The notes under the pieces were generated by a model that was not told the origin of the DNA, did no database searches, and was given only the letters and a program-made list of their open reading frames with translations. From the NCBI RefSeq assembly GCF_003053845.1, contig NZ_QAYG01000008.1, positions 1 to 64,000 of the forward strand: a stretch of 64,000 nt of DNA, in the 5' to 3' direction. Within the stretch, counting starts at the first letter, position 1. Each line of letters begins with the position of its first letter. The position numbers were made by a program, and so were the translations under genes. Positions 1 through 64,000 of this stretch are shown here, piece after piece. The DNA is from Breoghania corrubedonensis (lineage in GTDB: Bacteria > Pseudomonadota > Alphaproteobacteria > Rhizobiales > Stappiaceae).

Positions 1-179
1 CGCGCCCACAGCGCGATGGTGCGCGCGCTCGCAGGCGCCAGGAACGCCGCATCCCCCTCGTACGGCGTGTAGTTCTCCTGGATGAAGCCGCGTACATTCG
101 TCTCATCCCGCCACGAACCGGTGCTGAACCCCTCCCATGGATCAGCAAGGTGGCCGGAAGTCTGGGCATGTACGTTCAT
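1..179 (-). CDS. pflB: Formate C-acetyltransferase (pyruvate formate-lyase), N-terminal fragment
   Basis: Only the first 59 codons are inside the window; the rest lies to the left. The translation reads W-E-G-F, then NVRGFIQENYTPYEGD and an A-R-T-I-A-L-W stretch, which is the conserved N-terminus of pyruvate formate-lyase (known family: CoA + pyruvate to acetyl-CoA + formate, glycyl radical enzyme, cytoplasmic, anaerobic). The start ATG at 177-179 is preceded on the minus strand by an AAGGA ribosome site. It runs in the same direction as the sugar-acid genes upstream but is separated from them by 142 bp holding a hairpin. It is a different subfamily from the glycyl radical dehydratase at 44.8-47.3 kb. 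The catalytic cysteines and the glycyl site are outside the window. Confidence 0.85.
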   Translation of the reverse strand, partial: MNVHAQTSGHLADPWEGFSTGSWRDETNVRGFIQENYTPYEGDAAFLAPASARTIALWA

Positions 180-234
180 GATCGTGTCCTTGTGTTGGGA
201 GAGTGAGGCGGGAGCCTCGCAAGGCCGGGGCGGC

Positions 235-272
235 CTCGGTGTCCGGCCCCCGGGGGGCGGTCGGACGCCGAG
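235..272 (-). terminator. GC-rich hairpin between the GntP permease and pflB
   Basis: Arms CTCGGTGTCCG (235-245) and CGGACGCCGAG (262-272) pair over 11 positions with one G-U type mismatch; the loop is itself G/C-rich. There is no T-run after it on the minus strand, so it is not a textbook intrinsic terminator. It could be a Rho-associated end or an mRNA-stabilising hairpin for the permease operon. Confidence 0.3.
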
Positions 273-321
273 CCCGGCCGCCTTCGGGTTCAGGGGCGCG
301 CCGAAAGGGCACGCCGGGCAA

Positions 322-1668
322 TCAGATCAGGATGAAGGCGTCGATCAGCAGGATGATGATGAGGCCCATCACCGAGACGAGCGTGGACATCAACGTCCAG
401 GTCGCGAAGGTTTCCTTCATCGAGAGGCCGAAGAACTCCTTGTACATCCAGAAGCCGGCATCGTTGACGTGCGAGCAGATCGCGCTGCCGGCGCCGGTCG
501 CCAGCGTGACGAGTGCGAGGTCCGCCGGGGTCTGCGCCAGAACGGGAATGACGAGGCCGGCAGTGGAGATCGCCGCGACGGTGGCGGACCCCAACGAAAT
601 GCGCAGGATGGCGGCCACGACCCAGGCGAACAGCACCGGCGAGGCATGGCTTCCCTCAAACAGCAGGGCGATGTAGTCGCCCACGCCGCCGACGATCAGC
701 ACCTGCTTGAAGGCGCCGCCGCCGCCGATGATCAGCAGCATCATGCCGATGTGGTTCGCGGCCGAGGCGCAGGATCCCATGATCTTCTCGACCGGGATGC
801 CGCGGTTCACGCCCATGGTGAAGAAGGCGAAGATCAGCGAGATGACCATGGCGACGGAAGCATCGCCGATCACGTCGATGATGGTGAAGACCATGCTGTC
901 GTCAGGGGCGCCGTGGGCAATGGTGACAATGGTCGATGCGGCCATGAGAATGACCGGCAGCATGGCGGTCAGCACGGAAATGCCGAAGCCGGGGGTGTCT
1001 TCGAGCCTGAAGTCGGTGGAGGCGCTCGCGCCCTCCGGCAGTTCGAGCTTGGCGTAGGCGTCCGGAATCAGGCGCATGGCCAGGCGGTTGAACACGGGGC
1101 CGCAGACGATGACGGTCGGGATGGCGATGATGATGCCGTAGAGCAGCACCTTGCCGATGTCGGCGCCGTATTCGCCGGCGATGACGGTGGGGCCTGGGTG
1201 CGGCGGCAGGAAGCAGTGGGTGGCAAGCAGGGCCGCGACCATCGGCACGCCGAGACGCAGCAGGGAGATCCGCATCTCCTTGGCCATCGTGTAGACGAGC
1301 GGGATCAGCAGCACGAGGCCGACCTCGAAGAAGAGGGCGACGCCGACGATGAAGGAGGCGACGATGACCGCCCATTCGACGCGCTTCTCGCCGAACCTTT
1401 CGATGAGCGTCAGGGCGATGCGGTGGGCGCCGCCGGCATCGGCAAGGAGCCGCCCCAGCATGGCTCCGATGCCGAAGATCAGCGCGATATGGCCGAGCGT
1501 GCCGCCCAGCCCCTTCTCGATGGCCTTGACCACGCCCTCCAGCGGGACGCCGAGCGCGACGGCGACGCCGAAGGACACCAGCATGAGGGCCACGAAGGTG
1601 TTCAGCTTCAGGCGCATGATCAGCAGCAGGAGCACTGCGATGCCGATTGCGACGATAAAGAGTGGCAT
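322..1668 (-). CDS. GntP-family gluconate/aldonate:H+ symporter
   Basis: A 448-residue, highly hydrophobic protein with about a dozen membrane segments, the usual size for GntP/GntT permeases. Family-typical stretches are visible: [16 protein letters not shown] near residue 70, [12 protein letters not shown] near 115 and [10 protein letters not shown] near 152. These carriers bring gluconate and related aldonates across the inner membrane with protons. The start ATG has a GGAGAG site upstream. It is the last gene of the aldolase-dehydratase-permease set, 198 bp after the dehydratase, so D-xylonate or another aldonate is the likely cargo (inference). The substrate cannot be read from the sequence. 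Confidence 0.9.
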
Positions 1669-1866
1669 GAAAACTCTCCTCGATTTCCCCGCCCGTTTTC
1701 AGCTGCCGGGCGGGCGCACCTCTCCCGTTGCCGCTCTTGCGAGCAAGCCAATTCCTCAACCAGGGAGACGGTGCATTTGAGTTGCCTGGAGCCGGCGGCC
1801 CGTCGTCTGTCGGGTCGCCCGCGATATGCCGTGGGGCGCGGGCGGCGTTGTGCCGCCCGTCCAGAT

Positions 1867-3840
1867 CTACTGCGCTTCCTGCAGGGCTTTCATGCCGGCC
1901 TGAAGCGTCTTCACGATGCGGTCCGCGTCATAGACGCAGCCGCGCCAGGTTCCCCCCGAAGCGGCCTGGAGCGCGGCCCACAGACGGGTATCGTCCGGAA
2001 GCTTGGGCGCCGGCGCGAGTTCGGGATGGGTTTCGCGGGCGGCGAGGATCCGGGCGCCTTCCTCCGCCGTGACCTCGTTGCCTTCGGTGCCGAGGAAGTT
2101 GACCGAGCCTTCCAGCTTGCGGCAGTCGACGACGATCTCGATGATGTCGCCGTCCCTGAGCTTGCCGATCGGGCCGCCGGCGAGCGCCTCCGGTCCGACA
2201 TGGCCGATGCAGGCGCCGGTGGAGACGCCGGAGAAGCGCGCATCGGTGACCAGGGAGACATGCTTGCCCCAGGAGACGTGCTTGAGCGAGGAGGTCAGCT
2301 GGTAGGTTTCCTCCATGCCTGTGCCCGAGGGCCCGCCGCCCATCACCACCATGATGTCTCCGGCCTCGATGCCGCCGGACTTGATGGCCTTGATCGCGGT
2401 GGATTCCGCGGCAAAGACCTTGGCCTTGGCCTTATGATGGTAGATGCCGTTTTCATCGATCTTGGAGGCATCGATGGCGGTCGATTTGATGACCGAGCCT
2501 TCCGGCGCGATGTTGCCGAGCGGGAAGGTGATGGTGGAGGTGAGACCGCGCTTTGCGGCCAGTTCCGGCGACATGATGACGTCGTCGGGCTCCACGTTGT
2601 CGAGCTTGACCAGGAGGTTGCGGAACTTCGCGCGGCGCTCCGAGGTCTCCCACCAGTCGAGATTTTCCTTGAGCGTCGCGCCCGTGACAGTGAGCACGTC
2701 TTCGTTGAGCAGGCCGAGCTTGCGCAGGTGAAGCATCACTTCCGGCACGCCGCCGGCCATGAATGCGCGCACGGTCGGATGATAGACCGGGCCGTTGGGA
2801 ATGACCGACACCAGACGCGGCACCAGCCGGTTCACCCGCGTCCACTCGCTCACGTCCGGCATGGCGCAGCCGGCGGCATGGGCGATGGCGGGCAGGTGAA
2901 GGAGGAGATTGGTCGAGCCACCGAAGGCGGCATGAACGACCATGGCGTTCTCGATGGCCTTGTCGGTCAGGATATCCTTTGTGGTGATACCCTTTTCATC
3001 AAGCGCGATCGCGGCACGGGTGGAGGCGCGGGCGACCTCGTACCACACCGCCTCGCCGGAGGGAGAGAGCGCGGAGTGGGGCAGGGCGAGGCCCAGTCCC
3101 TCGGCCACCACCTGGGAGGTGCCGGCCGTTCCCAGAAACTGGCAGCCGCCCCCGGCCGAGGCGCAGGCCTTGCAGCCGAGCCAGGAGGCCTCTTCCAGCG
3201 ACAGCTCGCCAGCGGCAAAGCGTGCGCCGATGGTCTGCACCTTGCCCGCATCGTCGCCCTTTGTCGGCGGAAGCGTCGCGCCGCCGGGAACGATGACGGT
3301 GGAGCGGTCGTGCATGGATGCAAGGGCCATCATCAGGGCCGGAAGCCCTTTGTCGCAGGTCGCCACGCCGACGATGGCGGTGCAGTTCGGCAGGGAGCGG
3401 AGGAGGCGGCGGAAAACGATGGCGGCATCGTTGCGGTAGGGCAGGCTGTCGAACATGCCCGCGGTGCCCTGCGTGCGGCCGTCGCACGGGTCGGAGACGA
3501 AGGAGGCATAGGGGAGCCGGTCGCATTCGGCGGCAACCTTGGCGGCCTCGGCCATCAGGGCCTCGATCTCGTAGTGTCCGGTGTGCAAGCCCAGCGCGAG
3601 CGGCTTGCCGTCCGGCTGTCGGATACCTCCCGTGGTCCCGATCAGCATGAGTTCCTTGCGCAAGAGCTGGGCCGGGTCCCATCCCATGCCGGCATTCAGC
3701 GTCATGCCGAATATGTCGCCGGAGGGGCGGTTGACGAGGATGTCGGGGGTGAGCGGGAGAACCCCCTCGGGCCCCGCGGCGTTGGTCACCACATCGTAGA
3801 TATCGGCACGCGTATCATCGTAGAGAGTGTCAAGTGACAT
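1867..3840 (-). CDS. yjhG: YjhG/YagF-type sugar-acid dehydratase (D-xylonate dehydratase-like)
   Basis: A 657-residue IlvD/Edd-family protein that follows E. coli YjhG closely in length and motifs: VSDPCDGRTQGT near residue 115, GVATCDKGLPA near 158, GCKACASAGGGCQFLGTAGT near 213 and TDARFSGVSTGACIGH near 545. The cysteines in the first three motifs are the Fe-S ligands of this family. YjhG/YagF dehydrate D-xylonate to 2-keto-3-deoxy-pentonate (established for E. coli). The partner aldolase ends 56 bp upstream and an aldonate permease follows, which supports a D-xylonate (Dahms) route. Other pentonates or hexonates remain possible. Confidence 0.88.
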   Translation of the reverse strand: MSLDTLYDDTRADIYDVVTNAAGPEGVLPLTPDILVNRPSGDIFGMTLNAGMGWDPAQLLRKELMLIGTTGGIRQPDGKPLALGLHTGHYEIEALMAEAAKVAAECDRLPYASFVSDPCDGRTQGTAGMFDSLPYRNDAAIVFRRLLRSLPNCTAIVGVATCDKGLPALMMALASMHDRSTVIVPGGATLPPTKGDDAGKVQTIGARFAAGELSLEEASWLGCKACASAGGGCQFLGTAGTSQVVAEGLGLALPHSALSPSGEAVWYEVARASTRAAIALDEKGITTKDILTDKAIENAMVVHAAFGGSTNLLLHLPAIAHAAGCAMPDVSEWTRVNRLVPRLVSVIPNGPVYHPTVRAFMAGGVPEVMLHLRKLGLLNEDVLTVTGATLKENLDWWETSERRAKFRNLLVKLDNVEPDDVIMSPELAAKRGLTSTITFPLGNIAPEGSVIKSTAIDASKIDENGIYHHKAKAKVFAAESTAIKAIKSGGIEAGDIMVVMGGGPSGTGMEETYQLTSSLKHVSWGKHVSLVTDARFSGVSTGACIGHVGPEALAGGPIGKLRDGDIIEIVVDCRKLEGSVNFLGTEGNEVTAEEGARILAARETHPELAPAPKLPDDTRLWAALQAASGGTWRGCVYDADRIVKTLQAGMKALQEAQ

Positions 3841-3896
3841 CTCTAACCTCCTCTCTTCAGGTATTTGTTGAAGCGGCGGGCCTCCCCGCCGGCAGG

Positions 3897-4805
3897 TCAG
3901 ATCAGGCCCGCGCTTTCAAGGATCGCTTTGACTTGCTCCTTCTTGGGATCGGAAAGGGGGCTGGTGGGCGGCAGGCACCAGGTGGAGATGTCCTGCCCGG
4001 TCTGGCGCATCGCCTCCTTCACGGCATTCACGAAGGGGCTGTCCAGGGTGTAGATGAGCGGCAGCTTGAGCAGCTCGCGGTTGAGCTGGGTCATCGTCGC
4101 CAGATCGCCCTCGCGGAAGGCCTTGTAGATGCCGACGGAGAGCTGCGGCGCGAAGTTGACGCTCGCCGTGATCGCGCCGTCGCCGCCCAGCAGAAGGGTG
4201 TTCACCAGGTGATCGTCGTAGCCGCAGAAGACGGAGAAGTCCGGGTGGGCGCCCTTGATCACGTGGATCATGCCGCGCAGGTGGCCGACCGAATCGATCG
4301 TGTCCTTGACGCCGACGATGTTGGGGTGGACGTCGACGAGCGACTTGATGAACTCAGGCGTCAGGTTCTGCCCGGTGAGGTCGGGAAAGTTGTAGATCAG
4401 CACCGGAATGGAAACGGCGTCCGCGATCTGGCCGAAGTAGCCGCGCAGGTTCGCCTCGGTGACCTTCCAGTAATAGGGGTTGATGGCGACCACCGCATCG
4501 GCGCCCACTTCCGCCGCATGCCGGCTGAGCGCGATGGCTGCGCGCATGTTGGTGTGGCCGGTGCCGATGAGAACCGGCACCCGGTGATCCACCGCCTCGA
4601 CGGCGAACGCGGCGAAGTCCCGGCGCTCGGCCTCGGACATTTGGGAGAACTCCCCGCCCGTACCCAGGAAGAACAGCCCGTTGACGCCTTGCCCGATGAG
4701 CATGTCGATCAGCGCCTGCATGCCGGCCCGGTCGATTGCTCCATCCGCGGTGAAGAGGGTTGAGACGGGCGGAATGATGCCCGCGAACTTCATGCTGTCT
4801 GCCAT
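3897..4805 (-). CDS. yagE: YagE/YjhH-type 2-keto-3-deoxy sugar-acid aldolase (DHDPS/NAL superfamily)
   Basis: A 302-residue TIM-barrel class I aldolase. The superfamily landmarks are present: GTGGEFSQMS near residue 48, LIYNFP with the conserved Tyr near 137 and NIVGVKDTID with the Schiff-base Lys near 167. YagE/YjhH cleave 2-keto-3-deoxy-xylonate or gluconate to pyruvate plus glycolaldehyde or glyceraldehyde (known). It is the first gene of a three-gene minus-strand set with YjhG and a GntP permease; the operator-like palindrome and a TATAAT hexamer lie 70-100 bp upstream. It could be annotated as 4-hydroxy-tetrahydrodipicolinate synthase by homology, but the neighbours make that unlikely. 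Confidence 0.88.
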   Translation of the reverse strand: MADSMKFAGIIPPVSTLFTADGAIDRAGMQALIDMLIGQGVNGLFFLGTGGEFSQMSEAERRDFAAFAVEAVDHRVPVLIGTGHTNMRAAIALSRHAAEVGADAVVAINPYYWKVTEANLRGYFGQIADAVSIPVLIYNFPDLTGQNLTPEFIKSLVDVHPNIVGVKDTIDSVGHLRGMIHVIKGAHPDFSVFCGYDDHLVNTLLLGGDGAITASVNFAPQLSVGIYKAFREGDLATMTQLNRELLKLPLIYTLDSPFVNAVKEAMRQTGQDISTWCLPPTSPLSDPKKEQVKAILESAGLI

Positions 4806-4870
4806 TTTCTCTCCGACGGTGTCGTCCAGGTGTTGATGCCGCGAGGCGGCAGTGCCTTTTTCGTTGTCGT

Positions 4871-4903
4871 TCTATATTGTAAAACGACTGACTACATTAT
4901 AGA
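4871..4903. promoter_or_regulatory. Operator-like inverted repeat over a TATAAT box
   Basis: Left arm TCTATATTGTA (4871-4881) and right arm TACATTATAGA (4893-4903) are inverted repeats with one mismatch and an 11-bp spacer. Read on the minus strand, the right arm contains a perfect TATAAT, placing the palindrome over the -10 and start region of the aldolase-dehydratase-permease operon. A weak TCGACG hexamer sits about 19 bp further upstream. The divergent IclR gene at 5424 is the obvious candidate repressor (inference). Confidence 0.5.
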
Positions 4904-5104
4904 TCATGATGCGGGCCTTCCGTCGAGCCCTGCGTCACGGGCAGTTTGTCGCGGCGGCAGGACGGGCGATGCGGCAACGGAGCGGTGGCGGGGAAAATTC
5001 GAGGTGAGGCGCGGTCTGACCGGCGCGGAAAAAGCCGCAAGGGGCGCAGAATTCGGGGCTCAGGGGCCAAAAGAGTGTCGCGCAATCGATCGTTCGTTCA
5101 TGCG

Positions 5105-5160
5105 TCGATTGTGCTAGAGCATATTCCGCTCAGATTGAGGCAATCTGATCGATAAGAAAC
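5105..5160. repeat. Possible interspersed intergenic repeat in the 618-bp gap before the IclR gene
   Basis: The stretch contains CTAGAGCATATTCCGCTCAG followed by a perfect hairpin CAGATTG-AGG-CAATCTG at 5131-5147. It resembles extragenic repeats that recur in Rhizobiales genomes, a recollection that cannot be tested here because only one copy is in this window. I see no gene in the rest of the 4806-5423 gap; the only other signal is the palindrome at 4871-4903. Confidence 0.3.
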
Positions 5161-5423
5161 CGTTCTCGGGGGACATATCCTTGGGCGTGGCAGGGAAAAT
5201 GAACCGGTCCGAGCGAGCGGGCTATGATCGGCGGGACGTTCCGTTTCCATGCCGGCCTGTCCGGTTAGACGACCCGCATTCGCAAGATCCGTTTTTTCGT
5301 GTCGGCCGCACGAGGGCATATGCCGATCGCCCGTGTTGCCGGAAAAGGCCTTGAACACTCGTCAACCCATGCAGATCGCCCGCTCGATATGAAGCCGGCC
5401 GGTCTGGAACCCGAAAACAAGCA

Positions 5424-6203
5424 ATGCCGATCATTCAATCTGTGCAGCGGGCGCTGCAAATCCTCGAACTGTTTGACGAACACAAGACCGAGCTGAGGAT
5501 CTCCGAAATCAGCATCGCGACCGGTCTGCACAAGAGCACGCTGCATTCGCTGCTGAAGACCTTGCAGGCGGCCGGCTATATCGACCAGAACGCGGAGAAC
5601 GGGCGCTATCGCCTCGGTCTCAAGCTCATCGAGCGGGGATCGCTGGTGGTCAACTCAATCGACATGCGCAAGCGCGCGAACCCGATGCTCGTCGAATTGT
5701 CCCGGCAGACCGGCCAGACCGCGCATCTTGGGATCCTGGACGGTTGCAACGGCGTCTATATCGACAAGGTCGAGGGGCCGGGAATGTTGATCGCCTATTC
5801 GCGCATCGGCCGCCAGTTGCCCATTCATTGCACTGCTATCGGAAAGTCCCTGCTCTCGAAGACGGATCGCAAGGATGTCGCCGAACTTCTCAAGGACTAC
5901 GTGTTCGAGAAATATACTCCCCATACGATTGGCAACATGGACGACTTCATCGCCGAGTTGAACCGGGTGGCCGAAGAGGGGGTCGCACGCGACGAAGAGG
6001 AACATTCATTTGGCGTCCGTTGCATCGGGGCGCCTGTCTTCGATCACACGGGAACCGTCGTGGCTGCCATCTCGATTTCCACTTTGACCAGCACGACCTC
6101 TGTCGAGGACATCGCAACCTACCCGGCTGCGGTCAGGAAAACGGCGGCCACCATATCGCAGGCTCTCGGCTTCAAGGGAGCGGACGTCGCCCTTCATCCC
6201 TGA
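5424..6203 (+). CDS. IclR-family transcriptional regulator
   Basis: A 259-residue protein with an N-terminal winged helix-turn-helix (residues 1-65; ALQILELFDEHKTELRISEI, then STLHSLLKTLQAAGY) and a C-terminal IclR effector domain with the conserved GCNGVYIDKVEG, PIHCTAIGKSLL and GVRCIGAPVFDHTG stretches. IclR proteins bind small acids or sugar acids. It is divergent from the D-xylonate-type operon, so local control through the palindrome at 4871-4903 is likely (inference). The ribosome site is weak; the chosen ATG directly precedes the conserved helix-turn-helix. Confidence 0.9.
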   Translation: MPIIQSVQRALQILELFDEHKTELRISEISIATGLHKSTLHSLLKTLQAAGYIDQNAENGRYRLGLKLIERGSLVVNSIDMRKRANPMLVELSRQTGQTAHLGILDGCNGVYIDKVEGPGMLIAYSRIGRQLPIHCTAIGKSLLSKTDRKDVAELLKDYVFEKYTPHTIGNMDDFIAELNRVAEEGVARDEEEHSFGVRCIGAPVFDHTGTVVAAISISTLTSTTSVEDIATYPAAVRKTAATISQALGFKGADVALHP

Positions 6204-6283
6204 AGCGGGCTCGAACGGGATCTGAACCTCGCTGGCTCGCAGGGGGCCGGCTCTACGGAATCCGGGCCGCGAATGGCCCGCTC

Positions 6284-7204
6284 TCAATCCGGTTCGGGCA
6301 CCAGAAGCTTCTCCATCGGGATCAGTGCGCCGTGGTGACCGATGACCTTTCGCGCCATGTTCTGGCCCTTGCGCACGGCATCCGACAGATCGCTGCCCGT
6401 TACCAGTGCCGCGAGGCAGGCCCCGTTGAAGCTGTCACCGGCGCCGGTCGTGTCAATCGGCGCGCTCTCGGGGCGAGTGTCGAATTCGCAAGTCGCGATA
6501 TCGTGCCGGGCGACTACAGCCCCGCCACCGTTCTTGACGATCACGGTTCTCGCACCAAGCTCGGCATAACGCGCGCAGGTATCGTGCGGAGTGCGATCAT
6601 GGAAACAGGCCGCTTCGTCCTCGAAACTGGGAAGCACGATGTCACAACAGCGTGCCGCGTCGCTCAGTGTCCCGGCCGCTGTTTCCATGTCGCTCCACAG
6701 GCGCGGCCGGATATTGGGGTCGAGGACTGTCGTGACCCCTTCGGCTCTCTTGCGTGCCAGCAGTTCGATAAGTCTGGCACGGCCCGGCGGTGGAAGGATC
6801 GCAAGTGTGATGCCTGAAATATGGATGACCGAAGCCCCTTGGGTCATCGCGATCATCGCCTCCGCATCGTCGGCCAACGTGCGCGCCGCCGAATTGTCTC
6901 GCCAATAGGCAAAACTGCGCTCGCCGTGCTCCAGCGAGATCGCATAAAGCCCGACGGAACGCGTGGGGTGGGTGCGGATCCTGTCCGTCTCGATCCCGTT
7001 CTCGGCCATGAAACCGGGAACGCGGGCGGAGAACTCATCCTTTCCGATGCACGTCGCGAAAGAGACAGCCCAGTCATCCGGCAGGCAGGCGCGAGCATAC
7101 CATGCGGTGTTGAGCGTATCCCCGGCAATCCCCATGCGCCAGAGATCCGCCCCCGCCCCGGAGAGTTCCAGCATGCATTCGCCGATCGCTAGGAACCGCT
7201 TCAT
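6284..7204 (-). CDS. kdgK: 2-keto-3-deoxygluconate kinase (PfkB family)
   Basis: A 306-residue PfkB/ribokinase fold protein. It begins FLAIGECMLEL, has GGDTLNTAWYAR-like substrate-loop residues near 28 (here AGDTLNTAWYAR), VLDPNIRPRLW near 160 and the catalytic anion-hole motif DTTGAGDSFNGACL near 252 with the base Asp. KdgK phosphorylates KDG to KDPG, which feeds the Entner-Doudoroff aldolase. It overlaps the uxuB stop by 4 bp and ends the uxuA-uxuB-kdgK operon, so KDG made by UxuA is the expected substrate. Confidence 0.9.
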   Translation of the reverse strand: MKRFLAIGECMLELSGAGADLWRMGIAGDTLNTAWYARACLPDDWAVSFATCIGKDEFSARVPGFMAENGIETDRIRTHPTRSVGLYAISLEHGERSFAYWRDNSAARTLADDAEAMIAMTQGASVIHISGITLAILPPPGRARLIELLARKRAEGVTTVLDPNIRPRLWSDMETAAGTLSDAARCCDIVLPSFEDEAACFHDRTPHDTCARYAELGARTVIVKNGGGAVVARHDIATCEFDTRPESAPIDTTGAGDSFNGACLAALVTGSDLSDAVRKGQNMARKVIGHHGALIPMEKLLVPEPD

Positions 7205-8655
7205 GCAGCCTCCCTCGCGATCACGTCTCGCATTGGCTGGTGGAGCATGTCGTCGAGTAGCGCGATGACGTCATCCCAGAACGCGCTGTCGTCCCCAAGA
7301 TCTTGCGGCACGAATTCCGCGTGTCGCAAGGCCTCCACTATCTGGCTTGCCGATCTGCCATATGCCAGCGCCCGGAGCGAGGAGGCCCTCGGGTCGCGCA
7401 GCTCATATGGGGGGCAATCATGCGTGGCGCCGGAAATATGCCGGGCCCAGGCCGCCGTGGCGAAGACGAACGGGCGGACGTCCACGTGGCGCGCCCGTGC
7501 TTGTGTCACCGCGGCAAAGATCCTCTGCGGCATCTTTTCCGATCCGTCCATGGCGATCTGGAAGGTCTCGTGGGCGATGGACGGGTTCTCGAACCGTCGG
7601 ACCAATGCGCTGGCATACGCATGCAGGTCTATCCCCGGCACCTCGGGCAGGGTCGCAGCAGCCGCTGTCAGGTGACGATCGACCAGCCGCGCCAATGCGG
7701 GATCGGCCATCACGTCGCGCACGCAGGCGGCACCGGCGTGGAAGCCCGCATAGGCAAGCATTGAATGACAGCCATTGAGCATGCGCAGCTTCATCGTTTC
7801 GAAGGGGGCGACATTATCGGTGAAGATCGCGCCGACCGCATCCCAGTCGGGGCGCCCCTGGGGAAAATCATCCTCGATGACCCATTGAAAGAAGCTCTCG
7901 GTCTCAACGGCGCCAAGGTCCTCGCAGCCCGTCAATCGGGCCGCTGTTTCCCTTGTCTCGGCTGTAGCGGCCGGGGTGATCCGGTCGACCATGGTCGACG
8001 GAAAGGAGACCTGCGCGGTGATCCATTCGGCCAGAGCGGCATTCGTGCGGCGCGCGAAGTCGATCACGGCACCGCGCAGAAGCGTTCCGTTTTCGGGAAG
8101 ATTGTCGCAGCACAACACTGTGAATGGTGGTCGCCCCGCGATACGGCGCCGGTCCAGCGCGGCGCAAAGCAGTCCCAGAACGCCCTGAGGCGCCTCCGGC
8201 CGCACCAGATCCGCCGCAACTGCGGGGTGATGGGGATCGCAGCCCCGTGTCTCGCGATTAAGCCCGTAGGCCTTTTCCGTGACCGTCAGCGACACGATCC
8301 TCGTGTCCCGTGCCTCCATCGCCGCCAGTGCCGGGCCGGGATCGCCCGCCGCACAAATCGCATCCGCGATGGCACCCACGACCCGTGCCCGTGTGCCTTC
8401 GGCGTCTTTCTCGATCAAGGTGTAAAGGCCGTTCTGGGGATGCAGTTGTTCCGCGGCGCGGGGCGAGCGCAGCGAGATGCCCAGAATACGCCAATCGCCG
8501 CCGTTCTTCGCCAGCGCGGCGTCTGTCAATGCCGCCTGATGCGCCTTGTGAAACGCCCCGAGGCCAAGGTGGACAATGCCAACCCGATGACACGAGGGAT
8601 CGTAGCGGGGGCGCAGCGCAAGCGGCACCTGATTCCGATTAACGAGCCGCGTCAC
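7201..8655 (-). CDS. uxuB: Fructuronate reductase / D-mannonate oxidoreductase
   Basis: A 484-residue polyol-specific long-chain dehydrogenase (mannitol dehydrogenase family). The N-terminal GIVHLGLGAFHKAHQA is the NAD-binding start, VDRITPAAT sits near residue 220 and TMKLRMLNGCHS near 285 carries the family Lys, Asn and His. UxuB interconverts D-fructuronate and D-mannonate with NADH. It overlaps kdgK and uxuA by 4 bp each, a tight translational unit. Placement with UxuA favours fructuronate reductase over tagaturonate reductase or mannitol dehydrogenase. Confidence 0.9.
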   Translation of the reverse strand: MTRLVNRNQVPLALRPRYDPSCHRVGIVHLGLGAFHKAHQAALTDAALAKNGGDWRILGISLRSPRAAEQLHPQNGLYTLIEKDAEGTRARVVGAIADAICAAGDPGPALAAMEARDTRIVSLTVTEKAYGLNRETRGCDPHHPAVAADLVRPEAPQGVLGLLCAALDRRRIAGRPPFTVLCCDNLPENGTLLRGAVIDFARRTNAALAEWITAQVSFPSTMVDRITPAATAETRETAARLTGCEDLGAVETESFFQWVIEDDFPQGRPDWDAVGAIFTDNVAPFETMKLRMLNGCHSMLAYAGFHAGAACVRDVMADPALARLVDRHLTAAAATLPEVPGIDLHAYASALVRRFENPSIAHETFQIAMDGSEKMPQRIFAAVTQARARHVDVRPFVFATAAWARHISGATHDCPPYELRDPRASSLRALAYGRSASQIVEALRHAEFVPQDLGDDSAFWDDVIALLDDMLHQPMRDVIAREAA

Positions 8656-9866
8656 TGGATGCTCTCCATCGTATATTGAAACGCGCGATACAGCCCGCGC
8701 AGCTCGGCCAGCCCCTTCAGGCGCCCGATTGCCGGATAGCCCGGTTGGCCCGCGCGCCCGATATCATAGAGAATGTCCTGTCCGTGGTCGGGACGGAACG
8801 GGATGGACCAGTCGTCGCGGCCAATGGACTTGCGGCGCGCTTCTTCGACAAGGATTGCACGGACCATCGCCACCATGTCGGTGTGGCCGGAGAGATGCTC
8901 ATCCTCGTAGAAGGAATTCATCTCCGCATCGCCTTCGATGGAAACGTTGCGCAGGTGGAGGAAATGAACCCGGTCGGCCAGCGCCTGAAAAATCGCGACC
9001 GGATCGTTGTCCGGGCGTGCGCCGAGCGAGCCGGTGCACAGGGTGACACCGTTCGCGGGCAGATCCACCGCATCGAGGATTTTGCGGTAATGTGCCTGCG
9101 AGGACATGATCCGTGGCAAGCCCAGCAGTGGAAACGGCGGATCGTCGGGGTGGCAGCACAGCCGCATCCCGAGTTCTTCGGCAAGAGGGGCGACCTCGGC
9201 CAGGAAGTCGATCATGTGGCCTTGAAGCCGTTCTTCCGAGATGGAGGCGTATTCAGCGAGGTGGGCACGCACGTCGTGAAGGGTGAATTGCTCGGCCGCA
9301 CCTGGCAGGCCGAAAACAACGTTCGCTGAGAGTTGTCGTTTGCGCGCGTCGCTCATCGTTGCGAAGCGCTCGGCGGCGGCGACCGTCACGGCTTCGGAGA
9401 ACTGTTCGACCGCTCCGGGGCGTTGCAGGATATGAATGTCGAAGGCCGCGAAATCCGTCAGGTCGAACCGCATGCAGCGCGCGCCATTGGGGCGCTCCCA
9501 GGAAAGATCCGTGCGCGTCCAGTCCAGGACCGGCATGAAATTGTAACAAATGACATCGATCCCGGCATCGTGCAGGTGTCGCATCGACGTCTTCCAGTTC
9601 GCGATATGCGCCTTCCAGTCACCGCGTTGTTTCTTGATGTCTTCCGAAACGGGCAGCGATTCGACGACCTCCCAGCGCAGTGAAGATGGGCGGGCATCCG
9701 AGCGCGTCGTAATCTCCGCCTGACGTCTCGCTATATCCTGAGGTTCCCAGACCGCGCCCGTGGGCACGTGATGCAGCGCAGACACCACGCCCTCGACGCC
9801 CGCCTGCATCATGTCATCAATGCTCACGTGATCCTTCAGACCAAACCAACGCCAAGTCTGACGCAT
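8652..9866 (-). CDS. uxuA: D-mannonate dehydratase
   Basis: A 404-residue protein beginning MRQTWRWFGLKDHVSI, the UxuA signature start, with GVVSALHHVPTGAVW near 29, an LGMRLCCHPDDPP metal-site region, and LCTGSLGARPDND followed by FLHLRNV in the C-terminal half. UxuA converts D-mannonate to 2-keto-3-deoxygluconate. A longer frame exists upstream, but the ATG at 9864-9866 has an AAGGGAG ribosome site 6 nt away and matches the family N-terminus. It heads uxuA-uxuB-kdgK and diverges from the dehydrogenase at 10196. Confidence 0.92.
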   Translation of the reverse strand: MRQTWRWFGLKDHVSIDDMMQAGVEGVVSALHHVPTGAVWEPQDIARRQAEITTRSDARPSSLRWEVVESLPVSEDIKKQRGDWKAHIANWKTSMRHLHDAGIDVICYNFMPVLDWTRTDLSWERPNGARCMRFDLTDFAAFDIHILQRPGAVEQFSEAVTVAAAERFATMSDARKRQLSANVVFGLPGAAEQFTLHDVRAHLAEYASISEERLQGHMIDFLAEVAPLAEELGMRLCCHPDDPPFPLLGLPRIMSSQAHYRKILDAVDLPANGVTLCTGSLGARPDNDPVAIFQALADRVHFLHLRNVSIEGDAEMNSFYEDEHLSGHTDMVAMVRAILVEEARRKSIGRDDWSIPFRPDHGQDILYDIGRAGQPGYPAIGRLKGLAELRGLYRAFQYTMESIQ

Positions 9867-9943
9867 CCCGAATCTCCCTTGATCGCGTCGCTGACGCAAG
9901 CCGCACCTTCCGGTCATGTAGGGATAGCAGATGCAATTTATGT

Positions 9944-9955
9944 TGACTAGTATGG
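9944..9955. promoter_or_regulatory. Putative operator in the uxuA / dehydrogenase divergent region
   Basis: The minus-strand 12-mer CCATACTAGTCA here matches CCATACAAGTGA at 11296-11307 at 10 of 12 positions. Both lie in promoter regions of the hexonate genes. The GntR/FCD regulator at 16620 is the natural candidate binder, but the match is short and could be chance. Apart from this and the hexamer repeat, I see nothing else in the 329-bp gap. Confidence 0.3.
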
Positions 9956-10000
9956 AAGTCTGGCGCAGTGTGAGCGGAACGGAGGGCCGCATTGACTCCG

Positions 10001-10030
10001 CTGTGCCTGTGCCTGTGCCTGTGCCCGTGC
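10001..10030. repeat. Hexanucleotide tandem repeat (CTGTGC)
   Basis: Four perfect CTGTGC copies (10001-10024) are followed by CCGTGC (10025-10030) and a decayed copy. It lies between the divergent uxuA and dehydrogenase starts, about 165 bp upstream of the latter. A six-base unit would not shift a reading frame, so any effect of copy-number change would be on promoter spacing or leader length. Confidence 0.7.
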
Positions 10031-10195
10031 CGGTACAGGTGTTGGCGAAGCCGGATCTTGGCGGTACGCAGACACTTGCACGGGTACGCGCAATGGCGAT
10101 CCGTATCGTACGCAGGCGGGCGCACGCATCAAGCGCTCAGGAAGCCAATCCCGGACCGCACATGTGCGGGTTCGCTGGGGTGGGAGGAAACGACG

Positions 10196-11248
10196 ATGAC
10201 AATTCGCGTGGCGCGGCTCCACGGCCAAAACGATTTGCGTGTGGAGAGGCTCGATGAGCCTGAGCCGGGTGCCGGCGAGGTGATCGTGCAGATCGGCGCG
10301 GGCGGGATCTGCGGCTCCGACATCCACTACCACGCCGATGGCGGCATCGGGACTATCCGCGTGCGCGAACCGATCATTCTGGGTCACGAAGCGGCGGGTA
10401 CTGTGATCTTGCTCGGGGCGGAGGTCGAAGGGCTGGTGCCCGGCGACCGGGTGGCAATCAATCCGTCTCATCCGTGCGGGCAGTGCCGTTTCTGCCGTGC
10501 CGGTGCGCACCAGCATTGCCTGAACATGCGCTTCAAGGGTTCGGCGATGTTTCTTCCGCATGAGCAGGGGTTCTTCCGCGATCGATTGGCGATCGGGGCT
10601 GGCCAGTGCCATCGCGTCGCCGAGAATGTACCGATGTCCGAGGCGGCATTGGCCGAACCGCTCGCTGTTTGCTGCCGCGCAATGGCGCGGGCGAGGGATC
10701 TTGTCGGCAATCTTGCGGATAGACGGGTGTTGATCACGGGGGCGGGGCCGATCGGCGTACTCTGCATCGCGCTGGCCCGCCATTTCGGGGCTGCCGAAAT
10801 CGTGGTGACGGACCTGCAGGATGCGGTTCTTGCCGTGGCGTGCGAGGTCGGGGCAACACGGGTGGTCAATGTCGCGAGGGATCCTGCCGGGCTGTCGGAT
10901 TACGAAGCCGACAAGGGCCAGTTCGATCTGGCGTTTGAATGTTCGGCAGCCGCGACCGCCCTGCGTTCCGCAATTGCCTGCACGCGGCCCCTGGGCACCA
11001 TCGTGCAGGTTGGCGTGATGGGCGACGCTTCGGTGCCCTTCAACATGCTGGTCGCCAAGGAGCTGAACCTGATCGGGTCACACCGTTTCGACGCTGAGTT
11101 TGGGCAGGCGGTGGATCTGATAAATGCACGCGAGCTCAACCTGGCGCCGATCGTGACGCACAGCCTGCCAGTGGAAGAGGCGCAGAGCGCGATGGAACTG
11201 GCGCGTGATCGCAGTCGCGCGGTGAAGGTTCATCTGACCTTTGACTGA
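10196..11248 (+). CDS. idnD: Zinc-dependent MDR dehydrogenase, L-idonate / L-gulonate 5-dehydrogenase type
   Basis: A 350-residue medium-chain dehydrogenase. GGICGSDIHYH near residue 37 supplies the catalytic-zinc Cys, LGHEAAGTV near 66 the His-Glu, CGQCRFCRAGAHQHC near 93 the four structural-zinc cysteines, and GAGPIGVLCIALA near 174 the NAD-binding glycines. The motifs resemble IdnD. In this neighbourhood, oxidation of L-gulonate to D-fructuronate would feed UxuB-UxuA-KdgK directly, so L-gulonate 5-dehydrogenase is an equally good guess. The ATG at 10196 has a GGGAGGAA site; longer in-frame extensions run into the tandem repeat and were rejected. Confidence 0.8.
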   Translation: MTIRVARLHGQNDLRVERLDEPEPGAGEVIVQIGAGGICGSDIHYHADGGIGTIRVREPIILGHEAAGTVILLGAEVEGLVPGDRVAINPSHPCGQCRFCRAGAHQHCLNMRFKGSAMFLPHEQGFFRDRLAIGAGQCHRVAENVPMSEAALAEPLAVCCRAMARARDLVGNLADRRVLITGAGPIGVLCIALARHFGAAEIVVTDLQDAVLAVACEVGATRVVNVARDPAGLSDYEADKGQFDLAFECSAAATALRSAIACTRPLGTIVQVGVMGDASVPFNMLVAKELNLIGSHRFDAEFGQAVDLINARELNLAPIVTHSLPVEEAQSAMELARDRSRAVKVHLTFD

Positions 11249-11284
11249 TCGTGGTGCCAAAACCGGATCGCTTGATGGAGCAGA

Positions 11285-11307
11285 TTGACACTCTACCATA
11301 CAAGTGA
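11285..11307 (+). promoter_or_regulatory. Putative promoter/operator before the sugar ABC importer
   Basis: A perfect TTGACA (11285-11290) is followed within the expected spacer by CCATACAAGTGA (11296-11307), the near-copy of the site at 9944-9955. No convincing -10 hexamer follows at 16-18 bp. The layout would suit repression by a GntR-type protein (inference). Confidence 0.3.
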
Positions 11308-11417
11308 TCGGATCTCGATGTTCTGGGAGGGCCGGGAGGCGGAGTTCTTCCAGACATGGCGGGCCGAACGGCATTTGAAAAATCGTGTCCGCGGGTGCGG
11401 GCGAAAGGGAGGAATAG

Positions 11418-12497
11418 ATGCAGATTGGAAAGTCGATTCTGACAGGCGCACTCGCCCTGGCAGGGGGAGCCGTTCTGGCTGGACAGGTGTTTGCCGCGAA
11501 TGGTCTGGCGACGGGTGACACCAGCACCAAACGCATAGCGTTCAGCAACTCCTATGCCGGCAATTCGTTTCGGCAGATCATGATCAAGGATTTCGAACGC
11601 ATGGCCCAGAAGGCGGTGGATGAGGGCAAAATCGCCGGTTTCACCACCGTTTCGGCCAACAATAACGTGACCGAGCAGGCAGGACAGATCCAGAACCTCA
11701 TCCTGCAGGGCTACGATGCGATCATCGTTCTGGCGGGCTCCGATACTGCACTCAACGGGGCGATCAAGGAAGCCTGCGGTGCGGGGATCACGGTGGTGGC
11801 CTTTGCCAGCGGGGTAACCGAGCCTTGCGTGCATACGGTCGATTACAACCTCGACAGCTATGCCAAGGCGGAGCTGGACTTCGTGCAATCGAAGCTGGGG
11901 TATGGTCCGGCCAATATCCTCGAGATCCGGGGCATGGCGGGCGACGGCTTCGACAAGCGTCTTCATGAAGGCGTGGTCAAGGCGATGGCCGAGCATCCGA
12001 ATTACAAATCGGTGGGCGAGGTCTATGGCCAGTGGACCGGCACCGTGGCGCAAAAGGAAGTTGCCGGCATTCTGCCTTCGCTCAAGAAGGTTGACGCGGT
12101 GCTGACACAGGGCGGTGATGGCTATGGCGCGATGCAGGCCTTCAAGGCTGCCGGGCGCGACATTCCGATCATCATCATGGGTAACCGGCAGGACGAATTG
12201 CAGGCCTGGAAGGATCAGCACATCGCGACCGGTTACGAGACCTTCTCGCTTGGTGCGACGCCTAGCGTGTCGCAGGTCGCGTTCTGGACCGCGCAGCAAA
12301 TCCTGGCCGGCAAGAAGGTTCCCGATTTCGTCGAGGTGCCGCTGCTTGAAGTGCATCAGGCGGATCTCGATGCATGGCTCAAGGTGGTGCCGGAAGGTGG
12401 CGTTCTGGATGCCGACTACGATCAGAAGATCGTCGGGCAGATCATTGACGCCAATATCGCGGGTACGGAGTTGCCTAGCGTCGCGGCGCCGAACTGA
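11418..12497 (+). CDS. Periplasmic sugar-binding protein of an ABC importer (ribose/RbsB type)
   Basis: A 359-residue secreted protein. It has a signal peptide at residues 1-26 (MQIGKSIL, hydrophobic GALALAGGAVLAG, cleavage near VFA-A) and a type I periplasmic fold with IAFSNSYAGNSFRQ near 40, GYDAIIVLAGSDTALNGAI near 98 and ILEIRGMAGDG near 170. It begins with a strong AGGGAGGAA ribosome site and heads an importer operon. The surrounding hexonate genes suggest an acidic sugar ligand rather than ribose (inference). Confidence 0.88.
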   Translation: MQIGKSILTGALALAGGAVLAGQVFAANGLATGDTSTKRIAFSNSYAGNSFRQIMIKDFERMAQKAVDEGKIAGFTTVSANNNVTEQAGQIQNLILQGYDAIIVLAGSDTALNGAIKEACGAGITVVAFASGVTEPCVHTVDYNLDSYAKAELDFVQSKLGYGPANILEIRGMAGDGFDKRLHEGVVKAMAEHPNYKSVGEVYGQWTGTVAQKEVAGILPSLKKVDAVLTQGGDGYGAMQAFKAAGRDIPIIIMGNRQDELQAWKDQHIATGYETFSLGATPSVSQVAFWTAQQILAGKKVPDFVEVPLLEVHQADLDAWLKVVPEGGVLDADYDQKIVGQIIDANIAGTELPSVAAPN

Positions 12498-12527
12498 GCC
12501 GGGTCGGTCATGCAACAGGTGGCAAAC

Positions 12528-13979
12528 ATGCCCGTCGGGGAGATGGGGGCCAAGGCCCCTCTCTTTCTTGCCGGTCGGGGGTTGAGCAAGAGCTATGGGG
12601 CGGTGAAGGCCCTAAGCGATACTGACTTCCATCTGGCAACCGGCGAAGTTGTCGGGCTGATCGGCCACAACGGTGCAGGGAAATCCACCCTGATCAACGT
12701 CCTTGCAGGGGTTGTCGCGCGTAGCGGCGGGATTTTCGAGGTGCTTGGTCGGGATGCGGGCGACTGGAGTGCGAACCTTGCCCGCGAAAACGGGCTGCGT
12801 TGCGTGTTTCAGGAGCTCTCGCTCTGTCCGAACCTGTCCGCGACCGAAAACACGCGCCTCCTGCACCCGGCTCTCAAGGGGTTCGGTTGGAAGCAGCGGG
12901 CGCGCAAGACCATCCAGTCCGCTCTGGATACGGTGTTTCCCGACAGCGGCATCGACGTCGATCGACCGGTTGGCGAACTGTCGCTTGGCGAACGGCAGAT
13001 GATCGAGATCGCGCGCGGGTTCAGCGTGACCGACAGTCCGGTCCGCGCGATCATTCTGGATGAACCCACCTCGTCTTTGGGAGCAGAGGCGACACGCCAG
13101 TTTCTGGAACAAGTCAGCAGAGCTTCGGAAGACGGGATTTCGGTAATCCTCGTTACACATCGGCTTGGAGAGATTCTGGCGGTCGCGCATCGCGTCGTGA
13201 CGATGAAGGACGGACTGGTCATCTCGGACCAGTTCAATGATGGGCTGAGCCGGTCCGAACTGGTTGCCGTGATGGGGGATCTCGAGCCCGAGACCCGCGA
13301 GCGTCGCGACGCGGTCGTGCGTGATGTTCCGGTTTTCTCGCATTCCAGCGGGCTTGGCGATCACGATATCGAACTGCATCAGGGTGAGATCGTGGGGCTT
13401 GCCGGCCTGGACGGTCACGGTCAGCGCGAGCGGCTGCGCGCAGTGTTCGATGCGGCGCGCGTCAGTGGACTGCCTGTCGCTTTTGTAGCCGGAGACCGGG
13501 TGAGCGAAGGGCTCTTCCCGCTCTGGTCCATTCGCGACAACCTGACGATCCGCTCGCTCTCGGCCTTGTCTCGCGGTGGACTGGTTTCGAACGAGGCAGC
13601 CGATCGGCTCACGCAATCCTGGTTCGAGCGCCTGAAAGTGCGCGCACCGGGGATCGCAACGCCCCTGCTCAGCCTGTCGGGTGGCAATCAGCAAAAGGTT
13701 CTGTTCGCGCGGGCGCTTGCCTCGGATGCGCGCCTGATCGTTCTGGACGACCCGATGCGCGGCGTTGATGTGGGCACCAAACACGAAGTTTACGCTCTTA
13801 TCCGCAACGAGGCGGAAACCGGACGCAGTTTCCTTTGGTATTCCACCGAGACCGAGGAATTCGAAAATTGCGACCGGCTTCATGTTTTCCGAGAAGGCCG
13901 GTCCGAGACCATTCTGGACGGCGAGCGGATAGAGCCGAACGCAATCCTTGAAGCCTCCTTCGGAGGACTCTATGTCTGA
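12528..13979 (+). CDS. Sugar ABC importer ATPase with two nucleotide-binding domains
   Basis: A 483-residue RbsA/XylG-like duplicated ATPase. Domain 1 has a full Walker A (GHNGAGKST), an LSLGERQ signature and a Walker B (AIILDEPTSSL). Domain 2 has a degenerate Walker A (GLAGLDGHGQRER) but an intact LSGGNQQK signature and VLDDPMRG, the usual pattern in this subfamily. The ATG at 12528 has AGGTGG five bases upstream; an ATG at 12510 in the same frame is the alternative. It follows the binding-protein gene and overlaps the first permease. Confidence 0.88.
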   Translation: MPVGEMGAKAPLFLAGRGLSKSYGAVKALSDTDFHLATGEVVGLIGHNGAGKSTLINVLAGVVARSGGIFEVLGRDAGDWSANLARENGLRCVFQELSLCPNLSATENTRLLHPALKGFGWKQRARKTIQSALDTVFPDSGIDVDRPVGELSLGERQMIEIARGFSVTDSPVRAIILDEPTSSLGAEATRQFLEQVSRASEDGISVILVTHRLGEILAVAHRVVTMKDGLVISDQFNDGLSRSELVAVMGDLEPETRERRDAVVRDVPVFSHSSGLGDHDIELHQGEIVGLAGLDGHGQRERLRAVFDAARVSGLPVAFVAGDRVSEGLFPLWSIRDNLTIRSLSALSRGGLVSNEAADRLTQSWFERLKVRAPGIATPLLSLSGGNQQKVLFARALASDARLIVLDDPMRGVDVGTKHEVYALIRNEAETGRSFLWYSTETEEFENCDRLHVFREGRSETILDGERIEPNAILEASFGGLYV

Positions 13980-14916
13980 CAAACGCTTTCGTCTGTCGCA
14001 CGGGACACTGCAGCTTTTGTTGTCTGCGGGCGCGTTGCTCATCATGTTGGGCGCGATCTTCCATGTGCAGCCCAACGCGATGAGCTATTTCGGCTTCACG
14101 CTGCTTTTCAAACTCTCCATGCCTCTGGTTCTCGCCGCGCTGGCGCAGATGATGCTCATTCTGCTGGGCGATATCGACCTGTCGAACGGTGCTTTCGTCG
14201 GCATGGTCACCTGCATCACCGCGGTGTGGCTGGACCCTTCTCCCGGGGTGGCGGTCATTGCCTACCTGGCCGCCATCGCCGCATTCGTGGCGATGGGCTG
14301 GTTCACGCATGCACGCGAGTTGCCATCAATCATCGTGACGCTTGGTGCCTCGTTCATCTGGTTGGGGATCGCGATTACGGTGCTGCCGTCTCCCGGAGGT
14401 ACCGTGCCTGGCTGGCTGACCGGCTTCACCGGATGGCGCCCTCCGCTTCTGCCCATGCCGATCTGGGTCGCGTTGATCGCCGCCGCAGTGTCGCAATGGT
14501 TCTTGATGCATACAAGTTTCGGAACTCTGCTGCGTGCGACCGGCGGTAATGCCCGCGCCGTGCAGAAGGCGGGCTGGTCTCTGTCCAGGCTGCGGATCGC
14601 GATCTATGCGATGGCCGGGGGACTGATGGTGGCTTCAGGCGTTCTGCTGTCGGGGATCATTACCTCGGGCGATCCCAACGTGGCGCCGTCCTACACGTTG
14701 CTGACCATCGGCGCGGTAATCGTGGGAGGGGGCGCCTTCGTCGGCGGGCGGGTTTCGCCGATCGGAACGGTTCTGGGGGCCCTGACCCTGTCGCTCGCGG
14801 GGTCGTTTCTCAGTTTCATGCACGTGCCGGCCACGTGGCAGATCGGTGCTCAGGGCGCGATCCTGTTTCTGGTGCTGGCCGGACGTGTCATCGTTGATCG
14901 CAGGAAGCTGGCATGA
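13972..14916 (+). CDS. Sugar ABC importer permease 1 (RbsC family)
   Basis: A 314-residue membrane protein with about 8-10 hydrophobic segments. Family motifs include LIMLGAIFHVQPN at the start, MLILLGDIDLSNGAFVG near 65, and GTLLRATGGNARAV followed by LSRLRIAIYAMAG in the cytoplasmic coupling region near 190-215. The start overlaps the ATPase stop by 8 bp and has GGAGGA upstream. It probably forms a heterodimeric channel with the second permease. Confidence 0.88.
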   Translation: MSDKRFRLSHGTLQLLLSAGALLIMLGAIFHVQPNAMSYFGFTLLFKLSMPLVLAALAQMMLILLGDIDLSNGAFVGMVTCITAVWLDPSPGVAVIAYLAAIAAFVAMGWFTHARELPSIIVTLGASFIWLGIAITVLPSPGGTVPGWLTGFTGWRPPLLPMPIWVALIAAAVSQWFLMHTSFGTLLRATGGNARAVQKAGWSLSRLRIAIYAMAGGLMVASGVLLSGIITSGDPNVAPSYTLLTIGAVIVGGGAFVGGRVSPIGTVLGALTLSLAGSFLSFMHVPATWQIGAQGAILFLVLAGRVIVDRRKLA

Positions 14917-15851
14917 GCGCTCTTACCCGTCTTGCTCCGTGGACCTACGGGTTCATTGCCGCTGTTGCGATTCTCATTATCATGATGGTCGCCAGCGGCG
15001 TCGGCAGTCTTGGATCCGTGCTTTCGACGGCGCTGATCTTCGGGGCGATCTCTGTCGTGGTGGCGACCGGCCAGATGTTCGTGATCGCCACCGGGCCCGG
15101 CAATATCGATCTGTCGGTCCCCGCCGTCCTGACGCTTTCGGCCTATGCCGCGATGACGGCTGCCGCGGCGAGCGGCGGCTCCGCACTTGTCGGTTTGGTC
15201 GTGGCACTCGGGACAGGGATGATCGCGGGCACACTCAATTACGGCGCCATACTCGCGCTGCGTTTGCCTCCGATCATCGCGACGCTCGCCTGGAGTTTCG
15301 TATTCCAGAGCGTGGCGTTCAATTTCGGCGGGGAGGCGACCCTGAAGCCGCCAGCGGCACTGGCCGCCTTTACCTCTTTCCGCCTCGCAGGGGTTCAGAT
15401 CATGCCGATCTGTATCATGGGCCTGACGGCTGTTGCCGCGCTGACCCTGACGCGCGGTGTCTGGGGGCGGCGGGCCCTCGCAGTGGGCCAAAGCGAGGCT
15501 GCCGCACATTTCGCCGGTATTCGCGTCAAGCGGGTTCGTCTTGTCTCCTATGTCCTGTGCGGTGGTGCTGCCGGGCTGGCGGGCTATCTGCTGGCCGGGT
15601 TCACCGGCGGAGCCGCGCTCAACATGGGTGACACCTATCTGATGGAAGCAATCGCCATCGTCGCCCTTGGCGGAACGTCGATCGCCGGCGGGCAGGCGAA
15701 TGCTGTCGGGATCTGGGGGGCGGCGCTGTTCTTCAACCTGATGGGCACGATGCTCAACACGTTCCAGTTCCAGGCCGGTATGCGGTTCATCATCATGGGC
15801 GCCCTGATCATCGCGATCGTTGCGATCGTGCCAAAACCGAAGGTGAGGTGA
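14913..15851 (+). CDS. Sugar ABC importer permease 2 (RbsC family)
   Basis: A 312-residue paralogue of the preceding permease, sharing MFVIATGPGNIDLSVPA near 55 and RRALAVGQSEAAAHFAGIRV near 187, with about 8-10 membrane segments. ATGA overlap with permease 1 indicates translational coupling. Two different permeases with one dual ATPase and one binding protein make a complete importer. Confidence 0.88.
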   Translation: MSALTRLAPWTYGFIAAVAILIIMMVASGVGSLGSVLSTALIFGAISVVVATGQMFVIATGPGNIDLSVPAVLTLSAYAAMTAAAASGGSALVGLVVALGTGMIAGTLNYGAILALRLPPIIATLAWSFVFQSVAFNFGGEATLKPPAALAAFTSFRLAGVQIMPICIMGLTAVAALTLTRGVWGRRALAVGQSEAAAHFAGIRVKRVRLVSYVLCGGAAGLAGYLLAGFTGGAALNMGDTYLMEAIAIVALGGTSIAGGQANAVGIWGAALFFNLMGTMLNTFQFQAGMRFIIMGALIIAIVAIVPKPKVR

Positions 15852-15857
15852 GGCGAG

Positions 15858-16550
15858 ATGAGTGTGGAGACACTGATAGACCTGACGCATCCGATGGAAA
15901 ATGGCATGCCGGTCTGGCCGGGGCATCCCGTTTTTGAACAATGCAGCGTCGCGAGCTTCGAGGCGGGCGATATCGCCTGCAATCATTCGCTGTCGCTTTC
16001 CGAACATTCGGGTACGCATCTGGACGCGCCGGCCCATTTCGTGCCAGGCGGGCAGTCGATCGACGAGGTGCCGCTGTGGCGCTTTTTCGGATCGCTCGCG
16101 GTGATCCCGGCAACCGACTCCACCCCCGACAGCGTCTTGCCTGCAAGTCGGCTGGAAGCGTTCGAAGCCGCGCACGGTGTCCTGCCCGCAGGCGGCGCAG
16201 TGATGGTGCATTTCGGCTGGGATCGCTACTGGGCTCATCCTGAAGAGGGCGCGAAATTCCTGCGCGATTGGCCGGGCTTGTCGGCAGAGGCCGCGCAGCT
16301 GCTGAAGGCGCGCAACGTCAGCATCGTCGGTTGCGACTGCATGTCGATAGACCATTTTTCGAGTACGGAGTTTCCCGCGCATCGCATCCTGCTGGGGGCG
16401 GGCATCCTGATCGGCGAGAATTTCGCGCGGCTCGGGGAGCTGCCGCCGCTGTGTCGGCTGTCGGCCCTTCCCTTGCCGATCAAGGGCGGCTCGGGAGCAC
16501 CGCTGCGCGCGGTTGCGCATCTCGATGGCGCGTGTGAGGGAGCATCCTGA
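15858..16550 (+). CDS. Cyclase-family (KynB-like) metal-dependent hydrolase
   Basis: A 230-residue protein with the family hallmark SLSEHSGTHLDAPAHF (residues 47-62), whose His and Asp bind the metal, plus WPGHP near 19 and GCDCMSIDHFSSTEFPAH near 157. Relatives include kynurenine formamidase, isatin hydrolase and uncharacterised lactonases. Placed directly after the importer (7 bp) in a hexonate cluster, hydrolysis of an aldonolactone is a plausible job, but this is inference only. Confidence 0.75.
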   Translation: MSVETLIDLTHPMENGMPVWPGHPVFEQCSVASFEAGDIACNHSLSLSEHSGTHLDAPAHFVPGGQSIDEVPLWRFFGSLAVIPATDSTPDSVLPASRLEAFEAAHGVLPAGGAVMVHFGWDRYWAHPEEGAKFLRDWPGLSAEAAQLLKARNVSIVGCDCMSIDHFSSTEFPAHRILLGAGILIGENFARLGELPPLCRLSALPLPIKGGSGAPLRAVAHLDGACEGAS

Positions 16551-16619
16551 GGCGCGCTTTTGGTGGTTGCCGGCGCACCGCCGCGCTAGGGTGTGTTTGC
16601 GCGCATCAGGTAGGACGGA

Positions 16620-17312
16620 ATGTATCAAGATACGATCAGGACGGTAGAACTCGACCTCACCATGGCAGTGGGGCCGCAGATCACGGCTGCGCTTCGTCGT
16701 TTGATCGTGCACAATTCGATCCTGCCCGGCCAGCGCCTGTCGGAAGCCGAGATCAGTCAGCACTTCGGCGTCTCGCGTCAACCGGTGCGCGAAGCCTTCA
16801 TCAAGCTTGCAGAAGAGGGATTGCTCGAGATCCGTCCGCAGCGTGGCACCTTCGTGCAAAAGGTATCGCTGGAGGCGGTGCTGGACGCGCGTTTCGTGCG
16901 AGAGGCGGTGGAGGCGGATATCGCGAAACTCTGCGCCGCCGTACCCCGCCCGGGGTTGCTGCGCGAATTGCGCGATCAGCTCGATGCGCAGCGTGCCTCG
17001 CTTGCAAAGGGCGGAGACGCGTTTGTTCCGCTTGACGACCTGTTCCACCGGACCCTGGCCGAGGCGGCGGGCCACCCCAATGCCTGGATGGTGATAGAGG
17101 GCCTCAAGAGCCAGCTCGACAGGGTCCGCCACTTCGCGACCGCGCAGTTTCCGCTCGAGCATTTGGTCGAGCAGCACGCGGCCATCGTGGATGCGATCGA
17201 GATGCGCGATCCCGGGGCGGCCGAGGACGCGATGCGCTTCCACCTGAAACGGATCCTCTCGGATCTGCCCGCAATTCGCGAGAAGTTTGGCGATTATTTC
17301 GAACTGCGTTGA
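16620..17312 (+). CDS. GntR-family regulator with FCD effector domain
   Basis: A 230-residue protein: winged helix at residues 18-85 (LRRLIVHNSILPGQRLSEAE, then ISQHFGVSRQPVREAFIKL, EEGLLEIRPQRGTFV) and an all-helical FCD domain with the metal-binding residues in DDLFHRTLAEAAGH near 138, EQHAAIVDAIE near 185 and AMRFHL near 204. UxuR/ExuR belong to this group. It ends the hexonate gene set and is the best candidate to bind the paired sites near 9944 and 11296. The 288 bp to the next, convergent gene show only a weak short stem near 17538. Confidence 0.88.
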   Translation: MYQDTIRTVELDLTMAVGPQITAALRRLIVHNSILPGQRLSEAEISQHFGVSRQPVREAFIKLAEEGLLEIRPQRGTFVQKVSLEAVLDARFVREAVEADIAKLCAAVPRPGLLRELRDQLDAQRASLAKGGDAFVPLDDLFHRTLAEAAGHPNAWMVIEGLKSQLDRVRHFATAQFPLEHLVEQHAAIVDAIEMRDPGAAEDAMRFHLKRILSDLPAIREKFGDYFELR

Positions 17313-17600
17313 GCGTCCAGCGCCCGACGAGATGTCCCTGTGCCCAGTGCGGAGATCACAGGCGCGAGCCGCGTCTGCCTTGGCTCTTCACCGCGCGCGT
17401 GATGGATACCTTCGGCGTCAGAACGCTTGGATATGCTCAAGCGGTTGGCTCATGATGCGCGTTTTGCGGCGTCGCCCGCGTCCGCAAACTCGCATCCGCA
17501 CAACCGTTCCCCGTTCGCGAAGCGCTCTAATTCTCTCACCGTGGCTAAAAGCCATGTGGGCCTTCTGCAGCAAATGACGGGGTGCGGACGCAAAAATCCT

Positions 17601-18851
17601 TCAATCCGGCTTCTGCTCCAGACCGGCTTCCGACGCGGCCAGTTGCAGAAGTATTTCCGCGCCGGCGGCCGCGTGTTCGGGCGCGCACCATTCCTTTTCG
17701 CTATGCGAGATGCCATCGCGGCACGGCACGAAGATCAGTGCAGTGGGGCACAGGGCATGCAGGGAAAGCGCGTCGTGGGCCGTGAGTGTGGGCAATTCGC
17801 GGGCGCCGTAACCCGACTTTCGGGCAGCCGACAACACCTTCTGCCGCAGGTCGGGTGAGAATTCGAACCCGTCGCGGAAATGCCGGAATTCCAGGCAGAG
17901 CGTCAGGCCGGTTTCCGCCGCGATCGTCGCCACGGCTGCCTCTATGCGCTCCATGATACGCCGTCGCCCGGCGTCCTCCATGTGTACCACCGCAAAGGAA
18001 AGATCCGTTTGGTGGGGGATGTTCACCCGGTTGTTGGGCCAATTGTCGATGGTCGAGGCGCTCACCATGCCGCCGGGCTCTTCCGCCGCGCCGATCTCGT
18101 CAATGGCGAGGATGAGTTTCGCCGCCGCCGTAAGCGCATTGCGCCGCGCAGACATGGGGGTCGTCTGGGTGTGACCGTTCTCGCCTTTCACGGTGACGTA
18201 GCCCGAGCACATGAACGAGGTGTGGCTTACCGCGGCTATCTGATCCCCGGCGCGTTCCAGTTCCTGTCCCTGCTCGATGTGGAGCTCGAGATACCGGTGA
18301 ATTGATCTTCCGCCAACGGCTGTGGAACCTGCCTGGCCGGTCCGAGCGAGTTCGCGCGCCAGAACGGCTCCGGCGGGGTCCGTGCGCGACAGGGCCTCTT
18401 CGATGGGAAGGCTTCCGGCAAAGACCGCCGAGCCCATGACGCCAGGTTGAAAGCGGGCGCCTTCTTCGTTCGTCCAGTCGACGATTTCGATCGGGTGACG
18501 GGTGGCCACGCCGCCCGCATTGAGAGCGCGCACCACCGCGAGCCCGGCCAGCACGCCGAGTACACCGTCAAATTTGCCGCCGGGCATCTGCGTGTCGAGA
18601 TGGCTGCCGACAAGGACCGGCGGCAATGCAGGTTCGCTGCCCTCGCGTCTGGCGAATATGTTGCCGATGGCGTCCGTCGTCACTGTTAGTCCCGCCTCTT
18701 CGCACCAGAAGCGGAAGAGACCGCGCGCCTCGCGGTCCGCATCTCCCAGCGCCGGACGGTAGGAGCCGCCGCCCGCCGTCGCGCCTATGGCGCCCATTGT
18801 CATCAGGTCGGACCACAGGCGCGCGGCATCGATTTTCGGCAGATCGGTCAT
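17601..18851 (-). CDS. Zn-dependent M20-family amidohydrolase (N-carbamoyl-L-amino-acid hydrolase / allantoate amidohydrolase type)
   Basis: A 416-residue enzyme with the family metal and substrate motifs: GSHLDTQMPGGKFDG near 82 (His, Asp), NEEGARFQPGVMGS near 129 (Glu pair), ELHIEQGQELE near 191, GENGHTQTTPMSARR near 222 and NRVNIPHQT near 270. It would cleave a carbamoyl, ureido or amide group from an amino-acid-like substrate. It is the last gene of a minus-strand cluster with a GntR regulator, phospho-lyase and kinase. The exact substrate is open. Confidence 0.82.
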   Translation of the reverse strand: MTDLPKIDAARLWSDLMTMGAIGATAGGGSYRPALGDADREARGLFRFWCEEAGLTVTTDAIGNIFARREGSEPALPPVLVGSHLDTQMPGGKFDGVLGVLAGLAVVRALNAGGVATRHPIEIVDWTNEEGARFQPGVMGSAVFAGSLPIEEALSRTDPAGAVLARELARTGQAGSTAVGGRSIHRYLELHIEQGQELERAGDQIAAVSHTSFMCSGYVTVKGENGHTQTTPMSARRNALTAAAKLILAIDEIGAAEEPGGMVSASTIDNWPNNRVNIPHQTDLSFAVVHMEDAGRRRIMERIEAAVATIAAETGLTLCLEFRHFRDGFEFSPDLRQKVLSAARKSGYGARELPTLTAHDALSLHALCPTALIFVPCRDGISHSEKEWCAPEHAAAGAEILLQLAASEAGLEQKPD

Positions 18852-18953
18852 GAGGGACCTCGGTATTGGCCGGGCCCCCTGGGCAGGCGGCGCGGTTGTG
18901 ACGGTGAAAAAAGACGGAAGCAGCTGGATGGGAAAAACCCGAAAGACCCGTGC

Positions 18954-19709
18954 TCAGCCGGACGAAGCCAGCAATCCCTCCAGATCGAGATCATCTTCTT
19001 GCAGCAGGGCTTCCGGTGCGCTCGCCCTCACGAAGTCGATGATGTGGGAGATGTCGTCGAGGTGCTTGCGCAAGAGCGCGTGCGCCCGGTTGCCGTCCTT
19101 CGCGCGCAGCGCATCATAGAGTGCGCGGTGTTCCACGACGATTTCCTGTGTCATGCCGCTCTTGTCGAAGGCGCGGTAGCGGACCCGGTCCAGTTGTCCC
19201 GTGGCGTTGTGAACGATCTGCCAGATATCGGGAAAACCAGCGACCCGACAGAGCAGCCGGTGAAAATCCGTGTCCACTCGCAGGGCCTGGTCGTAGTCGC
19301 CGCGCCGGTTGGCTTCCTCCTGCAGATAGAGCAACAGGTCGAAATCCCGGTCATGTTCCGGGTTGTAGGCGCGTGCTGCCAGACGCACGATGCGGAACTC
19401 GATGCTGGAACGCACCAGATGGCCCTGCAGCACGCCGCGCAGCGAAATCTTGTTCACATAGGTGCCGCCGCCGGGAACAATCGTGAGCAACCCTTCGTGG
19501 GCGAGCCGCAGGACCGCTTCTCTCAACGGGGTGCGAGAGATCCCGAGTTCCGCGCAAAGCTCCTTCTCCGCCAGCGTCGCATCCGGCGGAAGCTTCATCG
19601 TTATCACGGCGTCGCGCAGGAAGTCGTAGGCGAGTTCCGCCTTCGGTTTTCCGCGCCCGGCATTCGAGAGCAGTCCCGTCATGCGCTGCTTCAATGGTCT
19701 CTTCAGCAT
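18954..19709 (-). CDS. GntR-family regulator with FCD effector domain
   Basis: A 251-residue protein: DNA-binding domain with DFLRDAVITMKLPPDATLAE, then ELGISRTPLREAVLRL, HEGLLTIVPGGGTYV, and an FCD effector domain with DTDFHRLLCRVAG near 145 and EHRALYDALRAKDG near 193. The ATG at 19709 has a GTGAGGG site and overlaps the upstream aminotransferase-fold gene; a further in-frame start exists at 19751 but lies deep inside that gene. Likely local regulator of the kinase/lyase/peptide-import cluster. Confidence 0.87.
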   Translation of the reverse strand: MLKRPLKQRMTGLLSNAGRGKPKAELAYDFLRDAVITMKLPPDATLAEKELCAELGISRTPLREAVLRLAHEGLLTIVPGGGTYVNKISLRGVLQGHLVRSSIEFRIVRLAARAYNPEHDRDFDLLLYLQEEANRRGDYDQALRVDTDFHRLLCRVAGFPDIWQIVHNATGQLDRVRYRAFDKSGMTQEIVVEHRALYDALRAKDGNRAHALLRKHLDDISHIIDFVRASAPEALLQEDDLDLEGLLASSG

Positions 19710-19716
19710 GGCGCCC

Positions 19717-21051
19717 TCACGGTAGATCCGACAAGACCGAACCAAGAACATCCAGAAAATGGCCCGCGTTTTCTGTCGAAAATGGCAGAGGCGGGCGGAT
19801 CTTCAGGATGTTTCCGGCAGGACCGGCTGCACTGATGAGCACGCCGCGTCGGCGCATATCGTTGATGACGTCGGATGCGAGCGTCCCGTTCGGCTCCCTG
19901 GTCGTGCGATCTTTGACGAATTCCACCCCGATGAAGAGCCCGCTGCCGCGTACGTCGCCGATGCGCTCGTCGCATTCCTGCAAGCTTCGCAATCCGGCGA
20001 GCATGGCGGCTCCCGAACGCTTGGCATTGTCGACCAGATCCTCATCCCCGATGACGGAGAGCACAGCCGACGCGGCAGCGATCGACACGTGGTTCGCCCC
20101 GAAAGTATTAAAATAGCGGATTTTCTGGCCAAATTCCTCCTGCACGGCAGGCTTCATCGCCGCCGCCGCTATGGGCATGCCGTTGCCCATGGGTTTACCC
20201 ATGACGGCGATGTCCGGAACGATGCCGTGTCGCGCAAAGCCCCACATGCCATCGCCGAGCCGTCCGAAGCCGGGCTGCACCTCGTCTGCGATGTAGAGCG
20301 CGCCGGCCGCATGCACGGCATCCAGTGTCTTTTGCAGGAACCCGGCCGGTTCGCTGAAGATGCCGTCGGTGGAAAATATCCCATCCGCGATGAAAGCTGC
20401 CGGTTTGATGCCCCGCCTTGTCAGGAATGCGATTGCCGCGCGCACGTCGCGGGCCATGGCTTCGCCGATATCGGCCTCCGCGCGTCGATACGTGTCGGGT
20501 GCGGGCACTGTCACCACGTGCTGACCGAGCGGCATGGCCTCGCCCAGCGAGGGAGAAATCTCCGCCGTCGTGCGTGTCGTCCCATGATAGGCGTTCTCGG
20601 TGATGATGATGCCGGTTCCGCCGGTGTGGAAACAGGCTATGCGCAGTGCGAGATCGACAGCCTCGCTGCCTGAGCAGGTGTACATGACCCGCGAGAGCTC
20701 GGCCGGCAACGTCGCGAGCAGACGTTCCGAGTAGTCCAGCAAGGCGTCGTCGAGATAGCGCGTGTGGGTGTTGAGGGTCGCCGCTTGCCGGGAGACCGCC
20801 TCCACGACGCGCGGATGGCAATGGCCGACGCTCGGCACATTGTTATAGGCGTCGAGATAGGGTTTGCCGTTCTGGTCGTAAAGCCAGACGCCTTCGCCGC
20901 GCACAAGATGAAGTGGTTCCTTGTAGAAGAGCCGGTAAGAGGGGCCAAGCAGGAACTGGCGCCGTTCTACCAGCGCGCGCTCGTGTGCCGGCAGGCTGGC
21001 AACCTTCGCGGCGTCAAAGCCGTTGATCATGGAAGACTGGGGTTTGGTCAC
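19717..21051 (-). CDS. PLP-dependent phospho-lyase of the AGXT2L type (class-III aminotransferase fold)
   Basis: A 444-residue protein with the PLP lysine in DIAVMGKPMGNGMP near 290, YNNVPSVGHCHP near 70, YFNTFGANHVS near 323, GDVRGSGLFIGVEFVKD near 373 and VLISAAGPAGNILKIRPPLPF near 410. This last block and MGKPMGNG closely recall vertebrate AGXT2L1/AGXT2L2, which split phosphoethanolamine or 5-phosphohydroxylysine rather than transaminate. Its start overlaps the stop of an APH-fold kinase by 4 bp, the logical provider of a phosphorylated substrate. A true omega-transaminase cannot be excluded. Confidence 0.78.
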   Translation of the reverse strand: MTKPQSSMINGFDAAKVASLPAHERALVERRQFLLGPSYRLFYKEPLHLVRGEGVWLYDQNGKPYLDAYNNVPSVGHCHPRVVEAVSRQAATLNTHTRYLDDALLDYSERLLATLPAELSRVMYTCSGSEAVDLALRIACFHTGGTGIIITENAYHGTTRTTAEISPSLGEAMPLGQHVVTVPAPDTYRRAEADIGEAMARDVRAAIAFLTRRGIKPAAFIADGIFSTDGIFSEPAGFLQKTLDAVHAAGALYIADEVQPGFGRLGDGMWGFARHGIVPDIAVMGKPMGNGMPIAAAAMKPAVQEEFGQKIRYFNTFGANHVSIAAASAVLSVIGDEDLVDNAKRSGAAMLAGLRSLQECDERIGDVRGSGLFIGVEFVKDRTTREPNGTLASDVINDMRRRGVLISAAGPAGNILKIRPPLPFSTENAGHFLDVLGSVLSDLP

Positions 21052-22124
21052 TGTGAAACTCGTTGAAAAACGGCCGCGGACTGCTCGGTGAAGGCTTGCT
21101 GACGGTAGGCGCGTACACGCGCCAGGGTTCGGCGGACCAGATCATGTTTGCGCAGGAGCCGTTCCGCCTGGTTGGGGAAGAGTGTCGCTCGCCACGAAGG
21201 AATGGCGAGCCGCATCACCAGCCGTGCCAACAAACAGGGATAGAGAACCTCGATCTCCGGCCTCGTGAGGCGCGCGAGACTGGCGTATCCCTTGAGAAAA
21301 TCGAACACGGATTCCACCGGCTCGCTCTCGTCATCGAGAATATAGCTCGCGCCCACCGCAACATCGAAGACGCGCGGTGCACGCACCATATCGCCGAAGT
21401 CGATTATGCCGCTTACACGATCCGTGTCCGCTGGATCGACGAGAATGTTCTCGGAATTGAAATCGTTGTGGATCACCTGGCTCGGCAATTGCGTCAAGCG
21501 CGGCAGGACCTCATCTTGAAAAAGATCAAGGCATTGCGTGAGCGCTGCGCGCTCCTCTCCTTCGCCGAGGCAATTGCAGACCCCGCGCAAATCCAACGAA
21601 TAGGTCATGTCCCAGGTGAGCTTGTGGCTCGCGGAGGCGTGTTCGAAGCTGGCCAGGGCTTGCTGCATTCGCGCCATCATGAGACCGATATTGTAGCGTT
21701 GGGCGACAGAGTGCGTGGCGCCGCTCAGCGCCTGACCCGGCAAGAATGTCACCACCCGGACGGCTCGTGTGTTGCCTTCAGGGCCGGGGATACGGATATC
21801 CGGTGCGCCGTTCGAGGCCGGCACGATCCGTTGAACCGGAATGCCGGGGTCGGCCCGGGCGACGTGCAACAACGCTCGCGAATGCATGTCGGTGGTCGAT
21901 GGCGGCTCGCCCGGGTTCAGCACCTTCACAAGAACGGTTCGCTTGTCGCCGAGCGTCAGGCGATGGTTGGAGTCCTTTTCGCCCCACAGCCACTCCGCCG
22001 TGCCCTCCAGCCCAAAATGCGTGCGGACGAGATCCTCGATCTCGCTATCAGGCAGGACGGGGGATGCCGTTTGCAACGCGGCTCCCAGGCCGGCAATTGG
22101 GGAAGGTCTACTGCTTGAATTCAT
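21048..22124 (-). CDS. APH-fold small-molecule kinase, hydroxylysine kinase (HYKK/AGPHD1)-like
   Basis: A 358-residue aminoglycoside-phosphotransferase-fold kinase. RVVTFLPGQALSGA near 122, the catalytic loop VIHNDFNSENILVD near 217 and GIIDFGDMVRAPRVFDVAV near 240 align with human hydroxylysine kinase. In animals this kinase phosphorylates 5-hydroxylysine and AGXT2L2 then removes phosphate and ammonia. The next gene here is the lyase counterpart, in ATGA overlap. The substrate may be hydroxylysine or another amino alcohol such as ethanolamine; resistance to aminoglycosides is not implied. Confidence 0.75.
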   Translation of the reverse strand: MNSSSRPSPIAGLGAALQTASPVLPDSEIEDLVRTHFGLEGTAEWLWGEKDSNHRLTLGDKRTVLVKVLNPGEPPSTTDMHSRALLHVARADPGIPVQRIVPASNGAPDIRIPGPEGNTRAVRVVTFLPGQALSGATHSVAQRYNIGLMMARMQQALASFEHASASHKLTWDMTYSLDLRGVCNCLGEGEERAALTQCLDLFQDEVLPRLTQLPSQVIHNDFNSENILVDPADTDRVSGIIDFGDMVRAPRVFDVAVGASYILDDESEPVESVFDFLKGYASLARLTRPEIEVLYPCLLARLVMRLAIPSWRATLFPNQAERLLRKHDLVRRTLARVRAYRQQAFTEQSAAVFQRVSQ

Positions 22125-22204
22125 TGAGTTGAGAGCCTCGGCCCCTCGTTTGCGAAAGCACGGTATTGATCCCGGGCGGGCTGAAGCTCCGCCCGGGCTG
22201 CGCC

Positions 22205-23635
22205 CTAACCTTCACGTGGTTCGCAGATCACCTGTTCCGGGTGGGCTGCCTGATACGCTGCGGCCAGGGAGAGCACCGTGGCGTCATGGAAGCTTGGGCC
22301 GACGAACTGCAATCCGATGGGAAGGCCATCCTCATCAAAACCGCAAGGCACCGTCGTGGCCGGTTGGCCGGTCAGGTTGAAGGGATAGGTGAAGGGCGAC
22401 CAGTCGGACCAGTCGCGACCTTCGCCTCCACCGGGGAAGTCGACGCCCGCCTCAAACGCGGTCAGCGGCATGGTCGGCAAGACCAGGGCGTCGTACCGCT
22501 GGAAGAACAGTTCCATGTGCACCGTCAGGTCGGCACGAGCCTGGCGCGCCGCCAGATAGTCGAGCGCCGAATAGGACGCGCCTTCGGCACAGATCTTCAG
22601 AAGGCCGGGATCCATCTTTGCTTTTTGTTCGTCGCTCGGGTTGAAGGCGGCGATCGCCTTGGCCTGGGCGGCGTACCAGAGTGTCAGCAGCGTTTCCTGC
22701 GGACAGGCAAACCCGGGATCGACCTCCTCGATGATGGCGCCCATGTCGGCAAGCCGCTGGACCGCGCGCTCCACACCCGCAGCGACCTGAGGGTCGACCC
22801 TGGCGTAGCCAAGCGTGCGGCTGAAGGCGAGCTTCATGCCTTTCGCGCCGGTGCCTTCGCGCACCACCTTGCGCCAATCGGGCACAGACGAGGGGCAATG
22901 GCCGTAGAGTGCGCGCGGCGACCATCCGGTCGTCGCATTGAGAAAGAGCGCCGCATCCTCCACCGTCCGCGTCAGCGGCCCGCGATGGGCCAGCTCGAAC
23001 AGTGCGGACGGTGCATCGGCAGGTATCCAGCCGAATGTCGGCTTGATGCCGAAGACGCCGCAGAAGGAGGCCGGGATGCGGATCGAGCCCGCACCGTCGG
23101 ATCCTTCGTGCAGCACACCCATGTTGAGCGCAGCGGCGACAGCCGCTCCGCCCGATGAGCCACCCGATGCGCGGCCCGTGTGCCAGGGGTTGAGTGTCTT
23201 GCCGGTGGCGGGGCCGTGGGTCAGGCCCTTCCAGCCGAATTCCGGCGATGTGGTGGTGCCGAGGATGGTGGCTCCCGCTGCCCGCAACCGTTCGACGATC
23301 TCGATTTCGCGCGTCGAGGGTTCGCTTCCGCCCAGGATGGAGCCGCGCCGCCAGGGAATGCCCTTGACCGCGGTCAGTTCCTTGATGGTGGTGGGCGCGC
23401 CATCGATCGGGCTCAGCGGTTCGCCCTTGCGCCAGCGCTCTTCAGAGGCCTTGGCATCCGCCAGGGCCGCCTCCGCCACCACATAGGCGAAGGCATTGAC
23501 GCTCGGATTGAACCGTTCGATGCGATCGAGTGCGGTTCTGGTCGCCTCCACGGGGGAGGCTTCACCCGTGGCGAACAGGTCCGACAGTTCGGCCGCCGTC
23601 ATCTCGCCGAGATCGGTCTTGGTTACTGCATTCAT
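22205..23635 (-). CDS. Amidase (amidase-signature family)
   Basis: A 476-residue protein with the Ser-cisSer-Lys triad region: the Lys in GAPTTIKELTAVKG near 85, GRASGGSSGGAAVAAALN near 156-173 and GSDGAGSIRIPASFCGVFG near 182-200. It hydrolyses an amide bond in the cytoplasm. It sits 15 bp after the transaminase gene and just before the kinase/phospho-lyase pair, so a peptide-like or amidated amino acid imported by the neighbouring ABC system is a reasonable substrate (inference). GatA is unlikely because no gatB/gatC neighbours exist. Confidence 0.85.
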   Translation of the reverse strand: MNAVTKTDLGEMTAAELSDLFATGEASPVEATRTALDRIERFNPSVNAFAYVVAEAALADAKASEERWRKGEPLSPIDGAPTTIKELTAVKGIPWRRGSILGGSEPSTREIEIVERLRAAGATILGTTTSPEFGWKGLTHGPATGKTLNPWHTGRASGGSSGGAAVAAALNMGVLHEGSDGAGSIRIPASFCGVFGIKPTFGWIPADAPSALFELAHRGPLTRTVEDAALFLNATTGWSPRALYGHCPSSVPDWRKVVREGTGAKGMKLAFSRTLGYARVDPQVAAGVERAVQRLADMGAIIEEVDPGFACPQETLLTLWYAAQAKAIAAFNPSDEQKAKMDPGLLKICAEGASYSALDYLAARQARADLTVHMELFFQRYDALVLPTMPLTAFEAGVDFPGGGEGRDWSDWSPFTYPFNLTGQPATTVPCGFDEDGLPIGLQFVGPSFHDATVLSLAAAYQAAHPEQVICEPREG

Positions 23636-23650
23636 GCTTTTTCATCCTGC

Positions 23651-25003
23651 TCATGCGCGCGCGGCTGCAACCCGCTCAAGGGCACGGGCGACACAATCGA
23701 AGAGGTCATCGACCTGCTCGGAGGTGATGATCATCGGCGGGCAGAAGCACAGCGCTTCGCCGATGTTGCGAACGATGAGACCTTCCTCCTCGCAGGCGAC
23801 CTGAGCCGCGGCCGCCGCATCGCCGGGCTGACCGTCGTCGAACGGCTTGAGTTCCAGCGCGCCCAGCAGGCCGACCCCGCGCGAGGAGACCGCGAGCGGA
23901 TGGGCTGCAAGATCCTTCAGACGGCCGAGGAATTGCTCCTCCAGCGCCTTGGCGTTGGCGACGAGGTTGCGCTCCATGATGATCTTGACGTTCTCCAGTC
24001 CGACGGCGGTGGCGACCGGGTGGCCGGAAGCCGTGTAGCCATGGCCGAAGACGCCGAGGCGGTCGGATTCATCGGCGATCGGCTGATAGAAGTTGTCGTT
24101 CATCAGGATCGCGGAGAGCGGCATGTAGGAAGAGGAGATCTGCTTGGAAAGCACCAGGACATCGGGTTCGATGTTGAAGCGCTCGCATGCGAACATTGTT
24201 CCCGTGCGCCCAAAGCCGCAGATGACCTCGTCGGCGACGAGCAGGATATCATGCTTCTTCAGGATCTTCTGCACGCCTTCCCAATAGCCGTCAGGCGGCA
24301 CCATCACGCCACCGGCGCCCATCACCGGTTCGCCCCAGAAGGCTGCGATCGTGTCGGCACCCTCGCGCTCGATCAGGTCTTCCAGGTCCTGCAATATCCG
24401 TGCGGTGAACTGCGCCTCGCTCTCGCCTTCCTTTGCAAAATGGTCGTAGGAGGGGCAGGACGTGTGGATCATGCGGTCCAGCGGCAGGTCGAAGCTTTCG
24501 TGGTTGCGGGGAAGGCCGGTTATCGACCCGGCTGCGATGGTCACGCCATGATAGCCTTTCACGCGCCCGATGATCTTCTTCTTGTCCTTCTTTCCCAGGG
24601 CGTTGGAGCGGTACCACACCATCTTGCAGGCGAGATCGTTGGCTTCGGAACCCGAGGAGGTGAAATGCACCTTCGACATGGGCACCGGTGCCAGCTTGAT
24701 CAGCAATTCGGCAAGGTCCACCGACGGTCCGTGCGTCTTGTAGCTGAACGTGTGGTAGTAGGGCAGCTTGTCCATCTGCGCCTTGGCGACGTCGCTCAGC
24801 CGCTTCTCGCCAAAGCCGAGCGCGACCGACCACAGGCCGGCCAGCCCCTCGATGTAGCGCTTGCCGTTGTTGTCCGTGACATAGATGCCCTCGCCCGATT
24901 CGATCACCAGACCGCCGTCGCGCTCGTATTTGCGCAGGTTGACGTTCGGGTGCATCTGATAGGCGATGTCACGCCCCTCGACAGAATTCGGCTTGATGGT
25001 CAT
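23651..25003 (-). CDS. Class-III (omega) aminotransferase, probably pyruvate-linked
   Basis: A 450-residue PLP enzyme. Landmarks are HFTSSGSEANDLACKMVWY near 114, KIIGRVKGYHGVTIAAGSITG near 146, LLVADEVICGFGRTG near 255 and VLVLSKQISSSYMPLSA near 283, where the Lys binds PLP. The wording is that of omega-amino acid/polyamine:pyruvate transaminases. It could remove the terminal amine from an aminoaldehyde precursor or a diamine generated in this cluster. Confidence 0.85.
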   Translation of the reverse strand: MTIKPNSVEGRDIAYQMHPNVNLRKYERDGGLVIESGEGIYVTDNNGKRYIEGLAGLWSVALGFGEKRLSDVAKAQMDKLPYYHTFSYKTHGPSVDLAELLIKLAPVPMSKVHFTSSGSEANDLACKMVWYRSNALGKKDKKKIIGRVKGYHGVTIAAGSITGLPRNHESFDLPLDRMIHTSCPSYDHFAKEGESEAQFTARILQDLEDLIEREGADTIAAFWGEPVMGAGGVMVPPDGYWEGVQKILKKHDILLVADEVICGFGRTGTMFACERFNIEPDVLVLSKQISSSYMPLSAILMNDNFYQPIADESDRLGVFGHGYTASGHPVATAVGLENVKIIMERNLVANAKALEEQFLGRLKDLAAHPLAVSSRGVGLLGALELKPFDDGQPGDAAAAAQVACEEEGLIVRNIGEALCFCPPMIITSEQVDDLFDCVARALERVAAARA

Positions 25004-25054
25004 GTTTTCTCTCCGCTTCTTTGCTCGGCTCAGTGGCCGAGGATCATGTCTGGT

Positions 25055-26752
25055 TCAGGCGCTCGCCAGGGCGGCGATGCGGGCTTCCTTGGCCCGACCC
25101 GGAATGGCCTCAATGAGGTTGCGCGTATAGGTGTGCTGCGGGTTCTCGAAGATGGTTCTGGCGCTGCCCATCTCCACGGCCTCTCCGGTCTGCATGACGA
25201 GGACACGATCGCAGATCTTGGCGGCGACCCTGAGGTCATGGGTGATGAAGACGAGGGAGAGATTGAAGGTCCGCTTCAATTCCTCCAGCAAGTCGAGGAC
25301 TTGCGCCTGGATGGAGACGTCGAGCGCGGAAACGGCCTCGTCCGCGACGATGATCTCCGGTTTCAGCGCCAGGGCGCGGGCGATGCCGATGCGCTGGCGC
25401 TGACCGCCCGAGAATTCGTGCGGGTAACGCTCCGCCGCTCTGGCATCGAGACCCACAAGCTCCAGCAGCCGTTCCGCCTCCTTGTAGGCCGCGGCATTGT
25501 CTTCGCCAAAGGCGATGGGACCGGAGGCGATGATGCGGCCCACTTTCTCGCGCGGGTTGAGTGAGGAGTAGGGGTCCTGAAACACCATCTGGATGCGCCT
25601 GCGCATGGCGCGCAACGCCTCGCCCTTGAGGGTCGCGATATCCTCGCCATCAAGCAGGATGTGCCCGCCACTGGGGTCCTGCAGTCGCACAAGGCAACGC
25701 CCCACCGAGGACTTGCCCGACCCGCTTTCACCGACGATGCCCAGCGTCTCGCCGCGCTCCAGCGAGAACGACACCTCCTTCACCGCATGAACCTGTCGCT
25801 GCTTGCCGAAAAGGCCACTGCCCATGAAGTAGGTCTTGGAGAGTTTCTCCACATGCAGCAGCGGGCCCGTGGCGTTCTTTTCTTTTGCGGGCCGTTCGTT
25901 CGCCATGCCGCTCGGAATGGCGGCAATCAGCTTGCGGGTGTAGGAGTGACCCGGCGATAGCAGCACCTCGTCTGCCGTCCCCTGTTCCACAACCTGTCCG
26001 TGCTGCATGACGGTCACCTGGTCGGCGATCTCCGCGACCACGCCGAAGTCGTGGGTGATGAACATGACCGCCATGTTGTGGGTGCGCTGAAGGCGGCGGA
26101 TCAGATCGAGGATCTGCGCCTGGGTGGTGACGTCGAGCGCCGTGGTCGGTTCGTCGGCGATCAACACTTCCGGTTCCAGCGCCAGAGCCATGGCGATCAT
26201 GACGCGTTGCCGCTGGCCGCCGGAAAGCTGGAACGGATAGGAGCGTGCCGCCCGTTGCGGATCGGGCAGGCCGACTTCTTCCAGCAGGTCCAGCGCCCGC
26301 TGCCTGCGCTCCCTGGTGGTGAGCAGCCCGTGCGCCTCGAAGACCTCCTCGATCTGCGCTGATACCTTCATCAGCGGGTTGAGGGCCGTCATGGGCTCCT
26401 GGAAGATCATCGCAACACGACGGCCGCGAATGTCGTACAGGGCGTTCGCGGACAGTTTCAGCAGGTTTTCGCCGCCCAGCAGGATACGCCCCTGGGCGAC
26501 GGTCACGAGATCCGGAAGCAGGCCCATCAGCGCGTTGGCCGACATGGACTTGCCCGACCCGCTTTCTCCCACGATGCAGACGATCTCGCCGGGGTGGATG
26601 TCGATGCTGAGTCGGTCCACGGCAAAGACGCGGTCGGCGCCTTCCGGCAGGGCGATGGAGAGCTTTTCGATGCGCACGATCGGCTCGCCCTCTGGGCGTT
26701 TCAGGCTGCCGGGATGGATCACGGGCTTTTCGCCGGTGCCAATGGTGTTCAT
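25055..26752 (-). CDS. Dipeptide/oligopeptide ABC importer ATPase, fused DppD-DppF type
   Basis: A 565-residue protein with two complete ATPase domains. Each has Walker A ([34 protein letters not shown]), LSGGQRQRV or FSGGQRQRI, and Walker B ([26 protein letters not shown]), plus the Dpp C-terminal [15 protein letters not shown] and [16 protein letters not shown] elements. The ATG at 26752 overlaps the DppC-like stop as ATGA; longer frames run through the permease gene. It powers import by the two permeases encoded upstream. Confidence 0.9.
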
Positions 26753-27594
26753 GCCTGCCTTCCCTTCCGGCTGAGGCGCGGGTTGAGCGCGTCGTTCAGA
26801 CCTTCGCCGACGAGGTTGAGCGCCAGGACGGTGAGCAGGATCGCGACCCCGGGGAAGAAGCTCACCCACCAGGCCTGACGGATCACCGTGCGCCCGGCGC
26901 CGATGATGTAGCCCCACGACATGACGTTGGCATCTCCCAGACCCATGAAGGAAAGCGCGCTTTCCACCAGGATCGCCGCAGCCACCATCATCGAGGCCAG
27001 CACGATGATCGGCGACAGCGTATTGGGCAGGATCTGGCGCCAGATGATGGTGAAGGATCGCTGCCCCGACAGGACGGCGGCATCGACGAAGTCGCGCGAC
27101 TTTAGCGACATGACTTCCCCCCGCAACAGACGCGCCACCGGCGGCCAGGACACGATGGCGATGGCAACCACGATGGAGGTGATGGAGGGTTGGAAGATCG
27201 CCACCAGCACGACGGCGAGCGCGAAGCTTGGCACGCTCTGGAAGAGTTCGGTAAAGCGCATCAGGACGTCATCGACGATGCCGCCGAAATAACCCGCCAG
27301 CGCTCCGATCGGTATGCCGATGAGAAGCGAGACCACGGTGGAGACGAGACCCACCAGCAGCGACACGTAGGCACCATGCGCCAGTCCCGAAGCAAGGTCG
27401 CGCCCCATGGTGTCGGTGCCCAGAAAATAGGTGGCGTTCTCGAATGGCGGCAGAAACGGCCGCTGCACCATCGCCCAGGGCGATTTGGGGAAGAGGAATG
27501 GTGCCAAAACCGCGAGCAGCACGATCAGGAACAGGATTACCAGCCCGGCGACGGCGCCGCGATGCTTGGAAAAGCGTTTCCAGAATTCGGTCAT
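26749..27594 (-). CDS. Dipeptide-type ABC permease (DppC family)
   Basis: A 281-residue membrane protein with about 6 helices, an N-terminal FWKRFSKHRGAVAGLVIL typical of DppC, FLGTDTMGRDLASGLAHGA near 55 and the coupling motif WPPVARLLRGEVMSLKSRDFV near 150. It overlaps the DppB-like gene by 4 bp upstream and the ATPase by 4 bp downstream, so the importer is translated as one unit. Confidence 0.9.
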   Translation of the reverse strand: MTEFWKRFSKHRGAVAGLVILFLIVLLAVLAPFLFPKSPWAMVQRPFLPPFENATYFLGTDTMGRDLASGLAHGAYVSLLVGLVSTVVSLLIGIPIGALAGYFGGIVDDVLMRFTELFQSVPSFALAVVLVAIFQPSITSIVVAIAIVSWPPVARLLRGEVMSLKSRDFVDAAVLSGQRSFTIIWRQILPNTLSPIIVLASMMVAAAILVESALSFMGLGDANVMSWGYIIGAGRTVIRQAWWVSFFPGVAILLTVLALNLVGEGLNDALNPRLSRKGRQA

Positions 27595-28562
27595 GACGCC
27601 ACCCGAATGCGCGGATCGACGAAGCGGTAGAGAACGTCCGTGATCAGATTGAAGAGGAGAACCATGGCGGCGGAGACGACGAAGACGCCCAGCAGCAGGT
27701 TGTAGTCGCGCTGCGAGAGGGCCTCGAACATGAGCCGGCCAATGCCAGGCCAGGCAAAGACTGTCTCGATGAGCACCGCGCCGCCCACCAGTTGTCCGGC
27801 TTGCAGGCCGGCCAGCGTGACGACCGGCAGCAGGGCGTTGCGCAGGACGTGCCGACGCTGAATGACCCTCGGCCGCAGGCCCTTGGCCTTGGCTGTCTTG
27901 ACGAAATCCATCTGCGAGACTTCAAGCATGGAGGCCCGGGTCATGCGCACGTAGACAGCCATGAAGAACAGCCCCAGCGTCATGGCTGGAAGCACCAGAT
28001 GCTTGGCGATGTCGAGCGCGCGCGCGAACCCCGCATAACCGGCGCCCACGGTCTCGTAACCGAACCCGGGCAGCCAGCCGAGCTCGATGGAAAAGAGCAA
28101 GACCGCCATCAGCGCGAGCCAGAAGAGGGGCGTCGCGTAGAAGATCAGGGCGAAGAGCGAAATCAGCGTATCCGACAGACGGCCCTGACGCGCGGCCGCC
28201 ATGGCGCCGGCCAGAATGCCGAGGCCAAGGGAAACCGCGAAAGCGGACAGCGACAGCAGAAGCGTGGCCGGAAGCCGTTCCAGAATCAGGTCGAGAACGG
28301 GAAGCTGCTGGCGATAGGAATAGCCCAGGTCGAGCCGTACCACATGGGAGACATAGATCCCCAACTGGACGTAGAGCGGCTTGTCGAGGCCGAAGCGTTC
28401 GCGCAGCTGTTCCAGAAACTGTGGATCAGCATCGCCCGACTCCCCGGCCATGACGGCAGCGGGATCGCCCGGCGCGGCATGGATGAGGAAGAAGTTCGAA
28501 ACGGTAATGACGAGCAGAATGAAAACGGCACGCACGAGCCTGCCGGCGAGAAAACGGGTCAT
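27591..28562 (-). CDS. Dipeptide-type ABC permease (DppB family)
   Basis: A 323-residue membrane protein with FLIHAAPGDPAAVMAGESG near 26, the DppB periplasmic signature, and the coupling loop YVRMTRASMLEVSQMDFVKTAKAKGL near 210-235 followed by RHVLRNALLPVVTLAGLQ. It pairs with the DppC-like protein. A perfect hairpin separates it from the binding-protein gene. Confidence 0.9.
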   Translation of the reverse strand: MTRFLAGRLVRAVFILLVITVSNFFLIHAAPGDPAAVMAGESGDADPQFLEQLRERFGLDKPLYVQLGIYVSHVVRLDLGYSYRQQLPVLDLILERLPATLLLSLSAFAVSLGLGILAGAMAAARQGRLSDTLISLFALIFYATPLFWLALMAVLLFSIELGWLPGFGYETVGAGYAGFARALDIAKHLVLPAMTLGLFFMAVYVRMTRASMLEVSQMDFVKTAKAKGLRPRVIQRRHVLRNALLPVVTLAGLQAGQLVGGAVLIETVFAWPGIGRLMFEALSQRDYNLLLGVFVVSAAMVLLFNLITDVLYRFVDPRIRVAS

Positions 28563-28596
28563 CTCGATCTCCGGATCACAGAACCTGACGGGGAGT

Positions 28597-28622
28597 GAAG
28601 AGCGGGCGCGTGCCCGCTCTTC
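28597..28622 (-). other. Perfect intercistronic hairpin between binding protein and permease genes
   Basis: Arms GAAGAGCGGGC (28597-28607) and GCCCGCTCTTC (28612-28622) pair fully over 11 bp with a 4-nt loop. No T-run follows on the minus strand. In this position such a hairpin usually protects the abundant binding-protein message and lowers read-through to the permeases. Confidence 0.65.
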
Positions 28623-28628
28623 GTTGCG

Positions 28629-30176
28629 TCACTTCTTGATCCAGGCATCACGCAGAGAATTCGGCAGACCGGATGCGGTCGAGATCGGGTTCTCCACGTT
28701 GCAGTTGTAGATCGTCGGGAATCCGAGTTCGAGCAACCAGGCCACCGGCACGTCCTCGCGCAGTTTGGCCTGTACCTTGTCATAGAGTTCCTGACGCTTG
28801 GCCGCCGGGAAGGCCACCGCCGCCTCGGTAAAGAGCTTGTCCACCTCAGGGTTGGAATAACCCTCGACATTGTTGAAGGGATTGCCCTTGGCGATTTGCG
28901 AAGACTTGTAGTTGCGGTCGACGCCGATAGCCGGATCACCGTTCTGGTAGAGGTAGGTGAAGGCGATGTCGTAGTCCCACTGGGACGTCTTCTGGTTCCA
29001 GCCCGCGACATCGGTCGATTCAATCTCGACCGGAATGCCCACGTCGGCGAGGTTCTGCTTCACGGCTTCCGCCCAGCGCTGCCAGGTTTCTCCATAGGGC
29101 AGCGGCAGAAGCTTCAGCGGCTTGCCGTCATAGCCCATCTCCTTCAGCAGCGCCTTTGCCTTGGCCGGGTCATGCGGATAGCTGGGACCGACGTTGGCAT
29201 AGAAGGGCACCTTGGACGAGATCGGGCCTGTCGAGACCTTGCCGTAACCGTTCCACAGCACATCCTTGGCGAATTCGCGGTCGAGTGCGAACATCACCGC
29301 CTGGCGGAATTTCACGTTGTCCATGGGCGGCTTGCGGTTGTTGAGCCACAGCCAGGAAAGTGGCGCGAAATATTCCCACCCCTTTTCCGTGGTGCATGTG
29401 TTGGCCAGCTTGGACAGCCGCGGGATGTCGAAATTCTCGACCGAACCGCCGGGCAGAACGCTCACCTGGCCGGTTTCGTAGGCCACGGCGCGCGAGGCTC
29501 CGTCTGGAATGACATGGTAGTAGAGCTCGTCGATATAGGGCTTGCCGGGAAGGTAGTAGTCCTCGTTCTTCACCAGCTTGATGTAGCTGCCGCGCTTCCA
29601 CTCGGCGAACTTGTAGGGACCTGTGCCGATCAGCTTCTCGTTGGCCGGGTTGGTCTGGTAGTCGGTGCCTTCGTAGATGTGCTTTGGCACGATGGGCATG
29701 GTGTAGAAGGCGAAGCCGCGAATGAAGGCCTCAAACGGCTCCTTCAACGTGAAGACGACGGTGTTGTCATCGGGAGCGACGACCTTGGCCACATGGCTCA
29801 TCAGGTTGCGATGACGCGGCTGCAGCTTCATCAGGAAGTCTTCGACGGAGAACATGACGTCGGCCGAGGTCATCGGCTTGCCGTCATGCCACTTGACGCC
29901 CTCCTGAAGGTGGAAGGTGTAGGTCAGGCCGTCTTCCGAAGTCTCCCAGGACTTTGCCAGCGAAGGCATCGGCTTCAGGTTTTCGTCGTAGCGCAGCAGG
30001 CTTTCGTAGATGTTGCCGCCCACCAGCAGCGCCGGGCCATTGGTGGTGATGCCGATCATGACGCTGGGCGGTTCGGGCTGGACGATCAGGTCCAGTTTGC
30101 CGCCGCTCACGGGGTCCGCCAGGGCTGCGGAAACCGTGAGGGCGAGGGCGAAGGGTATCGTTAGCAGACGTCGCAT
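28629..30176 (-). CDS. Periplasmic peptide/nickel-type substrate-binding protein (SBP family 5)
   Basis: A 515-residue exported protein with signal peptide MRRLLTIPFALALTVSAALA (cleavage near residue 20) and SBP-5 features: YESLLRYDENLKPMPSLAKSW near 62, YTFHLQEGVKWHDGKPMTSADV near 90-110 and LIGTGPYKFAEWKRG near 175. The ATG at 30176 has GAGGGAAA upstream; a longer frame lacks a signal peptide at its start. It delivers a peptide or other cationic nitrogen compound to the DppBCDF-like importer. Confidence 0.9.
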   Translation of the reverse strand: MRRLLTIPFALALTVSAALADPVSGGKLDLIVQPEPPSVMIGITTNGPALLVGGNIYESLLRYDENLKPMPSLAKSWETSEDGLTYTFHLQEGVKWHDGKPMTSADVMFSVEDFLMKLQPRHRNLMSHVAKVVAPDDNTVVFTLKEPFEAFIRGFAFYTMPIVPKHIYEGTDYQTNPANEKLIGTGPYKFAEWKRGSYIKLVKNEDYYLPGKPYIDELYYHVIPDGASRAVAYETGQVSVLPGGSVENFDIPRLSKLANTCTTEKGWEYFAPLSWLWLNNRKPPMDNVKFRQAVMFALDREFAKDVLWNGYGKVSTGPISSKVPFYANVGPSYPHDPAKAKALLKEMGYDGKPLKLLPLPYGETWQRWAEAVKQNLADVGIPVEIESTDVAGWNQKTSQWDYDIAFTYLYQNGDPAIGVDRNYKSSQIAKGNPFNNVEGYSNPEVDKLFTEAAVAFPAAKRQELYDKVQAKLREDVPVAWLLELGFPTIYNCNVENPISTASGLPNSLRDAWIKK

Positions 30177-30235
30177 GCGCTTTCCCTCGTGGCTCGGTAG
30201 GTGATTGTCGTTGAAGGCTGTTCTTGCTGACAGCT

Positions 30236-30257
30236 CGCGATATATCGATATATCGCG
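30236..30257. promoter_or_regulatory. Perfect 22-bp palindrome between the peptide importer and a divergent dehydrogenase
   Basis: The 22 bases read the same on both strands and are built from two CGATATATCG decamers sharing the central CG, flanked by CG steps. It lies 60 bp upstream of the binding-protein ATG and 122 bp upstream of the divergent gene. AT-rich palindromes with a central CG are typical of GntR-family operators, so the regulator at 18954-19709 is the first candidate. Confidence 0.6.
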
Positions 30258-30378
30258 TACAGCTTGACGTCGGCGGTTGATATCTGTCAAGCATGAGATG
30301 CGCTATGACTGCACATCAAGACGGCTCGCCCAAAAAACAATCAACGTGATCAAAGAAAAACGCACGGTTGCTGAACGA

Positions 30379-31362
30379 ATGACCACAATAATGCCCTTGG
30401 CGACACCCCCGTCTTCACAAGGTAAGGCGCCTTCACGTCCCGTTGTCGCCCTGCTCAGCACGTTCCTGGACATGGATTTCATGCGCGCGCCTCTTCAGCG
30501 CGAGCTGCCGGACGCCGAAATACGCAAGTGGCCTGATGAGGACGTGAGCGATGCCGACTTCGCCGTGTGCTGGCGGCCGCCGCATGGGGTCATGGCTGGA
30601 ATGCCGAAACTGCGCCTGGTCCACTGCATCGCGGCCGGCGTCGACAATATCCTTGCCGACCCTGATCTGCCTGATCTGCCGCTCTGTCGCGTGGTCGATG
30701 AAAACCACGCCCGTGGCATGGCGGAATATGTGTTGTGGTCAGTGCTCCACTTTCACCGACGTCTGGATTCAGCGCTGCGTCGGCAGGCGGAGGGCGTCTG
30801 GGCCCCGTCCCGTCAGCGTGCGGCAGGCGATGTCACGGTCGGTATCATGGGGTGGGGAAATATCGGCCGTTCTGTTGGCTGCACCCTGAATGCCTTCGGC
30901 TACAAGGTGCGTGGTTGGGCACGCACGCCGCGCGAGGAGGAAGGGATTGAGCTTTTCACCGGCGCGAAAGAGCGGGAGGACTTTCTGCGCGGCACGGAAA
31001 TTCTCATCTGCCTGCTGCCGTTGACGGAAGAGACGCGCGGCATACTCGATGCGGATCTCTTTGCCGGTCTGCCGAAGGGAGCGGCAGTGGTGAATATCGG
31101 CCGAGGCGAGCAGTTGAATGAACCGGATCTTCTGGCTGCCCTTGATGCGGGGCACTTGCGGGGAGCGGTGCTGGATGTTTTTGAGCAGGAGCCCCTCCCG
31201 CCGGAGAACCCTCTCTGGGCGCACCCGCGGGTGATCGTTACGCCGCACATCGCCTCCACCGCCGACCCGCGCACCATTGCCGCCCAGATCGGCGCCAATA
31301 TCCGCCATGCCCTTGCCGGTGAAGCGCTCGTCAACGAGGTCGACCGCCACCGCGGCTACTGA
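30379..31362 (+). CDS. D-2-hydroxyacid dehydrogenase, glyoxylate/hydroxypyruvate reductase A (GhrA)-like
   Basis: A 327-residue NAD(P)-dependent enzyme. VGIMGWGNIGRSVGCTLNAFGY is the Rossmann motif, LICLLPLTEETRGILD and VVNIGRGEQLNE carry the conserved Arg, and the Glu (EQEPLPPENPLW) and His (VIVTPHIAS) complete the catalytic triad. The start is uncertain: ATG 30379 gives the usual GhrA length but has no clear ribosome site, and ATG 30298 is possible. It would reduce an alpha-keto acid product, perhaps from deamination in the adjacent cluster. Confidence 0.85.
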   Translation: MTTIMPLATPPSSQGKAPSRPVVALLSTFLDMDFMRAPLQRELPDAEIRKWPDEDVSDADFAVCWRPPHGVMAGMPKLRLVHCIAAGVDNILADPDLPDLPLCRVVDENHARGMAEYVLWSVLHFHRRLDSALRRQAEGVWAPSRQRAAGDVTVGIMGWGNIGRSVGCTLNAFGYKVRGWARTPREEEGIELFTGAKEREDFLRGTEILICLLPLTEETRGILDADLFAGLPKGAAVVNIGRGEQLNEPDLLAALDAGHLRGAVLDVFEQEPLPPENPLWAHPRVIVTPHIASTADPRTIAAQIGANIRHALAGEALVNEVDRHRGY

Positions 31363-31382
31363 AGTTCCCTCCCTATGCTCAA

Positions 31383-31424
31383 GAAAAAGCCCCATATGGC
31401 TGCGGCCTCCCGGGGGGAGGTCGC
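31383..31424 (-). terminator. Probable terminator of the microcompartment operon's last gene
   Basis: On the minus strand a GC stem (GGGAGG with CCTCCC at 31406-31420, extended by GCG/CGC) is followed by a second small stem AGCC/GGCT that runs into TTTTTC. It lies in the 159-bp convergent gap after the response regulator and before nothing else on that strand. The main stem may also stop the plus-strand dehydrogenase message. Confidence 0.4.
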
Positions 31425-31521
31425 TGTTCAGCAGCGGTGAGCGAAGGTCTCCAAGTGGCATCAGAGAGCGAAACCGCAAGGCCGTCGATTTCCGACCGGC
31501 CGAACGGCAGTGCAAACACAA

Positions 31522-32700
31522 TCATGCGGATGCGGATAGAGGTTCTTCCCGTGTTCGCCTGTAACGACGGCGGTATTCGGACGGGGAGAGCCCGACTTCT
31601 TTCTTGAAGGCCTTGCAGAAATAGTTCGCATCCTGAAAGGAGAGGTCCAGGGAAACGTTCGTGATCGGCAGATCGCTTTCCTGCAGCAATTCCTTTGCCC
31701 GCTCGATCCGCTGGTTCTTGAGATAGGAAATGAACGTCATGTCCATCTCCTTGCGGAAAAGTCGGCTCAGATAACACGGGCTGATGTGGGCGAAGTCGGC
31801 CGCCTCCTCGAGTGTCACGCCCTTGTGGACGTTCCGCTCGATGAAATTGAGCACGTCCTGTATGCGGCCGGGTGCGTGCGCTCCGCCAGCCTCGTTCGCT
31901 TCAAACAGAACGTCGGTGATCTGGTAGAGCAGTTCCTGGATCTGGAAATGGCTATGCAGATCGAGCCTCTGGGCCATCAACGCTTCGATCTGGTGCTCCA
32001 GGGGGGCTGTGAGACTGAGGCCGCGACCTTCGACGATCTGCACCATGGTTCGCACATATTCCAGTATGGCCCGGCGCGGGGCCACGTCCTTGCGGGCGTA
32101 GATCTCCTCGAGGTTGCGACGCACCAGCCCCAGACATTCGCGATAGGCGGTCTGATCGACAAGGTTCGCAATTCGATCTGCGATCGTCGATGTCCCGGTA
32201 GTCTCGGGGGGCATTTTCGGCGCGCGTTCGGGCGCGGGCGTCGCGGTCTTCATTGCTCGCCCGTTGCCTGGTACGGCAGCGCTTGCCCTGAAAGCCGGAG
32301 GTGTCGAGGTCGGGCTGCGCTCCGAATCCTCTATCGAGCGCAGGCACTCCGCCACGGCGCTCACCAGTTCCGCGGTGCGGACGGGCTTCAGCAGGAAGTT
32401 ATCCGCCTTCAGGTGGATCGCGCTCTGCATGATCTCGAAATAGTCGTAGGCGGTGAGGATGATGACCTTTGTCTTCAGGCCACGGTCCCGTACCATCTGG
32501 ATGATCTCGATGCCGTTCGGACGCGGAATCTTGATGTCGACCAGCATCAGATCAATGGAGACGGTGTCCAGCAGGTGCACGGCTTCGGTACCGTTGCGCG
32601 CCTCGCCAACGATGTTGGCGCCTTCCAGGTTCGTTTCGAGGATCTTGCGCAGCGCGCGCCGCTCCAGTTCCTCATCCTCGATGATCACGATGTCGAACAT
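31522..32700 (-). CDS. AraC-type response regulator (YesN-like)
   Basis: A 392-residue protein: receiver domain 1-120 with acidic pair ED (residues 9-10), phospho-acceptor Asp55 in LMLVDIKIP, Thr83 region LTAYDY and Lys105 in NFLLKPV; a helical linker; and an AraC double helix-turn-helix at about 285-385 (TLEEAADFAHISPCYLSRLF, then SFQDANYFCKAFKKEVGLSP). ATG 32700 matches receiver-domain starts but has a poor ribosome site. It follows the PocR-domain kinase by 75 bp and is the expected activator of the microcompartment genes through the boxes near 48.14-48.39 kb. Confidence 0.9.
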   Translation of the reverse strand: MFDIVIIEDEELERRALRKILETNLEGANIVGEARNGTEAVHLLDTVSIDLMLVDIKIPRPNGIEIIQMVRDRGLKTKVIILTAYDYFEIMQSAIHLKADNFLLKPVRTAELVSAVAECLRSIEDSERSPTSTPPAFRASAAVPGNGRAMKTATPAPERAPKMPPETTGTSTIADRIANLVDQTAYRECLGLVRRNLEEIYARKDVAPRRAILEYVRTMVQIVEGRGLSLTAPLEHQIEALMAQRLDLHSHFQIQELLYQITDVLFEANEAGGAHAPGRIQDVLNFIERNVHKGVTLEEAADFAHISPCYLSRLFRKEMDMTFISYLKNQRIERAKELLQESDLPITNVSLDLSFQDANYFCKAFKKEVGLSPSEYRRRYRRTREEPLSASA

Positions 32701-32775
32701 TTTTCGGAATCCGTATTTTAGGGCTCGGAATGACCGGTTGTTGGTTGGCAACGCTTACGCCATCGCGGGCCCTTG

Positions 32776-34113
32776 TCAGAACGCCGCGTCGTCGAAGTCG
32801 AGCGGCAATCGTATTCGCACGAGCGTTCCGCGGCCTTCCCGGAAAGGACTGACGATTTCAAGCCCGTGATCACTGCCGAAATAGTGCCTGAGGCGACTGT
32901 CAACGTTGTAGAGCCCGATGCTCTTGCGGCCGTCCCGGTCGGCCACGCCCGCGAGCACCGCCTGCTTGCGGTCCGACGCGATGCCCTCGCCATTGTCGAC
33001 AATGTCTATGATCGCATCGCGGTCGTCGCGATACGCGATGATGTCGACCAGTCCGCCGCTCTCGCGCGGCTCGATGGCGTAGTTGATGCAGTTTTCCACG
33101 ATCGGCTGGAGAACCATGAACGGGCATGCCGTCCCGCCGAGATCTTCGGGAATGTCGATGTGGAAGGTGAAACGATCGCCGAGACGAATGCGAAGCAGGT
33201 AGAGGTAGTTCTGGACGTGCTCCAGTTCCGTGGAAAGCGGCACGAACTGGGAACCGCTCTTCTTCAGGACATAACGCATCATGTCGGCGAAAGCGTGCAC
33301 GGTCGTCTCGGTCTCTTCCGCGCCCTCCATAAGGGCCAGACGTCCGATCGTGTTCAGGACATTGAAGAGGAAATGCGGATTGACCTGATACGACAGCGCC
33401 TGAAGCTCCGCCTCTCTCAATGAACGTTCCAGTTCCGCGCGGCGCTTGGACTCCTCCATCAGCCGGAGGTTCTTGGCATAGAGCTCCTCGTTGACGCTGC
33501 TCGAATAGCTTTCTTCAACGATATACGAGGCGATGTAATAGAGGGAGTAGGCGGCGGAGCGAAGCCGCTCGTATGTGATCTGGCCGGTTTCGTTGTAAAG
33601 CGCGAGGAGTTCCGGGTTCTGTCGCCACGATTCTTCGGTGGGGAAAAGACCGGAGAGATCCTGAAGTTCGGGTTTCACATCGCTTGGCGGCAGCGTCACC
33701 TGGCCACAGATCACCGCGCCCAGATATTCACCGCGCATGATGATCGGGGCGGCGAAATCGACAAGGCCGCAATGGCACTTGTAGATGGAGGGGCCGCCGG
33801 AAGAGAGCGCGGTGCGCCCGCCCACCGCATCGCAGTGGTAACAGCGATCTCGCCACTTGGGGTGGTTGCGGATGGTGTGGCAGAAGCGGCTGAAGCCGCT
33901 CGGGTTGGTGACCGGCTCGCCTTGCGGATCAACAATGACCATTGCGACGCCAACGGCGGCGCTGAAATTGTCCTGCACCTTCTGCAGCATGTCGACGCTG
34001 GTCAAACTGGCCAAACGTTTCCGCTCCGCGATCTGGGCCTCGCCGATCTCGAGGCGCGGTTGCGACGTGGCGAGATCGCCAAGACTGGTTCGTTCCAGGA
34101 AGTCAGATTTCAA
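32776..34113 (-). CDS. LytS/YesM-class histidine kinase with PocR ligand-sensing domain
   Basis: A 445-residue soluble kinase. Residues about 41-200 form a PocR domain with its cysteine pattern (C78, RCYHC at 90-94, KCHCG at 112-116); residues 200-240 are a coiled coil; His247 in QVNPHFLFNVLNTIG is the phospho-acceptor; N341 (VENCINYA), DNGEGI and GLYNVDSRL form the ATPase. In Salmonella the PocR regulator responds to 1,2-propanediol, so the same ligand is likely here (inference). The start is taken as TTG at 34113, overlapping the metK stop as TTGA; an ATG at 34158 lies inside metK. Confidence 0.87.
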   Translation of the reverse strand: MKSDFLERTSLGDLATSQPRLEIGEAQIAERKRLASLTSVDMLQKVQDNFSAAVGVAMVIVDPQGEPVTNPSGFSRFCHTIRNHPKWRDRCYHCDAVGGRTALSSGGPSIYKCHCGLVDFAAPIIMRGEYLGAVICGQVTLPPSDVKPELQDLSGLFPTEESWRQNPELLALYNETGQITYERLRSAAYSLYYIASYIVEESYSSSVNEELYAKNLRLMEESKRRAELERSLREAELQALSYQVNPHFLFNVLNTIGRLALMEGAEETETTVHAFADMMRYVLKKSGSQFVPLSTELEHVQNYLYLLRIRLGDRFTFHIDIPEDLGGTACPFMVLQPIVENCINYAIEPRESGGLVDIIAYRDDRDAIIDIVDNGEGIASDRKQAVLAGVADRDGRKSIGLYNVDSRLRHYFGSDHGLEIVSPFREGRGTLVRIRLPLDFDDAAF

Positions 34114-35258
34114 TGGTAAGCCTTGATCAGGGCGTCCGTCCGATGCGCCCGCTCCCACAAGAACCCCTCATTTTCCCTTCCAAAATGCCCGTAGGCGGCA
34201 GTGCTTTCGAAGATTGGTCTTCTCATGTCCAGTGCTTCGATCATTCCCGAAACCGTTAGCGGGAAAACCAGACGGATCGCCCGCGCCAACGCATCGAGAT
34301 CAATGTCGTGCTCGTCTTCCGTCCTTACTCCGACCATTTCAGGTTCGCTCTGACCTATCGCAAATGCCAGCGAAATTTCGCAGTGCGACGAAAGGCCAGA
34401 GGCGACGACCGTCTTGGCGATGAGGCGTGCCATATAGGCGGCAGTGCGGTCGAGTTTCGTTGCATCCTTGCCGGAAAAGGCACCTCCGCCATGCCGGCCG
34501 ATACCGCCATAGGTATCGACCATAATCTTGCGCCCGGTCAGCCCCGTATCCGCAGCCGGACCGCCATGAACGAAACGGCCCGTGGGATTGATCAGCACAC
34601 GCGTCTCGCGCGTAAGCCAATTGCCCATGACGGGCGCGATGACCTGCTCGATCAGGCCACGGAGCATTTCCTCACGCCCTATATCCGCCGCGTGCTGGGC
34701 CGACAGCACCAGGCTCGTCAGTTCGACTGGCGACCCGGATGCGTCATTCTTGAAGGTCACCTGGGCCTTGCCGTCCGGCTTTAGCCACGCGAGCCGACCA
34801 GACTTGCGCGCATCCGTCAGGCCTTCCGTCAAGCGGTGGGCGTAGTGAATGGCCGCTGGCATCAGTGTCGCCGTCTCGTCGCATGCATAGCCGTAGAAGA
34901 TGCCCTGGTCGCCGGCTCCCAGCTCGTTCTCGCGCGAGACGCCCTGGGCTATGTCGGGTGACTGCCTGCGCAGATCCGTCAGCACGAAACAGCTGTCCGC
35001 GTCGAAGCCGAGCGCAGGATCGGTATATCCGATCCTGCGTACGACACCACGCGCGACCGCCGTCACATCGACCCGGGCAGTGGACGTGACCTCGCCTGCG
35101 ATGTGAAGGGTGTTGCCCGAGGCAAGCACCTCAACCGCCACGCGGGCCTCGGGATCCTGGGCCAGATAGGCGTCAAGCACGGCATCCGAAATCTGGTCGC
35201 AGACCTTGTCCGGATGTCCCTCCGTCACGGACTCGGAACTGGTATAGGTTGAAGCCAT
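34110..35258 (-). CDS. metK: S-adenosylmethionine synthetase, operon-embedded copy
   Basis: A 382-residue methionine adenosyltransferase with the N-terminal SESVTEGHPDKVCDQISDAVLD, GAGDQGIFYGYACDE near 115, the P-loop-like GGGAFSGKDATKLDR near 260 and the closing TAAYGHFGREN near 360. It makes AdoMet from ATP and methionine. Here it sits 24 bp after the glycyl radical activase, which consumes AdoMet to make the radical, and overlaps the sensor kinase. A dedicated AdoMet supply for the microcompartment enzyme is the likely reason. Whether the genome has another metK cannot be seen here. Confidence 0.93.
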   Translation of the reverse strand: MASTYTSSESVTEGHPDKVCDQISDAVLDAYLAQDPEARVAVEVLASGNTLHIAGEVTSTARVDVTAVARGVVRRIGYTDPALGFDADSCFVLTDLRRQSPDIAQGVSRENELGAGDQGIFYGYACDETATLMPAAIHYAHRLTEGLTDARKSGRLAWLKPDGKAQVTFKNDASGSPVELTSLVLSAQHAADIGREEMLRGLIEQVIAPVMGNWLTRETRVLINPTGRFVHGGPAADTGLTGRKIMVDTYGGIGRHGGGAFSGKDATKLDRTAAYMARLIAKTVVASGLSSHCEISLAFAIGQSEPEMVGVRTEDEHDIDLDALARAIRLVFPLTVSGMIEALDMRRPIFESTAAYGHFGRENEGFLWERAHRTDALIKAYH

Positions 35259-35282
35259 AGAACCGTCTCCAGACGTATTTCA

Positions 35283-36200
35283 TCATCCGCCGATCTGGCA
35301 CCTGAGGCCGAGGTCTTCGATCACCTTGGTCAGGTGCGCGATGTTCTCGGGCTTCAGGTTGGGAAGGTCGCCCATCGGGTAGGGACGGCCGAGCAGGGCA
35401 TACTTGTTCTCGCCATAGGTGTGGTAGGGCAGCAGATGAACGGTATCCACGCCGGGCATCAGCTTGGCGAAGCGGCCGATGGCGCCGATCGCTTCCTCAT
35501 TGTCGTTCACGCCCGAGACGACGGGCACCCGCACCACGGCGTGCGTGAGCGAGGCGATGCACAGCGCGTTTTCGAGAATGATCCGGTTATCCACCCCGGT
35601 ATTTGCCTGGTGCGATTGCGGGTCGACCACCTTGAGATCGATCAACGCATGGTCCACGTGGGGCATTACATCGCGCACGATGTCGCGCGTTGTGTAGCCG
35701 GTCGTCTCCATCGCCGTATTCCAACCCTGCTCGTGGCAGGCCTTGAGAAGTTCGCGTGCGAATTCATGCTGGAAGAGCGGTTCGCCGCCCGAAAGCGTGA
35801 TCCCTCCGCCCGAACGGCGGTACTGGGTAGCGTCCTTGCGCAGTTCAATCATGACCTGGCGGATGGTCATTTTCTTGCCGGAGACCGTCAGCGCGTCGGT
35901 TGGGCAGACGCCGGCGCAGGTGCCGCATCTGATGCATTTTTCCCGGTCGACGAAGCCGGGATTGTCACGCGAAAGCGCCTTTACCGGACAGATCGGCACG
36001 CATTGACCGCAATGGATGCAGCTTGAGGCGCGGTAGAAGAGTTCCGGTTCCGGGTTCTGCGATTCCGGGTTGGAGCACCAGCGGCAGCGCAGCGGGCACC
36101 CCTTCAGGAAAACAATGGTGCGCACCCCCGGGCCGTCGTGGATCGAGAAGCGCTGAATGTCGAAGACAGTGCCCTCCATTTCATAGTCGATGCCGTCCAT
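35283..36200 (-). CDS. Glycyl radical enzyme activase (radical SAM)
   Basis: A 305-residue radical SAM protein. The start FDIQRFSIHDGPGVRTIVFLKGCPLRCRWCSNP holds the CxxxCxxC cluster ligands; two ferredoxin-like sets follow (CIHCGQCVPICP and CIRCGTCAGVCP, residues about 60-105), as in activases of diol dehydratase-type enzymes; GGGITLSGGEPLFQ near 130 binds AdoMet. It abstracts hydrogen from Gly821 of the dehydratase encoded at 44777-47314. It lies between the GrpU-like shell gene and metK. Confidence 0.95.
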   Translation of the reverse strand: MDGIDYEMEGTVFDIQRFSIHDGPGVRTIVFLKGCPLRCRWCSNPESQNPEPELFYRASSCIHCGQCVPICPVKALSRDNPGFVDREKCIRCGTCAGVCPTDALTVSGKKMTIRQVMIELRKDATQYRRSGGGITLSGGEPLFQHEFARELLKACHEQGWNTAMETTGYTTRDIVRDVMPHVDHALIDLKVVDPQSHQANTGVDNRIILENALCIASLTHAVVRVPVVSGVNDNEEAIGAIGRFAKLMPGVDTVHLLPYHTYGENKYALLGRPYPMGDLPNLKPENIAHLTKVIEDLGLRCQIGG

Positions 36201-36236
36201 GGCTTTTCACCTTGTCTTGCCCGCCGGGCGGGGTGT

Positions 36237-36539
36237 TCAGAAGGAGGTCTGCAGCGCTTCGATGGCATCCATCGCCGTGCGCACAGCCGACAATTCTCCC
36301 ACGACCGCAAGCGACGTGACGTGCTGCGGGCAGGTTCCGTAGATCTCGACGGTGAAGACGTCGGCCGCCTTCATCGCCACATCGGAGAAGAAGAAGAGGT
36401 CGGTGATGTTGGACTGCACGAGCCCGACGGCGCCGATCGAGTGGTCCCGGACATAGGCGCGCCCATGCGGCGGCATGCGCCGCTGGAGCATCTGGAGCAC
36501 TTCGCTGTGCGGTGCATTGATGATGCGAATGCTCATCAT
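36237..36539 (-). CDS. GrpU/PduU-like circularly permuted BMC shell protein
   Basis: A 100-residue single-BMC-domain protein whose order fits the permuted PduU/EutS fold: MSIRIINAPHSEV, GRAYVRDHSIGAVGLVQSN, DVAMKAADVFTVEIYGTCPQHVTSLAVVGELSAVRTAMDAIEAL. C70, its only cysteine, lies in GTCPQH. GrpU shell proteins of glycyl-radical compartments are reported to bind an Fe-S cluster at the hexamer centre through such a cysteine. It is encoded between the aldehyde dehydrogenase and the activase, so a redox or cluster-transfer role is possible. Confidence 0.85.
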   Translation of the reverse strand: MMSIRIINAPHSEVLQMLQRRMPPHGRAYVRDHSIGAVGLVQSNITDLFFFSDVAMKAADVFTVEIYGTCPQHVTSLAVVGELSAVRTAMDAIEALQTSF

Positions 36540-36585
36540 GGTTTGCCTCTCCTCTGACCTCTTCCTGTCTCTTGTCGCGTAAGCG

Positions 36586-38295
36586 TCAGCGTACGTTGAG
36601 CGCCTCGACCATCACGCAACGCCGCTTGCGGGCGAACGAGCGGGCGGAGGTCAGCCCTTCTCCGGTGGGGCCTGCGATTGTGAAGGTCGCGTGTCCCTCG
36701 CCGCCGACGCCGATGCCCGCATAGGAGGGGCCGTTCTTGACGAAAATCGTCGTCTGGATGAGCTTCGCCATCTTGGTCAGCTTGCGCACGTTGGTGGAGT
36801 GCATCATCGCCGTGTGTCGGTTTCCGTGTTCCAGATCCACCGCGAGGTCGATGGCGTCATCGACGCTCGGCGAGCGCACCAGAGGCAGGATCGGCATCAT
36901 CAGCTCTTCCTGGACGAAGGGGTGCTCCTTGGGCAGTTCGATCAGGATGACCTTGACCTCATCGCCTACCTTGATGCCGACCTTGTCGAGCAGGTGGACG
37001 GCGCTCTTGCCGACGCAAGCCGTCTGCGGGCCGCCCTTTTCGTTGATCACCAGCGCCTGCAGCTTGTCGATGACCGCGGCATCGGTGACGAGATAGGCAC
37101 CACATTTCTGCATGCAGAGGATGAGGTAATCAGCGATCTGGTCGACCGCGATAACCTCCTTTTCCGCAATGCAGGGCAGGTTGTTGTCGAAGCTGCAACC
37201 GTTGACGATATCCTGTGCGGCCTTCTCGATATCCGCGGTCTCGTCGACCACGACCGGCGGGTTCCCCGCGCCTGCGCCGATGGCCTTCTTGCCGGTCGAC
37301 ATGACCGTCTTGACGATGCCCGGTCCGCCGGTGGCCACCAGCATCCGGACCTTGGGATGCGCCATCATCGCGTTGGTGTTCTCTATCGACGGCTTCTGCA
37401 CCGTGACGACGAGATTGGCGGGCGCGCCGAGGGCCGCGAGCTTGCGGTTGATCAACTTGACGGTAAGCAGCGAGACCTTGGTCGCGCGGGGATGGGGGCT
37501 GAACACCGCCGCGTTGCCCGCCGCCAGCATGCCGATCGAATTGCAGATGATCGTTTCGGTCGGATTGGTGGTCGGCGTAATCGCGCCGATAACACCGAAG
37601 GGCGAGTATTCGACCAGTGTCAGGCCGCCGTCGCCCGACGCCGCATCCGTGGTCAGATCCTCCACGCCGGGGGATTTTTCTGCCGCCAACCGGTTCTTGA
37701 TGATCTTGTGCGCGGCATTGCCCATGCCGGTCTGCTCGACCGTCTGCGTCGAGATCCGCTCCAGCGTCGCGGGATCGACAAAGATCTCGCGAATGCCATC
37801 GACAAATGCCTTGCGCGCAGCCATGGAGCAGAAGAGATACTGGCGCTGGGCCTGCTCTGCCGCAGCGATGGCCTCGTCCATCGTCGCGAACACGCCGTCG
37901 CCCAGGGTGGTCGCTTCCTCGTCGCTCACGACCGGGTTTGTCACTGCTGCCTTGGCCGCCGGTGCGCTTGTCCCTGCCTTCTTCTCACCAAGGCCGCTTG
38001 CCAGCGCTTTGGCGAGGATGGCATCCATCGGGTCCTCACCGGAGGCGGCCGGCTGCCAGCAGCAGCGCTTGGAACCCGGCACGAAAGCCGGAGTGCCTTT
38101 GGCTGCCGGGACAGATCCGGCGTCTGCCAGGATGTTCGCCACCATATCGGACACGAATTCACTTGCCTGCGCGACGGGGGCGCCCTGTGTGGCTGAAGTT
38201 GTCTGGTTCACAGCCTGTTCCGGCGCCGCCCCGGGGGCGGCGCCATAACCGTCGAGAACCTGGGTCACGGCATCGCTGATCTGTTGGTCGTTCAT
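36586..38295 (-). CDS. pduP: CoA-acylating propionaldehyde dehydrogenase (PduP type) with long N-terminal targeting extension
   Basis: A 569-residue enzyme. The dehydrogenase domain (about 125-569) has EYSPFGVIGAITPTTNPTET near 230, GAGNPPVVVDE near 341 and the catalytic Cys375 in SFDNNLPCIAEKEV. It oxidises propionaldehyde to propionyl-CoA with NAD. Ahead of it lies a 120-residue Ala/Pro-rich extension holding three candidate amphipathic helices: 4-16 (QQISDAVTQVLDG), 46-59 (EFVSDMVANILADA) and 89-103 (PMDAILAKALASGLG). The first resembles the PduP encapsulation peptide. ATG 38295 overlaps the preceding gene by 4 bp; a longer frame reaches into it and was rejected. Confidence 0.93.
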   Translation of the reverse strand: MNDQQISDAVTQVLDGYGAAPGAAPEQAVNQTTSATQGAPVAQASEFVSDMVANILADAGSVPAAKGTPAFVPGSKRCCWQPAASGEDPMDAILAKALASGLGEKKAGTSAPAAKAAVTNPVVSDEEATTLGDGVFATMDEAIAAAEQAQRQYLFCSMAARKAFVDGIREIFVDPATLERISTQTVEQTGMGNAAHKIIKNRLAAEKSPGVEDLTTDAASGDGGLTLVEYSPFGVIGAITPTTNPTETIICNSIGMLAAGNAAVFSPHPRATKVSLLTVKLINRKLAALGAPANLVVTVQKPSIENTNAMMAHPKVRMLVATGGPGIVKTVMSTGKKAIGAGAGNPPVVVDETADIEKAAQDIVNGCSFDNNLPCIAEKEVIAVDQIADYLILCMQKCGAYLVTDAAVIDKLQALVINEKGGPQTACVGKSAVHLLDKVGIKVGDEVKVILIELPKEHPFVQEELMMPILPLVRSPSVDDAIDLAVDLEHGNRHTAMMHSTNVRKLTKMAKLIQTTIFVKNGPSYAGIGVGGEGHATFTIAGPTGEGLTSARSFARKRRCVMVEALNVR

Positions 38296-38801
38296 TTTTC
38301 CGCTCCTTTGGCGGGGCCGTGCCCCGGCTTGTCTGTGAAATCGTTCAGGGCGTACCGGGCGATGGCTGCGTCCTCGTCTGCCGTCCCGCCGCTGATCCCG
38401 ATGGCGCCGATCACCGTCCCGTCGCGCCAGCAGGGAATCCCGCCGCCGAAGACCACGACCCGTCCGCCGTGGGTTGCCTCGACGCCGAAAAGCATCTGGC
38501 CGGGCTGGGCAAGCCGGCCGAGTTCGTCTGTCGACATGCGAAAGGCCGCCGCCGTCCAGGCCTTGTCGGTGGCAAGCGTCGCACTTGCCGGCAAGCTGCC
38601 CTCCATCTTGTGAAAGAGGATCTGCTCGCCTTGCGCGTCTGCGACCGAAATCACCACGGGCAAGCCCATGGCGCGCGCCGTCGTCTCCGCGTTGGCCGCG
38701 AGCCTTTGCGCGTCCGCGAGCTTCAACTGCCTCGTGGGGCACGGGCCGTGCCCTGCCCGCAGGAGCTTTTCGATCAACGCTTCGCTTGTCCTGGCGCTCA
38801 T
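38292..38801 (-). CDS. GlcG/HbpS-family protein, PduO C-terminal-domain-like
   Basis: A 169-residue protein with the GlcG/HbpS fold signature: LADAQRLAANAETTARAMGLPVVISVADAQGE, KAWTAAAFRMST near 80, GGRVVVFGGGIPCWRDG, IGAIGISGGTADEDAAIA. In Pdu systems this domain is fused to the PduO cobalamin adenosyltransferase; here the transferase part is absent, in keeping with a B12-free pathway. The N-terminus SEALIEKLLRAG looks like an encapsulation helix. ATG 38801 has AAGGA eight bases upstream and is preferred to 38810. Haem or flavin binding is possible but unproven. Confidence 0.83.
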   Translation of the reverse strand: MSARTSEALIEKLLRAGHGPCPTRQLKLADAQRLAANAETTARAMGLPVVISVADAQGEQILFHKMEGSLPASATLATDKAWTAAAFRMSTDELGRLAQPGQMLFGVEATHGGRVVVFGGGIPCWRDGTVIGAIGISGGTADEDAAIARYALNDFTDKPGHGPAKGAEK

Positions 38802-38812
38802 CGCGGTCATCC

Positions 38813-39079
38813 TTAATGTGTCTCGACGGTATCCACGATGCCGACGATGCTGGCATCAGTGACCGAATGGACGAGGGTTCCCGCATGACGCGCGGCGCTT
38901 CCCGTTGCCACGATGACGATTTCGCCATAGCCCGCGCCCACCGTATCCGTGGCGATTTCGGTTGTTCCGTCGGGTTCCTGCTTTTCGGTAAGGCGGGCCA
39001 CGATCAGCAACTTGCTGCCGCAAAGCGACGAGTCCTTGCTGGTGGAGACGACCGTTCCGATCACACGTCCGAGATGCAT
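38813..39079 (-). CDS. eutN: EutN/CcmL-family pentameric vertex protein
   Basis: An 88-residue beta-barrel protein starting MHLGRVIGTVVSTSKDSSLCGSKLL, then AGYGEIVIVATGSAARH near 50. This is the BMC-P family that caps the vertices of microcompartments. The ATG at 39079 has AAGGAG at ideal distance; an upstream in-frame extension overlaps the flavoprotein gene and is not used. It is the only vertex protein in the locus, enough to close a shell. Confidence 0.93.
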   Translation of the reverse strand: MHLGRVIGTVVSTSKDSSLCGSKLLIVARLTEKQEPDGTTEIATDTVGAGYGEIVIVATGSAARHAGTLVHSVTDASIVGIVDTVETH

Positions 39080-39090
39080 CGTCTTTCTCC

Positions 39091-39897
39091 TTATTCCCTG
39101 ACGAGCAGGATCTGCCGGGACTTGAGTTCCTCGGCCGCCATTGGTGTGACCAGCACATCCCGGCCGAGGCGTATTTCCGTCCCCGCCAAGACCTTTGCTT
39201 CGCTCCAACCGAAAACCCGTCGTGATGGGGCGCGTGTCGGAACGGCGATCTGATTTCTGTCGGGGTCATGCGCAAGCGTTGTCGTCGGCGTATCGGCGAC
39301 CGTCGCGGCGAGCCTGGCCGCCCAGGTGAGTTCCACGCCGTAACTTTCCAGGCGGCCGAGGTGTCCCGCCATCATGTCGCGGTACGCGGCGTTGCCTGTC
39401 AGGCCTCTGGCAATGCGCTCGCGCGCGGCCGGGCAGCAACCGTCGCGGGCGGCAACGATCCGCTGGCCGCGTTCGAGCGCGCCGGCCACGAGCGAGGAGA
39501 TGTCGTCATCGGCCAGCCCAAGCGCCACGCGGGCGGCAAGCGGCAAGCTCAAGGTTGGCATCAACACCAGCGCATGCCGGTTGAGGATTGCATCGACGGT
39601 CTCGTTCTGGCTCCCGGCATTGCGAATGAAGGGAGACAGGGCGGCACCGCCGAGGGCATCGAGGCGGTCGAGAGAAACGAGTTCGCGAGCCTGTCGGCTG
39701 CGGTGGATTTCAAACGACCAGCCCGCATCGACCAGCGTCGCGAGCGAGCGGACGGCCGGTTCCAGTCCCAGCTCCGTATCCGAAAACAGCACCAGCGCAG
39801 AACGCGCGCGCGCGTTAAGCGCAGCGACGATCCGGTCTGACAGGAGGTCGAGCAATGCCCGGTTGAGGGCCGCGTCGAGGCGAGCGCGATCCATCAC
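39091..39897 (-). CDS. Microcompartment-associated flavoprotein-family protein
   Basis: A 268-residue protein. The centre HALVLMPTLSLPLAARVALGLADDDISSLVAGALERGQRIV (about 107-147) fits the flavoprotein (PF02441-like) fold, in which the peptide binds FMN. Residues 2-29 are strongly helical and amphipathic (LNRALLDLLSDRIVAAL) and may serve targeting. The tail DVLVTPMAAEELKSRQ resembles tails of other Pdu/Eut accessory proteins. Its start overlaps eutJ by 4 bp. Role unknown; a redox or flavin-delivery function in the lumen is a guess. Confidence 0.65.
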   Translation of the reverse strand: MMDRARLDAALNRALLDLLSDRIVAALNARARSALVLFSDTELGLEPAVRSLATLVDAGWSFEIHRSRQARELVSLDRLDALGGAALSPFIRNAGSQNETVDAILNRHALVLMPTLSLPLAARVALGLADDDISSLVAGALERGQRIVAARDGCCPAARERIARGLTGNAAYRDMMAGHLGRLESYGVELTWAARLAATVADTPTTTLAHDPDRNQIAVPTRAPSRRVFGWSEAKVLAGTEIRLGRDVLVTPMAAEELKSRQILLVRE

Positions 39898-40733
39898 GCA
39901 CCTCTCTCGGATTGCGGGTACATGGCGATCCCGAGCGGGGTTGCCAGAAGCGGTTCGACGGGCTTGACGATCCGCCGCCCGGTCTGGTTGGCGAAGGCCT
40001 TGTCGAATTCGGAAAAGATGCAGGCGCCTCCGACCACGTGGATGACGTCGATCTCGGGATAATCCTCCAGGAATTTCGAGACGATGGTTCCCATCTTGTC
40101 GACGACGGGACGCACGATCGCGAAGACGTCGCGTTCATTGTCGGTATTGAGCTTTTCGCTCTCGGCTTCGGCAAAGGAGATGCGGTGGGCGCCGGCCAGC
40201 ACGAGGGTCATGTGGGTGCCACCGGTCGCCTCGTCGAAGGAGGCGATGACCTCGCCGTTCTTCAGGACGGAAATGCCGGTGGTGCCACCGCCGATATCGA
40301 CCACGGCGCCATCGGTAATGTCGAGAAGGCGGGCCGCAGCCACCGGTTCGTCAATGATCTCGGCAAGCTCGAAATCGGCGGCCTCGACCACGTTTCCGAT
40401 AGCCTTGGTGCTGCCGGGGTGAATGCCGGGAGGGATGGCGGCCGCGGCGCGGGTGAGCGGCTGGCCGATGCGCTGCTCGAGTTCCGCCTTCATCGCCCGC
40501 ACGGCCTGAACCGCGCCTATGTAGTCGACGACGATGCCGTCGCGGACCACGCTGGAGCGATGGGTGATGCCGGCAACAGGGCGATTTGCGGAATCAACCA
40601 CGGCAAGGACGAGGTTCGCCGTGCCCAGATCGACACCGACCTTCAGGGCCCCCGGTGCCCACTCGTCGCTTGGCAGAACGGAGCGGAAGCGAACCAGTCC
40701 GGCAAATTCCAGCAATGTCTTGTCCGTGCTCAT
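39894..40733 (-). CDS. eutJ: EutJ-type Hsp70-like accessory protein
   Basis: A 279-residue actin/Hsp70-fold ATPase: KVGVDLGTANLVLAVVD (phosphate 1), VVDIGGGTTGISVLKNGEV (phosphate 2) and VIHVVGGACIFSEFDKAF (adenosine loop). EutJ proteins accompany Eut and glycyl-radical compartments and are thought to help protein folding or assembly. The second ATG (40733), ten bases after GGAGG, is chosen over 40742. It overlaps the flavoprotein gene. Confidence 0.87.
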   Translation of the reverse strand: MSTDKTLLEFAGLVRFRSVLPSDEWAPGALKVGVDLGTANLVLAVVDSANRPVAGITHRSSVVRDGIVVDYIGAVQAVRAMKAELEQRIGQPLTRAAAAIPPGIHPGSTKAIGNVVEAADFELAEIIDEPVAAARLLDITDGAVVDIGGGTTGISVLKNGEVIASFDEATGGTHMTLVLAGAHRISFAEAESEKLNTDNERDVFAIVRPVVDKMGTIVSKFLEDYPEIDVIHVVGGACIFSEFDKAFANQTGRRIVKPVEPLLATPLGIAMYPQSERGA

Positions 40734-40764
40734 GGTCCCCATCCCTCCAGGTACGTGCCGTCGT

Positions 40765-41436
40765 TCAGGCCTTCCGGATCCGGACGAGATCGTCGTTCCT
40801 CAGGCCGAATGCGTTGGCTTCCTCAATGTCGATGTGCATCTCCAGTGAGGAGTTTTCGGCGGCGCGGATAGCAACCCTGTGCATGACGCCGCCCCGCGGC
40901 CCGTCGACTTCCACGTCGACCTCGTCGCCGTTGACCAGGCCGAGCTGTGCTGCGGTCTCGGGCAGCATGTGGATGTGGCGCATGGCGACGATGACGCCGT
41001 AGTCCTTATGGACGGTGCCCTGCGGGCCGATCACGTCGATCCCCGGCGAATTCTCAAGATGTCCGGAAAGACGCAGCGGCGGCCGCAGGCCGAGAACGAA
41101 ACCGTCGGCCACCGAAACCTCGATCTGGGTTTCCTTGCGCAGCGGGCCGAGGACGCGGACCTTGCCGATCTCGCCTTTCGGGCCGCGCAGGGTGACGGTT
41201 TCTTCGGCCGCGTACTGGCCTGATTGCTTCATCGCTTTCTTGCGCGTCAGTGACGAGCCGGGACCGAAAAGCGTGTCCATGTCGGAGCGGGAAAGATGGA
41301 TGTGGCGGTTGGAGACGCCGATTGGGACGAGCGCGGGATCCGTAACCGCCCTTGCCTTTGCTGCATCCCTGGCCGCAGTCATTCCCTCTGCAAGGAGTTC
41401 CGCGACGATCCGTTCGATTGCTTCTACGGGCTGCAT
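40765..41436 (-). CDS. pduL: PduL-type phosphotransacylase with N-terminal encapsulation helix
   Basis: A 223-residue PTAC with two beta-barrel repeats and the metal-binding motifs GVSNRHIHLSRSD near 41 and MRHIHMLPETAAQ near 148. It converts propionyl-CoA to propionyl-phosphate, recycling CoA inside the shell. Residues 4-18 (VEAIERIVAELLAEG) form an amphipathic helix followed by an Ala-rich linker, the PduL type of targeting peptide. A 140-bp gap without recognisable genes separates it from the PduK-like gene upstream. Confidence 0.94.
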   Translation of the reverse strand: MQPVEAIERIVAELLAEGMTAARDAAKARAVTDPALVPIGVSNRHIHLSRSDMDTLFGPGSSLTRKKAMKQSGQYAAEETVTLRGPKGEIGKVRVLGPLRKETQIEVSVADGFVLGLRPPLRLSGHLENSPGIDVIGPQGTVHKDYGVIVAMRHIHMLPETAAQLGLVNGDEVDVEVDGPRGGVMHRVAIRAAENSSLEMHIDIEEANAFGLRNDDLVRIRKA

Positions 41437-41576
41437 GAGCCGGTCCTGTCTTGTGCTGCTGGTACTGCGCGTGGGCGCAGCCGGGGCCGTTGGCCTGACC
41501 GAACGTGCCGGTCAGACCCGGGTCTCTTGATGGGCGCTTCCGAACGGGCGGGCCGTATCGGGGGGCACAGTGTTGT

Positions 41577-42281
41577 CTAGTTCTTCCGCGACGAACCGTG
41601 CCGACGGCGTGTTCGCGATCCCGCTCCGGGACCTTTCGGGTCGGGTTGCGGCTTGTCGTCGGCCACTTTTGCTTCGGCCGGAGTTTCCTTGGCGGCGGGC
41701 TCTGGTTCCGCCGGCTCGGGCCTTGTCTCTTCCGCTAGCGCGGGGGTGGTTATCGACTGCTCAGCGTCAGTTGCAGGTGTCTCGTCGTCCGGAACCTGTG
41801 GCTCTTCGGCCGGATCATGCGGTGCCACTTCACTTTTCTCCGCCAGGAGAGGTCCAGCCGCCTGAGACTCAGCCTGGATCGAGGCAGGTTCGGGCGCGGG
41901 CTTTTCGCTCCTCTTGCCGGCGTCGATTTCTGCCTGGGGCTCGGCCCGCTTTTCCGTTTCTGCCTTCTTGGCCGGCTGAGGCTGGGTAGCGCCCCCAACG
42001 GTTTCAGGGCTATCCACCAGCTGTGCGACATCGCGGGCCGGCCGTGCGATCACATTGACCGAAACCACACGGTTCACCCGGCTTGCGGCTGCGGCCCCCG
42101 CAGAGACCGCAGCCTGGATGGCGCCGACTTCTCCGAGAAGCTTGACGACCGTCATGCCCTCGCCCTTGGCCAGTTCGTAGCCCACCAGCGTGACGTTGGC
42201 CGCTTTCACAGCCGCGTCGGCGGCCTCGACGGCCGCGGTCAGGCCGATGGTTTCGATCAGTCCGAGGCTTTGCTCAGTCAT
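41577..42281 (-). CDS. PduK-like BMC-H shell protein with long disordered tail
   Basis: A 234-residue protein: residues 1-92 are a standard BMC domain (LGLIETIGLTAAVEAADAAVKAANVTLV, then VNVIARPARDV), and about 140 residues of Pro/Ala/Glu-rich, low-complexity tail follow, ending in a basic GSRTRRRHGSSRKN. The pore loop reads AKGEGMT instead of KIGSG, making the pore more acidic. No cysteine occurs in the tail, unlike Fe-S-bearing PduK tails. GGAGGA precedes the ATG at 42281; a longer frame overlapping the tandem BMC gene was rejected. Confidence 0.88.
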   Translation of the reverse strand: MTEQSLGLIETIGLTAAVEAADAAVKAANVTLVGYELAKGEGMTVVKLLGEVGAIQAAVSAGAAAASRVNRVVSVNVIARPARDVAQLVDSPETVGGATQPQPAKKAETEKRAEPQAEIDAGKRSEKPAPEPASIQAESQAAGPLLAEKSEVAPHDPAEEPQVPDDETPATDAEQSITTPALAEETRPEPAEPEPAAKETPAEAKVADDKPQPDPKGPGAGSRTRRRHGSSRKN

Positions 42282-42303
42282 GACTGTCCTCCTTCTCCGC
42301 GGT

Positions 42304-43119
42304 TCAGATGTACGGCGTGGTCGTCGACACCAGCGGGGTAGGATCCATCGCGCCGAGCAGTTGCTTGCCGACATCGCGCGCGGCGTGGATCGCCTGACGC
42401 ACGGCACCGGAATCGCCGCTGAACGTGAAGATCACCTCGTTGGAGAAGCTCGTGCCGTTAGCCGGTGAAGAGAAGCCGCAGGCATCGATCGTGGCCGCCT
42501 TGGCAGCCGTATCGGCAAGCACCACACCGATGGCGGCGGGAGCCCCCACGGTGATGCCGAACGCCTGCCCGATCGGAGCCCCGAACGCCTTGTTGAGCGC
42601 ATAGCTCGCTCGGGCGGTGTACTGGAACTCCAGATGACCGGCCGGCGAACCGTAGACATCGCCCATGGTGCGATCGAGTTCGCCGAGCATGACTTCCACG
42701 GCACGGCGGGCGTCGGAGACGTCCGCTGCCCCGAAGATGATCAACGAACCGTGGCCGGCCCCGCCTTCGGTGTCACGCGGCAGTTCGATCAGGACGACCT
42801 CGCTGTTCGTGGCCTTGACCGCTTCGTCGGCCGCGAAGATGTGCGGACCGGCGCCGGTGCGTGCTCCGACGATGCCGATGGACCGGTATTTCTTGTCCAG
42901 CTTCATCTGTGCGTGCAGCAACGGATCGACATTGGCGATAACCATGCCAATCGTGTTGCCGATGGCCGTGCCCACGAACTCCGTCAGATTGCAGGCCTTC
43001 GGGGCCTTGGCGCGGGGCGCCTCGGCCTTGGGCCCGGGGGTGGCGGACGGAGCGCTTTCGCCGCCGCCCATCTTGCGGATGACTTCCCCCATCAGTTGTT
43101 CGACAAGATCGTCTTTCAT
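42304..43119 (-). CDS. pduB: Tandem-BMC trimeric shell protein (PduB type)
   Basis: A 271-residue protein with two fused BMC domains (about 44-155 and 156-271; NLTEFVGTAIGNTIGMVIANVD and YRSIGIVGARTGAGPHIFAADEAVKAT belong to the first, FGAPIGQAFGITVGAPAAIGVVLAD to the second). PduB trimers form gated facets. Residues 1-18 (DDLVEQLMGEVIRKMG) plus a Gly/Pro/Ala linker make an N-terminal extension; in Salmonella the PduB extension ties shell to cargo. It lies 28 bp after the BMC-H gene. Confidence 0.92.
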   Translation of the reverse strand: MKDDLVEQLMGEVIRKMGGGESAPSATPGPKAEAPRAKAPKACNLTEFVGTAIGNTIGMVIANVDPLLHAQMKLDKKYRSIGIVGARTGAGPHIFAADEAVKATNSEVVLIELPRDTEGGAGHGSLIIFGAADVSDARRAVEVMLGELDRTMGDVYGSPAGHLEFQYTARASYALNKAFGAPIGQAFGITVGAPAAIGVVLADTAAKAATIDACGFSSPANGTSFSNEVIFTFSGDSGAVRQAIHAARDVGKQLLGAMDPTPLVSTTTPYI

Positions 43120-43147
43120 GACCGATCCTCCTTGTCTCGTTCAGGGG

Positions 43148-43438
43148 TTATTCGGCGGCTGCTGCGGGATGCGGAAGGATGCGTTCCACTTCCATGTGCG
43201 GCCGCGGGATGACGTGGACGGACACCACGGAGCCGACCTTCTCGGCTGCCACGGCACCTGCGTCGGTTGCGGCCTTCACCGCGCCGACGTCCCCACGCAC
43301 CATCACGGTGACGAGGCCCGAACCGATCTTCTCGTAGCCGATCATCGTCACGTTGGCCGACTTCACCATGGCGTCGGCGGCTTCGATCGCGCCGACCAGA
43401 CCTTTGGTTTCGACCATTCCCAGTGCTTCCTGTTGCAT
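43148..43438 (-). CDS. pduA: Hexameric BMC-H shell protein (PduA/PduJ type)
   Basis: A 96-residue single BMC-domain protein: [57 protein letters not shown]. The KIGSG pore loop is the one that lines PduA hexamers and passes diols. It is probably the major facet protein. The ATG at 43438 has AAGGAG six bases upstream; an ATG at 43456 is possible but less well spaced. Confidence 0.95.
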
Positions 43439-43526
43439 CGCTGTCTCCTTGGTCACGATGTTCCGTTATTGATACTTTGCCGTCTTCTCTTCGCGCTTCT
43501 TGCTCTGCTGCTTTCTCCCTCGGTTC

Positions 43527-44645
43527 CTATCCGCCGATGCGGGCGAGCAGATTCTCCAGCTCGGGCTGGGACGGTTTGCGGGGATTGCTGGCCGTGCAGG
43601 CATCGGCAAGCGCGGCCGCCGCTATCTCCGACCGAATACGGCCGAATTGCTCCATGTCGACGCCAAGATCACGCAGCGTCGAGGGGATCGAAAAGCGAAT
43701 GTTGAAGGCCTCGATGGCCCTGATCAGAGCGCGTACTCCGGCGCGGGTCGAAGGCACGTCCAACCCGATGCGCCGCGCAATGCGCGCATATCTTTGTGCG
43801 GCATCCGGTTCCTCCGCGTTCCAGGCGATCACCATCGGCATCAGCACCGCGTTGACACGGCCATGGACGACGTGAAGCTTGCCGCCGAGCGCATGGGCGA
43901 GGCTGTGGTTGATGCCGAGGCCGGCGGAGGAAAAGGCGAGGCCGGCAAGGCACGAGGCCTGATGCATGGCATCGCGCGCCGCGATGTCGTCGCCGTTGTC
44001 GTAGGCCCGGGGCAGGCTTTCGAAGGCAAGCTCCAGTGCTTTCTCGGCAAAGGCGTCCGTGAAGTGGGAAGCGCCGGTGGACACTACGGCTTCGATTGCG
44101 TGGGTGATGACGTCCATGCCGGTGTCGGCGGTCACCTTGGCGGGCGCGCTGCGAACGAATTCCGGATCGAGCAGCGCCACGTCGGGCACCAGTTCGTTGG
44201 AGATCAGCGGGAACTTGCGGCCTTGCGCGGGGTCGGAAATGACCGCGAAGGACGTGACCTCGGACCCGGTGCCGCTGGTGGTTGGTATGGCGACAAACGG
44301 GATCTTGCGGCCATGTACCGTCTCGCGGACGATCGCCAGGATCGCCTTGGCCGCGTCGATCGGAGAGCCGCCGCCCAATGCGACCACCACATCGGGGCAA
44401 AAATCGGTGAAGAGCCGTGCGCCCTTGGAAACGGTATCGACCGGTGGTTCGGGAATGGCTTCGTCGAAGACGAGAACTTCGCTTTCGCTCAGGTAATCCT
44501 TCACGCGGTCAAGCGCGCCCGAACTGGCCATGAAGGCGTCGGTAACGATGCCGACCTTCTGTCCGCGATAGGCGTACAGCCGTTCCAGCAAACCAGGTCC
44601 GAAGACGATCTCTGTCCTGGGGGAGAAGCTCTGGTAGCGCGGCAT
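43527..44645 (-). CDS. pduQ: Iron-type alcohol dehydrogenase (PduQ-like 1-propanol dehydrogenase)
   Basis: A 372-residue group III dehydrogenase. VVVALGGGSPIDAAKA near 86 binds NAD, PTTSGTGSEVTSFAVI near 121 and the metal residues lie in HAIEAVVSTGASHFTDAF near 182 and GINHSLAHALGGKLHVVHG near 244. It reduces propionaldehyde to 1-propanol and regenerates NAD for PduP. No helical targeting extension precedes the domain, as for Salmonella PduQ, which enters by binding PduP. Confidence 0.9.
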   Translation of the reverse strand: MPRYQSFSPRTEIVFGPGLLERLYAYRGQKVGIVTDAFMASSGALDRVKDYLSESEVLVFDEAIPEPPVDTVSKGARLFTDFCPDVVVALGGGSPIDAAKAILAIVRETVHGRKIPFVAIPTTSGTGSEVTSFAVISDPAQGRKFPLISNELVPDVALLDPEFVRSAPAKVTADTGMDVITHAIEAVVSTGASHFTDAFAEKALELAFESLPRAYDNGDDIAARDAMHQASCLAGLAFSSAGLGINHSLAHALGGKLHVVHGRVNAVLMPMVIAWNAEEPDAAQRYARIARRIGLDVPSTRAGVRALIRAIEAFNIRFSIPSTLRDLGVDMEQFGRIRSEIAAAALADACTASNPRKPSQPELENLLARIGG

Positions 44646-44731
44646 GGGGTCTCAGTCCTTTGCGGATCTCGTCGGAATGGCCGGGCAGGCAGAAGAGGCG
44701 GGGTCGGTTCCACCGGGTGCTGCCGCCCGGC

Positions 44732-44760
44732 CGGTGCGCGGATGAAGAGTCCGCGCACCG
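44732..44760 (-). other. Perfect hairpin downstream of the dehydratase gene
   Basis: Arms CGGTGCGCGGA (44732-44742) and TCCGCGCACCG (44750-44760) pair over 11 bp with a 7-nt loop, just after the stop of the glycyl radical enzyme and 87 bp before the alcohol dehydrogenase start. It lacks a T-run, so partial termination or 3-prime mRNA protection of the highly needed dehydratase is more likely than full termination. Confidence 0.65.
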
Positions 44761-44776
44761 TCTGTTTCGGACAGGC

Positions 44777-47314
44777 TCAGAACACCTGTTCGGTGCGGCT
44801 GATGATGTCGTCCTGCACTTCCTTGGCGAGCACGACGAACTGGGCGGAGTAGCCCGCCACACGAACAACCAGGTCCCTGTGGGCCTCCGGGTTCTTCTGC
44901 GCTTCGAGCAGGGTGGCGCGGTCGATCACGTTGAACTGCACGTGCATGCCCTTGTGATCGAAGTAGGAGCGCACCAGCGAGGCGAAGTGCTGCAGACCAT
45001 TGTCACCGGCCAGGGCTGAGGGCAGGAACTTCTGGTTGTAGAGCGTTCCATTGGAGGCGATGAAGTGGTCGAGCTTGGCCACGGAGTTCGCGGCTGCCGT
45101 CGGTCCCTTCACGTCCTTGCCCTGGCGGGGCGATACGCCGTCGGCCAACGGAGCATTCGCCGGACGACCGTCGGGCAGGGCCCCGACGTCCTTGCCGAAG
45201 AGCACGTTGGCGGAGACCGGATAGATGCCGGCCTGGAACTGACCACCGCGCGGGTTCTTGTACTTCTCCACTTCCTTGCAGTAGATCTGGGCGCACTTGC
45301 GGGCGATCATGTCGACTTCGTCGATGTCGTTGCCGAAGCACGGCGCGCTGTCGAGCATCCGGCGGATGCCGTCGTACTTGCCGTTGCCGCCGCCATTGCC
45401 GTTTCCGGCTGCAAGCGTGCGGTAGACTTCGTCCTTGAGCGTCGACATGTCGGTGGAGTTGGAATTGACCAGCACCTGGCGAACCGCGGCGTAGACCTGC
45501 TCTTCGGTCGGTTCCGTGCTGCCGTTCCCTGCGGCCTTGGCGCCCTGGGCGAGACCGAAGTTGGCGTCGAGAGCCTCCTTCAAATCTGCCATGGTCAGGG
45601 CCTTGTCATCGAAGACGAACTTCTTCATCGCATAAACCGAGTCACCACTGTCGGCGACGCCGAAGGCCTGCGGACCCGTGAAGTTGTAGATCGCGCCGCC
45701 TTCCTGAACCGACATGCCGCGGCCCATGCAGTCGTCGACCATGGCGGAGAGGAAGGGCAGGGGAGCCCTTTCGGCATGGGCGATATCGACACAGTTATCG
45801 GCCTCCGCCAGATGGCGGACGAAGAACGACATCTGTTTGTTGAAGGCCTCGAAGAAATCGTCGACCGATTTCCAGTTGGTCATTTCACCAGTGACAGGCC
45901 CGAGCTGGGTGTCGCCAACCTTGCCGTTGTTCAGGGTGATTTCGAGAACCTTGGCCACGTTGAAGAAGGCCGCATCGTGCCAGCCTTCCGTGCGGTGGAT
46001 CGCTTGCGGTTCCACACAGCCAACGATGCCGTAGTCGCGTGCGTCGGCCAGCGACACACCGCGGTTCTGCAAGGCGGGGATGATCACTTCGTCATTGTAG
46101 ATCGCCGGTACGCCGAGGCCGAGGCGAACGACTTCCGCCGCACGGAACAGGAACTCGTCGGGCGTATCCTGCCACACGCGGATCGAGAAGGAAGGTGCGG
46201 GCAAACGGACATGGGCGACGGCTTCCATGCACATGTAGGAAACGTCATTGGTGGCATCCAGGCCGTCTTCGGTCTGACCGCCGACGCACAGGTTCTGGAA
46301 CACGGCGTAGCCGGCGAACGCCTGGGCCGAGACCTCGTCGCGGGTCTTGTTGACGTCGTTGAGCTTGATCCAGATGCAGTCGATGAGCTCCTGCGCGAAT
46401 TCGCGGCCGATGGACTTGTCGGCTTCCAGATAGGGCTGCATGTACTGGTCGAAGCGGCCCGGCGAGATGGAGTGGCCACTGGATTCGATCTGCAGCATGC
46501 ACTGGACGAACCACATCGTCTGGCAGGCTTCCCAGAACGTCGTGGCGCCGTTTTCCGGCACGCGACGGCAGTTCTGAGCAACCTGCTGCAGCTCCTGCTT
46601 GCGGGTCGGGTTGGATTCCGCTTTGGCCAGTTCGTCCGCCTTGTCGGCGTAGCGATGGGCGAAGTTGATCGCGGCGTTGTAGGTGATGATGATCGCGTTA
46701 TAGAACTGCTGCTTCTTGATGTAGGACGGATCCATCCGGTCCAGCAGTTCCAGTTCCTTGACCGCCTGGGCGATGATACCGCGGAAGCCGATCTTCAAGA
46801 TCTTGCCGTAGTCCACGCAGACGTGGCCGACGCCGCCGTAGAAATAGTTGCCCACCGTGAAGACGCCGTTAGCCATACAGTCCTTGGTCTTCTTGGACAT
46901 GTAGGAGGTGGCGAGATCGCTCGTGGTCTTGCCGGGCCAGTATTTGAAGGCCTCGTGCAGTTCTGCCGCCGTCTCCTTGGGAATTTCGAACGGATCGGCG
47001 ACGCGGTTGGCCATGGTCTCGAATTCGGCTTCGACCCAGTCGAAGGAGAATTCGGGGCAGATCTCGGTCGAACGCGGATTCTTGGTGATGGCGCCGACGA
47101 TCAGCTCGTCTTCGCGGATCGTGACCGGAAGTTCGTTGAAGATCTTCTCTGCCACTTTCGCGCGACGCAGGATCGGCGGAAGCCCTTCCGTTTCCTTGTA
47201 GGCCTCTGTCGCCAGGACGGCTCGCTCGGATTCAACATACGGGCGCGCATTCAGGATCTGGTTCTTCAACCGGATGATACGGTCCGTTGGTTTCGTAAAG
47301 CCCTTCTCAATCAT
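44777..47314 (-). CDS. B12-independent glycyl radical 1,2-propanediol (diol) dehydratase with internal encapsulation peptide
   Basis: An 845-residue glycyl radical enzyme; the catalytic Cys433 and Glu435 are in YGIVGCVEPQ and the radical Gly821 in RVAGYSAQF. Using glycerol dehydratase numbering as I know it, His164 (GGVGHV), His281-Ser282 (SGHSISP) and Asp447 (GWHDAAF) also fall at the same positions, so a diol substrate fits better than choline. Between about residues 588 and 647 there is an extra Gly/Asn/Ser-rich segment with two helices (EEQVYAAVRQVLVN and TLKDEVYRTLAAG) that shifts the radical glycine by 58 positions. A R. palustris homologue is reported to have such an intramolecular encapsulation peptide. 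Product: propionaldehyde. Confidence 0.93.
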   Translation of the reverse strand: MIEKGFTKPTDRIIRLKNQILNARPYVESERAVLATEAYKETEGLPPILRRAKVAEKIFNELPVTIREDELIVGAITKNPRSTEICPEFSFDWVEAEFETMANRVADPFEIPKETAAELHEAFKYWPGKTTSDLATSYMSKKTKDCMANGVFTVGNYFYGGVGHVCVDYGKILKIGFRGIIAQAVKELELLDRMDPSYIKKQQFYNAIIITYNAAINFAHRYADKADELAKAESNPTRKQELQQVAQNCRRVPENGATTFWEACQTMWFVQCMLQIESSGHSISPGRFDQYMQPYLEADKSIGREFAQELIDCIWIKLNDVNKTRDEVSAQAFAGYAVFQNLCVGGQTEDGLDATNDVSYMCMEAVAHVRLPAPSFSIRVWQDTPDEFLFRAAEVVRLGLGVPAIYNDEVIIPALQNRGVSLADARDYGIVGCVEPQAIHRTEGWHDAAFFNVAKVLEITLNNGKVGDTQLGPVTGEMTNWKSVDDFFEAFNKQMSFFVRHLAEADNCVDIAHAERAPLPFLSAMVDDCMGRGMSVQEGGAIYNFTGPQAFGVADSGDSVYAMKKFVFDDKALTMADLKEALDANFGLAQGAKAAGNGSTEPTEEQVYAAVRQVLVNSNSTDMSTLKDEVYRTLAAGNGNGGGNGKYDGIRRMLDSAPCFGNDIDEVDMIARKCAQIYCKEVEKYKNPRGGQFQAGIYPVSANVLFGKDVGALPDGRPANAPLADGVSPRQGKDVKGPTAAANSVAKLDHFIASNGTLYNQKFLPSALAGDNGLQHFASLVRSYFDHKGMHVQFNVIDRATLLEAQKNPEAHRDLVVRVAGYSAQFVVLAKEVQDDIISRTEQVF

Positions 47315-47373
47315 AGTCTTCTCCAGGCTGTGATGATCCGGCGAGCCCTCGCGGCCCGTCGGAGCCGGTTTCT

Positions 47374-47964
47374 TCAGGTCAGGATCTGCGGGTCGACGAG
47401 CCGCACAAAGGCGCGCAGCAACGCCGGATGGCCGGGCCAGGCCGGTGCCGTCACGAGGTTTCCATCGATGATCGTTTGTTCCGGTTCGACCGCGACGTAG
47501 TCGCCGCCAGCCGCACGGATCTCGGGGGCGACGGCCGGATAGGCCGTCAGTCGGCGGCCTTTGAGCACATCTGCCGCTGCCAGGATCTGCGCTCCGTGGC
47601 AGATCGCGGCGACTGGCCGGTTTGCCGCCATGAAGGCATGCACGAAGGCCAGAATTTGGGAGTCCAGGCGTAGATATTCGCAGGCACGGCCTCCCGCCAG
47701 GTAGAGACCGGCGTACTGGTCGGCCTCCACGAATGCGAAGTTGGCGTTCAGCCGGAACAGATGGCCGGGCTTTTCGCTGTAGGTCTGGTCGCCTTCGAAG
47801 TCATGGATCGCGGTCTTGATGGTGTCGCCGGTACGTTTGCCCGGGCACACGGCGTCTACGGAAAGTCCGGCCATTTCAAGAGCCTGAGACGGCACCATTA
47901 CTTCATAATCTTCAGAGAAATCTCCGACGATCATGAGAACTCTGTGGGGCGTTCTTCCGGACAT
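47374..47964 (-). CDS. DJ-1/PfpI-family protein
   Basis: A 196-residue flavodoxin-like protein: [25 protein letters not shown] at the start, nucleophile elbow [22 protein letters not shown] near 120 with the reactive Cys, and a C-terminal [16 protein letters not shown]. Family members act as proteases, glyoxalases or deglycases; here detoxification of reactive aldehydes is a fair guess. It is the promoter-proximal gene of the microcompartment operon, 59 bp before the dehydratase. The ATG at 47964 has no good ribosome site; an open frame continues upstream to 48144 without family similarity. Confidence 0.8.
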
Positions 47965-48131
47965 AATAAGTAGCCGCCAAGTTTTACCGCTTGTTCGCAG
48001 AAAACCTATTCCTCCGGGTGCAATCCGGTCAACGAGAGCGCCTTGACAATGGCGGGTAATTATTTGTCGGTACTCATAATCTTCTAGTATATAGCGGAAT
48101 TGCGCCGAATTTTTCTGGAGGTTGTATAGTT

Positions 48132-48192
48132 TTGTCGCGGACAAGAAATTACAGGCAAGGGTAATATCTTGTCACGACCAGTGATTTCTTGT
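48132..48192. promoter_or_regulatory. Array of three 12-bp boxes with exact 20-bp spacing
   Basis: ACAAGAAATTAC (48141-48152), GTAATATCTTGT (48161-48172) and GTGATTTCTTGT (48181-48192) are one motif in plus, minus and minus orientation, each start 20 bp apart. The first overlaps a TTGTC-GCG-GACAA inverted repeat (48132-48144). The array lies about 180-230 bp upstream of the DJ-1 gene ATG, beyond an AT-rich stretch with a minus-strand TATACT at 48086-48091. The AraC-type response regulator of this locus is the likely binder (inference). Confidence 0.6.
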
Positions 48193-48363
48193 GCTCGACA
48201 AGGGGTGCCAGAGGCTTCATCTCTCGGTCCGAGAACGTTGCGAGAGGTGGGCGGAAATATCGCAGCACCTGCGTAAGTCATTGAACGCGCGAAACGAGTG
48301 TCGTCGCATTGGAGCCGGCTCCTGCCGAAAAGCCCTCCGTTTGGTATCTGTGACCCACGATAA

Positions 48364-48387
48364 TGGTAATGCGGCAAGAAATTACCA
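48364..48387. promoter_or_regulatory. Fourth box within an inverted repeat, near the plus-strand operon
   Basis: TGGTAAT (48364-48370) and ATTACCA (48381-48387) form a perfect 7-bp inverted repeat with a 10-bp spacer, and GCAAGAAATTAC (48374-48385) repeats the box of the upstream array with one change. It ends 21 bp before a possible -35 element of the membrane protein/ackA operon. Confidence 0.5.
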
Positions 48388-48408
48388 GCTCAGGACAAGT
48401 CCATCTCA

Positions 48409-48438
48409 TTGACCCTTCAATTTAAATAGACCTACGAT
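48409..48438 (+). promoter_or_regulatory. Possible promoter of the membrane-protein/ackA operon
   Basis: TTGACC (48409-48414) and TACGAT (48433-48438) are separated by 18 bp. A start near 48445 would leave a leader of about 245 nt. That leader carries a 7-bp stem TATCGAA/TTCGATA (48445-48451 with 48473-48479). I see no gene in the remaining bases up to 48689, nor elsewhere in the 725-bp divergent gap. Confidence 0.35.
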
Positions 48439-48689
48439 TTCAGTTATCGAAGCACCCCGAGAGCGAGTCACTTTCGATATTCGTGTATCGCAAGGCGCAT
48501 GACTTCAGCCTGGGAGATGTTCATCGCCGGGAGCGTAGACGTTTGTGCGCGGCTTCGAGCAAACGGGTGAAAGCCTAATAAAAACCGAGCAATCGACATG
48601 TATTCGGAACGAGCCGACGTAACAGCGAGCAACCTGCTGGCTTTGTCTCTCATCCGGTGTCGTGACGGTGACATTGCACGGGGGAAAAA

Positions 48690-49601
48690 ATGAGTGCAAT
48701 CGGTCTACTCGTCGCCTTCGGCGGCGGCATTTTCGGCGCGGCGATCGGGGCTCTTCCCGCCTTCGCATTCGTCGGCATACTGACGATGCTCGGCGTGGCT
48801 ATTCAGCTCGCCGTTGCACCCGCGGCAACAGACTTCTTCGGCATTCCGTTTGGCGTATTCGGGCCCCATGTGGGTGGTTTCGCCTCCGGTGTCGCCGCCG
48901 CCGCTTATGCGGCTGCCAAGGGCAAGCTCGACAGCGGTCGCAACATCGTGACCGCCGGGATGGGCCTGAACAGCCCCGACGTTCTCCTCGTCGGCGGTAT
49001 TTTCGGCATCATCGGCTACGTGATCGTCTGGCTTCTCGCGATGGTGCCCGACTTCGGTCCCGGCCTCGCCTGGACAGACTATCCGGGCATGGGTGTGGTC
49101 ATTTCTGCCTTCATCGCCCGGTTTGCGTGGGGAACCTGCGGCCTGTGCGGCAAGACCCCGGAAGGTGAGCGTTTCTTCCATCCAACCGACGCCACCAAGT
49201 GGCTGGCGTTTCAAAGCAGTGTCGGCCAGCTCATCGTCATCGGTGTCGGTGTCGGCCTTTTCGGTGGCTGGCTTGGCGTGACTTACGGAACGCCCGGCGC
49301 CTTGCTGGCCTTCGGCATCACAGCGGCAAGCCTGCTGTTCCTCACCGTCGGCGTGCTGACACCCGTGACGCATCACATCGCGTTGCCGGCGGCCATTGTC
49401 GGTGTGGCATCGGGAAGCATCATCCTGGCCGGTATCGCAGGGTTGATTTGCGCCTTCGTCGGCGAGTTTTACGCCCGTGTCTTCCTCGATCGCGGCGATA
49501 CCCATATCGACCCGCCGGCCTGCACGATCGCGACGATGACACTTGTCTTCAACTTCCTGACGTCGGTCGGTTTCTGGGCCTTCCTGCCCGTTCCGGTCTG
49601 A
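48690..49601 (+). CDS. Multi-span membrane protein of unknown function linked to the microcompartment
   Basis: A 303-residue protein with about 8-9 hydrophobic helices and several glycine-rich stretches (FGGGIFGAAIGALPAF at the start, FGPHVGGFASGVAAAAYAA near 57, LVGGIFGIIGYVIVWLLAM near 99). A soluble loop near 145-165 has FAWGTCGLCGKTPEGERFF with a CxxC pair. I do not recognise the family. A strong GGGGGA site precedes the ATG. Divergent placement beside the diol compartment operon and before ackA suggests uptake of propanediol or export of propionate/propanol (inference). Confidence 0.75.
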   Translation: MSAIGLLVAFGGGIFGAAIGALPAFAFVGILTMLGVAIQLAVAPAATDFFGIPFGVFGPHVGGFASGVAAAAYAAAKGKLDSGRNIVTAGMGLNSPDVLLVGGIFGIIGYVIVWLLAMVPDFGPGLAWTDYPGMGVVISAFIARFAWGTCGLCGKTPEGERFFHPTDATKWLAFQSSVGQLIVIGVGVGLFGGWLGVTYGTPGALLAFGITAASLLFLTVGVLTPVTHHIALPAAIVGVASGSIILAGIAGLICAFVGEFYARVFLDRGDTHIDPPACTIATMTLVFNFLTSVGFWAFLPVPV

Positions 49602-49604
49602 TCC

Positions 49605-49677
49605 CGCATGCGGGGGCCGCCCCGCATGCGACGGGCGACGCGAGGCCTCCTCTCCCTCATCCACCTCGCGTCGCCCG
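49605..49677 (+). other. Two tandem perfect hairpins between the membrane protein and ackA
   Basis: Hairpin 1 pairs CGCATGCGGGG (49605-49615) with CCCCGCATGCG (49620-49630) around a 4-nt loop. Hairpin 2 pairs CGGGCGACGCGAGG (49632-49645) with CCTCGCGTCGCCCG (49664-49677) around an 18-nt loop. They begin 4 bases after the stop codon and are separated by one base. Neither has a T-run, so partial termination or message stabilisation is likely. Confidence 0.6.
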
Positions 49678-49756
49678 GTCTTGTCGTCACGGCCGCTGCC
49701 CTTGGGCCGCCGCGAAAAGCGCTTGCGTTTGCAAGCCTAGGAAAGAGTAGAAAACC

Positions 49757-51007
49757 ATGATCCTGATCATCAACTGCGGCAGCTCGAGCTTGAAATATCA
49801 GCTCTATAATCCCGATCTGACCGAAGTTGTCGCCAAGGGTCTGATTGCTCGGATTGGCGAAAACGGTTCTTATGCAGAGCATTTTGTCGGCCAGGAACGC
49901 CTTGTCATGCGCCGCGCCATCCCCGACCACAAGGTCGGGTTCGACGTCATGGTCGACAATCTGTTGCATTCGGAACTAGCGGTCATTGAAGGGCCGCAGG
50001 CAATCACTGCCATCGGTCATCGCGCGGTTCATGGGGGTGATATCTTCGTGGAATCGACGCTCGTCGATGAAACGGTGATGGAACAGCTTCATGCCTGCGC
50101 GCGGTTCGCGCCGCTTCACAACCCGTGCAATATCGCTGGTATCGAGGAGTGTCTGCGGCGTTTCCCGGGCGTGCCCAACGTGGTCGTTTTCGATACCGCG
50201 TTCCATCAAAGCGTACCGCGCGAGGCGCATGTCTATGCGCTGCCCTACGAACTCTATTCCCAATGGGGAATTCGCCGGTATGGCTTCCATGGCACCTCTT
50301 GTCGCTATGTCAGCCAGGCGGCTGCCGACATTCTCAACCGGCCTCTCGAGGATCTTTCCATGGTGATCTGTCACCTCGGCAACGGGGTGACGCTCGATGC
50401 GGTCAAAGCCGGCCGTTCTGTCGACACCAGCATCGGCTTCGGCACGTTCTGCGGTATTCCGATGGGAACGCGCTCGGGCGACTTCGATCCCGCGATCATC
50501 TTCCATCTCGTCAAGGAGAGGGGCATGTCGGTGGAGGAGGTCGAGGCGCTGTGCTATGAAAAGAGCGGGCTTCTGGGAGTTTCCGGCGTCAGCAACGACA
50601 TGCGCGAAGTGATGGAGCGGGCGGAAGCCGGTGATGATCGCTGCGCGCTGGCCGTCGACATCTTCGTCTATCAGATCAAGAAAACCGTTGGCGCCTATGC
50701 CGCCGCGATGGACGGGCTGGATGCCCTGGTCTTCACCGCCGGCATTGGCGAAAACAGCAAGGAAATCCGCTCGCGGGTTTGCGCCGGGCTTGGCGTCCTT
50801 GGCGTGCGGATCGACGAGCGCCTCAATTCCATGGTGCGGAATGGCCACCCCAACATCAGCGCGGCCGATATGCGCGTGGCGACGTTGGTGGTGCCGACTG
50901 ACGAAGAGCGGATGATCGCGCTCGATACCTACCGGCTGGTTTCAGACAGCATTCGGTTCCCCGCGCCGATCACCTCCTTTGCCCCGACATATGCTGAGCG
51001 GGTCTGA
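49757..51007 (+). CDS. ackA: Acetate/propionate kinase
   Basis: A 416-residue ASKHA kinase with the hallmark ILIINCGSSSLKYQ at the N-terminus, GHRAVHGGD near 91 with the substrate Arg/His, VVFDTAFHQSVP near 143, YGFHGTSCRYVS near 175, HLGNGVTLDAV near 204 and FTAGIGENS near 325. It makes ATP from acyl-phosphate; next to PduL and a propanediol dehydratase the expected substrate is propionyl-phosphate. AckA, TdcD and PduW cannot be told apart by eye. It probably belongs to one transcript with the membrane protein. Confidence 0.93.
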   Translation: MILIINCGSSSLKYQLYNPDLTEVVAKGLIARIGENGSYAEHFVGQERLVMRRAIPDHKVGFDVMVDNLLHSELAVIEGPQAITAIGHRAVHGGDIFVESTLVDETVMEQLHACARFAPLHNPCNIAGIEECLRRFPGVPNVVVFDTAFHQSVPREAHVYALPYELYSQWGIRRYGFHGTSCRYVSQAAADILNRPLEDLSMVICHLGNGVTLDAVKAGRSVDTSIGFGTFCGIPMGTRSGDFDPAIIFHLVKERGMSVEEVEALCYEKSGLLGVSGVSNDMREVMERAEAGDDRCALAVDIFVYQIKKTVGAYAAAMDGLDALVFTAGIGENSKEIRSRVCAGLGVLGVRIDERLNSMVRNGHPNISAADMRVATLVVPTDEERMIALDTYRLVSDSIRFPAPITSFAPTYAERV

Positions 51008-51035
51008 AACGTTCCGGTATCGCGCCGGGAGACAT

Positions 51036-51080
51036 GGTGCGGGCGATGCGGCGTATGTATCCTGCCGCATCGCCCGTACC
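51036..51080 (+). terminator. Long hairpin after ackA
   Basis: GGTGCGGGCGATGCGGC (51036-51052) pairs with GCCGCATCGCCCGTACC (51064-51080) over 17 bp with one G-U wobble and an 11-nt loop. It lies between the convergent ackA and RidA genes and can serve both strands. The following ACTTCTT is only weakly T-rich. Confidence 0.6.
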
Positions 51081-51103
51081 ACTTCTTGCGCGTGCCAATT
51101 GGC

Positions 51104-51451
51104 TTACCGGGCGGCGGTCACGATGATCTCGACCTTGTAGTCGGGGGTTGCAAGGCGCGATTCACCACAGGCGCGTGCGGGCGGATTGGCAGGGTCGACC
51201 CACGCGTCCCACACGGCGTTCATCTCGGCAAAGTCATCCATCGAGGCGAGCCATATGGTGGCCTGCAGCAGCCGCGACTTGTCGCTGCCGGCCTCGGCGA
51301 GCAACGCGTCGATACGCTTCACAATGGTCTGGGTCTGGGCGGTGACGCTCTCGCCCGGTGCGCCGACCTGGCCCGAGAGCCAGACGACCCCGCCATGAAC
51401 GACCGCCTGGCTCATGCGCGGGCCGATTTCCAGTCTCTTGATGTCCGTCAT
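51104..51451 (-). CDS. RidA-family enamine/imine deaminase
   Basis: A 115-residue Rid protein (IGPRMSQAVVHGGVVWLSGQVGAPG, then QTIVKRIDALLAEAGSDKSRLLQATIWLASMDDFAEMN, PARACGESRLATPDYKVEI). The Arg in PPARACGESRLA is the usual catalytic Arg. Rid proteins hydrolyse reactive enamines/imines released by PLP or FAD enzymes; the amine oxidase-like gene just upstream fits. The ATG at 51451 has AGGAAA upstream. Confidence 0.88.
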   Translation of the reverse strand: MTDIKRLEIGPRMSQAVVHGGVVWLSGQVGAPGESVTAQTQTIVKRIDALLAEAGSDKSRLLQATIWLASMDDFAEMNAVWDAWVDPANPPARACGESRLATPDYKVEIIVTAAR

Positions 51452-51482
51452 TGTGTTTCCTGTCGTGGTAGGTCGGCGGGCC

Positions 51483-52583
51483 TTAGAAAAGGCGCGCGGG
51501 ATCAAGGGCCTTGACGATGTCGGGAGGTAGTTTCGACGGGCGTTTCAGGCACAGGTCTGCTGCGAGCCGGGAAAGGGCCGGCGCCGTCTGAACGCCGTAA
51601 CCGCCCTGGCCGGCAAGCCAGAAGAAACCATCCGCATCCGGGGCGAACCCGACGGCCGGCGTGCGGTCGGATACGAAGCTGCGCAGCCCCGCCCAGCTCC
51701 GCTCCACACGCGTCACAGGCATCGTGACCGCCTGTTCGAAACGGTGGAGACCTTCGGCCAGGACCATGTCGTCGGGCCAGGCGTCATGAGGTTCGACCGG
51801 GTCTTCGTCGGCGGGCGAGACCATCAGCTTGCCGGCGTCGGGCTTGGCGTACCAGCCCTCCGAGGCGCTGGCGACGAGCGGCCAGCCACTAACGTCTATA
51901 CCGGCGGGGGCGGGAAGGATCGCCGCGGAACGACGCATGGGGACGAGGCCGATCCGACGCGCGCCCGCTCTGTCCGCTATAACGTCCGCCCATGCGCCCG
52001 CCGCATTGACGACGATGGGCGCCTCGAACGTGCCTTGCGGGGTTTCCACACGCCAGACGCCGCCCCTCCGCGCGAGACGTTCCGCCGGCGCATCGGTGAT
52101 GAAACGGGCTCCGTTCCTTCGGGCAAGGCGGGCAAATCCCTGAAGCAGGCGGTCAACATCGATATCCTGCGCGTCGCGCTCGATCGCCGCTGCCGCGATC
52201 CTCTCGCGCTTGAGGAGCGGAAAGAGCGCGACCGCACCATCCGCATCAAGCCGTTCCATGCCGTCTGCGCCCTTCAGATAGGCGTTGAAGGCATCGAGTT
52301 CCTCCTCGCTCGCGATCAGCATTTCGCCGCGCGGGCTGAGCAGCGTTTCCTCCGCGATGCCGTCCGGTTCCTTCAAGACGGGCTCGGACGCGACGTTGAG
52401 GGCGCGCAACGTGGCATTGCCATAGTTGCGGATGTAGATCGCGGCGGAGCGGCCGGTGGCGTGGCGGCCGAGGGCGTCCTCCATTTCCAGAACGATGATC
52501 CGGGCATCGGGGGAAAGCCGCGCGGCGGCCCCGGCGCCCGCGATGCCACCGCCTATGATCAGAATATCCGCAGTCTCGTTCAT
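51483..52583 (-). CDS. FAD-dependent amine/amino-acid oxidoreductase (DAO family)
   Basis: A 366-residue protein with ILIIGGGIAGAGAAARLS (FAD Rossmann motif), GRHATGRSAAIYIRNYG near 39, VVNAAGAWADVIADRAG near 190 and a C-terminal FWLAGQGGYGVQTAPALSRLAADL. It oxidises a C-N bond, probably of an amino acid or polyamine derivative, producing an imine for RidA. It overlaps the deacetylase-like gene by 4 bp. Confidence 0.85.
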   Translation of the reverse strand: MNETADILIIGGGIAGAGAAARLSPDARIIVLEMEDALGRHATGRSAAIYIRNYGNATLRALNVASEPVLKEPDGIAEETLLSPRGEMLIASEEELDAFNAYLKGADGMERLDADGAVALFPLLKRERIAAAAIERDAQDIDVDRLLQGFARLARRNGARFITDAPAERLARRGGVWRVETPQGTFEAPIVVNAAGAWADVIADRAGARRIGLVPMRRSAAILPAPAGIDVSGWPLVASASEGWYAKPDAGKLMVSPADEDPVEPHDAWPDDMVLAEGLHRFEQAVTMPVTRVERSWAGLRSFVSDRTPAVGFAPDADGFFWLAGQGGYGVQTAPALSRLAADLCLKRPSKLPPDIVKALDPARLF

Positions 52584-53602
52584 GCGCTCTGGTATCCGTT
52601 CAGGAAGCTCGTGAGGTTAAGGCCCAGTTCCTGCGAAAGATAGCCGCCTTCCTGGACGAACAGCGTCGGCAGGCTTTGTCTGGCGATTGCCTTGCCGATA
52701 CGGGCGAAGCCGGGTGTTGTGACCGCAAGTCCCTTGAGTGGATCCTTCTCGAAGGCGTCGAGGCCGAGTGCGACAACGATGACGTCCGCACCGAAGGCCC
52801 TGATATGGGCGAACGCCGTCTCAAGCGCCTTCAGATAGCCGTCGTCGCCGGTGCCGCGGGGGAGCGGCAGGTTCACGTTGTAGCCGCGTCCCGCCCCTTC
52901 GCCACGTTCATGCGCATGACCCCAGAAAAAGGGGTAAAAGCGGATCGGATCGGCGTGAAGGGAAACAGTCAGCACGTCGGAGCGCTCGTAGAATATGCCT
53001 TGTGTGCCGTTGCCGTGGTGGAGGTCGATATCGAGAATGGCGGGGCGATGGCCCGCCATGCGCAGGCGTTCGGCCGCTATGCCTGTGTTGTTGAAGAAGC
53101 AGAAGCCGCCAGCGAGATCGGCGAAGGCATGATGTCCGGGCGGACGGCTCAGGACGTAAAGCGCTCGATCGCCCGCATGCAGCAGATCGGCCCCCTCGAT
53201 CGCGCTTTGAGCGGACCAGTAGGCGGACTCAAAGGTGTGCTCGGCAATCGGGCAGGAGGTATCTGCCTGGTGAAAACCTGCCTGCCCGACGGCGGAGCGC
53301 GGGTAGCTTGCCGTGCGCCGGTCGGGATGGATGTTCGGGATCACCTCGTCTGAGGCTCCTTCGATCCGGCTCCAACGGGTATGGATCGTTTCGAGGAAGG
53401 CGAGGTATTCCGGTGTATGAAGGGCCGCGATGGGGCCCAGACCGTGATCGTTCGGCGTCTGAAACGCGCAGCCGGCCTTTTCGGCCCCCGATTGCAGAAC
53501 TTCGATGCGTTGCGGCTGTTCAGGATTGGGATAGAGCGTGCCGTTCGCCATGAAGTGTTTGGGATCGTGCTTCCATTGGCGATCGTCGAAGATGGCCTTC
53601 AT
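52580..53602 (-). CDS. Histone-deacetylase-family hydrolase, acetylpolyamine amidohydrolase-like
   Basis: A 340-residue arginase/deacetylase-fold protein, the same length as known acetylpolyamine amidohydrolases. Catalytic His pair in LSRPPGHHAFADLAGGFCFFNN near 155, zinc ligands in ILDIDLHHGNGTQG near 188 and Asp in VVALGLDAFEKDP near 275; Tyr in QEGGYLSQE near 318. It would remove acetyl from acetyl-putrescine or acetyl-spermidine, matching the Pot-type importer downstream in this cluster. It overlaps the oxidoreductase and the GNAT genes. Confidence 0.88.
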   Translation of the reverse strand: MKAIFDDRQWKHDPKHFMANGTLYPNPEQPQRIEVLQSGAEKAGCAFQTPNDHGLGPIAALHTPEYLAFLETIHTRWSRIEGASDEVIPNIHPDRRTASYPRSAVGQAGFHQADTSCPIAEHTFESAYWSAQSAIEGADLLHAGDRALYVLSRPPGHHAFADLAGGFCFFNNTGIAAERLRMAGHRPAILDIDLHHGNGTQGIFYERSDVLTVSLHADPIRFYPFFWGHAHERGEGAGRGYNVNLPLPRGTGDDGYLKALETAFAHIRAFGADVIVVALGLDAFEKDPLKGLAVTTPGFARIGKAIARQSLPTLFVQEGGYLSQELGLNLTSFLNGYQSA

Positions 53603-54087
53603 GGCGTTTTCCTCAAGTTGTCGAGAGCCGGCCCCTTGAGGGTCAGAAAAATCTCGTCCGTAAATTGCGAAAAGCCCAGCCGGTCGTAGAAGGCGCGGGC
53701 CTTGGAGTTGTCCCGGTAGACGGCGAGTTCCAGAAACCGGACCGTCCAGTCCGCGGTTCCGGTTTCGAGTGCAGCGGCCAGCAAGCGTTTGCCAAGTCCT
53801 GTGCCCCGTTTGGATGCCGCGACCCAGAGGTCGGAGACATAGAGCCCTGCCCCAGCATTGGTCGTTGAAAACAATGGTGAAGCCATGAGCGCGCCAACGA
53901 CCGCGCCGTCGATCCGCTCTTCGGCCAGCAGGGCGAAGAACGCGGGTTTCTCGCCGAAGCCGTGTCGCAAGAGGTCATCGGCGTCGGCGGCGTGATCGTC
54001 ATCGATATCTTTTGAGAGCTGCGTGAGGGCCCAATGCAGTTTTTCGACGTCTTCGCGTTCGACCTTTCGAATGACGATGCCGCTCAT
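53599..54087 (-). CDS. GNAT-family N-acetyltransferase
   Basis: A 162-residue GNAT protein with LYVSDLWVAASKRGTGLGKRLLAAAL (acetyl-CoA loop R/QxxGxG/A-like) and LAVYRDNSKARAFYDRLGFSQF near the end. Substrate is unknown; a polyamine is suggested by the deacetylase-like neighbour. The ATG at 54087 is used; a TTG at 54093 overlaps the preceding stop as TTGA and has AGGA at better spacing, so it may be the true start. Confidence 0.85.
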   Translation of the reverse strand: MSGIVIRKVEREDVEKLHWALTQLSKDIDDDHAADADDLLRHGFGEKPAFFALLAEERIDGAVVGALMASPLFSTTNAGAGLYVSDLWVAASKRGTGLGKRLLAAALETGTADWTVRFLELAVYRDNSKARAFYDRLGFSQFTDEIFLTLKGPALDNLRKTP

Positions 54088-54089
54088 GG

Positions 54090-55019
54090 TCAAAACGCGG
54101 TCCTGTCAGCGCCCTTGAGGCAGAGCCGTGCGCGGGCATCGGCGGGCGCCGCCACCGTTCGCCCCAGCCGTTCCACGATCTCGCGTATCTTGCGGACCTG
54201 ATCGGCATTGGAGCGGGCGAGTTCGCCTTTGGCGATGAAAAGGCTGTCCTCCAGCCCGACGCGCACATGCCCGCCCATGGCGGCCGCCATGGTGGCGAAC
54301 GGGATCTGTTGGCGACCGGCGGCCAGGACGGAGAACATGTAGTCGTCGCCAAAGAGTTTGTCGGCCATGCGCTTCATGTGCAGGAGGTTTTCCGGATCCG
54401 CAGCGATGCCGCCGAGCACGCCGAAGACGAACTGGATGAAGAAAGGCGGTTTCACCAGGCCGCGATCGGCGAAATGGCGCAGCATGGTGAGGTGGCTAAC
54501 GTCATAGCACTCGAATTCGAACCGCGCTCCGCGTTCGTGGCCGAGCCGAGTCAGCACATGAGCGATGTCGCGCGGGGTGTTCTTGAATACGAGGTCGTCG
54601 GAGCCTTCCAGAAAAGGCTTCTCCCAGTCGTATTTCCAGTCGGAATAGCGGGAGGCCATCGGATAGAGCGCGAAATTCATCGAGCCCATGTTGAGCGAAC
54701 ACATTTCCGGCTCCGCCGCCAGCGGCGCGGCAAGCCGGTCGTCAAGCGTCATCGTGGCGCTGCCGCCCGTGGTGATGTTCACGACAGCGTCGGATGCCTG
54801 CTTGATCACCGGCAGGAAGCCCATGAAGTGTTCCAGCTTGGCGGAAGGGCGTCCGTCGAGGGGATCGCGGGCGTGCAGATGCAGGATCGCGGCTCCGGCT
54901 TCGGCGGCTGCCAGCGCCTCGGCCGCAATTTCCGGGCCGGTGACTGGCAGATGTGGCGACATGGTGGGGGTGTGGATCGAACCCGTCACTGCGCAGGTGA
55001 TGATGATCTGGTCGGTCAT
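54090..55019 (-). CDS. Beta-keto acid cleavage enzyme (BKACE, DUF849 family)
   Basis: A 309-residue TIM-barrel protein beginning IIITCAVTGSIHTPTMSPHLPVT, with ILHLHARDPLDGRPS near 45 (zinc His pair), VVNITTGGSA near 79, and GLEDSLFIAKGELARSN near 255. BKACE enzymes condense a beta-keto acid with acetyl-CoA to give acetoacetate and a CoA ester. Which keto acid is used here is unknown; a beta-keto amino acid derived from the polyamine-type pathway is possible. Adjacent to the aminotransferase by 12 bp. Confidence 0.88.
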   Translation of the reverse strand: MTDQIIITCAVTGSIHTPTMSPHLPVTGPEIAAEALAAAEAGAAILHLHARDPLDGRPSAKLEHFMGFLPVIKQASDAVVNITTGGSATMTLDDRLAAPLAAEPEMCSLNMGSMNFALYPMASRYSDWKYDWEKPFLEGSDDLVFKNTPRDIAHVLTRLGHERGARFEFECYDVSHLTMLRHFADRGLVKPPFFIQFVFGVLGGIAADPENLLHMKRMADKLFGDDYMFSVLAAGRQQIPFATMAAAMGGHVRVGLEDSLFIAKGELARSNADQVRKIREIVERLGRTVAAPADARARLCLKGADRTAF

Positions 55020-55031
55020 GGATGTATCCTG

Positions 55032-56387
55032 TTACCCGGCCTTCAGACGGCGGTTGACGGTCGTCTCCTGGAATTCGCGAAGCGAAGCATCGAGCGTGTC
55101 CAGGATCTCGCCTACGTGGGCGCTGGTCGAGATCATCGGCGGGCAGACGAGGAAATGATCGCCATCATAGCCGCCGCGCGTGCGACGGGAATAGATGATC
55201 AGGCCCTTGTCGTAGGCGATGTCGACGAGTGCGTTGTATGCATTGAGTTCGCGGGGCAACGGTTCCAACGTGTCCCGGTCGCAGACGAGTTCGAACGCCA
55301 GAAACAGTCCCAAGCCGCGCACGTCGCCGATGATCTCATAGCGCTCCATCAGGGCATTGAGGCCGGCCTTCAGTTCGGCGCCGACCGTCGTCGCGTTTTC
55401 CATCAGGTTCTCCCGTTCGATTTCATCGAGAACCGCGACACCGGCCGCGCAGGCCAGAGGATTGCCGGCGTATGTGTAGCCGTGCAGGAAGCCACCCGTG
55501 TCGAGCACGTTTTCCACGATCTCGTTTTTCGCGACCATGGCACCCAGCGGCACGTAGCCGGCGGCGAAGCCCTTGGAGATCGCCAGAATGTCGGGCGCAA
55601 CGTCCCAATGCTCGGCAGCGAAGAACTTCCCCGTGCGCCCGCCGCCCGACATCACTTCGTCGTGGATCAGCAACACGCCGTATTTCGTGCAGATCTCGCG
55701 GATACGTCGCATATAACCGGCGGGCGGAACCAGAGCGCCCGTGGATGCGCCGCCGACCGGCTCGACGATGAAGGCGAGAACCGTCTCCGGCCCTTCGTCG
55801 CGGATCCGCGCTTCCAGCATGTCGGCATAGTGATGTCCGGTTGCCTCGTCGCTCGCATCGAGATGATCGAGATAGGCGCGCGGGGCCGGGATCTTCGGCA
55901 TGGGCCGCATCATCGGGTCGAACGCGGCCGAAAGCGGGGCGTAGCCGGTCAGCGCCAGAGCGCCCAGAGTTGAACCGTGGTAGCTCGGCTGACGCGAGAT
56001 CACCTTCCAGCGCTGCGCCTCGCCCAACGCGATCGCGTTCTGGCGGGCGAGCTTGATGGCGCTTTCCACCGCTTCCGATCCGCCGGAGACGAAGAACACC
56101 TTGTCCATGCCGTCAGGTGCCAGTGCGGCAGTCTTTTCGGCGAGCCTCTCGGCCGGCTCTGTCTCGAAGTGCAGGCGGTAGCCGAAGGTTGATTTTTCCA
56201 TCTGTCGGCGCATCGCCTCCAGAACGTGCTCGTTGGAATGGCCGATATTGCAGACCATGGCGCCCGACGACCCGTCCAGATAGCGTTTGCCGTCGAGGTC
56301 CCACATGTAGACCCCGCGGGCTTGGTCGAGCATGGGGCGGCGAAGCCGGCTTTGGTAGAAAAGGTGGGATTTTGGGGGCGTTGTCAT
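55032..56387 (-). CDS. Class-III (omega) aminotransferase
   Basis: A 451-residue PLP enzyme: VCNIGHSNEHVLEAM near 45, VFFVSGGSEAVESAIKLAR near 97, PSYHGSTLGALALTG near 133, LLIHDEVMSGGGRTG near 240 and DILAISKGFAAGYVPLGAM near 265 with the PLP Lys. It fits diamine/omega-amino acid:pyruvate transaminases, in line with putrescine-type substrates. It is the second class-III transaminase-fold group in the window and clusters with a Pot-type importer rather than the Dpp one. Confidence 0.87.
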   Translation of the reverse strand: MTTPPKSHLFYQSRLRRPMLDQARGVYMWDLDGKRYLDGSSGAMVCNIGHSNEHVLEAMRRQMEKSTFGYRLHFETEPAERLAEKTAALAPDGMDKVFFVSGGSEAVESAIKLARQNAIALGEAQRWKVISRQPSYHGSTLGALALTGYAPLSAAFDPMMRPMPKIPAPRAYLDHLDASDEATGHHYADMLEARIRDEGPETVLAFIVEPVGGASTGALVPPAGYMRRIREICTKYGVLLIHDEVMSGGGRTGKFFAAEHWDVAPDILAISKGFAAGYVPLGAMVAKNEIVENVLDTGGFLHGYTYAGNPLACAAGVAVLDEIERENLMENATTVGAELKAGLNALMERYEIIGDVRGLGLFLAFELVCDRDTLEPLPRELNAYNALVDIAYDKGLIIYSRRTRGGYDGDHFLVCPPMISTSAHVGEILDTLDASLREFQETTVNRRLKAG

Positions 56388-56388
56388 G

Positions 56389-57471
56389 TCACTCGGTACT
56401 CGGAAGAGCCGCGCAATCGCGCGGACGGAGACGAAGGCTGACGGCCTGCCCCTCCGCGAAGGGGCTTTGGTCGATCATGTTGATGGCCTGAAGCGGAATC
56501 TCGCCAAGGCGCAGGAAATAGCGGGCGGCCTGCCCCTGATAGTCGACGGCTTCCACCGTGCCGGGCAGGGCAATGGCGTCGTCGCCCGGCGCGTCCGCGG
56601 GGGCGACGGTCAGCTTTTCGGCGCGCAGCACGAGCTTGGCTGCTCCCTTGCCGGAAATGTGGGGCGCGCGGGCTCGCGGCACCTCGATCCGACCGATTCC
56701 GGGCACGTCGAGTACGACGCTCGAGGTGTCAAGGTCGGTGCAACGGGCATCGAGAATGTTCGATGTGCCGAGAAAACGTGCGACGAACTCGCTTGCCGGT
56801 GTGGTGTAAACTTCCTCCGGTTCGCCGATCTGCTCCACGACACCGTTCGACATGACGACGAGCTTGTCCGACATGGCGAGCGCCTCGGACTGGTCGTGGG
56901 TGACGAAGACCGTGGTGACGCCGATGCGGTGCTGGATGCGCTTCAGCTCAATGCGCATGTCTTCGCGCAGGTTCGCATCGAGCGCGGAAAGCGGCTCGTC
57001 GAGAAGCAGCACGTCTGGCTCGATGACGATGGCGCGCGCCAGCGCGATACGCTGTTGCTGGCCACCCGACAGGGCTTTCGGGTAGCGCTCGCCGACCTGC
57101 GGAAGCTGCACGAGATCCAGCGCCCGACGCACCTTCTCTTGCGCGTCCGCCTTCGAGACGTTGCGGTATTTGAGGCCGAAGGCGACGTTTTCCGCCACGG
57201 TCTTGTGCGGGAAGAGGGCGTAGTTCTGGAAGACGAGGCCGAGATTGCGTTTGTGGATCGGGATGTCGTTGACCCGCCGCCCCTTGATGGTGATGTCGCC
57301 TTCACTGGGATCGATCAGCCCGGCGATCATGCGCAACGTCGTGGTCTTGCCGCAGCCCGATGGGCCCAGCAATGTCGTGAAGCCGCCATTGGCGATTTCC
57401 ATCGACATCCGGTGCACGGCCGTCACCGAACCGAAGCGCTTGACGATATTGGTCAGGGTTACGGCGCTCAC
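56389..57471 (-). CDS. potA: Spermidine/putrescine-type ABC importer ATPase (PotA family)
   Basis: A 360-residue ATPase with Walker A LLGPSGCGKTTTLRMIAG near 34, LSGGQQQRIALARAI near 133, Walker B VLLLDEPLSALDANLR near 155, the switch His (VFVTHDQSEAL), and a C-terminal TOBE domain from about 270. Together with the binding protein and two permeases it makes a complete importer. It is separated from the binding-protein gene by a 263-bp gap holding an extragenic palindrome. Confidence 0.88.
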   Translation of the reverse strand: MSAVTLTNIVKRFGSVTAVHRMSMEIANGGFTTLLGPSGCGKTTTLRMIAGLIDPSEGDITIKGRRVNDIPIHKRNLGLVFQNYALFPHKTVAENVAFGLKYRNVSKADAQEKVRRALDLVQLPQVGERYPKALSGGQQQRIALARAIVIEPDVLLLDEPLSALDANLREDMRIELKRIQHRIGVTTVFVTHDQSEALAMSDKLVVMSNGVVEQIGEPEEVYTTPASEFVARFLGTSNILDARCTDLDTSSVVLDVPGIGRIEVPRARAPHISGKGAAKLVLRAEKLTVAPADAPGDDAIALPGTVEAVDYQGQAARYFLRLGEIPLQAINMIDQSPFAEGQAVSLRLRPRDCAALPSTE

Positions 57472-57579
57472 ATGCGTTCTCCGCCATGAGGAACAGAAAT
57501 GGACAATCGGCCTCTCCGGAGGGGGCGAGGCGTCAGTCGGAGGAGGATTTTGCCGGTAAGAAGGCGGAACCCGTCGCCG

Positions 57580-57660
57580 ATCCTTCGAGACGCACTCTGA
57601 CGAGCGCTCCTCACGATGACGTCATCCTGAGAAGCCGTCGCAGACGGTGTCTCGAAGGAT
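57580..57660. repeat. REP-like extragenic palindrome
   Basis: Outer arms ATCCTTCGAGAC (57580-57591) and GTCTCGAAGGAT (57649-57660) are perfect inverted repeats; inside lies a second near-perfect palindrome (57609-57630, CTCACGATGAC with GTCATCCTGAG). This nested layout is that of palindromic elements scattered between genes in Rhizobiales. It sits in the potA-potD gap, which otherwise holds no gene. Confidence 0.7.
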
Positions 57661-57734
57661 GGGCCCCAATCGCCGCCCGTACTCCAGCAACATCGTGCGC
57701 GGGAGGGGCGTGCGGCCCTCCCGCGCAGGTCGGC

Positions 57735-58874
57735 TCAGTAGCCCTTCTGGATCCGGCCGAACTTTTTCGACCACTCCTGCTCGTGGCCATTCCAGTAGGT
57801 CGGATCGGCGAAGGTGAGCCCGTCGAGTGTGCCCTTGGGATCGAAGGCCGGCAGGGTCGGGATCTTCTTGCCGAGATCGATCTTGGTCGGGTCGAGTGCC
57901 GGCGGGTAGTTCTGGCCTTCCGCCACCGCGATGGAGGTTTCCGGCGCCAGCATGAAGTTCAGCAGCTCCTCGCAGGCCTCCATCGGCGAGCCCTTGATCA
58001 CGAACAGGCATTCCTGCCAGCCGAAACCGTTGGGCGGATCCATGTAGCCGATGTCGTGGCCCTGTTCCTGCAACGCGTAGATCCGGCCGGACCAGCCCTC
58101 GGTGACGTAGATTTCCTCTTCCGCCAGAAGGCTCATCAGCTCCGCGCCCGACGTCCAGTATTTCAGCGCAAGATCGCGGTGGGTGCGGATCGCATCCCAG
58201 ATGGCGTCCATATTCTTCGCGCCGTTCGGGTCCTGGCCGGTCTGCAGCGAGGCGTACCAGATACGCGTGCGCCAGTCGCTCCAGCCGCCGATCTTGCCCT
58301 TGTAGGCGGCATCGATGAGGATCTTGGCGCCCTTTTCCTTCATCTCCTCGTCGGAGATGTGCTTGCGGTTGTAGGCAAGTCCGGTCGTGCCGTAGTCGTA
58401 GGGCACGCAGGAGAGCTTGCCGTCGGTCACCTTGCGAAAGACGTCGACCAGCTTGGGGATGACGAACTTCAGGTTCGGGATATTGTCCTCGTTGAGTTCC
58501 GAGGCGAGGCCCAGGCCCGCATAGCGGGCATAGTCGAAGACACCGGAGAGATGCGCGATGTTGTATTCGCCGGGCTGACTGGCCTTTACTCGCGAAATGT
58601 ATTCGTCTGAGCCGCCGAAGGTACCGTCGACGACCTTGATGCCGGTCTTTTCGGTGTAGGGACCAAAGGCGTACTTGCGGAAGGCTTCGGAAACGACGCC
58701 GCCCCAGCCGTCGAAGCGGACCTGTTCCGTGGCCGCGAAGGCGTGGCGGGCGAAGGGCGTCTGGACGCCGTAGGCAAGGCCCGCTGCGCCGATCAAGCCT
58801 AAGAACTTGCGTCGGTCCAGATCGCCGTTCAGATAACGCTCCCTCAAGCGCTCATAGCGTTTCGTGTTGTCCAT
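57735..58874 (-). CDS. potD: Periplasmic polyamine-type substrate-binding protein (PotD family), Tat-like signal
   Basis: A 379-residue protein. Residues 1-46 hold RRKFLGLIGAAGLAYGV, a twin-arginine-like signal, with cleavage near HAFA-A. The mature part has the SBP family 1/PotD features VRFDGWGGVVSEAFRKYAFGPYTEKTGIKVVDGTFGGSDEYI and CVPYDYGTTGLAYN. ATG 58874 has AAGGGAA upstream; an upstream extension lacks signal-peptide character. Polyamine is the best-supported ligand because of the neighbours, but other cations are possible. Confidence 0.87.
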   Translation of the reverse strand: MDNTKRYERLRERYLNGDLDRRKFLGLIGAAGLAYGVQTPFARHAFAATEQVRFDGWGGVVSEAFRKYAFGPYTEKTGIKVVDGTFGGSDEYISRVKASQPGEYNIAHLSGVFDYARYAGLGLASELNEDNIPNLKFVIPKLVDVFRKVTDGKLSCVPYDYGTTGLAYNRKHISDEEMKEKGAKILIDAAYKGKIGGWSDWRTRIWYASLQTGQDPNGAKNMDAIWDAIRTHRDLALKYWTSGAELMSLLAEEEIYVTEGWSGRIYALQEQGHDIGYMDPPNGFGWQECLFVIKGSPMEACEELLNFMLAPETSIAVAEGQNYPPALDPTKIDLGKKIPTLPAFDPKGTLDGLTFADPTYWNGHEQEWSKKFGRIQKGY

Positions 58875-58940
58875 TGTCGTTCCCTTGTCTTTCTCGTGTC
58901 TGGATGGTGGCGTCTTTTTTGTATTCGGGTGCACGCGGTT

Positions 58941-59726
58941 CTAGCTGCCGCGTTGCATGGCGAGACGCCGGGCGATGGCCAGCCCCACGAGGGGCAGCCC
59001 GACGGTCAGGAAAATCATGACGGTGCCGAGTGCGTTGATCTCCGGCGAGATCGAATTGCGCAGCATGGCGAAGATCTGGGTGGGCACGGTCTCCACGCCG
59101 CCGGGTTTCCAGAACAGCGTGCCGGTGATGTCGTCGAAGGAAATGGTGAAGGCGAAGAGCATGCCGGCGAAGACGGCGGGTGCCAGCAGTGGCAGCGTCA
59201 CCTGAAGAAAGGTCTGGATCGGGCTTGCCCCCAGGCTCAGCGAGGCTTCCTCATAGTCGCGCCGGATGCCGACGAGGCGGGCCTGCACGACGAGGATCAC
59301 AAAGGGCAGGGTGAAGATCACATGCCCCATCAGCAGGAGCAGGAAGCTCTTGTTGATCGACAGGGCGTTCAGGAACAGCAGCAGCGCGACGGCCAGTACC
59401 ACTTCCGGCACCAGGATCGGGGCGATCAGCAGTGTCGAGATGAGGTTGCGGCCGGGCACCCAGTAGCGCACCAGCGCCAGGCTCGCCAGAACGCCCAGCG
59501 TGGTGGAGACGACCGCCGTCAGCAGGCCGAGCACGATGGAAGTACGGAAGGCCCTGAGGATGGCGTCGTTGTGGGCGAGCTCGACAAACCAGCGAAACGA
59601 CAGGCCGGTCATGGGGAAGGAACCGAACTGGCTGGCGTTGAAGCTCAACAGCACCACGACCGCCACCGGCAGGAACATGAAAAGATAGACGGCGAGCGCC
59701 CAGCCGCGAATGACTTGCCAACCCAT
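58941..59726 (-). CDS. potC: Polyamine-type ABC permease (PotC family)
   Basis: A 261-residue membrane protein with six predicted helices and the coupling motif RRDYEEASLSLGASPIQTFLQVTLPLLAPA near 165-195. SFDDITGTLFW near 215 is typical of PotC. It overlaps the PotB-like gene by 1 bp and precedes the binding protein by 66 bp. Confidence 0.9.
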   Translation of the reverse strand: MGWQVIRGWALAVYLFMFLPVAVVVLLSFNASQFGSFPMTGLSFRWFVELAHNDAILRAFRTSIVLGLLTAVVSTTLGVLASLALVRYWVPGRNLISTLLIAPILVPEVVLAVALLLFLNALSINKSFLLLLMGHVIFTLPFVILVVQARLVGIRRDYEEASLSLGASPIQTFLQVTLPLLAPAVFAGMLFAFTISFDDITGTLFWKPGGVETVPTQIFAMLRNSISPEINALGTVMIFLTVGLPLVGLAIARRLAMQRGS

Positions 59727-60592
59727 CAGCCCAAGCCTTTCATCAGTTGGCCCATGCCGAGGAAGTGGTTGTAGGTCAGCACCAGCGTGCCAAGAACGGC
59801 CAACAGCATGAGCGAGAGGGCGGAGCCGAGGGGCCAGTTGAGCTGGGTAATGATCGCCTCGAAGACGAGATTGGCGAACATGGCGTCCGTCGGTCCGCCC
59901 AGCACCAGCGGTGTGATGTAGGTCCCGGCACTCAGCACGAAGCAGAGCAGCCCTCCGGCCGCGAGCCCTGGCAATGACAGCGGCAGGGTCACTTCCAGAA
60001 AGCTCTGCCAGCGGGTGGAGCCGAGGGAACAGGCGGCATCTTCAAGCGAGATATCGATGCTTTCCAGCGCCACGTACACGTTGAGGATCATGAAGGGCAG
60101 CAGGAAATGCACGAGGCCCAGAATGACGGTCGTCTCGTTGTAAAGCATCTGCAACGGTTCGTTGATGAGACCGATCTCGATCAGCGCCCAGTTCACCGCG
60201 CCGGAGACGCCGAGGATGTTGATCCACGACATCGTGCGGATGATGTAGCTGATCCAGAACGGAAGCATCAGCATGAGCAGCAGCAGCGCCTTGTTCCCCT
60301 TGGAGCGGGCGATGAAATAGGCCGCCGGATAGCCCATCACGGCGCAGACGAGGGTGGTGATGGCCGCGATGCGCAGGGTGGAGATGAGAATGTCGCGATA
60401 GAAGGGGTCGGAGAGCGCCTCGTTCCAGTTATCGAGGAAGAAACCCGTCTGATCGGCGCCGGTGGCTGTCCGCAGCCAGAACGAATAGACGACGATGAAG
60501 GCAAGCGGCACGAACAACAGCAGCGTTACCGCGACAAGTGCCGGTGACAGCAGGATCCAGGGTTGCCGCTTTTCGCGCGCCTCGACGCTCAT
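59726..60592 (-). CDS. potB: Polyamine-type ABC permease (PotB family)
   Basis: A 288-residue membrane protein, first gene of the importer operon. Six helices, an early periplasmic part, and the coupling motif SIDISLEDAACSLGSTRWQSFLEVTLPLSLPGL near 180. It diverges from the LysR regulator at 60679; the 86 bp between them is AT-rich and palindromic. Confidence 0.9.
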   Translation of the reverse strand: MSVEAREKRQPWILLSPALVAVTLLLFVPLAFIVVYSFWLRTATGADQTGFFLDNWNEALSDPFYRDILISTLRIAAITTLVCAVMGYPAAYFIARSKGNKALLLLMLMLPFWISYIIRTMSWINILGVSGAVNWALIEIGLINEPLQMLYNETTVILGLVHFLLPFMILNVYVALESIDISLEDAACSLGSTRWQSFLEVTLPLSLPGLAAGGLLCFVLSAGTYITPLVLGGPTDAMFANLVFEAIITQLNWPLGSALSLMLLAVLGTLVLTYNHFLGMGQLMKGLG

Positions 60593-60640
60593 GCTTTTGC
60601 CTTACGTGGAAATACCTTGACACAGAGTGAGCTCGAGCAT

Positions 60641-60689
60641 TTCATTGATCAAATAGATAATCGAAATTCTAACTATTGATGAAATCAAT
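60641..60689. promoter_or_regulatory. AT-rich operator region between potB and the LysR gene
   Basis: The stretch contains TTGATCAA (60645-60652), a GATAAT -10-like hexamer (60656-60661) and ATTGAT-GAA-ATCAAT (60675-60689), a perfect inverted repeat that overlaps the LysR start. It is markedly AT-rich against GC-rich neighbours, as expected for a divergent LysR operator with autoregulation. Confidence 0.4.
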
Positions 60690-61656
60690 GATTGGGGATG
60701 CACATCCACTCGGCGCCGAGCGTCTGGTAAGGGAACTTGACTGGAACCTTCTGAGAACTTTCGTTGTGCTCTCCCGCTCCCACAGCGTCAGCGATGCGGC
60801 GGAGCGATTGAGCCTGAAGCAGCCGACGGTCTCCAGTGCCTTGAAGCGGCTGGAGGACCGGCTCGGCAAGAAGCTCATCAATCGCAAGCCGGGGCATTTC
60901 GAGCTGACGGAAGCGGGCGAACTGCTGTTGAAGGAAGCCGTCGAGATTCAGGGCGCCATCCTGCGGCTCGGCACCTTGATGCGCGAGGTGGCCGACGAGG
61001 TGCGCGGCCATGTCGAGATCGCGATGGCGAGCCATGTCGTCTGTCCGCTTCTGGACGAAACGCTGTGCCGCTTTCACGAAATGCATCCGGCGGCGACCCT
61101 GTCGATCAACATTTCCGCCAGCAAGGACGCGCTCGACGCCGTGATGGCGCGCCGTGCCTCGCTTGCCGTGTGTCTGGTGCGCAATCGCAACGCGAAGCTC
61201 GAATATTCAAGGCTCTTTCGCGAGTTCTTCGGCTTCTTCTGCGGCCCCACCCACCCGCTTTTCGGGCGTTCGGGGCTGACAAAGGCCGATCTCGCCGGTC
61301 AGTCGGCAGTCAGTTTCGTAACCGATCGGCTGGAGGATGCGTTGCGGCCGGTGACGCTGATGCGCGCCGACGTCGATCTGCTCGACCGTGTCGTTGGCAC
61401 TTCGGCGAACCTGGAGGAGGTCCGGCGGATGATCATCGCCGGACTTGGCGTCGGTCCGCTGCCCGTTCACGTGGTGGGGCGCGATCTCAAGGACGGTTTG
61501 CTCTGGCGCCTGCCGCCTTACGAGAATCTCCCGGCCATCGATGTCCATGTGGTGTGGAACCCGAGCGTCAAGATGAACCGTGCAGAGGCGGCTCTGCTGA
61601 AGATGCTGCTCGATCACATAGAGCGAACACCGATCGCGGAGCGGACGTATCTCTGA
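60679..61656 (+). CDS. LysR-family transcriptional regulator
   Basis: A 325-residue protein: helix-turn-helix in DWNLLRTFVVLSRSHSVSDA, then AERLSLKQPTVSSALKRLEDRLGKKLINR, and a C-terminal LysR substrate domain (about 95-310). No ribosome site is clear; ATG 60679 and 60688 are both possible. It may control the divergent polyamine-type operon or the downstream acyl-CoA genes. Confidence 0.9.
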   Translation: MKSMIGDAHPLGAERLVRELDWNLLRTFVVLSRSHSVSDAAERLSLKQPTVSSALKRLEDRLGKKLINRKPGHFELTEAGELLLKEAVEIQGAILRLGTLMREVADEVRGHVEIAMASHVVCPLLDETLCRFHEMHPAATLSINISASKDALDAVMARRASLAVCLVRNRNAKLEYSRLFREFFGFFCGPTHPLFGRSGLTKADLAGQSAVSFVTDRLEDALRPVTLMRADVDLLDRVVGTSANLEEVRRMIIAGLGVGPLPVHVVGRDLKDGLLWRLPPYENLPAIDVHVVWNPSVKMNRAEAALLKMLLDHIERTPIAERTYL

Positions 61657-61845
61657 GGGCTCTGGTTCGGCATCGGCGAAGCCTTGTGCCTATGGCTCAT
61701 TTCGTCGGTCATATCATATCGCTATGGGCCAAATCGCATTTCCGTATTTGGAAAGTGCCGAACTCGCCGCTTACTGATTGGCCAAAGGCTGGCACCCCCG
61801 AGGCGCCGGTACCGCCGTGACGATCAGGCCGGGCAGGAGAGACAA

Positions 61846-63006
61846 TTGCTTCATTCTTCGGACAAGTACCAGGATATCCGCGATGCGGTGCGCGCGCTTT
61901 GCGCCGAGTTTCCGGACGAATATCACCGCAGGGTGGACGAGGAGCGCGCCTACCCGGAGGAATTCGTCGATGCCTTGACGAAGGCCGGGTGGATGGCGGC
62001 GCTGATCCCGGAGGAATATGGCGGCTCGGGACTGGGGCTCACCGAGGCTTCGGTGATCATGGAGGAGATCAACCGGGCGGGTGGCAATTCCGGTGCCTGC
62101 CATGGCCAGATGTACAACATGAACACGCTGGTCCGGCACGGCTCGAAGGAGCAGCGCGACTTCTACCTTCCGAAGATTGCGGCGGGCGAATTGCGTCTTC
62201 AGTCCATGGGCGTGACCGAGCCCACGACCGGGACCGACACCACCAAGATCAAGACGACCGCCGTGCGCAAGGGCGACCGCTATGTGATCAACGGCCAGAA
62301 GGTGTGGATCAGCCGCGTCCAGCACTCCGACCTGATGATCCTGCTCGCCCGCACCACGCCGCTTGCCGAGGTGAAGAAGAAGTCCGAGGGGCTTTCGATC
62401 TTCCTGGTCGACATCAAGCAGGCCGTCAAAAGCGGAATGACGGTCAAGCCGATCCGTAACATGGTCAATCACGAGACCAATGAACTGTTCTTCGACGATC
62501 TGGAAATCCCGGTGGAAAACCTGATCGGCGAGGAGGGGATGGGCTTCAAGTACATTTTGACCGGGCTCAACGCCGAGCGGGCGCTGATCGCGGCCGAATG
62601 TATCGGCGACGGCTACTGGTTCACCGACCGGGTGACCGCCTATGTGAAGGAGCGCAATGTCTTCGGCCGGCCGATCGGCCAGAACCAGGGCGTCCAGTTC
62701 CCGATTGCGGAAGGCTTCATCGAGATCGAGGCTGCGAGCCTGATGCGCTACGAGGCCTGCCGGCTCTATGATGCGGGCGAGCCCTGCGGCGCGCAGGCCA
62801 ACATGGCGAAATATCTCGCGGCCAAGGCCTCCTGGGAAGCTGCCAACGCCTGCCTGCAGTTCCACGGCGGCTTCGGCTTCGCCGCCGAGTACGACGTGGA
62901 GCGCAAGTTCCGCGAGACCCGGCTTTATCAGGTGGCGCCGATCTCCACCAATCTCATCCTGTCCCATGTCGCCGAGCACATTCTCGGCCTGCCGCGGTCG
63001 TTCTGA
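61846..63006 (+). CDS. Acyl-CoA dehydrogenase
   Basis: A 386-residue flavoprotein with LIPEEYGGSGLGLTEASVIMEEI near 52, LQSMGVTEPTTGTDTTKIKTTA near 118, FGRPIGQNQGVQFPIAEGF near 277 and the C-terminal CLQFHGGFGFAAEYDVERKFRE that carries the FAD contacts. Start is TTG at 61846 with AGGAGAGA at ideal distance; earlier in-frame codons give a non-family leader. It is translationally coupled to the CoA-transferase (TGATG overlap). Confidence 0.9.
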   Translation: MLHSSDKYQDIRDAVRALCAEFPDEYHRRVDEERAYPEEFVDALTKAGWMAALIPEEYGGSGLGLTEASVIMEEINRAGGNSGACHGQMYNMNTLVRHGSKEQRDFYLPKIAAGELRLQSMGVTEPTTGTDTTKIKTTAVRKGDRYVINGQKVWISRVQHSDLMILLARTTPLAEVKKKSEGLSIFLVDIKQAVKSGMTVKPIRNMVNHETNELFFDDLEIPVENLIGEEGMGFKYILTGLNAERALIAAECIGDGYWFTDRVTAYVKERNVFGRPIGQNQGVQFPIAEGFIEIEAASLMRYEACRLYDAGEPCGAQANMAKYLAAKASWEAANACLQFHGGFGFAAEYDVERKFRETRLYQVAPISTNLILSHVAEHILGLPRSF

Positions 63007-64000
63007 TGGTGTTGCCTCTGGAAGGACTGACGGTCGTCGCCATTGAACAGGCGGTGGCGGCGCCGTTCTGCACCGCGCGGCTCGCCGATGCGGGCGCGCA
63101 TGTCATCAAGATCGAGCGGCCGGAAGGCGATTTCGCACGCGGCTACGACGATGTGGCGGCGGGGCAGTCGAGCTATTTCGTCTGGCTCAATCGCGGCAAG
63201 GAATCGCTGACGCTCAACCTCGCCTCGCCGAAGGGCAAGGCGCGGCTGAAGGAACTGCTCGGCGGTGCCGATGTGGTCGTGCAGAACCTGAAGCGTGGGG
63301 CGCTCGCCCGGCTCGGTTTCGATCCGGATGATCTCGTCAGGGACAACCCGCGGCTCATCGTGTGTTCGATTTCCGGCTACGGTGAAGGCGGGCCGCTGGC
63401 CGACCGCAAGGCCTATGACCTTCTGATTCAGGCCGAATCCGGGCTCTGCTCGATCACCGGCACGGCGGAAGGCCCGTCGCGGGTCGGGCTCTCCATCGTC
63501 GATATCGCCACCGGCGCCACGGCGCATGCGGCCATTCTGGAAGCGCTGATCCGGCGGTCGGTGACCGGCACGGGCGCGAACATCTCCGTCTCCATGTTCG
63601 ACGTGATCGCGGAATGGCTGACCGTGCCGCTGCTCAACCACGAGGGCGGCAATCCGCCCAGGCGCATCGGCCTCGCCCATCCCTCGATCTCGCCCTATGG
63701 CGTCTTCGAGACGCGCGACGGGCAGCCGATCCTCATTTCCATCCAGAGCGATCGCGAATGGCGCAAGCTTGCCGAGGTCTTCATCGGGGATGTTGGCCTG
63801 GGAACGGATCCCCGGTTCGCGACCAACGTCGCACGTGTCGAAAACCGGTCCGAAACCGATGCCATCGTTGCCGAAGCGTTTGCGAGGCGGGATTGCGAAG
63901 ATGCTATCGAGGCATTGTTGCAGGCGGATGTGGCCCTCGCCCGGGTCAACGACATGGCGGGGCTTTCCTCCCATCCGCACTTGCGCCGGATCACGGTCGA
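63006..64000 (+). CDS. Class-III CoA-transferase (CaiB/BaiF family), C-terminus beyond the window
   Basis: 331 codons are visible. LEGLTVVAIEQAVAAPFCTARLADAGAHVIKIERPEGDFAR at the start, WLNRGKESLTLNL near 61, and the catalytic-Asp region RKAYDLLIQAESGLCSITG near 137. It activates or exchanges a carboxylic acid with an acyl-CoA, preparing the substrate of the preceding dehydrogenase. The ATG at 63006 overlaps the dehydrogenase stop. The end of the gene lies to the right of the window. Confidence 0.9.
   Translation, partial: MVLPLEGLTVVAIEQAVAAPFCTARLADAGAHVIKIERPEGDFARGYDDVAAGQSSYFVWLNRGKESLTLNLASPKGKARLKELLGGADVVVQNLKRGALARLGFDPDDLVRDNPRLIVCSISGYGEGGPLADRKAYDLLIQAESGLCSITGTAEGPSRVGLSIVDIATGATAHAAILEALIRRSVTGTGANISVSMFDVIAEWLTVPLLNHEGGNPPRRIGLAHPSISPYGVFETRDGQPILISIQSDREWRKLAEVFIGDVGLGTDPRFATNVARVENRSETDAIVAEAFARRDCEDAIEALLQADVALARVNDMAGLSSHPHLRRITV

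Follow-up and report, generated by a model that had tools for sequence, protein, structure and literature searches.

An insert resembling an internal encapsulation peptide in a predicted B12-independent 1,2-propanediol dehydratase of a GRM3-like microcompartment locus

Most known encapsulation peptides (EPs) are terminal tails; an internal EP shows that a position within the chain can also direct cargo to a protein organelle. All 1,2-propanediol dehydratases of the GRM3, GRM4 and GRM5 types are reported to carry an insertion of ~60 aa that is predicted to act as an EP (2019 review, PMC6325248), and Zarzycki et al. (2017, PMC5311937) described the insert of the Rhodopseudomonas palustris enzyme as two helices, each of about 15 residues. 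The EP-deleted R. palustris enzyme was more soluble and showed less precipitation with activity retained, and the insert sequences of GRM3 and GRM5 enzymes show no strong conservation between the two types (PMC5311937). The peptide is called putative or predicted in the literature searched, where no encapsulation assay of the insert was found. Here we analysed a 64,000-nucleotide stretch of Breoghania corrubedonensis DNA (the window), in which one gene very probably encodes the signature enzyme of a GRM3-type microcompartment with an internal EP after residue 587.

The product, a glycyl radical enzyme (GRE), matched PF02901 and PF01228 in a Pfam scan, both above the cut-off, and the chains nearest to it among solved structures (73% identity; TM 0.93/0.99 to the AlphaFold2 (AF2) model) are named 1,2-propanediol dehydratase. 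This identity to chains of that name (73-74%) suggests that 1,2-propanediol is the substrate. The enzyme, its catalytic residues and the parts of the insert are located as follows:

44777-47314, minus strand: GRE, predicted B12-independent 1,2-propanediol dehydratase, 845 aa (Pfam PFL-like and Gly_radical)
46016-46018, minus strand: active-site Cys433 in a GCVEPQ motif, invariant in 48 aligned GREs
45374-45553, minus strand: insert, residues 588-647, predicted internal EP with linkers, sequence LAQGAKAAGNGSTEPTEEQVYAAVRQVLVNSNSTDMSTLKDEVYRTLAAGNGNGGGNGKY; 58 residues beyond C. butyricum glycerol dehydratase and a low-confidence appendage in the model
45506-45553, minus strand: linker 1, residues 588-603 (596-603 with pLDDT <50; pN/pS 0.80 for 588-601)
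45461-45505, minus strand: helix 1, residues 604-618, EEQVYAAVRQVLVNS, EP-like (AF2 helix; top 13-mer of the enzyme by the EP matrix; pN/pS 0.47)
45407-45448, minus strand: helix 2, residues 623-636, MSTLKDEVYRTLAA (AF2 helix; pN/pS 0.45)
45383-45406, minus strand: linker 2, residues 637-644, Gly/Asn-rich (637-643 with pLDDT <50; pN/pS 0.86 for 637-646)
44852-44854, minus strand: radical Gly821 in an RVAGYS motif, invariant in 48 aligned GREs

By phmmer, residues 1-587 aligned without gaps onto residues 1-587 of C. butyricum glycerol dehydratase (1r8w) and residues 649-844 onto 591-786. The resulting offset, exactly 58 residues, carries the radical glycine from position 763 to 821. This alignment confirmed the preliminary description of the sequence, which had placed an insert at about residues 588-647 and held that the active-site residues before it keep glycerol dehydratase numbering. 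The excess over six insert-free relatives, in which the span is 29-39 residues as against 76 here, was 37-47 residues, less than 58 because the C. butyricum enzyme is itself unusually short at that point. With residue 1 aligned to residue 1 of 1r8w, and the C-terminus one residue beyond the aligned end, there is neither an N-terminal nor a C-terminal EP.

AF2 was run with 48 aligned relatives and gave a mean pLDDT of 86.7; in ten-residue blocks, the average was 48-60 across residues 591-640 and 75-98 in most core blocks. Judged by this confidence, the model suggests an insert that is not packed into the enzyme core, and packing of that kind, which the preliminary description had named as contrary to its proposal, is not what the model shows. 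The same description had proposed two amphipathic helices. Two helices are indeed predicted (residues 604-618 and 623-636), but their amphipathicity was not significant, the helical hydrophobic moment compared with shuffles giving p values of about 0.13 for helix 1 and 0.12-0.19 for helix 2, with medians over 30 relatives of 0.10 and 0.24, respectively. Amphipathicity alone is a weak criterion, and the per-helix hydrophobic moment was dropped as proof of an EP. Selection, measured as pN/pS among eight alphaproteobacterial GREs, stood at 0.20 for the core, 0.47 for helix 1, 0.45 for helix 2, and 0.80 and 0.86 for the two linkers; both helices are clearly constrained and the linkers nearly free to vary. 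Helix 1 was kept in proteobacterial and clostridial relatives, with E604, Y608 and V611 conserved. Residues K627, V630, Y631 and L634 of helix 2 showed 88-100% pairwise identity in alpha- and gammaproteobacteria, and this helix was not kept in clostridia.

The surrounding locus is GRM3-like, with shell proteins, a vertex protein, an activating enzyme (AE), an aldehyde dehydrogenase (AldDH), PduL and an alcohol dehydrogenase (ADH) together:

35283-36200, minus strand: GRE-activating enzyme (CxxxCxxC radical-SAM motif; as a query it retrieves AE genes in related loci)
36237-36539, minus strand: small BMC-domain protein (PF00936 at 29.6 bits, above the cut-off)
36586-38295, minus strand: CoA-acylating AldDH, 569 aa, with its own N-terminal EP (helix MNDQQISDAVTQVL; NF011927 and Aldedh; AAAGGAG before the ATG at 38295)
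38813-39079, minus strand: EutN/CcmL-type vertex protein (CcmL/EutN family matches, below the equivalog cut-off)
40765-41436, minus strand: PduL phosphate propanoyltransferase with an EP-like N-terminus (PF06130)
41577-42281, minus strand: BMC-H shell protein with a long C-terminal extension (PF00936 at residues 5-81 of 234)
42304-43119, minus strand: PduB shell protein (BMC-T) with an EP-like N-terminus, MKDDLVEQLMGEVI (NF011944 and TIGR04501 above the cut-off)
43148-43456, minus strand: PduA-like shell protein (BMC-H; BMC domain, E 2e-28)
43527-44645, minus strand: alcohol dehydrogenase, 1-propanol dehydrogenase-like and PduQ-like (matches PduQ/ADH genes of related BMC loci)

All five BMC-domain matches in the 5.3-Mb genome lie at 36-43 kb of the window, in the PduA-like BMC-H, the long-tailed BMC-H, PduB (two domains) and the small BMC protein. 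Genes for EutJ and a PocR-type sensor kinase are also found in the locus. The N-terminus of the AldDH (37993-38295, minus strand) seemingly contains three EP-like helices, at residues 1-14, about 45-59 and about 88-101; by eye, several alphaproteobacterial relatives look alike and gammaproteobacterial ones have two. A gene resembling S-adenosylmethionine synthetase (34110-35258, minus strand) adjoins the AE gene; the activating enzyme consumes SAM. Within the locus, a 268-aa protein (39091-39897, minus strand) had no Pfam or NCBIfam match, and beside it an apparent membrane protein of 303 aa (48690-49601, plus strand), with no Pfam match, could be a substrate transporter.

A position matrix was trained on the N-termini of AldDH, PduB and PduL, with GREs excluded from the training. 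The training segments were chosen by their hydrophobic-spacing pattern, so that the matrix tests pattern similarity and not common descent, and by this measure helix 1 (TEEQVYAAVRQVL) was the top-ranked 13-mer of the window enzyme, at 9.1 bits compared with 4.6 for the next. Helix 1 was still rank 1 (7.9) once the locus's own sequences had been removed from the matrix. Across relatives, the best segment of the insert took rank 1 in 41 of the 77 GREs that carry the insert; for the alpha- and gammaproteobacterial GREs of the close set the count was 16 of 17, with the register shifted in two of the 16.

Using GREs of related loci extracted by phmmer, we counted the co-occurrence of the insert and shell genes in 57 loci with at least 20 kb of sequence, the window included, with shell genes sought within about 10 kb. 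Insert and shell genes were found together in 45 loci, the insert alone in six, neither in six and shell genes without the insert in none (45/51 insert-bearing versus 0/6 insert-free loci with shell genes; Fisher p 2.5e-5 without correction for descent). The second finding that the preliminary description had named as contrary, encapsulation of an enzyme without the insert, was sought here, and none of the six insert-free relatives had shell genes within about 10 kb. For the six long-flanked insert-bearing genes that had no shell gene within about 10 kb, shell genes are present elsewhere in the genome. Of 19 insert-bearing genes with no shell gene in the sequence stretch examined around them, 18 belong to genomes that have shell genes elsewhere. 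With the insert columns left out of the alignment, the GRE tree placed insert-free genes in at least two positions and showed three changes of the insert state, with two independent pairs on well-supported branches. Because the evolutionary events are few, with only these two pairs, the association was not significant after correction for descent and is suggestive once descent is allowed for; a phylogenetic sign test relating the insert to shell genes was dropped for having too few independent pairs.

The GRE of Erwinia mallotivora, one of the six insert-free relatives, falls inside an insert-bearing group of the Enterobacterales and keeps the catalytic motifs, and it has no insert and no neighbouring shell genes. 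Its locus comprises a GlcG-like gene, the GRE, an AE, a response regulator and a weak ADH fragment, perhaps a remnant. Shell genes occur in this genome only at another locus, together with a different GRE in a frame of 1152 residues. In E. mallotivora the insert and the shell genes were seemingly both lost, a natural example in which the two are apparently gone together.

Two further relatives were noted. In Anaerobutyricum hallii (match at 10001-12529 of locus L046), no shell or AE gene was detected within 10 kb of an insert-bearing GRE, and the genome has many BMC-domain matches. A same-genus genome (G399; L013/L104) contains a GRE frame (L104, 11304-13895) that is 88% identical to residue 553, after which the frame departs; Gly stands at the position of catalytic Cys433, and the shell, PduL and ADH genes beside it appear to have intact open frames. 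This damaged gene is either a pseudogene or an assembly error.

Collectively, the insertion itself, the AF2 model, the EP matrix and the co-occurrence with shell genes support well the proposal of the preliminary description that the insert is the intramolecular EP of a GRM3-type propanediol dehydratase, as in R. palustris. We propose that helix 1 (604-618) and helix 2 (623-636), carried on flexible linkers, would form an internal EP between two core segments, as a loop hanging off a normally folded GRE. Helix 1, through a hydrophobic pattern common to the N-terminal peptides of the AldDH, PduL and PduB of the same operon, would bind shell proteins and/or other cargo, and by this binding the enzyme would co-assemble into the shell. 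We regard as rather doubtful a division of roles in which helix 1 is the general code common to AldDH, PduL and PduB and helix 2 (LK[DN]EVYR[TQ]L, only in alpha- and gammaproteobacterial GRM3) binds a lineage-specific partner.

It is possible, though on balance we think it unlikely, that the insert is mainly an element of cargo aggregation or oligomerisation, joining dehydratases to each other or to the AldDH and building the core with no shell contact. In line with such a role, an unusual oligomer interface of the R. inulinivorans enzyme is reported to include its predicted EP, and removal of the EP reduces precipitation of the R. palustris enzyme (PMC5311937); EPs are thought to serve core as well as shell assembly (PMC6325248). 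However, the match of helix 1 extends to the N-terminus of the shell protein PduB besides those of cargo enzymes, and a function in aggregation overlaps with that of an internal EP. Docking of the AE or of an electron donor, rather than the shell, is very improbable as the role of the insert: GREs need an AE, and in R. palustris the two proteins bind each other, but the GRE combined and co-purified with the AE was the truncated form (PMC5311937), and insert-free relatives also adjoin an AE gene. That the insert is a neutral spacer or a folded part of the core, without a targeting function, fits the almost free evolution of the linkers (pN/pS 0.80-0.86) and is nonetheless hardly credible given the clear constraint on the helices (0.45-0.47), an insert not confidently packed in the AF2 model and an insert-free solved enzyme, 9rco, that keeps the same core.

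The 1,2-propanediol dehydratase structures 9rco, 9rcp and 9rcq (2025) are 73-74% identical to the window enzyme, with cores that superpose at 1.3-1.7 A (1.4 A for 9rco, with TM 0.93/0.99 to the AF2 model), but in 9rco the insert is absent and RSG stands in its place. With RSG at the insert site and 92.6% identity to an insert-bearing Raoultella enzyme, 9rco looks like an engineered EP-less construct. The GRM5 diol dehydratase of Roseburia inulinivorans (5i2a, 5i2g) is 52% identical to the window enzyme and has its insertion at the corresponding position; about 40 fewer residues are modelled in 5i2g than in 5i2a, consistent with a mobile insert. The B12-independent glycerol dehydratase of C. 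butyricum (1r8w; 55% identical) shares the fold and active site but has no insert and, according to PMC5311937, no association with a microcompartment.

The closest match is the GRM3 propanediol dehydratase of R. palustris BisB18, which has the same two ~15-residue helices, short loop and unordered flanking linkers, no obvious terminal EP on the GRE, an insert absent from C. butyricum glycerol dehydratase and a partner AldDH with a multi-helix N-terminal EP (PMC5311937). The preliminary description had taken the two candidate helices as a difference from R. palustris; this was mistaken, since two are described there (PMC5311937), and we found no anatomical difference when the insert was set against the published description. 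The AldDH is longer here, at 569 aa compared with 512 in R. palustris BisB18 (about 57 more). The two-helix insert of the R. palustris type is thus already known, and the locus adds an example that leaves the published picture unchanged: a clean case of a known insert type, in which helix 1 closely matches the EPs of its partners.
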